DNA from: Pseudomonadota bacterium
GTDB lineage: Bacteria > Desulfobacterota > Binatia > UBA1149
Direction: 5' to 3'
NCBI GenBank assembly: GCA_014382245.1
Contig: JACNKC010000076.1
Coordinates: forward strand, 1-42,687
Length of the DNA: 42,687 bases
Below the pieces are notes generated by a model. The model did not search any database. It was not told the origin of the DNA and worked only from the letters and a program-made list of their open reading frames with translations. Positions 1-42,687 of this stretch are shown here, one piece after another. The position numbers and the translations under genes were made by a program. How positions within the stretch are numbered: position 1 is the first letter of the stretch; each line of letters starts with the position of its first letter.

Positions 1-2
1 AT

Positions 3-2057
3 ATGCACAACGGTGAAGCTACGGGCATCGTCCCGGCGATAGACTATCCCGTCAACAAGGGGGCCGCTTGCCCCAAGGGTTGGGAGTCCCTGCGCGTTCT
101 CGATTCCGAGCACCGCGCGACTCGGCCCTTGATGCGGGGTCGATCGGGGGAGCTGGAGCCCACCGACTGGCCCACGGCGGCGCAGGCCTTCACCCGGCGC
201 TTCAAGCGGATACAGGAAGAGCACGGCGAGGATTCGGTGGCGTTTCTCAGCACCGGGCAGATGGTAACCGAGGAGATGGCCCTGCTCGGGGCCTTTGCCC
301 GGTTTGGAATGGGCCTGGTGCACGGCGACGGCAATACCCGGCAGTGTATGGCTACCTCTGTCGTTGCCTACAAGCAGGCCTTCGGTTTCGACGCACCGCC
401 CTATACCTACGGTGACCTCGAAGAGTCTGACGTCATCGTGCTGGTGGGGGCCAACCCCTGCATAGCGCACCCCGTGCTGTGGGATCGGGTGCTGAAAAAC
501 CCACACGATCCCAGGGTAGTTGTCATTGATCCCCGCAAGACCGAGACCGCAATGGTGGCTACCACTCACCTTGCCATCAAGCCTAAATCTGATCTCGTCC
601 TGATGTACGGCCTGGCCCGGATCCTCGTGAAGGAGGGGTGGATCGATAGCAGCTACATCGAACAACACGCCAGTGGGTTCGAGGAGATGGTGGCCCACGT
701 CGAGGAGTTTGTCCCCGAACGTGTCGCCACGGACAGCGGTATCTCGGTCAAGGCTCTCATGGACCTCGCTCGCACTATCCACGAAGGCAAAAGGGTGTCG
801 TTCTGGTGGACGATGGGTGTGAACCAGAGCTACGAAGGGGTGGCCGTCGCCACGGCGATCATCAACCTGGCCCTGATGACCGGCAACATCGGCCGCGTGG
901 GCACCGGTGCCAATTCGCTCACCGGCCAGTGCAACGCCATGGGGTCACGGCTGTTCAGCAACACGACGAGCATGTTTGGTGGGCGGGATTTCTCCAACGC
1001 CGAGCATCGTCGCGAAGTCGGAGAGGTCCTCGGGATTGATGCGGCGCGTATCTCTGCTCAACAAAGCTTGTCCTACGATCAAATAGTGGAGGGTATAGCG
1101 GGCGGCAGGATAAAAGGGTTATGGGTTATCGGGACGAATCCGGCCCACTCCTGGATCAACCAGAACGGCCTGGCCGAGATTCTCGAAAGACTGGATTTCT
1201 TCGTTGTCCAGGACATGTACCACGACACCACCACTGCGCGCCACGCCGACCTGCTATTGCCGGCGGCGGGGTGGGGTGAAAAAGAAGGCACGTTCATAAA
1301 CTCGGAGCGGCGCATAGGCCTCGTCAAAAAAGTCGCACGCGCCCCGGGTCTCGCGCTCTCTGACTTCAGTATTTTCAAACTGCTGGCCGACTACTGGGGC
1401 TGCGCCGGGATATTCGAGAAATGGGAGTCTCCCGAGGCGGTGTTCAGTCTACTGTCGGATCTTTCACGTGGCCGGCCATGCGACTTCTCGGCTATCGAAG
1501 GCTACCGGGAGTTGGACCAACGAGGTGGGATCCAGTGGCCGCTGACCCCGGCCGACGGCAAAACCGAGGTTTTGAAAAGTGAGCGCCGGCTGTTCGAGGA
1601 CGGGAGTTTTTTTCACCCCGATGGCCGGGCGCGATTCCTGGTAAGCGAACCGCGTTCGATGCCCGAGAAACCCGACAAGGGCTATCCGCTTCTTCTGCTC
1701 ACGGGGCGCGGCAGTGCCGCGCAGTGGCATACCCAGACACGCACCAGGGTTTCCGCCATCTTGCGTCGCCTTTACCCCACCGGTGCCTACCTGGAGGTCA
1801 ATCCCGTTGATGCTCGCGCGCACGGAATTGAGCACGCCAGGATGATTCGAGTCGAGTCGCGACGCGGCATTATGAGAGCCAAGGCGTTCGTCACCCGTTC
1901 GGTCAAGCCCGGCCAGGTCTTTGCGCCGATGCACTACGAGGAGACCAATCGCTTGACCGACGCGGTGTTCGATCCGCAGTCGAGGCAGCCGTCATACAAG
2001 GCCTGCGCTGTGCGTATACGCCCGGTGGATTACTGGGAGGAGGAGCCGCGAGGGTGA
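3..2057 (+). CDS. nasA: Assimilatory nitrate reductase catalytic subunit (molybdopterin oxidoreductase), 5' truncated
   Basis: Molybdopterin-dependent reductase that would reduce nitrate to nitrite in the cytoplasm. The frame is already open at the window edge. The motif ACPKGW near residue 23 looks like the fourth Cys of the N-terminal [4Fe-4S] site, so the first three Cys and the true start lie upstream. RQCMATSV (Cys near residue 115) matches the Mo-ligand Cys of the NasA/NapA group. The molybdopterin-dinucleotide-binding C-terminal domain follows from about residue 560 and the protein ends without an added ferredoxin domain. Its TGA overlaps the GTG start of the nitrite reductase, so the two are translationally coupled; this pairing is the main reason to prefer assimilatory nitrate reductase over formate dehydrogenase or another MopB enzyme. 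Confidence 0.87.
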
Positions 2058-5000
2058 GCGGCGAGCGCACCGGGGTCGGGCAAACGAGGGACATGAAGAA
2101 TAGTAGCAAAATTGATAAGCGCCAGACGGTAGTGGTGGTGGGCAACGGCATGGTCGGCCATCGCTTTTGCGAGAAGCTCATCGAATCAGACAAGGCCGGC
2201 AAGTACCGCGTGGTCACGTTCTGCGAGGAAGCCAGGGCGGCCTATGATCGCGTGGGACTTACCCAGTTCTTCGCGCATCGCGACGCCGAAAAGCTGATGT
2301 TGGCCAACCAGGACTGGTACCGCGAAAATGGCATCGAACTGCACGTAGGCGATTGTGTCGAAAACATAGACCGGCGCCGCAAGGTAGTTCGGTCCAGGAA
2401 AGGTGAGGAGATCACTTACGACATCGTCGTGGCGGCGACAGGTTCGTATCCCTTCGTGCCACCGGTGCCGGGGATAGGGAAGACCGGGGTCTTTGTCTAC
2501 CGCACTATCGAGGACCTCGAACAGATCATTTCGTACGCTGGTAAGTCACGGGTGGCAGCCGTTATCGGGGGCGGGTTGCTGGGCCTCGAAGCAGCAAAGG
2601 CAGCGTACGACCTCGGCATGCAGACCCACGTGGTGGAGTTTGCCCCACGCCTCATGCCACGACAGATCGATGCCCTTGGCTCTGAGGTCCTGGTCAACGA
2701 ACTGGAAAAACTCGGCGTGCAAGTGCACCTGGCCAAGGGGACAAAAGAGGTCGTCGGTGATTCCAGGGTCGCGGGCATATTATTTGAAGACGGCGAGGGA
2801 CTCGATTGCGAGATGATCATAGTGTCGGCCGGCATTCGCCCTCGCGACGAACTCGCTCGCGAGTGCGGGCTCGATGTCGGCGAGCGTGGGGGGGTGGTCG
2901 TCGACGACCAGCTGCGCACCTCGGATCCGGATATATACGCGATTGGCGAGGTGGCGTTGCACCAGGGGATGGTCTACGGGCTGGTCGCGCCGGGGTACGA
3001 GATGGCAGAGGTCGTGGCCGCCAACCTGGTAATGGACGGGGAGGGTGTCCCGCGTAGTTTTACCGGTGCCGACCTCTCGGCCAAGCTCAAGCTGATGGGG
3101 ATCGATGTCGCGTGCTTCGGCGATCACGAGGCCGGCCCCGACGAGGCGCTGCCGGTGGTTCATCACGATCCGTTCAGCGGCGTTTATCGTAAGCTCCTTT
3201 TTGACCACGAAGGGCAACGATTGCTGGGTGGTGTTCTTGTAGGGGACGCGTCTGATTACGGAGCGCTTTCCGTGCAGTGCCGTGGCGGGCAACCCCTTGC
3301 TGTCGAGCCCGGCGTGCTCGTGGCCGGTTCGCGTGCAGGCAAGGCGTCGGGGGCCGCCGTCGGGATCACCGACATGCCCGACGACGCCCAGATCTGCTCG
3401 TGCAACGGGGTGACCAGGGGAACCATCTGCAACGCGATACGTGAACAGGAACTTTCCACGGTGGGAGAGATCAAGTCGCTTACCCGCGCGGGGTCCGGCT
3501 GCGGGGGCTGCGTACCACTGGTCACCGAGCTACTGGCAGCCGAGATGGCAGCGGCAGGCAAGCAGGTCAGCACCGACATCTGCGAGCACTTCAGATACAC
3601 GCGACAGGAGCTGTACGCGATCTGCAAGACTAAAGGTATCAGGTCCTTTACCGCCCTGGTCGCGGACTACGGTAGCGGAGAGGGCTGCGAGATCTGCAAG
3701 CCCGTGGTCGCGTCTATCATCGCCAGCCTTTGGAACGAGCACATACTTGACCACGCGGCCCTTCAGGACAGCAACGACCGTTTCCTGGCCAACATCCAGA
3801 AAAACGGGCTCTACTCTATCGTTCCCCGAGTGCCGGGCGGTGAAATTACCCCTGAAAAACTTATCGCGCTGGGTAGCGTGGCGAAGAAATACGGTCTGTA
3901 CACAAAGATCACCGGTGGCCAGCGTATCGACCTTTTCGGTGCACCCGTACACCAGTTGCCCGATATCTGGGAGGAGTTGATCGATGCAGGATTCGAAAGC
4001 GGGCACGCTTACGGAAAGGCGCTGCGCACCGTCAAGAGCTGCGTCGGTACCAGCTGGTGTCGATACGGGGTGCGCGATTCCGTGGGCTTCGCGGTCAGCA
4101 TCGAGAAGCGTTACCGGGGGTTGCGAGCTCCTCACAAGATAAAGTCGGCCGTATCGGGTTGTGTGCGTGAGTGTGCCGAAGCACAAGGCAAGGACTTCGG
4201 GCTGATCGCTACCGAGCAGGGCTATAGCCTCTACGTTTGCGGCAACGGTGGTTCCAACCCTCGTCACGCCGACCTGCTTGCGACTGATCTCGATGAGGAA
4301 ACCTGCATCAGGTACATCGACCGCTTTCTGATGTACTACATCCAGACCGCTGACAAGCTGACCCGTACCTCGGTATGGCTGGAGAAACTTGAGGGGGGGA
4401 TAGAAGCGCTTCGCGCGGTGGTCATCGACGACAAACTTGGGATTGGCGATGAACTCGAGCAACAGATGCAGTCGTTGGTAGATGGCTACGAGTGCGAGTG
4501 GAAGCGGGTTGTCGAGGACCCGGACAAGCGCAAGATGTTCAAGCAATTCGTTAACAGCCCCAATGGCTTAACCGCTGAAGCCGGTGAAAAGGCTGGGCCG
4601 GAGTCGGTGACGAAAACTGATGGCTGGGTACGAGTAGGCACGGTAGGCGATTTTCCCGACGGTGCGGGGGCCTGTATCGAGCACGGTGGAGAGCAGATTG
4701 CGGTGTTCAACTTCTCAAAAAAGGAGGGGCACTGGTACGCTACCCAGAACACGTGTCCACACACCAACGCACCCGTTCTGGCCCGCGGCATTATCGGCGA
4801 CGCGGCGGGCGAGCCCAAGGTCGCTTGTCCTTTGCACAAGAAAAATTTCTCGCTCAAATCGGGGCAGTGCCTGGGCGAGGAGTCTCCAGGTCTGCGTACC
4901 TTCCCCGTCAAGATCGAGAGCGGGGAGGTTTTTGTCAGCTTGTCGGGCGGCAAATACCGGGGTTCGAAGGGATGCAGCGCAGTCAACCGGGCTGTCAGCG

Positions 5001-5143
5001 TTGCCGGGGATTTGGATAGCGACGTCCCGCCAGCGATACTGAACTCTCCGCCGGTGTTGGCCGGCGGGAGGGGGGATACCCGACATGTCGAACATGGCGA
5101 GCATACAGGACCGCATCATTCGCGCCGCGAAGCTGGACGTTAA
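2054..5143 (+). CDS. nirBD: Fused NAD(P)H nitrite reductase, NirB large subunit plus NirD Rieske domain
   Basis: Reduces nitrite to ammonium with NAD(P)H. Order of parts: FAD/NAD domains (GNGMVG near residue 34, GGGLLG near 175); BFD-type [2Fe-2S] motif (CSC near 447, CGGC near 483) and a second CEIC near 545; sulfite/nitrite reductase domain with siroheme/[4Fe-4S] ligands C-x5-C (SCVGTSWC, about 662-668) and C-x3-C (CVREC, about 703-707); and a NirD-like Rieske domain with CPH (about 900) and CPLH (about 925). The chosen GTG has a strong GGAGGAGGAG Shine-Dalgarno about 7 nt upstream and overlaps the upstream stop; an ATG at 2093 is possible but has SD-like bases only 2 nt away. The last ~65 residues (Gly/Arg/His-rich) match no NirD feature I know and overlap the next gene by 59 nt. 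Confidence 0.92.
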
Positions 5144-5600
5144 TCTCTACGAAGAGGTCGAGGCTGACCAGGAGGCCACCGGCCAGGCCACCGGTGTGGT
5201 CGTGGCGGCAGCGCTGGCCGCGGGCATCGGCGCCGGCGGTGGACAGGGACTGGTGTTTGCCACCCTGGGTGCACTGGCTTCCTGGTACATCTGGGCCTAC
5301 ATGGCGTATTTTTTCGGGACCCGGCTGCTACCCGAGCCGCAGACTTCGGCCGACCACGGTGAGCTGTTGCGCACCACCGGTTTTGCGGCTGCGCCGGGTA
5401 TCATCCGCGTGCTGGGTGTTATACCGGCACTGCGCGAGTTGGTCTTCCTCGTAGCTGGAGTGTGGATGCTGGTAGCGATGATCATCGCGGTGAGGCAAGC
5501 ACTGGATTACACCAGCACCTGGCGAGCGGTGGCCGTGTGCATGGTGGGCTGGATCGTGCAGGCGCTTATTCTCGTTCTGCTGATGTCGCTGGGCGGCTGA
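5085..5600 (+). CDS. Yip1-family integral membrane protein
   Basis: 171 residues. A short cytoplasmic-looking N-terminus ([20 protein letters not shown]) precedes four or five hydrophobic segments (about 34-58, 62-82, 105-122, 125-140, 148-168). This arrangement, with the RxxxLDxxxYEEVExD start, fits small bacterial Yip1-domain proteins. Its role is unknown. ATG 5085 is preceded by a G-rich ribosome site (GGGAGGGGGG, about 8 nt upstream). The start lies inside the 3' end of nirBD, so it is probably in the nitrate operon, though nothing in the sequence says it transports nitrate or nitrite. The stop codon sits in the loop of a long hairpin (5575-5618). Confidence 0.75.
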   Translation: MSNMASIQDRIIRAAKLDVNLYEEVEADQEATGQATGVVVAAALAAGIGAGGGQGLVFATLGALASWYIWAYMAYFFGTRLLPEPQTSADHGELLRTTGFAAAPGIIRVLGVIPALRELVFLVAGVWMLVAMIIAVRQALDYTSTWRAVAVCMVGWIVQALILVLLMSLGG

Positions 5601-5618
5601 CCAGCGACATCAGCAGAA
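5575..5618. terminator. 18-bp perfect hairpin between convergent genes
   Basis: Arms 5575-5592 and 5601-5618 are perfectly complementary (18 bp) around an 8-nt loop (5593-5600) that contains the TGA of the Yip1 gene. It lies between convergent genes, the next one ending at 5631 on the - strand. There is no T-run on either side, so this would be a non-canonical or bidirectional transcript-end structure rather than a classical intrinsic terminator. Confidence 0.55.
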
Positions 5619-5630
5619 TTCGGCGCTGGC

Positions 5631-7931
5631 TTACTCGTTCGTCCAGGCGAGTACGTCTTCGGCCTCGAGCTCGACCGTGTCAGCCAGGCATCCACCGAAG
5701 GTAGCAATGGCCGTGCTGCCGTCGCAGTCGCCCGGGAAGGCCGCCGTGCGATCTACCCCGAGGCATTTTTTCTGCAACCCCGACAAGAGCTTGGCCCGCG
5801 CCTGGGCCACCTTGTTCCTGGGGTCGGCGAACAGGCACTCGGTCAACTGCAAGGCACTGCCGATAGAGTTCAACAGCTCGGCGGTATCCTTTTCGCCCGC
5901 CGAGAGGCCGCTCTTGGCGCACTTGGCAAAAGTCTTCACCCGCGCGCCGAGCATCTTGTCGTAGCCCTTGTAAACGGCCGCCTGGCACTTGGCCGCATCC
6001 TTGTCGTCAGAGGCGCGCACAATCGCGTCGTCGATGCCGCCACCGCCGTCGGTACCGAAAACGGCGTGCAGCAACTGGGCTGTTCCCGTCCCGGCAGCGC
6101 TCGACACCGCGGCCGCGCCAGGATCAGCAAAGCGGGCACCGGTGGCGCAGGACTTGGTCACCAGTTTCTCGGCCTTGGCGTCGGCCTTGAGGGCAAAGCC
6201 CGCAGCGTCGGCCGCTATGCAGGCGTCGGCGTCGGCCGCCTTGCCCTTGGAGGTGTCCTTTATGCACTTGCCGATGAGCTTGCCTCGCGCCTTGGTGACA
6301 ATCCCCGATGCCTTGGCGTGCGCGTTGATGCAGCGCTGCCCGTCTTTGTCCTCCGGCACGGGCAACAGTGCTCTGTCCTCGGCGAGCAGGAAGCCGTCGG
6401 TCTCCAGTTGCGCGCCAGCCGCTTCGAGGTCCGCCGCGAAGTCGGCCTTGCTCGCGTAAAGTGCGTTGAGAGTGGCCGCGTCCAAGTCCACGTAGCTTCC
6501 GGCCAGTACGCAGAACAGGCTCCCCAGCTGGGAAAACAGGGGGTCAACCGCCGGGTTGAGAGTGTTGTGCGGCGAAAAGTAGGAGTGCAGGGGGTGGTCC
6601 ATCTGCGGCATCCTTATGCCGCCGGTGGCGTTTCCGTAGGCGTCGCGGGTGAGTACTCCCCCCGCTTCGTCGATGAGCGAGCCGCTGGGCGGTACGCTGC
6701 CCAGGCGCACCTGGTCTTCCATGTTCTGCCACATCGAGTTGTAGATGTACGAGCCCAGCACCGGGCCGTCGGCCAGGGTGTTGAGCAGGCTCGCACAGGT
6801 TTCGTCCAGCTGCAGCGGGCCGCCGGGAATGTCTTCGGGGATGACCTCGATGCGGCGGTGAACGGTTACGTGCGAGGTGCCCGCCAACTCGTAGTACCGG
6901 AAATCACCCGAGTCGGTCTGCCTGGCCAGGGTGAAGGCCTCGGGGCAGGTGCCGCCCGGGCACTCGCCGTCGTTGCTGCAGGGGTCACCGTCGTTGCTGC
7001 CGCCGTCGCAGGTGCGCGAGGCGTTGGTGAGCATGAAGCTGACGTCGGTCTCGGTCAGCGCGCGGTAAACCGGCACGTCGAGGTCGGTTGCAACCAGGCG
7101 GTCATCACCCGTCAATGATGGCGTGCAGTCGGGGTAGGCTGGTGAGCCGGACGCACCACAGATGGGTCCGTAGTTAATGCGCCGCGCGGTGCCGGCCGCC
7201 TGCACAAAATAACCGTCGTTGATTGTCGGCTCGTGAAAAGCACTGGCGTAGGTGACCATCGAGCCGCCCTGCTGCGATTGCCCGGCGTGGAATACTCGCT
7301 GCACCGAGTAGTCGGGGTTGAGCGGGTTGTCGGGCGAGCCGCTTCTGAGCAGGTTGGCCAACTGGCTCAGCATTTCGAAGGCCTGGCCATTCTCGCTCAT
7401 GTACAGCGAGGAGTAACGGGTGCCGCAGGTCTCTGGAAAAATACTTATGCCGAGCAGAGGGCAGCTGTTGACGAGAAAGTCGATGATGTTGGTGGCGTTG
7501 GTAACGCCCACGTAGATCCAACCCGCCCTCGTAAAAAACTCGGCCGAGGCGTCCCACACCGGGGCGGTGTCGAAACCGGCGGTAGAGTTCAGCCATTCTA
7601 TTATCACCGTGCCGTTGAAGTCGGCCGGGTCGGCAGGCTTGCGAACAGTGAAGCGCGTCTTGTAGGGAACGTCGGCGTCCTCCACGATGATCTCGCCTCT
7701 CACCGGCGGGTCGTTGTAGGTGTAGACCGTGGCCGCGCCTTCCATGAAGTACTCGTTCTCCACGTAAGTGTCGGGCGCGATGCGGCTGATGTAGCGCAGC
7801 GGGGTCTCCGACTGGTGTATGGCGCCGTCTGCGTCCACTGGTTCAGTGATGGTGACGGCCCCGAAAGGGTCGGCCCAGGCCGAGCCGGTGACCAGTAATA
7901 CGGTTATCGCGGTGAGGATCGTTCTGCGCAT
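5631..7931 (-). CDS. Secreted alpha/beta-hydrolase-domain protein with C-terminal Cys/Lys helical repeats
   Basis: 766 residues. Signal peptide at 1-20 (cleavage after AWA). Residues ~22-520 resemble the large 'alpha/beta hydrolase domain' family of exported proteins: EWLN near 110 and a nucleophile-elbow-like GQSQQG with Ser near 217. A Cys-rich insertion near 305-325 carries the pattern C-x-GG-x-N-x-G-x-PC...CPGG-x-C. Residues ~530-760 are Ala/Lys-rich helices punctuated by regularly spaced Cys (for example KLIGKC, KLVTKSC, KTFAKC, LQKKCLG), suggesting a disulfide-tied helical module. The substrate is unknown. It stands alone, convergent with the nitrate operon. The Cys-rich insert and tail are typical of exported proteins in some delta-type lineages (recollection, not searched). 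Confidence 0.72.
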   Translation of the reverse strand: MRRTILTAITVLLVTGSAWADPFGAVTITEPVDADGAIHQSETPLRYISRIAPDTYVENEYFMEGAATVYTYNDPPVRGEIIVEDADVPYKTRFTVRKPADPADFNGTVIIEWLNSTAGFDTAPVWDASAEFFTRAGWIYVGVTNATNIIDFLVNSCPLLGISIFPETCGTRYSSLYMSENGQAFEMLSQLANLLRSGSPDNPLNPDYSVQRVFHAGQSQQGGSMVTYASAFHEPTINDGYFVQAAGTARRINYGPICGASGSPAYPDCTPSLTGDDRLVATDLDVPVYRALTETDVSFMLTNASRTCDGGSNDGDPCSNDGECPGGTCPEAFTLARQTDSGDFRYYELAGTSHVTVHRRIEVIPEDIPGGPLQLDETCASLLNTLADGPVLGSYIYNSMWQNMEDQVRLGSVPPSGSLIDEAGGVLTRDAYGNATGGIRMPQMDHPLHSYFSPHNTLNPAVDPLFSQLGSLFCVLAGSYVDLDAATLNALYASKADFAADLEAAGAQLETDGFLLAEDRALLPVPEDKDGQRCINAHAKASGIVTKARGKLIGKCIKDTSKGKAADADACIAADAAGFALKADAKAEKLVTKSCATGARFADPGAAAVSSAAGTGTAQLLHAVFGTDGGGGIDDAIVRASDDKDAAKCQAAVYKGYDKMLGARVKTFAKCAKSGLSAGEKDTAELLNSIGSALQLTECLFADPRNKVAQARAKLLSGLQKKCLGVDRTAAFPGDCDGSTAIATFGGCLADTVELEAEDVLAWTNE

Positions 7932-8187
7932 GATGATGCTCCTGTCCCTCGCGATTGTTAGGCCCCGTGCGTACCCTTGTCCAGCCTGGGCGGTAACAAG
8001 CTGCGCAGGCGGCCAGGACAGTAGTCAGGGGAAGGCGGCCGGGCTAGACGGCGGCGCAGAGGGTAGGGGAAAGGACAGCGCAGGGGTTACCCCCCCGGCC
8101 GGGGGTGAGCCGGGCGGCTGCGTCAAGCGAGCGAGCGTGCTAAGAACGCTGCTGGGCTCGGCCCGCTGAGGGCGCCCGGAGGATTCG
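7932..8187. other. Divergent intergenic region
   Basis: 256 nt between the start of the secreted hydrolase (-) and the start of an NTF2-like gene (+). It should hold both promoters but I see no convincing -35/-10 pair. A self-complementary C/G tract at about 8092-8105 (CCCCCGGCCGGGGG) is the only structured element. The + gene has a clear GGAGG at 8178-8182. Confidence 0.5.
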
Positions 8188-8670
8188 ATGATCGAAGCTG
8201 CAGTAGAAAAATGGTTGCAACTGGTACACGGCGAGGTCGATGACGCGGATGCTTTTCTCGATGAGCTGCTGGCCGAAGACGTGGTCTTATATTCGCCGGT
8301 GGTATTCTCCGCGCAGGAGGGCAAGGCCATCACCAAGCTTTATCTCGGCGCGGCGGGTTCGGTTTTCGGCGGCGATAAACCGGCCGGCGCTGCCGCGGGT
8401 AACGGTTCGAAGAAGAGCGGCAGTTTCGTTTACCTGAAAAAAATTTTCTCGGGCAAGCAGGCGATGCTGGAGTTTGAAACCGAGATGGGGGGCAAGTACG
8501 TCAACGGCGTTGACATGATCCAGTGCAACGACGAGGGAAAGATCGTCGAGTTCAAGGTCATGATTCGACCGCTGCAGGCGGTCAACATGGTGCACGCAAA
8601 GATGGGCGAGATGCTCAAGGCGATGCAGGAAGGCAGCACGGAGGGGCAAGGACATGGCGACACAGCTTGA
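8188..8670 (+). CDS. NTF2-like (SnoaL-type) protein
   Basis: 160 residues with the alpha+beta NTF2/ketosteroid-isomerase pattern: an N-terminal helix with W (VEKWLQLV), then LLAEDVVLYSPVV, then the antiparallel sheet ending in VDMIQCNDEGKIVEFKVMIRPL. Members bind or isomerise small hydrophobic molecules or serve as accessory proteins; the specific role here is unknown. ATG 8188 follows GGAGG at 8178-8182. It overlaps the downstream cupin gene by 17 nt, so the two are probably co-expressed. The loop GDKPAGAAAGNGSKKSGS (about 72-89) is low-complexity. Confidence 0.75.
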   Translation: MIEAAVEKWLQLVHGEVDDADAFLDELLAEDVVLYSPVVFSAQEGKAITKLYLGAAGSVFGGDKPAGAAAGNGSKKSGSFVYLKKIFSGKQAMLEFETEMGGKYVNGVDMIQCNDEGKIVEFKVMIRPLQAVNMVHAKMGEMLKAMQEGSTEGQGHGDTA

Positions 8671-9139
8671 GCAGGCCAGCGAAGTAGTCACGAGCGTGGT
8701 GCACGGGGCCGACGTACCGTGGGTGTGGATGGGCTTTGAGAACAGTGGCATCGAGATGAAGCTGCTGCGGCGCGGCCGCGAAGACGGTGTCTACACCTTC
8801 ATGAACCGTTTCGCGCCCGGCTTCATGGCGCCGCGCCATCTGCACCTGGGCGAGGTGCACGCGTGGACAATGGAAGGCTGCTGGTGCTATCTCGAGTACG
8901 ATTGGAAAGCGCGCGCGGGCGACTACGTGTACGAGCCCGCCGACTCCATACACACGCTCTACGTGCCCGAGGAGAACGAGGGCCTTACGACGGTTCTGTT
9001 CACGGTGGAAAAGGGGCTGGATCTCTACGACGAGAACGGCGAGTTGTTCATGACCCAGGACGGTGCGGGTTTAGAAGAGCTCTACCGCGCGGGGCTGGCC
9101 GAGCAGGGCCTGGACTGGCCCGACGCGATACTGCCCTGA
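8654..9139 (+). CDS. Cupin-fold dioxygenase-like protein (2,4'-dihydroxyacetophenone dioxygenase family)
   Basis: 161 residues with two cupin motifs. The first holds RHLHLGE (H-x-H and a downstream Glu) near residues 56-62, the second SIHTLYV near 97. These supply the His/Glu metal ligands expected for a non-haem Fe enzyme. The overall pattern (TFMNRFAPGFMAPRHLH...YEPADSIHTL) resembles the 2,4'-dihydroxyacetophenone dioxygenase-type cupins, which cleave C-C bonds of aryl ketones. The actual substrate cannot be read from sequence. It overlaps the preceding NTF2-like gene by 17 nt and ends 36 nt before a convergent SDR. Confidence 0.74.
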   Translation: MATQLEQASEVVTSVVHGADVPWVWMGFENSGIEMKLLRRGREDGVYTFMNRFAPGFMAPRHLHLGEVHAWTMEGCWCYLEYDWKARAGDYVYEPADSIHTLYVPEENEGLTTVLFTVEKGLDLYDENGELFMTQDGAGLEELYRAGLAEQGLDWPDAILP

Positions 9140-9175
9140 ACCTGGCAGGGCGAGCGTTGCCGGGGCAGCCGCGCC

Positions 9176-10090
9176 TCAGCCGAGGCCGCCGTCCTGGTCC
9201 TTGCCGTCCATGCCCGCGTTGAGTCGCGCCTGGCCCACCAGCTCGCGGGCGATCTCACCGATCTGCGTCGGGTCGTCCACCGGCTTGGCTTCGGGCCCAC
9301 GGTGCCAGCCCTCGGCCACGGCAAACACGCCGCCCGAAGCTTCGAACACCCGTCCACTGATGTCGTTGGACTCTTCGCTCGCCAGCCAGGTGACGATGGG
9401 GGCTATCCAGCGCGGCGACATGGCGTCCTTGCTTTCTTCTGTTTCGCCGCCCATGCCGAGGTCTTCGGTCAGGCGGGTCAGCGCCGCGGGCGCGATCGCG
9501 TTCACGGTAACGCCGTAGCGCGCGAGCTCTCTTGCAGCGATGATCGTAAACGACGCGATACCCATCTTGGCAGCGCCGTAGTTGGTCTGCCCGGCGTTGC
9601 CGTAGATGCCCGACACCGAGGTGGTGTTGATGATGCGGGCGTTGTTGGTTTCGCCAGCCTTGCTGCGCGCGCGCCAGTAGCCCGCCGCGTGGCGGGCGGG
9701 GGCGAAGGTACCCTTGAGGTGCACCTTGATGACGGCGTCCCACTCGGCCTCGTCCATGTTCACCAGCATGCGGTCGCGCAGTATGCCGGCGTTGTTGACG
9801 AGCACGTCCAGGCGGCCGAAGGCGTCCACCGCCTGCTGTATCATCGCCTCGGCTTCGCCGAAGTTGCTCACGTCGGCCGCGTTGGCCACCGCCTCGCCGC
9901 CCGCGGCCTTGATCTCGGCCACCACTTCGTCGGCCGGTCCCGTGTCCGCGCCACTGCCGTCGCGCGCACCGCCGAAATCGTTGACGACCACCTTTGCGCC
10001 GTGCCCTGCAAGCATAAGCGCGTACTCGCGTCCGATGCCGCGGCCCGCGCCGGTTACGATCACTACCCTGTCTTCACATAATCTGCTCAT
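9176..10090 (-). CDS. SDR oxidoreductase, (3R)-hydroxyacyl-CoA dehydrogenase-like
   Basis: 304 residues from the MSRL start at 10090; a longer frame reaches 10192 but its extra residues are not SDR-like. Classical Rossmann SDR: TGAGRGIG near residue 13, NNAG near 93, catalytic Ser in TSVSG and YGAAK near 170. The segment VVVNDFGGARDGSG and the following VVAEIKAAGGEAVAN closely resemble the dehydrogenase domain of peroxisomal multifunctional enzyme type 2 (17-beta-HSD4), so an NAD-dependent 3-hydroxyacyl-CoA dehydrogenase is likely. No clear ribosome site precedes 10090. It is divergent from the GST gene and convergent with the cupin gene. Confidence 0.8.
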   Translation of the reverse strand: MSRLCEDRVVIVTGAGRGIGREYALMLAGHGAKVVVNDFGGARDGSGADTGPADEVVAEIKAAGGEAVANAADVSNFGEAEAMIQQAVDAFGRLDVLVNNAGILRDRMLVNMDEAEWDAVIKVHLKGTFAPARHAAGYWRARSKAGETNNARIINTTSVSGIYGNAGQTNYGAAKMGIASFTIIAARELARYGVTVNAIAPAALTRLTEDLGMGGETEESKDAMSPRWIAPIVTWLASEESNDISGRVFEASGGVFAVAEGWHRGPEAKPVDDPTQIGEIARELVGQARLNAGMDGKDQDGGLG

Positions 10091-10220
10091 CGGTCGAACA
10101 TTGTCGTCCGGGCGAGCCAAAGCAAGGCAGTCGTCGCGGGTTTCAGCCGCGGATACTGTTGCCTCAGCTCGCCCATTGGGTTTGGTTTGCAAGCGGGGTG
10201 TGCCCCGGGAGGACGCTGCG

Positions 10221-10862
10221 ATGATAGATTTTTATACCTGGACCACGCCCAACGGACGCAAGGTTTCGATCATGCTCGAGGAGACCGGGCTCGACTACCG
10301 TGTGCTGCCCGTCGACCTGCAGGCCAACGAGCAGGCGGGTGCCGAGTTCCTGGCCGTGTGCCCCAACGGCAAGATACCCGCCATCGTTGACCACGACACG
10401 GGGAGCGCACCTCTGCCACTGTTCGAATCGGGGGCTATACTGTTGCACCTCGCCGAAAAGACCGGGCAGTTTCTGCCTGGCCTTGAGCGACCGGCCGAGC
10501 GCGCGCGGGTCGTGCAGTGGCTGATGTACCAGATGAGCCACGTGGGACCCATGATCGGCCAGGCCGGACATTTTGTTAACACCGCCGAGGACAAGATCTC
10601 CTACGCAATAGAGCGTTTCGTGGGTGAGTCGATGCGCATTGTTGGCGTGCTCAACAACGCGCTTGCCGATTCTGACTACCTCGCGGGCGATTATTCGATT
10701 GCCGATATGGCCACCTATCCATGGATCGAGGCGGCGTGGGAGCCGTTCACCTCGATGTCCGAGGGCAAGGCCGAAGAGTTGGCAGCGCTCAGGGCGTGGA
10801 TGGACAGGTTGGCCGCTCGCCCCGCGGTCGCTCGTGGGATGGCCGTAGGTTCGGGGAACTGA
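10221..10862 (+). CDS. Glutathione S-transferase, YfcG/nu-class-like
   Basis: 213 residues. The N-terminal thioredoxin fold starts MIDFYTWTTPNGRKVSIMLE, matching the nu-class (YfcG/YghU-like) T-x-x-N active-site region. GKIPAIVD holds the cis-Pro and LFESGAILLHLAEKTG is the glutathione-binding turn; the helical C-terminal domain follows from about residue 90. Such enzymes act as glutathione- or disulfide-bond-dependent reductases. ATG 10221 has GGGAGGA at 10207-10213; the frame stays open upstream to 9714 but that part lies antisense to the SDR and is not coding. It lies 24 nt upstream of an aldehyde dehydrogenase, so probably one operon. Confidence 0.88.
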   Translation: MIDFYTWTTPNGRKVSIMLEETGLDYRVLPVDLQANEQAGAEFLAVCPNGKIPAIVDHDTGSAPLPLFESGAILLHLAEKTGQFLPGLERPAERARVVQWLMYQMSHVGPMIGQAGHFVNTAEDKISYAIERFVGESMRIVGVLNNALADSDYLAGDYSIADMATYPWIEAAWEPFTSMSEGKAEELAALRAWMDRLAARPAVARGMAVGSGN

Positions 10863-10886
10863 TAGATAGGCGAACCGGAGGATAAC

Positions 10887-12323
10887 ATGAAAGAATATCT
10901 ACAGTTTTATATCGACGGCGCCTGGGTAGACCCCGCGGGCAGCAACACTCTTGAAGTCATCAACCCGGCCACTGAGCAGGCCGTGGGCCGCATCGCCATG
11001 GGTGGAGCCGAGGACGTGGACCGCGCGGTCAAGGCCGCGTGCGAGGCTTTCGAGACCTTCAGCCTCACGAGCGTAGACGAACGCATCGCGTTGCTCGAAA
11101 AAATAGTGGCCGGCTTCCAGGCTCGCTACGAGGAGTTTGCACAGACGATTTCCTCGGAGATGGGCGCGCCGATCACGCTCTGCCAACTGGCCCAGGCCGG
11201 CGCAGGGCTCGCGCACTTTGCTGGCATGGTCGAGATAGCCAAGGGCTACGCCTTTGAGCAACAGCGTGGCACCACCATGCTGCGCAAGGAGCCTGTTGGC
11301 GTGTGCGGACTCATCACGCCGTGGAACTGGCCCATCAACCAGATTGCCTGCAAGGTTGCACCGGCCATTGCCGCTGGTTGCACGATGGTGCTCAAGCCGA
11401 GCGAGCTCGCGCCCCTGAACGCCTGCCTGCTGGCCGAGGTCATCCACGACGCGGGCGTACCGGCGGGCGTGTTCAACCTTGTTAACGGCGACGGTCCCTC
11501 GGTGGGCGCGGCCCTGTCGGCCCACCCGGGCATCGACATGATGTCGTTCACCGGCTCAACGCGTGCCGGCACGGCAGTGGCCGAAGCGGCCGCGACCGGC
11601 GTCAAGCGCGTGGCCCAGGAGCTGGGCGGTAAGTCGGCCAACATAGTGCTCGATGACGCCGATCTCGAGGCGGCGGTGTCGGGTGGCGTGCAGAATTGTT
11701 TTGGCAACAGCGGGCAGTCGTGCAACGCGCCCACGCGTATGCTGGTGCCTGCCGATCGCCATGACGAGGCCATGGCAATCGCGGGCAAGGCAGCCGAGGC
11801 GGCTGCCGAGGGCGTGGGTGATCCCACCAAGGAAGAAACCGTGTTCGGCCCGCTGGCGCACGTCGGGCAGTTCGAAAAGGTGCAGGGGCTCATCAACAAG
11901 GGCGTAGAAGAGGGAGCCACCCTGGTGGCCGGCGGCCCGGGGCGACCCGAGGGATTCGGCAAGGGTTATTTCGTGCGGCCCACGGTGTTTGCCAACGTGT
12001 CAAACGACATGACCATCGCCCGCGAGGAAATATTCGGCCCCGTGCTGTGCATACTGCCTTACCGCGACGAGGAGCAGGCCATCGCCATTGCCAACGACAC
12101 GGAGTACGGGCTGTCGGGCTACGTTCAGTCAGGAGACATTGAGCACGCCCGCCGCGTGGCGTCGCGCTTGCGTACGGGCAACGTGCACCTCAACGGTGCG
12201 GGCCCCGACTTCGCAGCGCCGTTTGGTGGCTACGGCAAGTCGGGCAACGGTCGCGAGTGGGGCGAGTTCGGGCTCGAGGAGTTTCTCGAGATCAAGGCCG
12301 TGCTCGGCTGGGAACCCGCCTGA
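10887..12323 (+). CDS. NAD(P)-dependent aldehyde dehydrogenase
   Basis: 478 residues, full length for the superfamily. TPWNWP holds the conserved Asn near residue 150, QELGGKS holds the general base Glu near 245, and GQSCNAPTR holds the catalytic Cys near 279. EEIFGPVL near 380 and the C-terminal GGYGKSGNGREWG complete the fold. It oxidises an aldehyde to an acid; the broad family (betaine aldehyde/aromatic aldehyde-like) does not fix the substrate. ATG 10887 is preceded by GGAGG with 5 nt spacing. With the GST upstream it may clear reactive aldehydes produced by the oxygenases encoded around it. Confidence 0.93.
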   Translation: MKEYLQFYIDGAWVDPAGSNTLEVINPATEQAVGRIAMGGAEDVDRAVKAACEAFETFSLTSVDERIALLEKIVAGFQARYEEFAQTISSEMGAPITLCQLAQAGAGLAHFAGMVEIAKGYAFEQQRGTTMLRKEPVGVCGLITPWNWPINQIACKVAPAIAAGCTMVLKPSELAPLNACLLAEVIHDAGVPAGVFNLVNGDGPSVGAALSAHPGIDMMSFTGSTRAGTAVAEAAATGVKRVAQELGGKSANIVLDDADLEAAVSGGVQNCFGNSGQSCNAPTRMLVPADRHDEAMAIAGKAAEAAAEGVGDPTKEETVFGPLAHVGQFEKVQGLINKGVEEGATLVAGGPGRPEGFGKGYFVRPTVFANVSNDMTIAREEIFGPVLCILPYRDEEQAIAIANDTEYGLSGYVQSGDIEHARRVASRLRTGNVHLNGAGPDFAAPFGGYGKSGNGREWGEFGLEEFLEIKAVLGWEPA

Positions 12324-12411
12324 GCGGTTTCCCAAGCACATGCCCATGAGTCGTGCCGCCGTCCTTGGTGGGTTGCGTGGCAGCCGTGGCAGGCAGTAGA
12401 GGACAACACGC

Positions 12412-13536
12412 ATGCTTTCACGACTCGACGATTACCCGGTGCACCAGGCGCCCGTTCCACTTCTGGGCCCAGCGACCAGCGACCGTAACGTATACGATCG
12501 CTACTGGATGAACGGCTTCGACCGTGACGGCGAGTTTTACTTTGCCTTTGGCCTGGCGCGCTACCAGCACCGGGGCATCCAGGACGCCGCCTTCAGCGTG
12601 GTGATCGACGGCCGCCAGTATGCCCTGCACGCCTCGGGTCGCGCGCCCGCGGAGCCCACCGATACCGCCGTGGGTTCAATGCGCTTGGAAATCACCGAGC
12701 CAATGCAGTCCATGCGATTGCTGGTCTCGCCCAACGAAGCGGGCATAGAGGGCGAGTTGGTCTACAGCGCGCGCACGGCCAACGTCGAAGAGGCGCGGCA
12801 GACCATGCGCCGCGATGGCCGGGTGATAATGGACGCCACGCGTTTTACCCAGTGGGGACGCTGGAGTGGGTCGCTGCGCGTGGATGGCCGCGAGCTTGAG
12901 ATCGACCCAGCGCGCGTGCTCGGCACCAAGGACCGGTCGTGGGGAGTACGCCCCGTGGGCGAACCCGATGCAGGCGGCGCACCGTCAGCCGAACTGCCGC
13001 AGATATTTTTCCTCTGGGCACCGCTGCACTGGGACGATCACTGCACGCACCTCGGCTTGTTCGAAGATGCCCAGGGTGGCAGGTGGCACCAGGGCGGTGC
13101 CGTACTTCCGGCCTATGCTTCGCTGGGCGAGCTGCCCGGTGTCGAAGATCCGGCTACCCGTCGCGCGCGCGCCGTGGATTACGAGGTCGATTATATTCCC
13201 GGCACGCGCCGTGCTGCGGCGGCACGCCTGCTGTTGGAGATGGGCGACGGAGAGCGCCGGGAGATAACACTCGAACCGTTGCTCACCTTTCGCATGAAGG
13301 GGCTGGGCTACCTGCACCCCGAGTGGGGGCAGGGCGTGTGGAAGGGTGAGCAGGCCGAGGCCGGCGAGAGCTGGGCCGTTGACGACATCGACGAGCTCGC
13401 CCTTGAAAACTTACACGTGCAGCAGGTGGTACGCGCCACCTGCGAGGGGCGCACGGGAGTCGGAGTGCTCGAGCAACTCGCCATAGGCCTGCACGCGCCG
13501 TCGGGCTTTACCGATTTTTTTGGCGGGGCCGAATGA
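12412..13536 (+). CDS. Uncharacterised CrtC/AttH-like beta-barrel protein
   Basis: 374 residues, no signal peptide. The motif KDRSWGVRPVG (near residue 176) and a hydrophobic sheet-rich pattern around it (FFLWAPLHWDDHCTHLGLFED) resemble CrtC/AttH-like lipocalin-type proteins, now usually listed as domains of unknown function in actinobacteria and delta-type lineages. A related protein occurs at 35905-36876, with DHSWG in the equivalent place. The enzymatic role is unknown; CrtC itself hydrates carotenoid double bonds, but that activity is not implied. The stop overlaps the next start (ATGA at 13533-13536), making a three-gene coupled unit with the two thioesterase-like genes. Confidence 0.6.
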   Translation: MLSRLDDYPVHQAPVPLLGPATSDRNVYDRYWMNGFDRDGEFYFAFGLARYQHRGIQDAAFSVVIDGRQYALHASGRAPAEPTDTAVGSMRLEITEPMQSMRLLVSPNEAGIEGELVYSARTANVEEARQTMRRDGRVIMDATRFTQWGRWSGSLRVDGRELEIDPARVLGTKDRSWGVRPVGEPDAGGAPSAELPQIFFLWAPLHWDDHCTHLGLFEDAQGGRWHQGGAVLPAYASLGELPGVEDPATRRARAVDYEVDYIPGTRRAAAARLLLEMGDGERREITLEPLLTFRMKGLGYLHPEWGQGVWKGEQAEAGESWAVDDIDELALENLHVQQVVRATCEGRTGVGVLEQLAIGLHAPSGFTDFFGGAE

Positions 13537-14024
13537 TGCCCCGCTACGCGCTCGAGCAGTTCTTTGGCGGCGACCACCAGCCCTTGGTGACGCACGTGCC
13601 GCACTGCAAGCACCTGGACATGAGGCTGGTCGAGGCGGCACCCTGCGCGGGAACGGTGAGCCTGCCCTGGCAGGAACGCCTGGTGGGTAACCCCGCTACG
13701 GGCGTCGTGTTCGGGGGGGTGATAACCACGCTGCTCGACCACGCATGCGGGTTGGCAGTGACTTGCTCGCTGGAGAAGCTGATCGCTATAGCCACCCTTG
13801 ACCTGCGCATCGACTACCTGCGCGCGGCCGTGCCCGGCTGCGAACTCTTTGCGCGGGCCGAGTGCTACAAGAGTACCCGCAATGTCGCGTTCGTGCGCGG
13901 CACGGCCTGGGACGAGGACGCCGATGATCCGTTTGCTACCTGTCTTGCCACCTTCATGCTGGGGGCGCACTCAGCCGGCCACGGTGCTGACCGGATGAAG
14001 AACGAGGCGGAGCAATCGTCGTGA
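13533..14024 (+). CDS. PaaI-type hotdog thioesterase-like protein (FGG variant)
   Basis: 163 residues, single hotdog domain. The PaaI active-site signature HGG-x6-D is present as FGGVITTLLD (about residues 60-69): the Asp is kept but the His is Phe. The strand IATLDLRIDYLRAAVPG is typical of acyl-CoA thioesterases. It starts in a 4-nt overlap with the CrtC/AttH-like gene and ends in a GTGA overlap with a second hotdog gene. It may hydrolyse an acyl-CoA, possibly as a heteromer with its neighbour. Confidence 0.82.
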   Translation: MMPRYALEQFFGGDHQPLVTHVPHCKHLDMRLVEAAPCAGTVSLPWQERLVGNPATGVVFGGVITTLLDHACGLAVTCSLEKLIAIATLDLRIDYLRAAVPGCELFARAECYKSTRNVAFVRGTAWDEDADDPFATCLATFMLGAHSAGHGADRMKNEAEQSS

Positions 14025-14410
14025 GTGCTATCGACGAGGTCATAGCGCAGATTCCCTACGCGAGATTTCTCGAGGTGCGCGAAGACAACGACGAAGACGG
14101 TTCGCTGGTGGTGCTTCCGTTTCGCGACGAGATAGTAGGCAACGTCAACCTGCCGGCGGTGCACGGCGGGGTGGTCGGCGCTTTTCTCGAGCTCACCGCG
14201 CTGCTGCAACTCATGGAACAGGGCCTGGAGCGGGTGCCGCGCCCCATTAACTTCAACATTGATTTTCTCCGCTCGGTCGGCCCGCACGACACCCGCGGGC
14301 GCGCCGAAATCGTCAAGCACGGCCGCCGCATTGCCAACGTACGCGTGCTGGCCTGGCAGGACGACCGGGCCCGCCCGGTGGCCGCCGGCATCGGCAATTT
14401 CCTCCTTTAA
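14021..14410 (+). CDS. PaaI-type hotdog thioesterase-like protein (HGG variant)
   Basis: 129 residues, GTG start at 14021 overlapping the upstream TGA. It carries HGGVVGAFLE (about residues 47-56), the canonical His-Gly-Gly followed nine residues later by an acidic residue (Glu here). RPINFNIDFLRSVGP gives the central hotdog strand. It is complementary to the upstream paralogue, which lacks the His. Probable acyl-CoA thioesterase; substrate unknown. It ends 13 nt from the convergent cycloisomerase-like gene. Confidence 0.82.
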   Translation: MSAIDEVIAQIPYARFLEVREDNDEDGSLVVLPFRDEIVGNVNLPAVHGGVVGAFLELTALLQLMEQGLERVPRPINFNIDFLRSVGPHDTRGRAEIVKHGRRIANVRVLAWQDDRARPVAAGIGNFLL

Positions 14411-14423
14411 AGGCGCGCGCTCT

Positions 14424-15272
14424 TCAGTACAGCCGTCCCACGAAGTGGGTGGCGAGGTCGAGCAGCAGGAGCATGCCCATCGAGGCCGCCAGGGCTTCGA
14501 CCACTACGCGGCGCAGGGGCCAGTTCTCGCCGGGCCGCTCATCCAGGCGGCGGAACATCGGGAAGCTCACGAGGAAGTAGCAGGCGTAGAACAGCGATCC
14601 CCACTTGAGCATGCGCGGCAGGTCGCTGTAGCCGAACTGCTGCTCGATGGATCCGCCGGCCATGAAAAAGGTCTCGGCCCAGGCAAACAGGTAGGCCACC
14701 GCCACGACCAGCAGCGGTTGCGCCCAGCGCGACGACAGCAGCGGCAGGCCGCCCGCGCGCCGAAGCAGCACGACGGCGGCCGCGTGGTAGCTCACAAAAT
14801 AAAACAGCGCCGAGGGGTACATGATCAACGGCACCGCCTGCGCGCCGCTGCCGATCAGGGCCGAGTCGAGGGTCCACTCGAGCTGCGGGTAGCGGTAGTA
14901 CATGCCGAGCACGTCGAAGAAGTACTCGCTACCGAAGTAGCTGCCCATCCCCGAAAATATGGCCAGCCACGCGGTGGCCTTGAACCAGTAGCAGCGCCAC
15001 CAGGGGCGCCCGGCCGCTGTCGTACGCCCGGCCAGGAGCGGCACCACGACCAGGGGGGCAATTATGGCCAGCATCGCCAGGTTGAGTGCCGAGTCGCCCC
15101 AGCGCTCACCGGAGCCTGTAAGCATGAGCGCACCCATGCAGGCCATCCAGTAAGGCGTGTAGAGCAGGAACAGTTTCTCGGCCCAGGCCTTGTCGGGGTT
15201 GGCCGAGAACCAGCGTGCAGCTGGCCGTTCGCCTCCGTCGTCGGCGACGGTATTCACTTGCGCGCTACTCAC
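14424..15272 (-). CDS. Cycloeucalenol cycloisomerase (CPI1) homologue
   Basis: 282 residues, polytopic membrane protein. It tracks the plant cycloeucalenol cycloisomerase family from end to end: WFSANPDKAWAEKLFLLYTP (plant NPSKRWGELFFLLYTP), YWFKATAWLAIFSGMGSYF, YFFDVLGMYY, FAWAETFFM, LFYACYFLVSFPMFRRLDE and VVVEALAASMG...LLLDL. In plants the enzyme opens the 9beta,19-cyclopropane ring of cycloeucalenol to give obtusifoliol in the ER membrane. GTG 15272 overlaps the upstream TGA by 4 nt, placing it last in an operon with an NTF2-like gene, a CYP51-ferredoxin fusion and another P450. Homology is clear (family knowledge from memory); the same reaction in this bacterium is inferred. Confidence 0.84.
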   Translation of the reverse strand: MSSAQVNTVADDGGERPAARWFSANPDKAWAEKLFLLYTPYWMACMGALMLTGSGERWGDSALNLAMLAIIAPLVVVPLLAGRTTAAGRPWWRCYWFKATAWLAIFSGMGSYFGSEYFFDVLGMYYRYPQLEWTLDSALIGSGAQAVPLIMYPSALFYFVSYHAAAVVLLRRAGGLPLLSSRWAQPLLVVAVAYLFAWAETFFMAGGSIEQQFGYSDLPRMLKWGSLFYACYFLVSFPMFRRLDERPGENWPLRRVVVEALAASMGMLLLLDLATHFVGRLY

Positions 15273-15805
15273 TCGGGGCGTATTTTCTCGTGGCCCGGAG
15301 CTACCTCACCGGCCACGGCTGCCTCGAGCCGCTTTGACATTCCCTCTCCCAGTACGCCGGCCTCTATCATCTCGAAGAACAAGGCGGTGACGTTGCCGAG
15401 GTCAAAGAAATCGGCCTGCCACTCCCACTTGAAGTCGCCCGCGTAGCGAAACCAGGATCCACCGATGCCTTCCACCGTGTAAGGCGTGCCGTCGGGCCTG
15501 CTGGCGTCGGCCACCTGTTTCCAGAAGCCGACGACCTCGCCCTGCTTCTCGTCGATGAGCACCTTCATGTAGGGGTAGTTCCAGCCGTCCAGTCCCTGCA
15601 TCTCGGTGCCCAGCGCCCACTCGCGGATCTGCTCGCGGCCGCGAGCCATGAAGCGCTCGTTGGGCCCGGTGTTCCAGCTGTACTCGGCGTCGTCGGTATA
15701 CATCTCGGCCATGGGCTGCCAGTCGCCGGCCTTCTCGGCACGGCGGTTGGCTTCGAGCCAGCGCTCTACCATTTCTTCGAGTTCTTCTCGCGGGTACGAC
15801 GGCAT
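15269..15805 (-). CDS. NTF2-like (SnoaL/ketosteroid-isomerase fold) protein in the sterol-type operon
   Basis: 178 residues starting MPSYPREELEEMVERWLEAN at 15805, chosen for its AGGAGGAA ribosome site at about 15811-15818; the open frame beyond it is antisense-like to the ferredoxin region. The pattern (GDWQPMAEMYTDDAEYSWN, RGREQIREWALG, WKQVADASRPDGTPYTVEGIGGSWFRY) is the NTF2/SnoaL fold. The fold includes ketosteroid isomerase, but I cannot point to its catalytic Tyr/Asp set. It lies 22 nt after the CYP51 fusion and overlaps the cycloisomerase start by 4 nt, so it probably acts on, or carries, the same sterol intermediates. A paralogue with the same REELEE start is at 41487-41966. Confidence 0.8.
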   Translation of the reverse strand: MPSYPREELEEMVERWLEANRRAEKAGDWQPMAEMYTDDAEYSWNTGPNERFMARGREQIREWALGTEMQGLDGWNYPYMKVLIDEKQGEVVGFWKQVADASRPDGTPYTVEGIGGSWFRYAGDFKWEWQADFFDLGNVTALFFEMIEAGVLGEGMSKRLEAAVAGEVAPGHEKIRPE

Positions 15806-15827
15806 AAAGTTTCCTCCTGTTGATTGC

Positions 15828-17537
15828 TCACGGGAGCGGGTCGCTGGCTGTTTTTTTGTTAGAGTCTGCTGTGCGGATGGCGCGGGTGGGGCAGTTGGCG
15901 GCGGCCGCGGCGACACCCTGGCGCTGGTTGTCGGGCGGTTGCGGGTCGAGCAGCACAACCTTGTTGCTCGCGGTGTCAACGCGGAACACCTCCGGCGCTT
16001 CCGATTCGCACACACCGTGGCCCTGGCACAGGTCGAGGTCGACGCTCACGCGCAGGGGGCCGGTGGGTTGAACGTCTGCCGCAACCCCGGCTCGTGTGGA
16101 TCCAGTGTCGGAGCTTGTCCGGGTCGGTCGAATGCCCTGGCCACGTCGGCGGTAGCGCACGCGAACGGGGCCGGCCGGTTGCACGACCATCTTCGTGTAG
16201 TCGGCCTTGTAGCTGTCGGGAGCATCGACCAGTCGAAACTCGAAGTTGGCCAGTAGCGAGGTCATGATGGCCTTGATCTGCATGAATGCGAAGGCCGAGC
16301 CCGCGCAGCGATGGCGGCCACCGCCAAACGGAATCCACGCAAACGGTTTCTCGTGTTCCTCGCGGCCGGGCAGGTAGCGCGAGGGGTCAAAGCTCAGCGG
16401 GCCGGGAAACGACTCTTCGAGCAGGCCGGCTACCACCGGTGAGATGGCCACCTGGCTGCCGGCCGGCACCGTGTAGCCGCCGTAGTCGAAGTCGTGAATC
16501 ACGCCGCGCAACAATATCACCAGCGGCGGGGGCAGCCCGAGAAATTCGCGCAGCGCGGTCTCCCGCCCGGGCCTCTCGCGCAGGGACTGGGAGCCCAGGG
16601 CATCCCACCCGGCCCTGATCTCGTCGGTTTTTGCCCGCCCGCGGGCCCGTACCGGGGGGGTGGGCCGCAGCCCGGCCCCCCACCAGGGGGGGGGGCCCGC
16701 GCCCGTGGGGGGGGCGGCAAACATGGCGGAAGTGAGTATGCCGGTGATCTCGTCGGCGGTAAGCGACGACCCGTCGCTGTAGCGCGCCTCGATGAGCACC
16801 TGCAGCGCGTCGTCGGCGCTGTCGCCGGTGACCGAGCGGTCGTCGATGATGTCGGTGATCATTTCGACCAGGCGCACGCGGGCGCGGTCACGACGGCGGT
16901 GCGCGGGGATGGGGATCGAGGGGTTGATGTAACCGATGGGTGTGACGCCGCCTTCGAGGTCGGCGTACACGCGCGCGAACTCCTCGTTCATCTCGTGGCG
17001 AAACTTGCGGCCGAGCAGGCAGTGGCTCGATGTGTAGGTGGTGAGCTCGGCGAAAAAAGCGAGCAGGTCGAGCTCGCCCTCGGCGTCGAGCCCAGGCCTG
17101 CCCTGGCCGTCGCCGTTATTACCACCGTTATTACCGCCGTACATCATGCCGTTCACTTCTTCGACAAACACCGAGGTGTAGCTGCGCATGTTGCGGTCGC
17201 GAAGCGCGGGCATGAGAAAGCCGAGTTGCTCGCGCAGGCGATCGAGCGGGGCGTCAAAGACCACGCCCGGCCCGAACACCGGCGTCATGATTTCGTAGGC
17301 TTCTTTCTGGCTGAGCTGTTCGTCTGGCGCGCGGCAGAAGGCCTCGTGGGCGGCGGGCCCGGTCATGAGTACGATCTTCTTGTTGAGCAGGCGAAACTCG
17401 CCCAGCTCACCACACTCGCGGTGTACGCGCTGCATGAGCGCGACCGAGTTGCGGCCGAATTCAACGGCGTGGCCGAGCAGTGGCAGCCCGCCGCTGACCT
17501 TGGACGGGGCCCGGCGGGCGGCGGAGCGGTCGCTCAT
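15828..17537 (-). CDS. CYP51-type sterol 14alpha-demethylase fused to a ferredoxin
   Basis: 569 residues. Residues ~10-470 resemble bacterial CYP51 throughout: VSGGLPLLGHAVEF, LMQRVHRECGELG, AYEIMTPVFGPGVVFDAP, LLAFFAELTTYTSSHCLLG, LVILLRG, haem loop FGGGRHRCAG (Cys near 411) and AFMQIKAIM. After a ~25-residue linker, residues ~495-560 form a ferredoxin with CQGHGVC and NCPTRAI, typical of [3Fe-4S] P450 ferredoxins. The architecture matches the CYP51-ferredoxin fusion of Methylococcus. It would remove the sterol 14alpha-methyl. The segment 272-338 (16524-16724) is abnormal: HHT reads PPT and ExxR reads EFLG, with alignment length kept, which points to sequence error rather than real change. 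It overlaps the upstream P450 by 4 nt. Confidence 0.85.
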   Translation of the reverse strand: MSDRSAARRAPSKVSGGLPLLGHAVEFGRNSVALMQRVHRECGELGEFRLLNKKIVLMTGPAAHEAFCRAPDEQLSQKEAYEIMTPVFGPGVVFDAPLDRLREQLGFLMPALRDRNMRSYTSVFVEEVNGMMYGGNNGGNNGDGQGRPGLDAEGELDLLAFFAELTTYTSSHCLLGRKFRHEMNEEFARVYADLEGGVTPIGYINPSIPIPAHRRRDRARVRLVEMITDIIDDRSVTGDSADDALQVLIEARYSDGSSLTADEITGILTSAMFAAPPTGAGPPPWWGAGLRPTPPVRARGRAKTDEIRAGWDALGSQSLRERPGRETALREFLGLPPPLVILLRGVIHDFDYGGYTVPAGSQVAISPVVAGLLEESFPGPLSFDPSRYLPGREEHEKPFAWIPFGGGRHRCAGSAFAFMQIKAIMTSLLANFEFRLVDAPDSYKADYTKMVVQPAGPVRVRYRRRGQGIRPTRTSSDTGSTRAGVAADVQPTGPLRVSVDLDLCQGHGVCESEAPEVFRVDTASNKVVLLDPQPPDNQRQGVAAAAANCPTRAIRTADSNKKTASDPLP

Positions 17538-18760
17538 TTATTGAATTCCACCGGCATTGCCGAAAAGCCGCGCACGTTGACCGAGTGCACGCGTTCGAGT
17601 CCGTCCGGGTCGAGCTCGTAGCCTGCAAAGCTGCCCAGCAGCTCTTCGAGCGCCACGCGGGCCTCGAGCCGGGCCAGCGATGCGCCCAGGCAGAAGTGCG
17701 TTCCGTGACCGAAGGCCATGGTGTCGGTCGTGTCGCGGCGTATGTCGTAGACGTCGGCGTGGTCAAACACCCGCGGGTCGCGGTTGGCAGCGCCGACGAG
17801 CAGCACCACCATCGAGTCGGCGGGCACGGTTTGTCCGTACCACTCGAGCTCGCGTGAGCTGGTGCGTGCCAGTGCCTGCGACGAGGGATCGTAACGCAGT
17901 GTTTCTTCCACCCACGCGGGCACCAGCGACGGGTCGTTGCGCACGAGTTCAAACTGGTCGGGATTGCGCCACGCCCAGTACAACGCGTTGGCCAGCAGCT
18001 TGGTGGTGGTCTCGTTGCCGGCGATTATCATCAGGAAGAGAAATCCGATGATCTCGCGTTCGCTCAGGCTGTCGCCGTCGATCTCGGCGGTCAGGAGCGC
18101 ACCGGTGAGGTCGTCTCCGGGCTTGTCGCGGCGGTCGGCGAGCGACTGCTCAAAGTAGCCCACGATTTCCAACGCGGCTTCCAGCCCTGCCGTCGGTATG
18201 TCGCGAGAGCCTTCTTCGCGGTGCACGACGAGGTCGGCCCACTTGCGCAGTGTTTCGCGGTCGGCCTCGGGGACCCCCAGCATCTGGCTGACGACGTCCA
18301 TGGGCAGGCGGCCAGCAAAGTCGGAAATGAATTCACAGCGAGGGCCGTCGAAGCGCTCGATGTAGTGGCGCGCGAGCTCGCGTATGCCGGGCTCGAGCGC
18401 GGCCACGCGCCGGGGCGTAAACACGCGCGACACCAGCGCGCGCATGCGCGTGTGGCGTGGGGGGTCCATGGCCAGGAACGACATGGTGTTCTCGGCGTTC
18501 TCGGTCATGGTGGCGTCCAGCGACACGCCGCGGCGGTTCGACAGGTCGTCGGTATTGCGAAAACCGGCCAGCACGTCGGCGTGCCGCGACAGCGCCCAGA
18601 AGCCCAGCTCCTCGTTGTGGTACAGCGGCGCCTCTTCGCGCAGGCGCGCGTACACGGGGTAGGGATCCTCGTGCACCTCGTAGGCGTAGGGGTTATACAT
18701 CACCGCCCCTTCTGCCTGCGTCGGCAGCCGAGGGGGCCCTTTTGTCGACGCGCTACTCAT
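17534..18760 (-). CDS. Cytochrome P450 (bacterial class I type)
   Basis: 408 residues, complete soluble bacterial P450: I-helix AGNETTT near residue 248, ExxR in EETLR near 286, and haem loop FGHGTHFCLG with Cys near 356. The DDLSNRRGVSLD and MDPPRHTRMRALVSRVFTP region is typical of CYP107/CYP125-like class I enzymes that use a separate ferredoxin. The ATG lies at 18760; an in-frame second Met at residue 21 (MYNPYAYEVHEDPYP) is where the conserved part begins. It is the first gene of the operon and overlaps the CYP51 fusion by 4 nt, suggesting that it hydroxylates a related sterol or triterpenoid and could share the fused ferredoxin. The substrate is not deducible. Confidence 0.9.
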   Translation of the reverse strand: MSSASTKGPPRLPTQAEGAVMYNPYAYEVHEDPYPVYARLREEAPLYHNEELGFWALSRHADVLAGFRNTDDLSNRRGVSLDATMTENAENTMSFLAMDPPRHTRMRALVSRVFTPRRVAALEPGIRELARHYIERFDGPRCEFISDFAGRLPMDVVSQMLGVPEADRETLRKWADLVVHREEGSRDIPTAGLEAALEIVGYFEQSLADRRDKPGDDLTGALLTAEIDGDSLSEREIIGFLFLMIIAGNETTTKLLANALYWAWRNPDQFELVRNDPSLVPAWVEETLRYDPSSQALARTSSRELEWYGQTVPADSMVVLLVGAANRDPRVFDHADVYDIRRDTTDTMAFGHGTHFCLGASLARLEARVALEELLGSFAGYELDPDGLERVHSVNVRGFSAMPVEFNK

Positions 18761-18880
18761 GACCAGCGAAGACTACGCTCCTTGCCCCGATAACAGAAGG
18801 GGGCAGGGGTCTTTGGGGTCAGAAGTACCGGGACTTTCATGCCAGTAGGTACGAATCCTCCCTTGGGCTAGGGTGGGGTC
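18761..18880. other. Divergent promoter region of the sterol-type operon
   Basis: 120 nt between the P450 (-) and the beta-hydroxyacid dehydrogenase (+). It contains TTGCCCC...GGGGCAGG arms (about 18780-18805) followed by GGGGTCTTTGGGGTCAGAAG, which looks like a degenerate hairpin or repeat remnant, and a GTACC...GGTAC pair further right. No consensus -35/-10 is evident on either strand. It is the only place a promoter for the four-gene - strand operon could lie short of an internal start. Confidence 0.4.
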
Positions 18881-19738
18881 ATGAAGTTGCGAGTGGGTTT
18901 CGTTGGACTGGGTAATATAGGCCGGCCCATGGCGGCGCGCCTGGTGGCTGCAGGAATGCACACGACGGTGTACGATGTCGACGCTTCGGCGGTGGCGGCG
19001 CTCGTCGACCTGGGCGCCCACGCTGCCACTGCCGCGCAGGAATTGGCCGTGGCTGCCGATGTTACCGGCGTCTGCGTGCGCGACGACGAGCAGCTGCGCG
19101 CCGTGGTGACCGGCGGCGACGGCCTGCTGGCGGGCGCCGCCGAGGGCGACATGGTAGCCGTGCACAGCACCGTGCTGCCCGACACCGTGCGCGAGCTTGC
19201 CGCAGTTGCCGACAAGCAGGGGGTCGTGCTCATGGACGCGTGCATAACCGGCGGCGCATCGGGCGCCGAGCAGGGTACGCTCACGACAATGGTGGCCAGT
19301 GACGAGGCGACGCTCGAAGGCCTGCGCCCCTACCTCGACGCGTTCAGCGCCAGCGTTCTCGCCACCGGCCCCGTCGGTTCGGCCGCCGCGACCAAGTTGT
19401 GCAACAACCTGGTCACCTATCTCGAGTTCCTGGCCGCCTTCGAGTCGCGGTTGCTGGCCGCGGGTTCCGGACTCGACCCCGACACGCTCGAGCGCGTGCT
19501 CGTGAGCAACGGCAACCTCACTGATCAGATGCAGTCGTTTCTCGCGCTTCACAAGTTACCCGCCGCCGCACGCGAGGACCCGGGCCTGCAGACCATGCTG
19601 GCGGGCTTCGCCGGGCTGGCCGAGAAAGACCTCGCCCTCACCCTGGAATACGCCGCGCAGAATGGCGTTGAGCTGCCCGGCACCGAGCGCTGCCGAGAAC
19701 TCATGCGCCGGGTCTACGGCGTCATAGACAACGACTGA
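18881..19738 (+). CDS. NAD(P)-dependent beta-hydroxyacid dehydrogenase (3-hydroxyisobutyrate dehydrogenase family)
   Basis: 285 residues. N-terminal Rossmann motif VGLGNIGRPMA (residues ~6-16). TGGASGAEQGTLT near 125 is the substrate-binding DxxxSGG-like region. GPVGSAAATKLCNN near 165 holds the conserved Lys of the catalytic site. The C-terminal helical domain ends AEKDLALTLEYA. It oxidises a 3-hydroxy acid or reduces the semialdehyde; exact substrate unknown. ATG 18881 is preceded by an AGGGTGGGG ribosome-like tract. Confidence 0.88.
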   Translation: MKLRVGFVGLGNIGRPMAARLVAAGMHTTVYDVDASAVAALVDLGAHAATAAQELAVAADVTGVCVRDDEQLRAVVTGGDGLLAGAAEGDMVAVHSTVLPDTVRELAAVADKQGVVLMDACITGGASGAEQGTLTTMVASDEATLEGLRPYLDAFSASVLATGPVGSAAATKLCNNLVTYLEFLAAFESRLLAAGSGLDPDTLERVLVSNGNLTDQMQSFLALHKLPAAAREDPGLQTMLAGFAGLAEKDLALTLEYAAQNGVELPGTERCRELMRRVYGVIDND

Positions 19739-19816
19739 TTCGCCCCGGCCCCGCCCAAAAAACCCGAAATCACCGCCTGGGAGCCGATTTTTACCCGATC
19801 GGGGGGGAGATCGCTC

Positions 19817-19852
19817 TTGACATCAGCCCAAGTTTGGGAATATTATCCCAAA
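19817..19852 (+). promoter_or_regulatory. Sigma70-like promoter overlapped by an inverted-repeat operator
   Basis: TTGACA at 19817-19822 and TATTAT at 19841-19846, separated by 18 nt. An inverted repeat TTTGGGA-N6-TCCCAAA (19833-19852) covers the -10 box, the geometry expected of a repressor operator. It lies 88 nt upstream of the exported CxxCH protein, whose ribosome site is AAAGGAGG at 19921-19928. Confidence 0.6.
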
Positions 19853-19939
19853 TAGAGGAGCCGGGGATGCCCAGGCAAGCCGCGAGGCTGGCGGGGCAAA
19901 AATAATCGGGCCGGTACCGAGAAAGGAGGCAAGAAAACA

Positions 19940-21586
19940 ATGGCAACAACACAAACGAAAAACGGAAGAGCCGTACTGGCGGCCTGGCTGGCCGCCGCGG
20001 CCATCGTGCTGCTGGCAGGTAACGCGAGCGCTCAGATAGGGATTCCACCTGCGCCGATGCCGCCCAACAATGCAGTGTGTCCGGTACCGCTGATCGACGT
20101 GGACGCGAGGCGCTCGGTGTTTGTCACCGAGCTCAATGTGCTCAAGAAATTTGAGCTTGAAGACGTACTCGCGAACCTGGCGGGGCCCAGCATCACGCCG
20201 GCTTTGGGAGCCAAGGCGTTGTGGAAGCAGTGGTGGGACACGCAGAACGTCGCGCCCGGCCTGGGCGTGGGTTTGAACTGCGACGACATGGTCGACGCGT
20301 CGGGCAACCCGGCCATCAACGGCTTCCCCATCGAATGTCCGCGGCCCGAAGGTGCAGAGATAAACAACAACCCCTTCGACCCGGGGCTGGCGTCTTACTA
20401 CAAGCCCATAGCGCTGGTCAACCGCTTTGACCTCGCGCCGACCGACGGCGGAAACTGCGGCGAGTACCGCGTAATTTTTGCACGTGACTCTGGTGCGGCC
20501 AATCCCACCCAGCGCAACATGCTCATCTTCGAAGCAGTGCTTCCCAACCCGCGACCGGGTTGCGGCCTGGAAGGTTGCCGCGACGTGGCCAAGTTTTGGG
20601 GCAAGCTCACTAACGTGAACAGCGCCAAGCGCAGGGGGCGCCTGCTCAGGCGGTTCTACTTCAGCGGCATACCCAGCCTGGGCATCGAGCCGGTTATACA
20701 GCGGGCCAACTTCGGCCCGGGCGCCGGCCAGGTGCGCACGAACCAGTTTCTCAACACGCCCGGCCCGGTGCCGTGGCAGTTGAGGGAGTTCAAGCTGGTG
20801 GAACTATGCACCTCGCCGAGCGGGCCCTGCCAGGTGCAGTTCGTACCGGTCACCGACAAGACCAACCCTTTTGGTGAACTGTTCGACGACACTTCTGTTC
20901 TGCCGAGGGCGCGGCCCTTCCAGGCCCAGCTGCTCACCCAGCTGCCGGACCTCGTGGTCAACGACCTGCTGGGGTTTTCATACCAGGTGCCTGACATGTT
21001 CAACGCGGGACAGAGCAACTCGCAGGGCTCGGAAAACAACTACGAGTTTCATTTCAACCAGGGCAGCGGTGCGCTGGGCAACGCCATGCAGGCGGGCCTC
21101 AACCTGCTCGGAAGCAGCCTGACACCAGGCGAAGTGATCAAGCGGGCGCAGACCCAGTCCTGCGCCGGTTGTCACCAGCTCAACAACTTCGGCCAGGCGG
21201 CCAACCTCGGAGGCGGGCTGACATGGCCACCGTCGCTGGGCTTCGTGCACGTGTCGGAGGGGATCACTGTCACCATCAACGGCACCCAGCATTGGCAGAC
21301 ATCGCTGGCCCTGGACGACGTTTTCATACCGGCGCGTGAAAGTCTGCTCGAGGATTTTCTGTCGAACCCGCCATGCTCGCCCTGCACGGCACTGGCCGCG
21401 GGGGGTGGCTCCGGGGGCGGCGGAGCGAGAACCGCGCCACCGGGCAGCGGGCAGGCCTCGATGCTGGTCGAGCCCGATGCGTGGGGACGACTGCTGGTCG
21501 ATCCCGCCGACGTGGCGGCACTCGACGCGAGGCTGTCCGAGGGCAGGTCGCTGGAAACCATAGGTGGACCTCGCAGGGTGCACTGA
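19940..21586 (+). CDS. Exported protein with one CxxCH haem-binding motif
   Basis: 548 residues. Signal peptide at 1-32 (AAIVLLAGNASA). The mature part is Cys-rich (CPVPLID, LNCDDM, ECPRPEG, GNCGEYR, GCGLEGC, SPSGPC, PPCSPC) and contains a single QSCAGCHQLN (CxxCH near residue 408), consistent with one covalent c-type haem in the periplasm or outside. I know no functional assignment. The C-terminus has a Gly-rich stretch (AAGGGSGGGGART). AAAGGAGG 12 nt before the ATG supports the start; it has its own promoter/operator (19817-19852) and terminator (21670-21716), so it is a monocistronic, probably regulated unit. The single CxxCH could also be coincidental to a disulfide-rich fold. Confidence 0.72.
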   Translation: MATTQTKNGRAVLAAWLAAAAIVLLAGNASAQIGIPPAPMPPNNAVCPVPLIDVDARRSVFVTELNVLKKFELEDVLANLAGPSITPALGAKALWKQWWDTQNVAPGLGVGLNCDDMVDASGNPAINGFPIECPRPEGAEINNNPFDPGLASYYKPIALVNRFDLAPTDGGNCGEYRVIFARDSGAANPTQRNMLIFEAVLPNPRPGCGLEGCRDVAKFWGKLTNVNSAKRRGRLLRRFYFSGIPSLGIEPVIQRANFGPGAGQVRTNQFLNTPGPVPWQLREFKLVELCTSPSGPCQVQFVPVTDKTNPFGELFDDTSVLPRARPFQAQLLTQLPDLVVNDLLGFSYQVPDMFNAGQSNSQGSENNYEFHFNQGSGALGNAMQAGLNLLGSSLTPGEVIKRAQTQSCAGCHQLNNFGQAANLGGGLTWPPSLGFVHVSEGITVTINGTQHWQTSLALDDVFIPARESLLEDFLSNPPCSPCTALAAGGGSGGGGARTAPPGSGQASMLVEPDAWGRLLVDPADVAALDARLSEGRSLETIGGPRRVH

Positions 21587-21669
21587 ACCGGGCTCGGTGC
21601 AGAAGCGCGTGACAGTGATCGCGCGCGGGGCTGATCGCGAGGGGGTGCCCCGAGCGCGGTGAGGCCAGG

Positions 21670-21716
21670 CGGCGGTCGTTCTCCCTCTCCCCGGGGAGTG
21701 CGGCCGCCGTTTTTTT
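21670..21716 (+). terminator. Rho-independent terminator
   Basis: Outer arms CGGCGGTCG (21670-21678) and CGGCCGCCG (21701-21709), with one G-T pair, enclose an inner CTCCCC/GGGGAG palindrome. They are followed by seven T (21710-21716). It ends the exported CxxCH protein transcript, just before the convergent LLM gene. Confidence 0.75.
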
Positions 21717-21734
21717 CAGAAGGGTCCCGGGCTC

Positions 21735-22946
21735 CTAGTTGTTTACCTGGGCCCGCTTGACCGACGCCAGGACCACGGGGATTTCGTCGTCGGCGGGCTC
21801 GGGCATTTTCTTCTTGCGGGCCAGCGCTGCCTCCACGGCGGGGGCGAGGCGCTCGGCCCGCGCGGCCGCGCACTGCTGCTCGCGCTCGGCAAACTCGGGC
21901 AACACCTCGGTGGCGAAGCGCTCAATCGACTCGCAGATATGTTCGTGGCGAGCGCGACCGCACTGCTGCATGAAGATGACCTGGTCTACGCCGGCCTGTT
22001 CGAAGTCGCGTAACTGCTGCCTGATGTCGTCCGGGGTACCGATGCCCGGGCCCGCCTCGATACCGGTTTGTATCTGCGAGGCTCGGTGTTCCTGGTAACG
22101 CTCCCACAAGCGGGTGCGGCCGGGCACCGTGTCGCTGGCCACGAGCGAGTTGAGCGCGAAGCCGAAGAACTCGAAGTGTTCCTTGCCGCGTTCCACGGCG
22201 GTGGCACGATCGGGGTGCACGGAGAAGCCAGTGACCATGGCGAGGTTGGGGTTGACCGAATGGCCAAGCGGCACGCAGTGGTCGCCGGTGATGGTGTCGT
22301 AGTAAGCGTCGCACCAGGAGCGCGCGTCGCCCGGGTCGACGAACGAAAACGCCAGTACGCCGAGTCCGTGTGAAGCGGCAACGCGTATGGTGTCGCGGTT
22401 GGTACAGGCCATCCACATGGGCGGGTGCGGTTTCTGCACGGGCTTGGGGATGACGTTGCGGCAGGGCAGCTCGAACGACGGGCTGCTGTAACCGGGGTAG
22501 GGGGTCATGGCCATCATGTTGGCAATCTGTTCGGCCGCTTCGAGCGACATGTCGCGTTTCGTGCGGGCGGGCACACCGAAGCCGGCCAGCTCCATGCGCG
22601 TGGCGCCCTCGCCTATGCCGAAGTCTACCCGGCCACCCGACACGAGGTCGAGAGTGGAAATCACCTCGGCCGTGCGCGCGGGGTGGTTATAGTTGCCTAT
22701 CACCTGGCGGATGCCGTGGCCGAGCCTTATGCGGCTGGTGCGCGCGGCGGCGTTGGCCAGGAAAACCTCGGGTGCCGAGCAGTGCGAGTACTCCTCTAGA
22801 AAGTGATGCTCCACGGCCCAGGCGTGGTCTATGCCCACGCGATCGGCGATCTCTATCTGCTCGAGTGCCTCGAGGTAGAGCCGTTGCTCGGCGCCCTCGT
22901 CCCAGGGCCGGGGTAGTTGCAGTTCGTAGAAGAGTCCGAATTTCAT
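21735..22946 (-). CDS. LLM-class (luciferase-like) flavin-dependent oxidoreductase
   Basis: 403 residues, TIM-barrel luciferase-like monooxygenase. MKFGLFYELQLPRPW at the N-terminus, HAWAVEHHFLEEYSHCSAPEV, GHGIRQVIGNYNHPARTAE and LDLVSGGRVDFGIGEG are typical LLM-family segments around the flavin pocket. It uses reduced FMN or F420 with O2 (or as a dehydrogenase); cofactor and substrate are not distinguishable here. The C-terminal 40 residues are Ala/Arg/Lys-rich. It is divergent from the nitroreductase, which could supply reduced flavin. Confidence 0.88.
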   Translation of the reverse strand: MKFGLFYELQLPRPWDEGAEQRLYLEALEQIEIADRVGIDHAWAVEHHFLEEYSHCSAPEVFLANAAARTSRIRLGHGIRQVIGNYNHPARTAEVISTLDLVSGGRVDFGIGEGATRMELAGFGVPARTKRDMSLEAAEQIANMMAMTPYPGYSSPSFELPCRNVIPKPVQKPHPPMWMACTNRDTIRVAASHGLGVLAFSFVDPGDARSWCDAYYDTITGDHCVPLGHSVNPNLAMVTGFSVHPDRATAVERGKEHFEFFGFALNSLVASDTVPGRTRLWERYQEHRASQIQTGIEAGPGIGTPDDIRQQLRDFEQAGVDQVIFMQQCGRARHEHICESIERFATEVLPEFAEREQQCAAARAERLAPAVEAALARKKKMPEPADDEIPVVLASVKRAQVNN

Positions 22947-23133
22947 GTTTTATGTCCTGGTTGCAGACGGGTGAGATCGTTCCCCCGGCCCCCGGCAGGG
23001 TATGTTCGCGTCACTGCTGAAGCCACACTGGTCTGGCTCGGCGTCGGGGCTTTGCTGCTTCGCGTTGCTGTTGTATGAACGGAGGCGGTTGCCGCGCATC
23101 ACCCCGGTGCGCTCGCCTCCAGGGGATCGATTG

Positions 23134-23790
23134 ATGGAAGAGACCGGCGTTTACGAAGCGATGAGCACGCTGCGGGCCGTGAGGCGACTGCGCAGCGACC
23201 CCTTGCCTGGCGAGGTACTTGAGCGCGTGCTGGAGGCCGCCACCTGGGCGCCGACCGGCGGCAACCTGCAACCCTGGCGCGCGATAGTTCTTCGCGACCC
23301 CGAGCTCAAGGCCGCCACCGGTCGCCTCTACGCCGACTGCTGGCAGCGCTACGTGGGCGGGCACCGAGCGGCCACCGAGGGGCTGGGCGCAGAGTTAAAA
23401 GCCAGGCAGGAGCGCATGCTCGCTGCCGGGGATTACCTGGCCGAGCACTGGGCCGACTCGCCGGCGATAGTCGTGTTCTGCTTCAACCCCGAGGCCATGG
23501 CGATCACCGACCGGGCGCTCAACCGCGTGTCGGTGGTTGGCGGCGCTTCGGTGTACCCGGCGGTCGAAAACCTGTTGCTCGCCTGCCGCGCCGAGGGGCT
23601 GGGTTGCGTGCTCACGACTCTGCTGTGCGAGGTCGAAGAAGAACTGCGAGGGCTGCTGGGTTTTCCCGTGCCCTGGGGTGTGGCCGCGGCCGTGCCGCTT
23701 GGATACCCGTTGCTGGGTGGGCACGGCAGTATCAGTCGGCGCCCGGTGAGCAAGATGTTTTTCGCCGACAGTTGGGGGAAGGCGTGGTAG
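23134..23790 (+). CDS. Nitroreductase-family FMN oxidoreductase
   Basis: 218 residues from ATG 23134 (AGGGGA upstream); the frame is open back to 23002 but the extra residues do not belong to the family. STLRAVRRLRSDPLP holds the N-terminal FMN-phosphate Arg residues, AATWAPTGGNLQPWR the conserved flavin-binding stretch, and ASVYPAVENLLLACRAEGLG the dimer/FMN core. It reduces nitro, quinone or enone-type substrates with NAD(P)H. It lies between an LLM oxidoreductase and an HsaA-like flavoprotein, both of which need reduced flavin. Confidence 0.87.
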   Translation: MEETGVYEAMSTLRAVRRLRSDPLPGEVLERVLEAATWAPTGGNLQPWRAIVLRDPELKAATGRLYADCWQRYVGGHRAATEGLGAELKARQERMLAAGDYLAEHWADSPAIVVFCFNPEAMAITDRALNRVSVVGGASVYPAVENLLLACRAEGLGCVLTTLLCEVEEELRGLLGFPVPWGVAAAVPLGYPLLGGHGSISRRPVSKMFFADSWGKAW

Positions 23791-23842
23791 GCGCATTGGC
23801 TGCACTCGCCCGATTCGCTGGAATGCTTGGAGCGAGGCCGGC

Positions 23843-25003
23843 GTGAAGACTCTGCTCGAAGGCATACGGGCCCCGGCGTCGCTGGTGGCAGCGCTCGACG
23901 GCCGCGGCGCCGAGATCGAGAAACTCCGGCGCCTGCCCGACGACATCGTGGCCGAGTTGCTCGGCTCGGGTATTTTTCGTGCCTGCGTACCAGCCGTGTA
24001 CGGCGGCGACGAAACGACGCTGATTGAAACCCTTGCGCTTGTAGAAGACATAGCTTTCTACGACGGCTCGACCGGTTGGTGCGCCGGCATCGGTGCAACC
24101 ACCTCGACCTTGTCGGCGTGGCTGCAACCCGACGCGGCGGCGCTGGTGTACGGCGACCAAAACGTGATCACCGGTGGCCACGCGGCGATGCTGGGCACGG
24201 CGGCGCCGGCGCCCGCGGGCGGCCTGCTCGTAAACGGTGCCTGGCAGTGGGGCTCGGGCACGCAGCACTGCAGCTGGGTGGTGGGCGGTTGCCTCATGAC
24301 CAACTCCGAGGGCAAAGCAGCGTCCGGTCCAGGAGGGCTCGAGCAGGCCGCGGCGTTCATGCGGCCCCCACAACTCGAGTTCCTTGATACCTGGCATGTA
24401 TCGGGGCTGACGGGCACAGGCAGCGCGGACTTCAAGGCCGACGATGTTGTGGTCGAGGCCGGGTTGTGGGCCGACCCGTTCACGAGCCCGCCGGTTCTCG
24501 ACCTGCCGTTGTCACGTTTTCCTTTTTTTGGATTGCTGGCCTGCGGGGTCACCTGCGTTTCGCTGGGTATAGCCCGCCGCGCGTTGGCCGAGTTTGTCGA
24601 CCTGGCGGCAAGCAAGGTGCCCTTTCAGGCTGCGCGTACCCTGGCCGAGCGACCGACCGTGCAAGCCGGGGTGGCCCGCGCCGAGGCCGACCTGCTGTCG
24701 GCGCGCGCGTTGCTTCGCGAATCGGTGGAGGCGGCGTGGGCGTCGGCGGAGCAGGGCAGCCTGCCCGACGAGCAACGCCGCGTGCTCAGGCTGGCGGCCA
24801 CCACCGCGACGCTGTCGTCGGTGCGCGCGGTGGATTTTCTTTACACGGCCGCCGGCGGCTCTGCCGTCTACGAGAGCTCGCCCATGCAGAGATTGTTTCG
24901 CGACATTCACGTCGCCACCCAGCACGCGATGGTAAACGAGCGCACCCTCGAACTCACCGGTCGCATGGCGCTTGGCCTGCCAACCGACACGACCACGCTC
25001 TGA
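23843..25003 (+). CDS. Acyl-CoA dehydrogenase-fold flavoprotein, HsaA-like monooxygenase
   Basis: 386 residues, GTG start at 23843 (no strong ribosome site). ACAD fold: IEKLRRLPDDIVAELLGSGIFRACVP, DGSTGWCAGIG, WGSGTQHCSW, WHVSGLTGTGS, and a helical C-terminal domain ending in FRDIHVATQHAMVNE. The W-x-SGLTGTGS and C-terminal HVATQH patterns are those of the HsaA/HpaB-like flavin monooxygenases that hydroxylate phenolic (including seco-steroid) substrates rather than acyl-CoAs. Needs a flavin reductase, which the nitroreductase-like neighbour might supply. A paralogue is at 33188-34489. Confidence 0.82.
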   Translation: MKTLLEGIRAPASLVAALDGRGAEIEKLRRLPDDIVAELLGSGIFRACVPAVYGGDETTLIETLALVEDIAFYDGSTGWCAGIGATTSTLSAWLQPDAAALVYGDQNVITGGHAAMLGTAAPAPAGGLLVNGAWQWGSGTQHCSWVVGGCLMTNSEGKAASGPGGLEQAAAFMRPPQLEFLDTWHVSGLTGTGSADFKADDVVVEAGLWADPFTSPPVLDLPLSRFPFFGLLACGVTCVSLGIARRALAEFVDLAASKVPFQAARTLAERPTVQAGVARAEADLLSARALLRESVEAAWASAEQGSLPDEQRRVLRLAATTATLSSVRAVDFLYTAAGGSAVYESSPMQRLFRDIHVATQHAMVNERTLELTGRMALGLPTDTTTL

Positions 25004-25044
25004 CTGGCCGGGGCCCGGGGGCGCCTGCAGTTCGCCCGCCGTGT

Positions 25045-25079
25045 TTGACAAAGGTACAGCGAACAGTAAGTTTACAGTT
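25045..25079 (+). promoter_or_regulatory. Promoter and probable TetR operator upstream of the TetR-Rieske operon
   Basis: TTGACA lies at 25045-25050. The imperfect inverted repeat AACAGTAAG/TTTACAGTT (25062-25079, 7 of 9 positions paired) sits over the expected -10 region and ends 2 nt before the regulator's ATG. This placement fits autorepression by the TetR protein. Confidence 0.5.
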
Positions 25080-25081
25080 GC

Positions 25082-25732
25082 ATGAATGGTTTACCCCCAG
25101 CCGAGCTGAAACAGCCGGTAGAACAGCCGCCCGGGAGGCGCGAGCGCAACAAGGCGCGCCTGCGGCAGTCGCTCATAGAGGCGGCCATAGAGCTTTTTGA
25201 CAGCCGAGGGGTAGCCGAGACCACCGTCGCCGATGTATGCGAGCGGGCGGACGTTTCTGAGAAAACTTTTTTCAACTACTTCCCTTCGCGTGCGCAACTG
25301 CTCAGGGCCATAGCTGACCAGTCGCTCGAAGAACTGTTCGCCCAGCTCGACGCCGCGCGTGAGCAATCACGGGATACCGCCGGTCGCGTGCGCGTGTTCT
25401 TTGACAACCTGGCCGAGGCGGCCGAGCAACGCGGCCCTCTAAGGCGCGAGCTCTTAAGCGAGATGATCCATTCCGGCCACGACGACGGTGGGCGGGGCGA
25501 GCAGGCCCGTCGTCTGCACGATGCGTTCGCGGCTTTTCTCAGGGGCGATGACCTGCGCAGTGACCGTGAACTCGACTCCCTGGTAGAGTTGGTGATGGGC
25601 GCGTTTTACGTGCTGATGTTCAACTGGGCAAATCTCGATGATTACCCATTGCGACGGCAGGCAGTCGCCGTCGCCGAGCTTCTGGCCGAGTCGGTCACCG
25701 GGACCCGCCTGCTGAAAACCGAAGGAGAATGA
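25082..25732 (+). CDS. TetR-family transcriptional regulator
   Basis: 216 residues. After a Pro-rich 15-residue leader, RERNKARLRQSLIEAAIELF and TTVADVCERADVSEKTFFNYF form the TetR helix-turn-helix (about residues 20-65). The remaining helical region would bind a ligand and dimerise. Four nt separate it from the Rieske oxygenase, so both are probably transcribed together and the regulator likely responds to that enzyme's substrate or product. The operator candidate is at 25062-25079. Confidence 0.9.
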   Translation: MNGLPPAELKQPVEQPPGRRERNKARLRQSLIEAAIELFDSRGVAETTVADVCERADVSEKTFFNYFPSRAQLLRAIADQSLEELFAQLDAAREQSRDTAGRVRVFFDNLAEAAEQRGPLRRELLSEMIHSGHDDGGRGEQARRLHDAFAAFLRGDDLRSDRELDSLVELVMGAFYVLMFNWANLDDYPLRRQAVAVAELLAESVTGTRLLKTEGE

Positions 25733-25736
25733 AACG

Positions 25737-26732
25737 ATGACAGACCGAGCGGCCCCTCCAATACCCAACGGCTGGTACGCTGTTGCTTGGAGCAAGGAAA
25801 TTGAACCCGGTGGGGTCAAGCGTGTGTACGCGTTTGAGAAAGAACTCGTCGTGTTTCGCACCGAGTCGGGCAAGGCCACGATTTTTGACGCGTACTGCCC
25901 GCACCTTGGCGCCCACCTGGGCGAGGGTGGTACGGTTGTTGGCGAGAACCTGCGCTGCCCGTTCCACCACTGGCAGTTCGACACCGACGGCAGCTGCGTT
26001 GATATTCCCTACGCAAAGCGTGTGCCGCCCAAGGCTTGCGTGGGAGCGTGGCCGGTGGTCGAGCGCGCCGGAATGGTGTTCGCGTGGCACCACGCGCTGG
26101 GTGGGCCGCCGTTTTTCGAGGTGCCCGAAGTGCCCGAGTACAACCACGCAGACTGGGCCGAGCCCCACTTCTGGGAGATAGAGGTCGACGTGCACGTGCA
26201 GGACATGGCCGAAAACAACTGCGACCCACCGCACTTTCTTTACGTTCATGAATCCGAGGAAGTGCCCGAGAGCGAGATCGAGTATCTCGACGGCGGGCTG
26301 ACCATGCGCATGGCCAGTTCGAGTGAGCGCGAGACGGTGATCGGCACTTACACCTCTGAACTCGAGCGCTACACCTGGTGCATCGGCCTGGCCGGCGTCA
26401 GGGTCAAGGGCATCGGTGACGCGGGCCTGTTGATGTTCTCGTCGACTACGCCGGTCACGCGTACGCACGCTCACTCGCGCTGGGTGTTCATGGTCACTCG
26501 CAACCTCGAGGGCAGTGCCGGCCAGGAGTTCATCGACACGATGAAGGAAGGTGTACAGCAGGACCTGCAGATATGGAATAACAAGAAGCACCGCGCCGAC
26601 CCGCTGCTGTGCGAAGGCGACCGCTTCCTGGCCGAGTTCAGGCGCTGGGTGAGACAGTTCTACTCTGAACCCGTGGGCCCTGAGCGCGTCGAAGCTCCGG
26701 TGCCCACCACGGGGGAGGCCGCCCAGGCATGA
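25737..26732 (+). CDS. Rieske non-haem iron oxygenase (KshA/Neverland-like)
   Basis: 331 residues. Rieske [2Fe-2S] ligands CPH (C54, H56) and CPFH (C74, H77). The mononuclear Fe site is in ENNCDPPHFLYVH (D-x2-H-x4-H), typical of Rieske oxygenase alpha subunits. PNGWYAVAWSKEIEPG, FDAYCPHLGAHLG and WPVVERAGMVFAWHH resemble the KshA and cholesterol 7-desaturase (Neverland/DAF-36) group, and a sterol C-4 demethylating oxygenase (SdmA-like) is another possibility. A steroid or terpenoid substrate is inferred from similarity and from the nearby CYP51 and cycloisomerase homologues, not proven. It follows TetR by 4 nt, with GAAGGAG upstream, and leads into the amidohydrolase. Confidence 0.86.
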   Translation: MTDRAAPPIPNGWYAVAWSKEIEPGGVKRVYAFEKELVVFRTESGKATIFDAYCPHLGAHLGEGGTVVGENLRCPFHHWQFDTDGSCVDIPYAKRVPPKACVGAWPVVERAGMVFAWHHALGGPPFFEVPEVPEYNHADWAEPHFWEIEVDVHVQDMAENNCDPPHFLYVHESEEVPESEIEYLDGGLTMRMASSSERETVIGTYTSELERYTWCIGLAGVRVKGIGDAGLLMFSSTTPVTRTHAHSRWVFMVTRNLEGSAGQEFIDTMKEGVQQDLQIWNNKKHRADPLLCEGDRFLAEFRRWVRQFYSEPVGPERVEAPVPTTGEAAQA

Positions 26733-26751
26733 AAAGGAGATTGAATCTGCG

Positions 26752-27960
26752 ATGACCAACGATTCCGCCACCACGGGTGCAGCCGACCGTTGCCTCGTCA
26801 TATCATCGGACTGTCACGCGGGCCTGCCGCCCGAGCAGTACCGCGAGTACGTTGACCCGCAGTTTCGCGAAACTTTTGATCTTGCGCTGCCTATTCAGAT
26901 CGAGAAGACCGAGGAGGCCTCGCGTGTCTTTCTCGTGGACGAGATCAACGACGAGTGGCGCAAGGGTATAGAGCGCGAGCTGTCGGGCGCGTGGGATTCG
27001 GACATAAGGCTCGAGGTAATGGACGGTGATGGTTGCGCCGGCGAGGTTATTTTTCCCGACGGCATTACCGAAATGAACATGCCGCCCTTCGGTGCCGGGC
27101 TGTCACTGCCAACCGAGGACATCGTGCCCGAGCTGCAGTGGGCCGGTGCGCGTGCGCACAACCGCTGGATGGTCGAGTTGTGTGCCCAGGCGCCAGAGCG
27201 TCGCGCTGGGCTGGCCATCGTGCCGGCGCTATGGGACGTGGACGAGGCGGTAACAGAGGCGCGCTGGGCCCACGTAAACGGTTTACGTGGAGTCCTGTTG
27301 CCTACTTGCTGGGGGCGCGAGCCGGCTTGGAATCACAGGCGTTACGATCCGCTGTGGGAGATCTGCGAAGACCTCGGCCTGGTCGTCAACTTTCATTCCG
27401 GTGCTGCTCCCATGAAGGACTACGGCGAGGGCCAGGGGATGGTGGGCATCTACATCAGCGAGGTGGCGTGGTGGACGGCGCGGCCGCTGACCTTCATGAT
27501 CTGGGCCGGTGTATTCGAGCGCTACCCCCGCTTGAAGGTGGCTGTGACCGAGGGCACGGCGGTGTGGGTGCCGGAGTTTCTGGAGCTGATGGATTTTCGT
27601 TACGAAGAGACGCACTTCGCCGCCAAGCTGGGCGACTATCGTAGTCACCTGTCGATGAAGCCCAGCGAGTATTTTCGTCGCAATGTTTTCGTGGGGGCGT
27701 CGTGCATGTCGCGGCGCGAGGCCGAGAGCAGGCACGACATCGGCCTTGCCAACATGTTGTGGGGGTCGGATTACCCGCATCCCGAGGGTACCTGGCCCGG
27801 CACGCGCGAGCAGATGAGCGTTACTTTTGCTGGGCTGCCCGCTGACGAGGTGCGCGCCATGCTCGGCGGCAACGCGGCGGGTCTTTATGGTTTTGACACT
27901 GATGCCCTGGCGCCGGTGGTCGAGCGCGTCGGCCCGCGCATGGAAGACATCACCGGCTAG
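26752..27960 (+). CDS. Amidohydrolase-family (ACMSD-like) protein
   Basis: 402 residues. SSDCHAGLPPEQYREYVDP at the N-terminus has D-C-H in place of the usual H-x-H. LVVNFHSGAAPMKDYGEGQG, the loop WAGVFERYPRLKVAVTEGTAVWVP and GSDYPHPEGTWPGT are standard for the amidohydrolase_2/ACMSD-like family common in aromatic and steroid catabolic clusters. It would act as a metal-dependent hydrolase or decarboxylase. AAAAGGAGA lies about 12 nt upstream; 19 nt separate it from the Rieske gene, so the TetR-Rieske-amidohydrolase genes probably form one operon, possibly continuing to the SDR. Confidence 0.83.
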   Translation: MTNDSATTGAADRCLVISSDCHAGLPPEQYREYVDPQFRETFDLALPIQIEKTEEASRVFLVDEINDEWRKGIERELSGAWDSDIRLEVMDGDGCAGEVIFPDGITEMNMPPFGAGLSLPTEDIVPELQWAGARAHNRWMVELCAQAPERRAGLAIVPALWDVDEAVTEARWAHVNGLRGVLLPTCWGREPAWNHRRYDPLWEICEDLGLVVNFHSGAAPMKDYGEGQGMVGIYISEVAWWTARPLTFMIWAGVFERYPRLKVAVTEGTAVWVPEFLELMDFRYEETHFAAKLGDYRSHLSMKPSEYFRRNVFVGASCMSRREAESRHDIGLANMLWGSDYPHPEGTWPGTREQMSVTFAGLPADEVRAMLGGNAAGLYGFDTDALAPVVERVGPRMEDITG

Positions 27961-28030
27961 GCTGATACGCTCCTTCGGGGTAAAAAACGCGAGGGCTGCC
28001 GTCGGGATTGCCGGCCGGGAGTAACGAGAT

Positions 28031-28888
28031 ATGAAAGACTACGCTGAAAAAACGGCCGTCGTTACTGGCGGCGCCAGTGGCATAGGCCTGGCCCTGGGCC
28101 GTGAACTGGCAGCCCGGGGGGCGAGGGTGGTGCTGGCCGACGTCGAACAGTCGGCGCTCGACACGGCGGTGGCCGGCTTGCGCGAGACCGGTGGCCAGGC
28201 CCACGGGGTGGTCACTGACGTGAGCGACTACGAGTCGGTGGTCGCGCTTGAGCGTCGCTCGGTCGAACTGGGTGACGGAAAGGTGCACCTGCTGTTCAAC
28301 AACGCGGGCGTGGGCGTGTACGAGGACCTGCCGCTGTGGGAGCTGCCGCTGGTCGACTGGAAGTGGACACTCGACGTCAACCTGTGGGGGGTGATCCACG
28401 GCCTGCGCGCGTTCGTGCCCGGCATGCTGGCGCACGGCGAGCCCGGTCACGTGGTTAACACGAGTTCGGGCAACGGGGGGCTTAGCTTGTTGCCGACCAC
28501 GCCGATCTACTCGACCAGCAAGGCGGCGGTGAGCACGCTGACCGAATCGTTGCACCTGCAGCTGGTGGCGGCCGGCGCGGCCATTCGCGCGTCGGTGCTG
28601 TACCCGGGGCCGCACATGGTGTCGAGTAATATTTTTACGGCGTTTCGCAACCGCCCGAGTGGGTTGCTGCGTGACGAGGGTCAGCAGACTCCGCCCACGC
28701 TCGACGAGATTCGCGAGATGGTGGCTGGCATGGGCCAGGAATTGGAGCTTACAAGCCCCGAGCAGGTGGCAGCCATGGCCATGAGCGCGCTCGACGACGA
28801 CGAGTACTGGATACTTGACATGAGCGACGATACCGAGGCGGCCGTCCGCGCTCGCCTCGAAAACATCCTCCACCGCCACACCCCCTGA
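28031..28888 (+). CDS. Short-chain dehydrogenase/reductase
   Basis: 285 residues, classical SDR: TGGASGIG near residue 12, NNAG near 95, Ser in NTSSGNG near 147 and IYSTSKAAV (YxxxK) near 162. The C-terminal part (YPGPHMVSSNIF, RNRPSGLL) is seen in SDRs annotated for broad alcohol or steroid substrates. GGGAG lies upstream of ATG 28031. The TGA is followed after 4 nt by REP copy 1. Confidence 0.88.
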   Translation: MKDYAEKTAVVTGGASGIGLALGRELAARGARVVLADVEQSALDTAVAGLRETGGQAHGVVTDVSDYESVVALERRSVELGDGKVHLLFNNAGVGVYEDLPLWELPLVDWKWTLDVNLWGVIHGLRAFVPGMLAHGEPGHVVNTSSGNGGLSLLPTTPIYSTSKAAVSTLTESLHLQLVAAGAAIRASVLYPGPHMVSSNIFTAFRNRPSGLLRDEGQQTPPTLDEIREMVAGMGQELELTSPEQVAAMAMSALDDDEYWILDMSDDTEAAVRARLENILHRHTP

Positions 28889-28892
28889 CAAC

Positions 28893-28957
28893 GGGAAGAC
28901 GTACCTTTTCGCGGTTTGAGACCACGTCAGAAAGGCGGAAAAGGTAGGAGGTCTGCT
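28893..28957 (+). repeat. REP-like palindromic element, copy 1
   Basis: Core 28903-28945 (43 nt; ACCTTTTCG ... GAAAAGGT, apical GAC-CAC-GTC). GGGAAGACGT lies on the left and AGGAGGTCTGC on the right. It starts 4 nt after the SDR stop codon, in + polarity (GGGAAGAC end nearest the gene). With copy 2 it brackets the RAYT gene in inverted orientation. The stem is interrupted at GCGG versus GGCG. Confidence 0.85.
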
Positions 28958-28971
28958 TCGTTTTCATCCCT

Positions 28972-29643
28972 TTACCCGGCAGTGATTTTTTTTGGCCGAC
29001 CGTGCGGCCGGTGACGGATCAGCTTGCTGGTTCGATTTGACCAGGGCTTATTGCCGAAAGGGGAGCTGTTGGCCGCGCTTTTTCTAAGGGCGTTAAGTTC
29101 GGCACTGCTCTGGGGGAGGTTTACGTAAGGTTCCCAAGCGTCGGGACGTTGGCAGGGCCACTCGCAAAGTGGTGGCAGACCATTTTTTTTGCACCCCATC
29201 GAACGTCCGGCGCTGCTCCAAGCCCACTCTCCGGCGCTCTGGACCAACCCTGCTCTCAGGGGGTTCCGCTCAACGTACCGACATACCGCGAGCAGGTGCT
29301 CATCGTCCTGCACCGCGAACGCCTTGAACGGGCCTCGGTATACGTGCCCGTTGCCCGGGTTTTGGCGGCAGGCGCGTAACCTTCTCACGTGGGTACAGGT
29401 CAGCCAGTGCATGAATCGCGACAGTGCCTCGTCGGTTTGCGGCCAGAGAACCATGTGGAAGTGGTTGGGCATGACACAGTAGGCAAGCAGCCGCATGTCT
29501 TTAACTTTTTCCAAGCCCTCGGTCATGACTTGTTCGAAGGCGCGGTAGTCTCCCGCTGAGCGAAATATGGGAATCCGTTCGTTCGCCCGGTTGAGTACGT
29601 GAAAAACCATACCCGCGGGTGTGATTCTGCGTCGTCCTGGCAT
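28972..29643 (-). mobile_element. REP-associated tyrosine transposase (RAYT, Y1/IS200-like HUH family)
   Basis: 223 residues. MVFHVLNRANERIPIFRSAGDY is the usual RAYT start. PNHFHMVLWP is the HUH metal site (H-F-H). CRYVERNPLRAGLV carries the catalytic Tyr region, and AGEWAWSSAGRS is conserved in RAYTs. It cuts single-stranded REP hairpins and is thought to move or maintain REP sequences. Inverted REP-like copies lie 15 nt beyond its 3' end (28893-28957) and 57 nt upstream of its start (29700-29764), the typical RAYT arrangement. There is no sign of decay. Confidence 0.93.
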
Positions 29644-29699
29644 GTGGGAAAATATGCCGCAGAAAGCGGTTATGGCGCAACTACAGGGAAGTTATAAAT

Positions 29700-29764
29700 G
29701 GAGATCTACTACCTTTTCGCGGTTTGAGACCACGTCTGAAAGGCGGAAAAGGTACGTCTTCCCC
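29700..29764 (-). repeat. REP-like palindromic element, copy 2
   Basis: Core 29711-29753 (43 nt). It has the same left half as copy 1 and a right half differing at one base. The flanks are reversed: GGAGATCTACT on the left and GTCTTCCCC (29756-29764) on the right, so it lies on the - strand. The GTCTTCCCC end is 6 nt after the stop (29771) of the - strand MBL gene. Confidence 0.85.
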
Positions 29765-29770
29765 TTCCAG

Positions 29771-31294
29771 TCAGGGGAGGGCGTGGGACATGTGGTGGAG
29801 GTAGGTCAGCGTGGCCTGCAGCGGGGTCGGTTGCAGTGGGCCTCCCATTCCAGGTGCGGCCCGGGTAGGCACCGCAGGGGGGGGAGTCGCGAGAATGCGC
29901 CGGCGGTAAACGTCGAGCACCAGCTGGCGCGCGAGACTTGATTCGGGGGCAGCGAGCAGGGCCTGGTCGGCCAGGTGACAGGCGAGCCGCAGGTCCTCGT
30001 CCATGAGTGCCCGCGCCCGCGCGTCGACGGCCGCAAGGCCACCGGCCATCTCGACCTGCAGCGCCGCCAGCCGCTCGGGCGAGGCGGGGTCCCAGTGCGA
30101 CGGCTGGTCATCCCACCAGCCGGTCAACTCGTGCACCACCGTGCGCGCCACGTCGCGCAGGCTGACATAACGTTCCTGAAGGCGAGAGTCGTTGGCAAGC
30201 TGCGCGGGCAGGACGACCGACGCCACCACCTCGTCTTTGCGCATCCCCGAGTTCAAGCCGGCTACCACCTGGTCGACCACCGACTGCAGGGCCTCGGCCA
30301 GCAGCAGCAGGTTGTCGCGGATTTCAGCCGGGTCGTCGAGCGCCTGCCCGTGCCCGGGCAGCAACACGCGCGCATTGAGCGACGCCATTTCCTTGAGCGC
30401 AAATGCCCACTCTTCAACGTGCCGCTGCACTCGCTTGCCGTTGCCCGCGTTAGGTATGAACGACTGCCAGTAATCGGCCGACGCCAGCACCCGCCGGTCG
30501 GCCGCCCACACGTAGAGCTGATCGTCGGTCTCGCCGCGGTGGTGCACCAGGACAAAAGTTTCGCCGCCGATCTCGAGAACCAGGCGATCGCGAAAGGTAC
30601 GCGTTGGCCACACGATGTCGTCGCGCGTGGCCGGCAACTGCTCGACGGGTTGGCTCATGTAGTGCGCGATCGAACCGCGCAGCCGCAGGTAACGCTCAAA
30701 TCGCGGGATGATGGCCTCGTGGGCGATTATGTTGCGCGGGTTCATGCCTGCGTCGGCCAGCGCCCATGCACCGTAAGCGTGATCCACGTGGCCGTGCGTG
30801 TATATGACCGTGTGCAGGGGCGCGTCGCTCACCGAGCGTATGGCGTCAACCAGTGCCGGCCCTGCCGGTGCCATGCCGGTATCCACCAGCAGCAGGCCGT
30901 CGCGCGTTTCGAACAACACGGCGTTTACGATCGGCATGCGGATGAGCCATGTGTTCGGCGCCACGAGCTCGGCGCGGGTCTTCGCGCGCGCGTCGGCTAT
31001 CGCCTGCGGGTCGTCGCGCGAAAACATGTTCTCGGCAACCGCGCGCGAGTAGTCACCCCAGATGCGGGCGTTGCTGATGATGCCCGGCAGCAGCTCGGGG
31101 TAGCGGGCCAGCACGCGCGATCGCGCCGCGAGGTCGGCACCACCCACGGCACGGTCGAGCGCCGTTCGCGCAGGATTTTCTACTGCCCGGTAGAGCTGGT
31201 TCGCGCTGCGGCCGCCGTACTCGCTGCTCCCCAGCACCAGGCCCAGCGTGGTGAACAGAGCGGCGACCAAGAGGTAGCGAAGCAGAGCAGCCAT
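29771..31294 (-). CDS. MBL-fold hydrolase, alkylsulfatase (SdsA1/BDS1)-like
   Basis: 507 residues. N-terminal hydrophobic segment (LLRYLLVAALFTTLGLVLGS) acting as signal anchor or signal peptide, so a periplasmic or membrane-attached enzyme. Metal-binding THGHVDHAYG (HxHxDH) near residue 175, ADYWQSF near 275 and LLPGHGQAL near 305 are metallo-beta-lactamase fold sites. The helical region after ~330 (VVHELTGWWDDQPSHWDPASP) matches the dimerisation domain of class III alkylsulfatases. Likely sulfate-ester or related hydrolase; the substrate is inferred. REP copy 2 follows the stop by 6 nt. Confidence 0.83.
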   Translation of the reverse strand: MAALLRYLLVAALFTTLGLVLGSSEYGGRSANQLYRAVENPARTALDRAVGGADLAARSRVLARYPELLPGIISNARIWGDYSRAVAENMFSRDDPQAIADARAKTRAELVAPNTWLIRMPIVNAVLFETRDGLLLVDTGMAPAGPALVDAIRSVSDAPLHTVIYTHGHVDHAYGAWALADAGMNPRNIIAHEAIIPRFERYLRLRGSIAHYMSQPVEQLPATRDDIVWPTRTFRDRLVLEIGGETFVLVHHRGETDDQLYVWAADRRVLASADYWQSFIPNAGNGKRVQRHVEEWAFALKEMASLNARVLLPGHGQALDDPAEIRDNLLLLAEALQSVVDQVVAGLNSGMRKDEVVASVVLPAQLANDSRLQERYVSLRDVARTVVHELTGWWDDQPSHWDPASPERLAALQVEMAGGLAAVDARARALMDEDLRLACHLADQALLAAPESSLARQLVLDVYRRRILATPPPAVPTRAAPGMGGPLQPTPLQATLTYLHHMSHALP

Positions 31295-31427
31295 GGCCTA
31301 TCTTTCCCCCGCAGCCGTGCGCAATCAAAAAAACTCTGGGGAGGGGAGCCGGGGGCAATTCAATGGCTTCAGCCGCGCGACAGGACGGGCTCTTCAGCTG
31401 CGGGACTGGTTACCGAAACGCGACAAC

Positions 31428-31492
31428 CGAGACCTGCTACCTTTTCGCGGTTTGAGACCACGTCTAAAACCTCGAAAAGGTAGGTCTTCCCC
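31428..31492 (-). repeat. REP-like palindromic element, copy 3
   Basis: Core 31439-31481 (43 nt) with a better-paired stem than copies 1 and 2 (18 of 20 positions): the right half reads AAAACCTCGAAAAGGT, compensating the left CGCGGTTT. GTCTTCCCC at 31484-31492 is 6 nt after the stop (31499) of the FAD monooxygenase, so polarity is - strand. No transposase is nearby. Confidence 0.87.
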
Positions 31493-31498
31493 TCCTGG

Positions 31499-33163
31499 TC
31501 AGGGGCTCGCGCCGCGCACGAGGTCGATCAGGGCCGCGGGGTCGGCCGGGGGTGAGTTGCCGCGCCACGCCACGTGCTGGTCGGGCCTGATCAGTACGAG
31601 GTCGCGTTCGTACAGGCAGCGCACGGCGTCATCGCCCGGGTCGAGCAGGTCGAGCACAGTTAAAGGCAACCCGCAAGCAGCGGCGGCCCGCTCTATCCTC
31701 GACACGTCGTGGTAGGCAAACCTGGCCAGCGTGAACCCCTTCCCAATCAGGTCAAACAGTGCGCGCCCGTCGGCCAGGAAGGCGCTTGGCGAGCGGACAC
31801 CGGGCCGGGTGGACGGCTGGTAGCGCAGGGCATCAAAGGCCGGCGCCGGTCCGTCCTCGTGGCAGACCACCGGCGAGTCGGAGTAACAGTAGCCCATCTC
31901 CAGCCCGAGGCTTTCGTTCTCGGCGTTGCCCAGTTCGAGTATCGCGAGCCCGGCAGAAACGCGTGCGAGCCGTGCCTCGTCGTCGTCGCGTCCGTCGAAG
32001 GCGGCCGCTTTCGCGCAGTATTCCATGATTGGTAGGCGCACCGACATGTGCTGGCCCGAGGCGTCGCGGTTGCGTAATGCTACTGGCCGTCGCTCACGTT
32101 GGTAGCTGTCAAGCAGGCAGGCCCCCCCCCAACCGTGCAGCACGGCGGCTAGTTTCCAGCCCAGGTTGGCGGCCTCGCTCACGCCGGTGTTCATGCCGTA
32201 GCCGCCGGTGGGTATGTACTGGTGGGCGGCGTCGCCGGCCAGCAACACGCGCCGGTCGCGGTAGTTTTCGGCCACCAGCAGGTGCGGGGTCCAGCGGTTG
32301 GCGCGTAGTATCTCGCAGTCGATTTTGCAGCCCAGCGCTTCGAACAACATGGCGCGGGCGTCGAGATCAGCCTCGTCGGCCCCCGCGGGAAACGCCACGT
32401 GCATGGTCCAGGTGTGGTCGTCGTCCTGGGCGATGAGCGTCCCGTGTTGCGACTGGTAGTGCCACGCCACACCCCAACGCTGCAGCACTGCGCGTTCTTC
32501 AGAGCGGAAGTGAATCATGTAGAGCTCGGCCACTGACGCTGTGCCTTCCAGTTCTATGCCGAGTTGCCTGCGCACCGTGCTGCCGCCGCCGTCACAGCCA
32601 ACGAGGTAGCGACAGCGCAGTCGCCGCTGCTCGCCGTCATCACAGCGCAACACGACGTCGACACCGTTGTCGTCCTGCTCAAAACTTTCGAGCGTGGTAG
32701 AAAACCTGGTGTCGATGCCGTCGCGCTGTTCGAGCAAGCGCCTGAGCTCGGGTTCGATGACGATCTGAGATACGCGCATGGCCGGCTCCAGCGCGAGCGT
32801 GCCGTCGTTCACGTAACGGATTATAGCGCGGGCCTCGTCCACGCTGGGATAGCTGAAGCGAGCGAGTTCGTGGCCGGCCATCGACGTGACCCAGGCGATG
32901 TCCATGGGGTGGTCACGGGGAACGGCCACGTTGCGCAGCGCGTCGGCGAGGCCGAGCCTGCGCAGGTGTTCCATGCTGCGTGGGTTGGTGATGTCCATCT
33001 TGGGCGCGGCGGTGCCAGTTGCGTTGCGTTCCACGAGCACGCAGTCAACGCCCTGCCACGCCAGCTCGTGGGCCAGCAGGAGGCCAACCGGCCCGCCGCC
33101 AGCCACCAGCACTGCCGTGTCAAAACCGTCAGCTTCGCGCCCGTTGATAAGGTTCATGCCCAA
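31499..33163 (-). CDS. FAD-dependent aromatic-type monooxygenase (PheA/TfdB family)
   Basis: 554 residues. FAD-binding VLVAGGGPVGLLLAHELAWQG near residue 20, a DG-like segment ('GCDGGGSTVRRQLGI' near 193), and GDAAHQYIPTGGYGMNTGVS near 313, the second FAD motif. These define flavoprotein hydroxylases of the para-hydroxybenzoate hydroxylase superfamily. The C-terminal thioredoxin-like tail (RPDQHVAWRG) is typical of the phenol 2-hydroxylase/TfdB group. It hydroxylates an aromatic or polyketide-like substrate with NAD(P)H and O2. It lies 24 nt downstream of the HsaA-like gene, so probably one operon. REP copy 3 follows its stop. Confidence 0.9.
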   Translation of the reverse strand: MGMNLINGREADGFDTAVLVAGGGPVGLLLAHELAWQGVDCVLVERNATGTAAPKMDITNPRSMEHLRRLGLADALRNVAVPRDHPMDIAWVTSMAGHELARFSYPSVDEARAIIRYVNDGTLALEPAMRVSQIVIEPELRRLLEQRDGIDTRFSTTLESFEQDDNGVDVVLRCDDGEQRRLRCRYLVGCDGGGSTVRRQLGIELEGTASVAELYMIHFRSEERAVLQRWGVAWHYQSQHGTLIAQDDDHTWTMHVAFPAGADEADLDARAMLFEALGCKIDCEILRANRWTPHLLVAENYRDRRVLLAGDAAHQYIPTGGYGMNTGVSEAANLGWKLAAVLHGWGGACLLDSYQRERRPVALRNRDASGQHMSVRLPIMEYCAKAAAFDGRDDDEARLARVSAGLAILELGNAENESLGLEMGYCYSDSPVVCHEDGPAPAFDALRYQPSTRPGVRSPSAFLADGRALFDLIGKGFTLARFAYHDVSRIERAAAACGLPLTVLDLLDPGDDAVRCLYERDLVLIRPDQHVAWRGNSPPADPAALIDLVRGASP

Positions 33164-33187
33164 GTCCGAGTTTCCACGCGAAGACCC

Positions 33188-34489
33188 CTACAGCATGGGA
33201 TGCTGCATGGTCGCCTCGGAACCCAGCAGCAAGGCACCGGCGTCCTCGAGGCTCTTGGTCTGTCCCATCAAGTGCTGGCATGCACTCTCGGCGTCGCGCA
33301 GCGCGCGGTCCAGCGGCGATCGTTTGGTATACACGGCACCGCCGCCCAGGGTGTCGTACATCAACCGCGTACAGTCGCGGGCCGACTGGAAGGCGTTCAG
33401 GCGAGACAGCCACACCGCGCTGCGTTGGGCCACGGAGGGCTGGTCTCCGCGCTCGTACACATCCCACAGCTCGGCCAGCGAGCCGTATACCCACGAGCGC
33501 GCGGCACCCAGCTTCATCTCGGCCCGGGCCACGGCCGCCTGCACGCGGGGAACGTCACGGTAGGCAACGCCCGAGGGAAAGGCCACGCGGCCCTGCACGG
33601 ATTCGCTCACGTGGTCAATGGCGGCGCGGCCAAGACCCAGCGGCACGCCCGACATCTTGCGCAGAAAGGTCTCGTTGCTGCGGTAGAGGGTGCCCTCACG
33701 CCGGGCCGGCTCCATGAAGCTGAAGCTACGCTCGGAGGGCACCAGCAGGTCGCAGCAACGGTAGTCGTTGCTGCCGGTTCCGCGCAGCCCGGTGGTGTAC
33801 CAGGTGTCGAGTATTTCGTACTCGTCGCGCGGTGCCAGCACGATGCGCCACTCGGGCATGCCGTTTTCGCTTATCACCGGCTTGTCGTTCTCGTGCACGA
33901 CCACTCCGGCAGCCAGCCAGTCGCAGTGGGTGCATCCGCTGCCGAACAGCCAGTCGCCGTTCACCAGGTAGCCATCGGCTGTACGGTCGGCGCGGCCCAT
34001 GGGGTACACCCAGCCCGCCTGCACCATGTCGAGGCGCGGGTACATCACTCGGGCTACCTCGTCTTCAAGCCAGGACGAGTACAGTCCGGCGTCGCAGCCT
34101 ATCATTATGCACCAGCCCACCGAGGCGTCGCCGCGCGAGACCTCCTCGATGACTTCTACCTGCTGCATGCTGGTCATCTCGGGACCGCCCCATTCACCCG
34201 GCATATTCATGCGGAAAAAGCCGGCCTTGAGCAGTTGCTCGACGAGGTCGGCCGGCAGGCGTCGTAGTTCTTCGATTTCGGCCGACCGCGAAGCCAGGGT
34301 CGGACGCAGCGCGCGCGCGTTGGCAAGAATCTGCGCGGGTTCGAGGTGGTCGCCCTGCTGGGGGCGAAGGGTTGTTGGTGTTGTAGTGGCCAGAGTACCG
34401 CTCCTCGGGCCGCCTGGACGACCGCGGTTGGGATTCTGTTGTGTCGCCGCCTGCAACGCAACAAGGCCCCGGCTTGATCGGTAAACCAT
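33188..34489 (-). CDS. Acyl-CoA dehydrogenase-fold flavoprotein, HsaA-like monooxygenase
   Basis: 433 residues. The start is at 34489, from a strong AAGGAGG ribosome site 8 nt upstream; a longer open frame runs antisense into the divergent P450 and is not coding. Low-complexity leader (about 45 residues), then SAEIEELRRLPADLVEQLL, GDASVGWCIMIG, FGSGCTHCDWL and WYTTGLRGTGS, as in HsaA-type flavin hydroxylases (compare the paralogue at 23843-25003). Needs a separate flavin reductase. It forms an operon with the FAD monooxygenase downstream and is divergent from a P450. Confidence 0.85.
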   Translation of the reverse strand: MVYRSSRGLVALQAATQQNPNRGRPGGPRSGTLATTTPTTLRPQQGDHLEPAQILANARALRPTLASRSAEIEELRRLPADLVEQLLKAGFFRMNMPGEWGGPEMTSMQQVEVIEEVSRGDASVGWCIMIGCDAGLYSSWLEDEVARVMYPRLDMVQAGWVYPMGRADRTADGYLVNGDWLFGSGCTHCDWLAAGVVVHENDKPVISENGMPEWRIVLAPRDEYEILDTWYTTGLRGTGSNDYRCCDLLVPSERSFSFMEPARREGTLYRSNETFLRKMSGVPLGLGRAAIDHVSESVQGRVAFPSGVAYRDVPRVQAAVARAEMKLGAARSWVYGSLAELWDVYERGDQPSVAQRSAVWLSRLNAFQSARDCTRLMYDTLGGGAVYTKRSPLDRALRDAESACQHLMGQTKSLEDAGALLLGSEATMQHPML

Positions 34490-34537
34490 TGCAGCCGCCT
34501 CCTTTTGCGTGGGGCGCCGAGGTGTGAGAGAACGCGC

Positions 34538-35854
34538 GTGACCCTGTTGGAGGACGCCGCCTTGGAACCTGTACGCGAACTTGGACTCGATGAAATCAAG
34601 CTCTCTGAACAGAGCTTCTGGGAGCTGAGCGAAGAAACACGCGAGGGCGCGTTCGCCACTCTCAGGGAGCAACGCCCGGTGGCCTGGTTCGAGGCGCCCG
34701 ACGTGGGTGACATCCCCGGCCTTGAGGCCGGCGCGGGCTACTGGGCGCTGACCCGCCACGCCGACGTGCTCGAGGCCAGCCGCAAACCCGAGCTCTTCAG
34801 CTCCGACTCGAGCTACGGTGGCACTCAGATCATCGACCTGCCCACGGAGTACAGCGAGTTCTTCAACGGCATGATCTCCATGGACGACCCGCGCCACGCT
34901 CGCCTGCGCGGGCTGATCTCGGCGGGTTTCACGCCGCGCATGCTCGGTCGCATAGAGCAGGCCGTGGAGCGCGCCGCACGCGAGGTGGTCGATTCGGTCA
35001 TCGAGAAAGGCGAGTGCGACTTCGTGCTCGACGTAGCCTCACCGTTTCCGCTCATGATCATCTGCGACATGATGGGGATCCCGCGCAGCCAGCTGGACTT
35101 CGTGTTCGACCGCTCCAACATAATCCTGGGCGCGGGCGATCCCGACTACGTGGCCGACGTGCAGGACATGGTCGTGGCCCAGCTCACGGCCGGGGCCGAG
35201 CTGGCCCAGCTCATGGAGGAGCTGCGCACGGAGCGCATCGCCAAGCCCACCGACGACATTACCTCGGTGCTGGTCAACGCCGAGGTTGATGGCGAGAGGC
35301 TCACCGCCCAGGAGTTGTCATCGTTCTTCGTGCTGCTGGCGGTGGCCGGCAACGAGACCACGCGTACTGCCATCTCGCAGGGCTTCAAGGCATTGAACGA
35401 AAATCCTGACCAGCAGCGCCTGTGGATGGACGACTTTGACGGCCTCAACTCGACCGCGGTTGAAGAGATAGTGCGCTGGGCAACGCCGGTCATTCATTTT
35501 CGGCGCACGGTCACCCGCGACACCGTCATCGGGGGGCAGGCGGTAAAAGAGGGTGACAAGGTCGTGCTGTGGTACAACTCTGCCAACCGCGACGAGGACG
35601 CGTTCGAGCGGCCCTTTGATTTTGACCTGGCCCGCAGTCCCAACGAGCACGTGGGATTCGGTGGCCCCGGGCCCCACTTCTGCCTGGGCGCCAACCTGGC
35701 CAGGCGCGAAATAACGGTATTGTTCCGCGAGCTTTTCGGCCGCGTGCCCGACATCAGGCCCACGGGCGACCCCGACCGCCTGCTGTCGTTTTTCATACAC
35801 GGTCTCAAGCGAATGCCGGCCGAGTTTACGCCGGGCGCGCTGTCGGTCGGCTGA
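34538..35854 (+). CDS. Cytochrome P450, CYP124/CYP125/CYP142-like
   Basis: 438 residues if GTG 34538 is used; TTG 34562 with GGAGG upstream is an alternative, and the frame stays open a little further upstream. Complete P450: SMDDPRHARLRGLISAGFTP, AGNETTR near residue 270, EEIVR (ExxR) near 308, VIHFRRTVTRDT near 320 and haem loop FGGPGPHFCLG (Cys near 384). The FRRTVTRDT...LARREI pattern is characteristic of the CYP124/125/142 group, which hydroxylates sterol side chains and branched lipids at the omega position. That activity is an inference from resemblance. It is divergent from the HsaA-like gene across about 48 nt. Confidence 0.87.
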   Translation: MTLLEDAALEPVRELGLDEIKLSEQSFWELSEETREGAFATLREQRPVAWFEAPDVGDIPGLEAGAGYWALTRHADVLEASRKPELFSSDSSYGGTQIIDLPTEYSEFFNGMISMDDPRHARLRGLISAGFTPRMLGRIEQAVERAAREVVDSVIEKGECDFVLDVASPFPLMIICDMMGIPRSQLDFVFDRSNIILGAGDPDYVADVQDMVVAQLTAGAELAQLMEELRTERIAKPTDDITSVLVNAEVDGERLTAQELSSFFVLLAVAGNETTRTAISQGFKALNENPDQQRLWMDDFDGLNSTAVEEIVRWATPVIHFRRTVTRDTVIGGQAVKEGDKVVLWYNSANRDEDAFERPFDFDLARSPNEHVGFGGPGPHFCLGANLARREITVLFRELFGRVPDIRPTGDPDRLLSFFIHGLKRMPAEFTPGALSVG

Positions 35855-35904
35855 GCGGGTGGCCACGGGGGGGCCCAGGTACCGTTGACCGCGGGGGGGG
35901 GGCT

Positions 35905-36876
35905 TCAGACCTGGCGCAGGAATTCGGACAGGCCGTAGCCGGTGCGACCGTTCATGGTCCACTCGGTCATGCCTTCGCCTATGTGCGTGGTCATTCCACC
36001 CCGGCGGTTGCGCAGCGGTATGAAACCTTTTACCTCTCCGTTGATGTCGAACTCGCGACCCGACGCGGTGGCGATGTGCACGCGCAGCGCGCGGTGGTAC
36101 AGGCCGTTGTCTTCGTAATCGGCATCAATTTCTACCCCGGTAACGCGATCGATCTTGCCACCCTCGACCACCACGCCGCCGAGGCGGATGTCATCGGGGC
36201 CGCGGCGGATAATGCTGACCATGGCACCCAGGTCGTCGCCGAAGTTCATGGTGAGCCACTCGTATCCTTCGATGGCCTGCCAGTAGCGAGGTCCCCAGCT
36301 GTGGTCGCGCAGGCCGTGCCCGTTGATCTCCACCGTTTCGTCGCCCAGCAGCAAGCGGCCGCTCACCCGCATGTGCTGTTCGTAGTGCGCCTTGGCAAAC
36401 TGCTGGTCATCGGGGAGCTTGTCTTCGCTCTTGTCACCCGAGCTTCCGTACATGGGTCCGACCGCAACGTGATCGAGTTCGAGTGACAGTGGCCGCGACG
36501 GGTTGTCGGTAAACGCGCGTCGGGGTTCGGCCATCTGCGTGGGGTCGGCGAGCTCTACCACCTGCCCGCTGTAAGTTGTGCGCAGGTGATGGCCCGGCTC
36601 GACCACGGTGAAGCACATGCCGCCGGCCTCGAATGAATCGTTGTTGTCGATGGCAGGCCTCGCAAAGTTGAACAGCACTCGCCCATCGGGCAGGTAGACG
36701 GTCACCGTCATCTCGGCACGGCCCTCGTTAGCGCGGTTGCCCAGGCGCACGAAACCTCCCACGCCGCGGTCGCGGTCGAAGAAGTTGAAGTACATGCTCT
36801 CGTTGAAGTTGGGCTCGGGGCCCAGTGGGTGGGTGTAGTCGTCGTCGGGGCTGATGTTGCCAAGCGTGAGTGTCAT
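35905..36876 (-). CDS. Uncharacterised CrtC/AttH-like beta-barrel protein
   Basis: 323 residues from ATG 36876 (a GTG two codons earlier is possible). LRDHSWGPRYWQAIEGYEWL near residue 192 is the D-x-SWG motif also found in 12412-13536 (KDRSWG). The surrounding strands (FNFFDRDRGVGGFVRLGNR; VSIIRRGPDDIRLGGVVVEGG) suggest a two-barrel lipocalin-like fold. No signal peptide. Function unknown. It lies between a CYP124/125-like P450 and an unknown gene, all potentially linked to lipid metabolism, but nothing fixes its role. The space between it and the P450 (35855-35904) is very G-rich. Confidence 0.55.
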   Translation of the reverse strand: MTLTLGNISPDDDYTHPLGPEPNFNESMYFNFFDRDRGVGGFVRLGNRANEGRAEMTVTVYLPDGRVLFNFARPAIDNNDSFEAGGMCFTVVEPGHHLRTTYSGQVVELADPTQMAEPRRAFTDNPSRPLSLELDHVAVGPMYGSSGDKSEDKLPDDQQFAKAHYEQHMRVSGRLLLGDETVEINGHGLRDHSWGPRYWQAIEGYEWLTMNFGDDLGAMVSIIRRGPDDIRLGGVVVEGGKIDRVTGVEIDADYEDNGLYHRALRVHIATASGREFDINGEVKGFIPLRNRRGGMTTHIGEGMTEWTMNGRTGYGLSEFLRQV

Positions 36877-36951
36877 GCACACTTGTTAGCCCGGCCGCGC
36901 AGTCCAGTCGAGGCGGCGGCGCGCGAGCCACGCACACGCCGGCGAGTAGCC

Positions 36952-37659
36952 CTAGTTTTCGTCCAGGTCTTCGAGGCTGACGAGCTCAACGCCCAGCCCC
37001 TCGTCGTCGTCCAGCTCCACGCCTGCGGGCATCTCAGCGGTTTCGGCGTCGGTGGCGGGCACCTTGAGCGCTCCTTCCATGTTGCCCAGCGAAGTGGTCG
37101 GAAAAGGGCTGCGGCCCACCTGCACCGAGCGGGTATCGCCGGTAGCAGTGCGCCGCTCGAACTCTGTACGTTTCCACTTCATGAGTTGCTCTCTGAGCGC
37201 CACGCCATCGATGTTGAGCGTGTCGCAGACCGTGCGAAACGAAAAAGGGTATTCCCAGCAGTCTTCTGTTATCCAGGTCTCGGCCTCGTCGGACATGCGG
37301 CGGTACCTCAGTCGGCTGGCGCCTGCGTGCTTGTAGAAGCAGCGAATACTATCCTTGAGCACCGCGTACATCAGCGCCCTCTCGGGTCCCATGGCGTCGT
37401 CGTTCAGCTGCGAGGCAAAATACTGTTCGGGCAGGGTGAGGTCGGGGCTCAAGTGATCGAGCAGCGACGGCATGAGTGTGAAGTTGCCGCTAAGCGCGTC
37501 GGGTTCGTGGCGGCGCGGGCTGCGACCCTTACCAGGTGCCTGCATGCCCTTTTTGCTGGAACCGTTTGCCGAGGAACTACGGCTGGAGGCGCTGCCGCCC
37601 GAAGCGGGCGAAGTGCTGGTTGAGGTGGATCGGGCGGGTTCGGTGCTGCTTCGATTCAT
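36952..37659 (-). CDS. Conserved hypothetical protein
   Basis: 235 residues if ATG 37659 is used; an internal Met at 37545 or 37473 could be the true start because the first ~50 residues are Ser/Thr/Lys-rich and no ribosome site precedes 37659. The folded part has LPEQYFASQ, ALMYAVLKDSIRCFYKH, RLRYRRMSDEAETWI and CWEYPFSFRTVCDTLNIDG, suggesting a small helical domain, possibly DNA-binding-like (the segment VCDTLNIDGVALREQL resembles a helix-turn-helix). The C-terminus is acidic (VELDDDEG...). I do not recognise it with confidence. Confidence 0.5.
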   Translation of the reverse strand: MNRSSTEPARSTSTSTSPASGGSASSRSSSANGSSKKGMQAPGKGRSPRRHEPDALSGNFTLMPSLLDHLSPDLTLPEQYFASQLNDDAMGPERALMYAVLKDSIRCFYKHAGASRLRYRRMSDEAETWITEDCWEYPFSFRTVCDTLNIDGVALREQLMKWKRTEFERRTATGDTRSVQVGRSPFPTTSLGNMEGALKVPATDAETAEMPAGVELDDDEGLGVELVSLEDLDEN

Positions 37660-38092
37660 GGGAGGGAGTTGTCCAAGAACTGTGCCGCTATCGACCTTCC
37701 CCGATCGGGGGCCAACCGGGGGCCAACCGGCCCGGCGACGGTCACCTGGCCAGGCCGTCCAGACTCCACACCCCCTGCCGGGGGCGCCCCTGCAGGCCGC
37801 GAGAAACAGGCTTTTACTGTCGGGATTCTGTCGTGCGCCCTACTTGCTGTCGTGGCCCCTTCGTGTCGGGCTGGCCATTTGGGGGGGACGGACTCACCCG
37901 TTCGGGTGGGCCGGGGGCCTTATTGCATCCCCGCGATGGCGTGGAGGATTCGTGCAGAATCGCCCGATACCCGCGCCTGGTGCGCTTCAGAAACAGTGAT
38001 AGGCCATTCGCTTGACACAATTTGAAGGGGGTGGGTATAGTTTGCAATCTTGTTCAGCCCGCTGAGGGTTGTGGGCAAGGCACCCGAATTTT
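37660..38092. other. 433-nt non-coding region upstream of a TetR gene
   Basis: It contains a CCCCGATCGGGG palindrome (about 37699-37710), then two tandem 11-nt CGGGGGCCAAC units (37706-37727), and a good promoter near the right end (38012-38041). I see no gene, RNA or repeat family in the middle. The tandem units could bind a regulator but there is no further support. Confidence 0.5.
38012..38041 (+). promoter_or_regulatory. Sigma70-like promoter
   Basis: TTGACA at 38012-38017 and TATAGT at 38036-38041, 18 nt apart. It lies 52 nt upstream of the TetR gene at 38093 and is the clearest promoter of the right half of the window. Confidence 0.65.
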
Positions 38093-38725
38093 ATGGCTGA
38101 CCAGCAAGAGGGACGAAAACTGTCGCGCAAAGAGCGCGAGCTGCAGTTCAGGCTCAACATTGTCCTGGACGCTGCCCAGGAGGTGTTTTCGGAAAAGTCC
38201 TTCGGCCAGGTGTCTGTCGAAGAGATCGCCACCCGCGCCGAGATCAGCGTGGGAACGCTGTACAATCTTTTTCATAGTAAAGAAGAGGTCTACACCGCTG
38301 TTGTCTCACGATCGCAGGGAGAGTTTCTCGACACGATTGGGCGCTTGCTGGGCGAGGCCCGCGGTCCGCGCGAGCAGGTACTGGCCGTTGTGCGCGGGCA
38401 CCTGCAGCACTTTGCCAGTGTTGAGAACGCGATGAAGATATACATATCGGCCACTAACGGTTTTCAGTGGGAGCTGCGAACCAAGCTGGCCGTCGAAGTA
38501 AGCGAACGCTTATCGGGCTTTGAGGCCGAACTGGTCAACATATGCCAGGCGGGCATGGACGAGGGCATATTCAAAAAAGACGTGTCGGCGCAAGACCTTG
38601 CGGCGGTGATCCTGGGCGTGCCCCACTCCTTTCTGATGGCTGCTGCACGCAGTAACCCGCCCGACGTGGCTGCCGGCATACCGGCGGCCGAAGCCACCGT
38701 CAACCGCCTCCTGGGCACTGATTGA
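38093..38725 (+). CDS. TetR-family transcriptional regulator
   Basis: 210 residues from ATG 38093 (a GTG 24 nt upstream is possible). RKERELQFRLNIVLDAAQEVF and VSVEEIATRAEISVGTLYNLF form the TetR DNA-binding domain. The C-terminal helical domain (residues 60-200) is of the AcrR type. It has its own promoter and no close operon partner, so the regulated genes are unclear; the divergent unknown gene at 36952-37659 is the nearest candidate. Confidence 0.9.
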   Translation: MADQQEGRKLSRKERELQFRLNIVLDAAQEVFSEKSFGQVSVEEIATRAEISVGTLYNLFHSKEEVYTAVVSRSQGEFLDTIGRLLGEARGPREQVLAVVRGHLQHFASVENAMKIYISATNGFQWELRTKLAVEVSERLSGFEAELVNICQAGMDEGIFKKDVSAQDLAAVILGVPHSFLMAAARSNPPDVAAGIPAAEATVNRLLGTD

Positions 38726-38837
38726 TCGCGGCCGCCTGATCGCCCGCCGGCAGCTTTCGATTTACTCTCCGCGCACTCTGCCTCGAACAATCAACATAAA
38801 GCATCATTGTGTTCAAGTGGCGTCAGGGCTTGGCTGC

Positions 38838-38868
38838 GCTGGACTGTTATAGTAGTAAACAGTCCAGC
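38838..38868. promoter_or_regulatory. Perfect 11-bp inverted repeat
   Basis: GCTGGACTGTT (38838-38848), a 9-nt AT-rich loop (ATAGTAGTA), then AACAGTCCAGC (38858-38868). It stands alone in the leader of the gene starting at about 38977 and is more AT-rich than its surroundings. It could be an operator (for example for the TetR just upstream) or a transcript hairpin. Confidence 0.45.
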
Positions 38869-38976
38869 AGTTGCGCTCCATTCTTGAATCCGCATTTCTT
38901 GAGCGGTGTTGCTGCCTGGTGTGGTAATTGGCCCTTCTTTCCGGTTGCGGGGAAGGGAGGCGGACGAGGATGTGGT

Positions 38977-39669
38977 GTGATTAAGAGCGAGCTCAGGGTT
39001 CCGAGCCTGACGCATGCAAAGGCGGCAGGCATATGCGACACGGCGTTAAAGGCCATGGGTCTGGGCGCCGAGAAAGCGCTGGACTACAGGGACGGTTACG
39101 ATTTTCTTGTCGGGGGGCAGGTGCGCGTGGCGGTGCGCTATGCTTTTCCCACCTCGGACCGTGAGCAGGTCTACACCAAGCGCAACGGCGAGGTGTCGCG
39201 CTATCTCTACAAGCGCTGGACCTTCAACTTCCACCGCCACGGCAAGATGGACGTGCGCTACTGCGATTTTTTTGTCTGCCTGCTTGCACCCGTGGGCGAC
39301 AACGCTGCTGCCGGCGGCGACCTCAGTGTATTCGTCATTCCCTGGGAGGCGGTGACCGGACTCACGTTCTGTTCTTCAACGCGGGTTGGAAGCACGAGGC
39401 AGTACTGCGGCAAGTACGCGCGCTTTCGTGACGGGTGGAACCTGATCTCCCAGGCGGCAGGCGTTGGCCTGGCCCAGACCGGTCGCATAAAGATAAACGA
39501 TAAGGCCCGTGCGGCGCTGAGGTTGGTCAAGGGCGGTGCCGATTCGCGCGCTACAGCAAAGGGCGACAACAAGCTGATCAACCTGCGCGGCGAGGGCGAC
39601 GTTAACGGCGACGGTAGCGACCAGCCACCGGTGGGTCCCACCGGTCGCGGATTGCGGCCGGTAGTCTGA
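38977..39669 (+). CDS. Conserved hypothetical protein, possible nuclease-like fold
   Basis: 230 residues from GTG 38977 (GAGGA about 6 nt upstream); the frame is open back to 38809 but that part is not conserved-looking and contains the inverted repeat. Body: LDYRDGYDFLVGGQVRVAVRYAF, KRWTFNFHRHGKMDVRYCDF, VFVIPWEAVTGL and QYCGKYARFRDGWNLI. The D...VRVAVR...WTF...DFFV...VIPWE layout recalls PD-(D/E)xK-type nucleases, but the expected E-x-K reads A-V-R, so it may be inactive or unrelated. The tail is Gly-rich. Low confidence in any function. Confidence 0.45.
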   Translation: MIKSELRVPSLTHAKAAGICDTALKAMGLGAEKALDYRDGYDFLVGGQVRVAVRYAFPTSDREQVYTKRNGEVSRYLYKRWTFNFHRHGKMDVRYCDFFVCLLAPVGDNAAAGGDLSVFVIPWEAVTGLTFCSSTRVGSTRQYCGKYARFRDGWNLISQAAGVGLAQTGRIKINDKARAALRLVKGGADSRATAKGDNKLINLRGEGDVNGDGSDQPPVGPTGRGLRPVV

Positions 39670-39683
39670 CCCGGGCGCGGCGC

Positions 39684-40223
39684 TCAGCGCCGTTCGAGAA
39701 CCTCGCGCGTAATAAACAGCACCGCCGTGCCAGCCACGGCCAGCAGCAGCGGCAGCAGCCCGAAGGGCTCCAGCAGCGCCGGGCTGGTGGCAAGCGCCCC
39801 GCAGACAGCCGCGCCGGTCAGTTGCAGGCATTCCACGGCCAACAGTCTGTGCCGTGGCTGAGCGGGCACGGCTGATTCTTCCACCATTCGGTAGGCCTCG
39901 GCCAGCTCCACGTGCTGGCCCTCTATTTCTCCGTTGGTCGACAACCGCCGGGCCCTGGCTATGAGTTCGGTGCTGTAGCGATTGACGTTAAGGCGCAGCA
40001 GCTCCCTGGCTTCGGGCGTGACCTGCAGTGCCTCGGGATGGCTGGAGTCGGGACTGGCCGATGGGTCAGTACCGGCAGGCGAGCTCGCCCGGCGCGGCAC
40101 ACACTGCCCGCCCAGGCGGCGGCGGGCCGCGTCGAGTTTGAGTATGCGCGCGCCGGTTGACCGTCGTTCGTGTTTTGCGGCCCGTTGCGGGGCTGCGCTT
40201 GCTCGTACCATGCGTTGTTCCAT
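39684..40223 (-). CDS. Hypothetical protein with C-terminal membrane segments
   Basis: 179 residues. Basic N-terminus (RAAKHERRSTGARILKLDAAR), a central helical part with QVTPEARELLRLNVNRYSTE, then one or two hydrophobic segments (CLQLTGAAVCGALATS, FGLLPLLLAVAGTAVLFI) and a charged end (TREVLERR), giving a cytoplasmic domain tethered by a C-terminal hairpin. No family recognised. Its ATG is immediately preceded by a hairpin (40224-40277) that covers the ribosome site. Confidence 0.55.
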   Translation of the reverse strand: MEQRMVRASAAPQRAAKHERRSTGARILKLDAARRRLGGQCVPRRASSPAGTDPSASPDSSHPEALQVTPEARELLRLNVNRYSTELIARARRLSTNGEIEGQHVELAEAYRMVEESAVPAQPRHRLLAVECLQLTGAAVCGALATSPALLEPFGLLPLLLAVAGTAVLFITREVLERR

Positions 40224-40277
40224 GTTGCTTTACTCTCCCTGTTGCGTTTCGTCCGCGGCCAGGAGAGGTAAAGCAAC
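40224..40277 (-). promoter_or_regulatory. 5' leader hairpin sequestering a ribosome-binding site
   Basis: On the - strand the leader of the gene starting at 40223 reads GTTGCTTTAC...GTAAAGCAAC-ATG. The 10-bp outer stem extends by about 5 pairs (TCTCC with GGAGA) after a one-base bulge. The GGGAGAG Shine-Dalgarno lies within the 3' arm, fully paired and directly before the ATG. Such a structure would limit translation unless opened by a ligand, heat, protein or upstream ribosome. Confidence 0.5.
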
Positions 40278-40463
40278 GCCCGTGCCATCGTCCCCGGCGC
40301 CGTAACAGCACGGTTTATGCGGTCTGCTGGCCAGCGGGCGCAGCCAGCCAGCGTGAAAAAAATGACTCCGTGACGCTGTTCTGATTGTATGGCCCCCTTG
40401 TGGCCACGCCGCCTTGCGCTATCCTGATGGCTGACTGTCCGTTTGGCGCGTATCGTTATCCGT

Positions 40464-40555
<92 letters not shown>

Positions 40556-40681
40556 GTCGGTAAACGGCAATGGGCATGCGCCGGCGAGGGTACTGGCCGG
40601 TTATAGATACTGCCCGCGATGGGCACGCGGGCGATGATGGGTAGCAGGTCGGTAGACGGCCAGGGGAGCGGAGGCGGTAAC

Positions 40682-41392
40682 GTGGCAGTTTATTGCAAGG
40701 CAGACGACGGTTGGCTCACTGGCAGGTGGCTCACTGTTGGATTTAGAATAGCCGGTTTGCTGGTGTTGGCACTGGCGGCGGCGGGTTGCTCGGCCAGGGC
40801 AGAGCCCGAGGCGGTGGCGCCCAGTCATTTCGTGCAGATAAGAGATCTGGGCATGGGCTATGCCCACAACCATGGTGCACGACCCTGCTACTCGATCGAG
40901 TTGGCCGACCCCGATTGGCGCCTGGAGGAATCTAAACCCGACTGGGCTCAGTTCTCCCGCCTGGACGGCGTGCTCAGGGTTTATTTTGTCGATAACCGAG
41001 AGGTGGGTTTTGCCGTTGGAGGCATGGAGGCAGAGGAGGCATTGCGGGCTTTCATCGGGGCCGAGGCGGCGTTCATCAAGCCGTTGTTCCAGTTCCAGTC
41101 GGTGGAGTCGCCCAAGCTGGCCGAGGACGACAACGGCATCTGGGTGCAGTGGGCCTGGGAAGGTCTCGCGGGCAATCGACGAGGAGCCGGCAGCCGGGCC
41201 CCGGATGACCAACGCCACGTTGTAGCCAGCCTGTGGATGGACCCCTGGGTGCTGAGCTTTGACTGGGCCACCACCGAGGTTGAGGCCGACTACTTCGGGC
41301 CTACGCCCGAGATGATCGACATACTCGAATCGCTGCGCTTTCACCCGGCCTGCTTCGCGGCCATGCGCACGGGCGAAACCTGGTCCCCCTGA
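40682..41392 (+). CDS. Lipoprotein of unknown function
   Basis: 236 residues from GTG 40682, selected for its GGAGG at 40670-40674 (7-nt spacing); the frame is open upstream to 40619. Signal sequence with hydrophobic core FRIAGLLVLALAAAGC and a lipobox (LAAAGC), so probably a membrane-anchored lipoprotein. The mature domain (VQIRDLGMGYAHNHGARPC, YSIELADPDWRLEES, WVQWAWEGLAG, VVASLWMDPWVLSFDW) is not recognised. TGA at 41390-41392 is followed after 7 nt by REP copy 4. Confidence 0.6.
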   Translation: MAVYCKADDGWLTGRWLTVGFRIAGLLVLALAAAGCSARAEPEAVAPSHFVQIRDLGMGYAHNHGARPCYSIELADPDWRLEESKPDWAQFSRLDGVLRVYFVDNREVGFAVGGMEAEEALRAFIGAEAAFIKPLFQFQSVESPKLAEDDNGIWVQWAWEGLAGNRRGAGSRAPDDQRHVVASLWMDPWVLSFDWATTEVEADYFGPTPEMIDILESLRFHPACFAAMRTGETWSP

Positions 41393-41399
41393 AGAATAA

Positions 41400-41464
41400 G
41401 GGGAAGACGTACCTTTTCGCCCATTGAGACGAGGTCTTAATGGGCGAAAAGGTAGTAGGTCTCC
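41400..41464 (+). repeat. REP-like palindromic element, copy 4
   Basis: Core 41411-41453 (43 nt). This copy is the best paired: 19 of 20 stem positions match and the remaining one is a G-T pair; it uses CGCCCATT/AATGGGCG where copy 3 has CGCGGTTT/AAAACCTCG. GGGGAAGACGT precedes and AGTAGGTCTCC follows. It begins 7 nt after the lipoprotein stop, + polarity, and lies 12 kb from the RAYT gene. Confidence 0.9.
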
Positions 41465-41486
41465 TTCTGGAGCAAGTCAGCGGTGA

Positions 41487-41966
41487 TCAGCGGTGGCGCA
41501 TGAGCACTTGCTCGCCGCTTTCGAAGCTGCCGCCGGCCTTTATCCACGCGCCCAGGGTGGCAGGCGCGTCGCGTGCCGGGTTGTAGACGTCTTCTTCTGA
41601 CGAGAACAGCCCGTTGCCCGCGTATACCAGGCGCGTCCAGTTGGGAAAGCTGAAGGGCTTGCCGTCTTCCCTGAAGGGTTCGGGCAGGCAGTTGCGACAC
41701 TCAAAAACTATCGCGCCGTTCTCCTCGTCCCAGGCCACCCAGTCCTGCGGAAACGTCATGCAGGGAAAAGGCGCCATCACGCCGGTGATCCATTCTTCTA
41801 TGGCGGCCCTCCCGTTGAACTCCCCGTAGGCGTGCTCGATGTAAAGCGCATCTTCGGTAAACAACGCGGCCCAGGGCCGCCAGTCGCCGCTTTCCGAGGC
41901 CTGGTCGCGGGCCCGGCGATAAATATCAAGGGCTTCTTCCAGTTCTTCGCGAGTGAATCTTGGCAT
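41487..41966 (-). CDS. NTF2-like (SnoaL-type) protein
   Basis: 159 residues. MPRFTREELEEALDIYRRA and SGDWRPWAALFTEDALYIEHAYGEFNGRAAIEEWI fit the NTF2/SnoaL fold and resemble the protein encoded inside the sterol-type operon (15269-15805). It ends in an Ala/Gly-rich tail. GGGAGAG lies upstream of ATG 41966. The SDR gene ends 52 nt upstream on the same strand, so the two probably form an operon. Ligand or reaction unknown. Confidence 0.8.
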   Translation of the reverse strand: MPRFTREELEEALDIYRRARDQASESGDWRPWAALFTEDALYIEHAYGEFNGRAAIEEWITGVMAPFPCMTFPQDWVAWDEENGAIVFECRNCLPEPFREDGKPFSFPNWTRLVYAGNGLFSSEEDVYNPARDAPATLGAWIKAGGSFESGEQVLMRHR

Positions 41967-42018
41967 CTTGTTTTCTCTCCCAGCTGGGCGGCTCGAGCAG
42001 CGCAGTCAGCCGGCGCCG

Positions 42019-42675
42019 TCAGCGCAACCAGCCCTGCCCACCGTCGAGCATTATGGTGCTGCCTGTCATGTAACCCGCGTCGGGTCCGCACATCCAGGCC
42101 ACGGCCCGGCCTATGTCGGTCTCGCAGTCGCCCACGCGTCCGAGCGGCACACTGCTGAGCATGTCCCGGTATTCGTCGTTGAAGTTTTCTTTCCACCACT
42201 CCATGCCCGGCGAGGCCGCCAGTGGCACGATGTTGAGCAGGCGTATGCCCATCGGCCCCCACTCCCAGGCCGCGGCGCGTGTGAGCATGCGCGTGGCTTC
42301 CTTGATGGCCGCGTAGGCACCCAGGCCGTCGGGGTCGGGTCGCAGCGCCGAGCCACTGCCCAGGTTTATGACCACGCCACCGCCGCGTAGCTCGTCGTGG
42401 CACGCGCGCATCAGGCGCAGGCTCGCCAGTGGTCCGCTGCGAAAGCCGCGCTCGAACTCCTCGTCGTCCACCTCGAGCAGCTTGCCCAGCGGCACCGTCT
42501 GGGCGTTGTTGACCAGTATGTCTATGGCCGAGTACTCGGCCATGGTGGTGGCCACCATCCGCTCGATGTCGTCGGTCTCGACAACGGCGGCCTCCACAGC
42601 CACCGCCCCCCCCCCCCGCCCCTGTATCTCCGCCCCCGTTACGGCCCCCTCTCCCCTGGGCCCCCCCGCCCCCAC
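42019..42675 (-). CDS. SDR oxidoreductase, N-terminus lost in degraded contig end
   Basis: Short-chain dehydrogenase. IDILVNNAQTVPLGK (NNAQ rather than NNAG), NLGSGSALR with the catalytic Ser region, GAYAAIKEATRML (YxxxK) and the typical ending YMTGSTIMLDGGQGW. The Rossmann motif is missing: the first ~30 codons fall in a C-run-rich stretch (about 42590-42687) that looks like poor sequence, though residues such as GGAVAVEAAVVETDDIERMV still align with the usual AVA-x-DVTD region. The start is therefore unknown. Followed by the NTF2-like gene. Confidence 0.72.
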   Translation of the reverse strand: MGAGGPRGEGAVTGAEIQGRGGGAVAVEAAVVETDDIERMVATTMAEYSAIDILVNNAQTVPLGKLLEVDDEEFERGFRSGPLASLRLMRACHDELRGGGVVINLGSGSALRPDPDGLGAYAAIKEATRMLTRAAAWEWGPMGIRLLNIVPLAASPGMEWWKENFNDEYRDMLSSVPLGRVGDCETDIGRAVAWMCGPDAGYMTGSTIMLDGGQGWLR

Positions 42676-42687
42676 CCCCCGCCCCCC

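Follow-up and report, generated by a model that had tools for sequence, protein, structure and literature searches.

The window, a stretch of 42,687 nucleotides from contig JACNKC010000076.1, contains four nearly contiguous minus-strand genes in the order P450, CYP51-ferredoxin fusion (CYP51-Fd), 8,14-Bsr homologue, and cycloeucalenol-cycloisomerase-like (CPI-like) gene. The features of the locus are as follows.

14424..15272, minus strand: membrane protein of 282 aa, cycloeucalenol-cycloisomerase-like, beginning with GTG and overlapping the Bsr stop by 4 bp
15269..15805, minus strand: 8,14-Bsr homologue, 178 aa, NTF2/SnoaL-like, ATG at 15805 behind AGGAGG
15828..17537, minus strand: CYP51-ferredoxin fusion, 569 aa, one open reading frame
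15870..16049, minus strand: [3Fe-4S]-type ferredoxin domain, aa 497-556, CQGHGVC ... NCP (Pfam and motif)
16050..16139, minus strand: linker, aa 467-496, between the CYP51 and ferredoxin domains
16140..17507, minus strand: CYP51 domain, aa 11-466 (coordinates computed from the alignment)
16531..16728, minus strand: patch of about 200 bases, most likely corrupted, in which all changes are substitutions and A>C and T>G prevail (comparison with congeners)
17534..18760, minus strand: upstream P450, 408 aa, overlapping CYP51-Fd by 4 bp (ATGA), homologous to the P450 found ahead of CYP51 in clusters of actinobacteria
18761..18880, no strand: divergent intergenic region, presumed operon promoter

The fusion and the 8,14-Bsr homologue are separated by a 22-bp gap carrying the AGGAGG, and a divergent 3-hydroxyisobutyrate-dehydrogenase-like gene lies upstream of the operon. 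The spacing of the four minus-strand genes suggests that they form one transcript. Since homologues of the upstream P450 and of the fusion are neighbours in dozens of loci, it is plausible that the fused ferredoxin is shared with this P450.

Within 10 kb of the operon are a KshA-like Rieske oxygenase (25737-26732), which matches KshA structures at 4e-45, and an HsaA-like flavin oxygenase (23843-25003), which has 164.6 bits to NF045629 and Rv3094c as its top PDB match. Both are below the equivalog cut-offs, and a TetR gene adjoins them. SdmA was rejected as the identity of this Rieske gene, which scores 68.7 bits where the cut-off is 600. For TIGR03213, the putative HsaC probe, the match in G000 is weak (4.1e-4, well short of the cut-off), as are its matches in the genus. 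The window also has an Rv3169-family protein (12412-13536; 388 bits, above the cut-off), a weaker relative of it with DUF7064/7065 (35905-36882), and an IS200-like (Y1_Tnp) transposase gene (28972-29643).

The initial annotation described a CYP51 of about 460 residues, a linker, and a [3Fe-4S]-type ferredoxin in one gene. This is borne out by a single 569-aa frame with no internal stops, which has the three segments listed above, and in which Pfam places p450 at aa 17-458 (4e-44) and Fer4_15/Fer4_13 at aa 497-556 (1e-10). Among solved structures, the CYP51-ferredoxin fusion of M. capsulatus matches best (2.9e-147, aa 11-557), and CYP51s of mycobacteria and eukaryotes come next. Nearly all top matches are CYP51 structures, with 495 bits for 6mcw compared to 116 bits for 3dbg, a P450 of non-CYP51 kind, and a grouping outside CYP51 was not seen. 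The haem-binding FGGGRHRCAG and B-prime YEIMTPVFGPGVVFDA segments are present and align with 6mcw. In the ferredoxin, CQGHGVC ... NCP fits the [3Fe-4S] ferredoxin motif CXXHXXC(X)nCP (PMC9868604). CYP51 and ferredoxin are not split by a frameshift, and two congeners keep the frame at 91-92% identity. As the fusion is also present in these congeners, an assembly artefact is excluded, and a chimeric join as its source was rejected. The CYP51 of the genus also has a repeat-like GGNNGGNNGDG insert (17090-17140), where the UBA1149 assembly has an N run; it may be a variable short repeat.

CYP51-ferredoxin fusions are already known, and the fusion by itself is ordinary. The Methylococcus precedent named earlier stands, but the fusion is not special to Methylococcus, since most class relatives with a CYP51 have it, as do one myxobacterium and a few actinobacteria. 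It was rejected as a general actinobacterial trait, since the tblastn matches spanned separate CYP51 and ferredoxin frames. In most actinobacterial loci, CYP51 ends near residue 465.

While the first reading of the fusion was right about the identity of CYP51 and ferredoxin, it overlooked the two downstream genes that define the locus and an error-like patch in the CYP51 gene. The patch removes GHHTS from the I-helix and the arginine of ExxR: the window letters at the I-helix and K-helix motifs are AAPPTG and EFLG, both within the patch, and match neither GxHTS nor ExxR. The orthologues of the congeners G002 and UBA1149 are intact, with AGHHTSSGT and EVLR/EALR. The window protein reads AMFAAPPTGAGPPPWWG...REFLGLPPPL, compared to AMFAGHHTSSGTLTWLV...REVLRLHPPL in the congeners. 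Within the patch, as bounded for this count, the protein loses eight residues that at least 95% of 74 CYP51s share, and H336 lies just past its edge. Counted only where G002 and UBA1149 have the same base, differences number 38 in 201 bases within 16515-16720, compared to 54 in 3386 outside (Fisher test on the rate, p 7e-25). A>C or T>G make up 22 of the 38 changes, compared to 6 of the 54 (Fisher test on the type, p 2e-6), and 25 of the 38 are at codon position 2.

The intact congeners indicate that the patch is most likely a base-call or assembly error in a poorly covered stretch. If CYP51 had instead truly decayed in this strain, the patch would be a real mutation cluster and the fusion a pseudogene here, and the printed CYP51, without GHHTS and the ExxR arginine, is consistent with such decay. 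Against it, the patch of about 200 bp has no indel and its frame stays open, the bias towards A>C and T>G is confined largely to it, and it contains long G runs (16654-16660, 16686-16695, and 16707-16714). The sequence on either side is about 96% identical to that of G002, the remainder of the gene differs mostly at third positions, and the patch is the most divergent 100-bp bin of the stretch relative to G002. Decay is thus very improbable. The enzyme encoded by the printed copy would be dead, and the real gene of the organism is probably intact. The claim of CYP51 membership concerns the orthologous gene and does not extend to a functional product of the printed letters, and the CYP51 of this assembly, as printed, is unsuitable for cloning or motif surveys. 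Two other places have G or C runs of 7-12: 35855-35904, in the interval from the P450 at 34505 to the DUF7064 gene, and 42606-42667, at the contig end. They resemble the patch in kind and are possibly further low-quality stretches.

The 178-aa protein has a Pfam SnoaL_2 domain (NTF2-like) and is a homologue, by sequence, of the recently described 8,14-sterol reductase, with a predicted reductase role. The published 8,14-Bsr pocket comprises Y37, Y43, Y78, Y80, D133, and D136, and all six residues are found in the window homologue at a constant offset of -1 (Y36, Y42, Y77, Y79, D132, and D135). Of 200,000 shuffles, only 5 placed even four of the six. Among 64 Bsr homologues, Y42, Y77, and Y79 are present in all, and D132 and D135 in 63, with one gap. 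The Y36 position is Y or F, a substitution noted in the Bsr paper itself. Co-localization with a CYP51 that has its ferredoxin fused or adjacent is the published criterion for 8,14-Bsr; the window homologue lies beside such a fusion, and Bsr homologues come after CYP51 in about 60 loci. In E. coli, the M. capsulatus fusion turns lanosterol into 4,4-dimethylcholesta-8,14,24-trienol, and 8,14-Bsr converts this to the 8(14)-dienol (PMC13277303). The M. tuberculosis Bsr has the same 8,14-reductase activity as that shown in E. coli. The CYP51/8,14-Bsr pair is reported from proteobacteria, Mycobacteriales, and Myxococcota.

The 282-aa CPI-like protein has no Pfam, NCBIfam, or PDB sequence match. The plant reference used for comparison is a presumed sequence of Arabidopsis CPI1 (cycloeucalenol cycloisomerase); it is the sole CPI1 reference, and it was set down when the window protein was already known. 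The window protein aligns over its length with this presumed CPI1 at 34% identity (9e-46), within a range of 26-40% for the bacterial homologues. The G057 homologue, which became known only after the reference was set down, matches the presumed CPI1 better than the window protein does (1.7e-54). An HMM from the bacterial homologues alone finds the presumed CPI1 at 1.8e-66 and lists none of its shuffled copies, and 37 of 44 bacterial invariant positions are also in the presumed CPI1. The AlphaFold model is a mostly helical bundle (pLDDT 77) with no convincing match among PDB folds (best Foldseek E 0.68, best Z 4.3). The CPI-like assignment is a strong lead, though not proven. CPI1 is known in plants and in some protists with the cycloartenol pathway (PMC8172173). 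The window gene differs from it in being bacterial and without a cycloartenol synthase. No report of a bacterial CPI was found in the open-access literature, which is not proof of absence, and the plasmid records gave no match to a CPI homologue.

CPI homologues are present in 8 of 145 class genomes, and a CYP51 match in 12 of 58 relatives. The CPI-like, Bsr, and CYP51-Fd genes are adjacent in five genomes, namely three of the window's genus (g1), G029, and G036, so this trio is kept in two families, f1 and f9. G044, G057, and G479 have a CPI homologue without CYP51-Fd. The distant homologue of G479 (L112 3493-4383), whose genome has no CYP51-Fd match, lies near an ALDH (76%), an SDR_A (77%), and a dehydrogenase resembling genes of the G029 cluster. 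No CPI was found in 48 genomes reached through CYP51/Bsr loci, which are mostly actinobacterial. In Acidimicrobiia and Williamsia, P450, SDR, CYP51, ferredoxin, and Bsr make up a broader recurrent cluster, and ALDH and SDR genes often lie close to it. The G029 and G036 cluster comprises P450, SDR, SDR, ALDH, CYP51-Fd, Bsr, and CPI; its two SDRs and ALDH are absent at the same place in the window locus. In a CYP51 tree that includes the congeners and leaves out the patched window copy, the CPI-bearing fusions form one clade (100/97), which lies with the M. capsulatus and eukaryotic references on one side of a strong branch (100/100). Other fused class members fall apart from this clade. The outgroup branch of this tree is very long, and its outgroup root is unreliable.

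Squalene epoxidase and oxidosqualene cyclase were not detected in the five trio genomes, which are 86-99% complete. The g1 genomes have no PF13249 match, and no squalene or oxidosqualene cyclase was found in the genus; the cyclase of G029 and G036 carries DTDDTA, the squalene-hopene cyclase (SHC) motif. G021 served as a positive control, in which squalene-epoxidase-like and oxidosqualene-cyclase-like (DCTAE) domains were found beside an unfused CYP51. This CYP51 is 42% identical to that of the window, while Bsr and CPI are absent. The G021 region (L103 1-15000) contains a reductase-like membrane protein, CYP51, the epoxidase-like and cyclase-like domains in one open frame, and SMT-like, Rieske, and SDR genes. 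It resembles a de novo sterol cluster, here from a member of the same class.

The M. capsulatus CYP51-fx (PDB 6mcw/7snm) resembles the window protein in being a one-chain CYP51 and [3Fe-4S]-type ferredoxin, and it works with an 8,14-Bsr. In contrast, M. capsulatus makes its own sterols, a synthesis not found here, and its Bsr is in a separate cluster, whereas that of the window is adjacent and is followed by a CPI-like gene. The M. tuberculosis cluster (CYP51 Rv0764c, Fdx Rv0763c, and 8,14-Bsr) likewise belongs to an organism that makes no sterols and has CYP51 beside a ferredoxin, as well as a functional Bsr, but its ferredoxin is a separate gene. The order P450, SDR, CYP51, Fd, and Bsr of Williamsia and Acidimicrobiia, in which M. 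tuberculosis Rv0762c and Rv0766c are presumably counterparts, has an SDR that is missing from the window, and the 48 mostly actinobacterial genomes gave no CPI.

The lack of detectable squalene epoxidase and oxidosqualene cyclase in the trio genomes points to sterols from outside the cell, and we consider it rather probable that the locus is an operon that serves to remodel the rings of exogenous 14-methyl, 9,19-cyclopropyl sterols. The CPI-like protein would yield delta-8 sterols by opening the 9beta,19-cyclopropane ring of cycloartenol-type sterols. CYP51 would then remove the 14-alpha-methyl group to give 8,14-dienes, with electrons from the fused [3Fe-4S] ferredoxin and a putative separate reductase, and the 8,14-Bsr homologue would turn these dienes into 8(14)-sterols. 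The upstream P450 is probably active on that substrate too. Ring opening before 14-demethylation is the order in plant biochemistry. The position of 8,14-reduction as the last step follows PMC13277303. The sequences themselves show which genes are present, their order and conservation, the Bsr pocket residues, and the lack of detectable squalene epoxidase and oxidosqualene cyclase in the trio genomes; we infer the substrates, the reaction order and direction, the CPI activity, and the fate of the product, which may be degraded or used. The odds are about even that a plant-type cyclopropyl sterol isomerase works with CYP51-Fd and 8,14-Bsr to convert cyclopropyl sterols of plants or algae in a bacterium with no sterol synthesis of its own. 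The CPI homologues of G044, G057, and G479, without CYP51-Fd, count against the exogenous-sterol reading, as do the KshA-like and HsaA-like scores below the family cut-offs and the weak TIGR03213 match, and no gene was assigned as a transporter or reductase.

The operon may also ready 14-methyl sterols for full degradation, as proposed in Mycobacteriales, with the CPI-like gene extending the range to plant and algal sterols. This is a narrower form of the remodelling reading and compatible with it, and we regard it as possible, somewhat short of probable. The cluster of P450, SDR, CYP51, Fd, and Bsr common to actinobacteria is consistent with it, and so is a Mycobacterium sp. that turns lanosterol into a C19 8(14)-steroid, a result cited in PMC13277303. 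The nearby KshA-like and HsaA-like genes hint at catabolism; their scores below the equivalog cut-offs, the Rv3094c match of the HsaA-like protein, and the weak TIGR03213 matches speak against it. Recruitment of the sterol enzymes to another pathway, with a non-sterol terpenoid or lipid as the substrate, would agree with the undetected de novo sterol synthesis and with several further P450s in the genome. It is nevertheless unlikely, as the three adjacent genes resemble three different sterol-nucleus enzymes and the published Bsr pocket residues are retained.

What is new here, at the level of sequence, is a CPI-like gene inside an 8,14-Bsr/CYP51 cluster without a sterol pathway. It carries the CYP51/8,14-Bsr pair into the class of UBP10/UBA1149, together with a gene like that of the plant ring-opening step. 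If the remodelling reading is true, it would give a testable bacterial route for cyclopropyl sterols, including the opening of the 9,19-cyclopropane ring. It would also suggest a reason for the presence of CYP51 in some bacteria without sterol synthesis, which is an old puzzle in mycobacteria.

Follow-up and report, generated by a model that had tools for sequence, protein, structure and literature searches.

A RAYT gene bounded by hairpins with inverted boxes, and possible in-place turnover of REP-like hairpins, in a Binatia genome

Described systems and the layout of the element

REP hairpins rank among the commonest repeats of bacterial genomes, and the classical REPtron, with its GTAG REPs, is said to have been set out by Nunvar in 2010. 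The part of Di Nocera et al. 2013 available to us describes TIRtrons or TIRYTs, that is, RAYT-like genes lying within long inverted repeats that in some cases belong to repeat families (PMC3733652). Near RAYT genes of subclasses 2.1 and 2.3, the accessible text of a further study reports no REP-like sequences (PMC6006769). One REP class can also yield to another around the RAYT and genome-wide, a change termed 'orthoswitch' (Nunvar et al. 2013, PMC3686654); in the available portion of that paper, the way in which one class replaces another is treated as a matter for speculation.

The element described here spans 28893-29764 of a 42,687-nt stretch of DNA (the window) from an uncultured bacterium, and comprises box A, a hairpin, box B and a minus-strand RAYT, followed by box B, a hairpin and box A with the boxes inverted. 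The left outer box A (GGGAAGACG; 28893-28901, plus strand) lies 4 nt past the stop codon of an SDR dehydrogenase gene (28031-28888) and is followed by the 45-nt hairpin core of copy 1 (28902-28946, plus strand), which reads TACCTTTTCGCGGTTTGAGACCACGTCAGAAAGGCGGAAAAGGTA, and by the inner box B (GGAGGTCTGC; 28947-28956, plus strand). The RAYT itself, a Y1/HUH transposase of 223 aa, is encoded at 28972-29643 on the minus strand. On its other side stand the inverted inner box B (29700-29709, minus strand), which reads GTAGATCTCC, the core of copy 2 (29710-29754, placed on the minus strand by its boxes, the core itself being direct relative to copy 1) and the inverted outer box A (29755-29764, minus strand), 6 nt from the stop codon of a metallo-beta-lactamase-fold gene (29771-31294). 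Two genes thus converge on the transposase gene, each with its 3' end towards it.

A preliminary description of this DNA had proposed that a complete RAYT is bracketed by inverted hairpins with identical flanking boxes in opposite orientation. The gene is indeed complete, with an intact 223-aa reading frame that keeps H61-x-H63 and Y123. The boxes are opposite, and at the outer edge GGGAAGACG is found at both ends, at 28893-28901 and, inverted, at 29755-29763; the inner boxes, GGAGGTCTGC and GTAGATCTCC, match more poorly than the outer ones. The cores, in contrast, are not inverted: 44 of their 45 bases agree in direct orientation, versus 31 of 45 when one of them is inverted. As the cores are direct, recent copying of one end from the other in inverted register was ruled out.

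These features make it very probable that we are dealing with an element of the TIRtron/REPtron type, in which a single Y1/HUH gene has ends (box A, 21-bp hairpin, box B) belonging to a dispersed family of non-autonomous hairpins. Like the TIRtrons in the available text of PMC3733652, it has a Y1 gene bounded by inverted repeats, which in TIRtrons can come from a moderately abundant repeat family and are partly self-complementary in some cases; here the inverted repeats are the boxes, and the cores inside them are direct.

A dispersed family of box-tagged hairpins

Searching the window for a 26-mer of the core gives three exact matches, as against 0.00 in shuffled sequences. The window holds four copies of the family, the other two being solo A-hairpin-B copies at 31426-31495 (copy 3, minus strand) and 41397-41466 (copy 4, plus strand), of which the latter is diverged. 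Genome-wide, a strict pattern matches at 16 places, and its reversed control at none. A covariance model built from these 16 copies gave 44 rows in the 2.94-Mb genome, which, merged by hand, represent 23 distinct places and a further weak one. The proposal that the hairpin defines a REP family had hung on the existence of further copies, and these searches supply them, two of them within the window. As expected of a REP family, the repeats are dispersed, palindromic and mostly intergenic by a heuristic gene call; 23 copies are nevertheless few for such a family, which counts against an element of REP type.

In general, a copy consists of a 21-bp hairpin with box A (GGGAAGACG) before it and box B (GNAGGTCTNC) after it. 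Nineteen of the 23 copies have the layout A-hairpin-B and four have A-hairpin-A; B-hairpin-B is absent among them, and every copy has at least one A box. The hairpin is shortened to about 20 nt, with loss of its upper part, in C53, C93 and C91b, and one further copy (C54b) is scrambled; such shortened and scrambled copies could be passive relics. Besides the two ends of the RAYT, the sole close inverted pair is L056 (G000 C91:4242-4424), which consists of A-hairpin-B, about 66 nt, and B-short hairpin-A; this scarcity of close inverted pairs also counts against the element model. In L059 (G000 C54:12008-12083) the upper hairpin has given way to a stretch of T and another of G. L064 (G000 C28:70268-70362) is an A-A element in which part of the left hairpin arm is duplicated and joined through a short match of ACGT. 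Three places, G000 C70:16889, C116:42634 and C32:3702 (L286, L303 and L060), hold a third hairpin family characterised by CCTTTT arms and the box GGGGATACGCACC; its other end is GAGCGCATCCC in L286 and L303.

Across 16 copies, 89.9% of the cells of the stem are paired versus 86.5% in shuffles, and the covariation score of 0.108 (0.066 in shuffles) is reached by 0 of 500 shuffles. Less striking are the six pairs changed on both sides, a number equalled by 40 of the 500. Pairing departs in a variable 4-nt segment of the stem. Folding z-scores range from -2.1 to -7.9, and for three of the four copies in the window, partial pairing between the boxes is predicted, which leaves an asymmetric bulge. 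In the 16 readable A-B copies the 3-nt loop is CAC or TAC in eight, GTG or GTA in six and another word in two. Since the loop has no fixed direction, the idea of a nested insertion, with the loop being the point where a hairpin-less box A was joined to box B, was ruled out. Inversion of the core between its boxes seems to occur freely. It is not easily explained by point mutation; template switching in the hairpin or a cut-and-rejoin reaction by the transposase could account for it.

By the heuristic gene call, 11 of 22 copies have box A no more than 4 nt from a stop codon (C24 was left out of this count), and none has box B so placed. Assuming a 5% chance per copy, the probability of 11 such cases is approximately 2e-9.

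The likeness to described REPs is partial. As in the classical REPtrons of the available portions of PMC8266576 and PMC6006769, a single HUH/Y1 gene is flanked by a dispersed gene-end hairpin with an irregular stem; in contrast to classical REPs as given there, the core is long here, at 45 nt, and the copies number 23, where classical REPs often exceed 100. Unlike in classical GTAG REPs, the 5' GTAG/GTGG foot is missing, and the foot in the aligned copies is GGGAAGACG. With the CGTC-tagged REPs, as far as the accessible text of PMC3733652 describes them, the family shares a CGTC bounding one side of the stem and first pairs T-A and A-T. In the same text, however, their stems are of 8-9 bp (21 bp here) with loops of 4-5 nt (3 nt here), and they are reported without a cognate transposase, whereas a likely one is present here.

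The transposase and its relatives

The RAYT matches the Pfam family PF01797 (Y1_Tnp) with E=1.6e-12; the genome has no second PF01797 gene, and the RAYT is not multiplied in the manner of an IS. This agrees with its earlier designation as the likely transposase of the hairpin family. H61, H63 and Y123 are invariant in an 18-row alignment of the protein with 17 relatives of 43-55% identity, and the core of the RAYT class (class 2 of the Y1 HUH transposases: PF01797, HUH, catalytic Tyr) is therefore present. A profile of this alignment matches the solved TnpA-REP structure 4er8 (E=2e-10). Against the NCBIfam profile of REP-associated tyrosine transposases (REP_Tyr_transpos) the protein reaches 69.9 bits, short of the curated cut-off of 80, and neither a PHROG search nor a PDB search with the single RAYT sequence gave a match. 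Pfam finds Y1_Tnp alone, with no C-terminal DnaA-type or HTH domain as in subclass 2.1. Of the marks of the class 3 Y1 proteins (PMC6006769), the Y----Q motif is replaced by YVERN, and the CnGA foot by GGGAAGACG.

A total of 76 relatives were found, in records largely titled Planctomycetota or subgroups thereof, with a few Deltaproteobacteria and others; the nearest in the tree belongs to a record titled Deltaproteobacteria (support 96/95). The third-position G+C of the RAYT is 0.67, versus 0.84 and 0.82 in the two neighbouring genes, which is what a recent arrival might show. Forty-one of the 76 relatives were scanned for terminal inverted repeats, of which one was too short. By hand count, 32 of the 40 scored are flanked by inverted repeats that exceed the best of 20 shuffles by 4 points or more. 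These repeats are short and of the AAAAGGGGACAGGTCC type, many reading AAAA(A/C)GGGGACAGGTCC. In G100 (C263; L304, L309), a genome of the same class with a RAYT 52% identical to the present one, the motif GGGGATAAGTCC occurs at both ends of the gene and also away from it; a degenerate pattern of it gives seven matches, two of them flanking the gene, and its control gives one.

As the relatives carry short terminal inverted repeats, the nearest known kind is the TIRYT/TIRtron, and this is a closer label than the classical REPtron because the tags at the ends are boxes and not GTAG. Shared with the TIRtrons, as given in the available part of PMC3733652, is a G-rich outer motif, the relatives of the RAYT having GGGGACAG-type ends. 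In contrast, box GGGAAGACG or GGGGAAGACG misfits the GGGGWSAS motif published there: compared ungapped as GGGGAAGA, it departs at three of eight bases, while many of the relatives fit. Most TIRYTs, according to the accessible text of PMC6006769, possess C-terminal HTH domains, unlike the present RAYT, which has no such Pfam match.

Sister genomes and the possible turnover of hairpins

The source genome was compared with two congeneric genomes (G001 and G002), the three representing one genus; over the main matched parts of 26000-42687 the sisters are 89-95% identical to it, and for most of what matches on the contig the identity is about 89-93%. The Y1 transposase is absent from both sisters. 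At E<=0.01 the covariance model finds no match in either of them, and none in any of 38 other genomes overall, a figure that understates relics, as one in G002 (at C70b, 23.5 bits) falls below the genome-wide threshold. Both sisters have 58 nt in place of a segment of about 3.2 kb (31331-34502) that carries copy 3 and the gene of a PF01494 FAD monooxygenase.

With the two ends of the RAYT counted as one site and the C91 pair as another, the family occupies 21 sites, of which 18 can be compared with the sisters; C93, which has no sister match, and copy 3, whose region is absent from them, were among those left out. At seven of the 18 a sister carries a second hairpin family, A', with box GGGGATACGYTCC, as judged against null windows that themselves contain some other A' sites and hence make the null too generous. 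These are the RAYT locus, copy 4, C105, C115, C120a, C24 and C68, the last with two mismatches. Remnants of A type are seen in a sister at four or five sites, namely C70b, C16, C25, C28a and, weakly, C54a; in the sister at C25 two boxes stand together and the hairpin is gone. Neither type is seen at C120b, C28b, C91, C70a, C53 and C54b, where C53 is scored as neither in view of a missing clean left anchor in the sisters. Two candidates were rejected: C60 was not counted as an eighth shared site, the A' of the sister lying about 100 nt off in the same gap, and C16, which mismatch counts had placed with A', has in fact an A-type box.

The A' pattern has 9 and 10 matches in the sisters (controls 2 and 1), of which 5 and 6 fall on family sites of the source genome, against about 0.06 expected by chance per sister genome if 2,600-2,800 gene ends are assumed from its size. 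The source genome gives 10 matches with this pattern, part of which must be chance as the control gives five. At three further sites A' is present in the source genome and a sister alike, which indicates that A' is old in the genus; together with the A-type remnants in the sisters, this indicates that both families predate the split.

The most interesting result is an apparent turnover of REP hairpins in place, with A standing here where the sisters have A'; its direction and mechanism are inferred. In the element model the transposase would bind the folded single strand, which it presumably cleaves, and would cut near box A through Y123; the cut strand would be rejoined elsewhere, so that copies might spread mostly to positions just downstream of stop codons, and the transposase or a predecessor would have tended to land on or overwrite sites of another hairpin family. 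The hairpins might instead be terminators or mRNA-stabilising structures kept by selection at gene ends, with the RAYT caught between two of them by accident. The proximity of box A to stop codons in half of the copies counted, the strong folding z-scores and the occurrence of a different family of hairpins at several corresponding sites in the sisters are all in keeping with this; but terminators would not be expected to have in common a 9-nt box outside the stem, or an asymmetric A/B layout over many places, and the same box bounds the RAYT on both sides just as the inverted repeats of its relatives bound theirs. We therefore regard this explanation as improbable and retain the transposable element.

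For such an element, one possible, if tentative, scenario is that a RAYT-type enzyme overwrites resident REPs: it would know the related foot of the old hairpin, cut it and exchange it, so that the new class takes sites already occupied. Yet IS200/IS605 enzymes pick short target words, and both families adjoin TGA stop codons at several sites, so that the sharing of sites could merely reflect independent insertions into very few permissible targets, with no replacement at all. This seems rather unlikely given the 5 and 6 shared sites where about 0.06 are expected on the assumed number of gene ends, and given that the A copies inspected have no visible vestige of A', the older element, next to them. 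For the latter reason overwriting of one family by the other is to be preferred, by a modest margin, over a narrow shared target. The overwriting might also have run in the reverse direction, with A-type hairpins of the sister lineage replaced by an A'-type transposase that was active there and was lost afterwards. This is conceivable in the light of the A-type remnants kept by the sisters (C70b, C16 and C25), the three other sites with common A', by which both families predate the split, and an A'...A' pair at the RAYT locus of G001 that resembles a deletion scar. Against it, the sisters retain no Y1 transposase, whereas the A-type one is intact in the source genome, and we doubt the reverse course, without giving the forward one more than a tentative place.

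The element itself belongs to a known type; it is the swapping of hairpins in place that looks new. In an orthoswitch, as presented in the available part of PMC3686654, the old REPs stay and decay, whereas here the new class occupies sites of the other class of the sisters. A search of the full-text literature by titles and abstract openings, with subscription journals largely outside its coverage, found no published in-place replacement of REPs. Since sites can be paired across the three congeneric genomes, with one candidate enzyme and known foot sequences to hand, replacement could be tested with oligonucleotides in vitro. If true, in-place overwriting would offer a mechanism both for the turnover of REP classes described as orthoswitch and for the free inversion of hairpin cores between their boxes.
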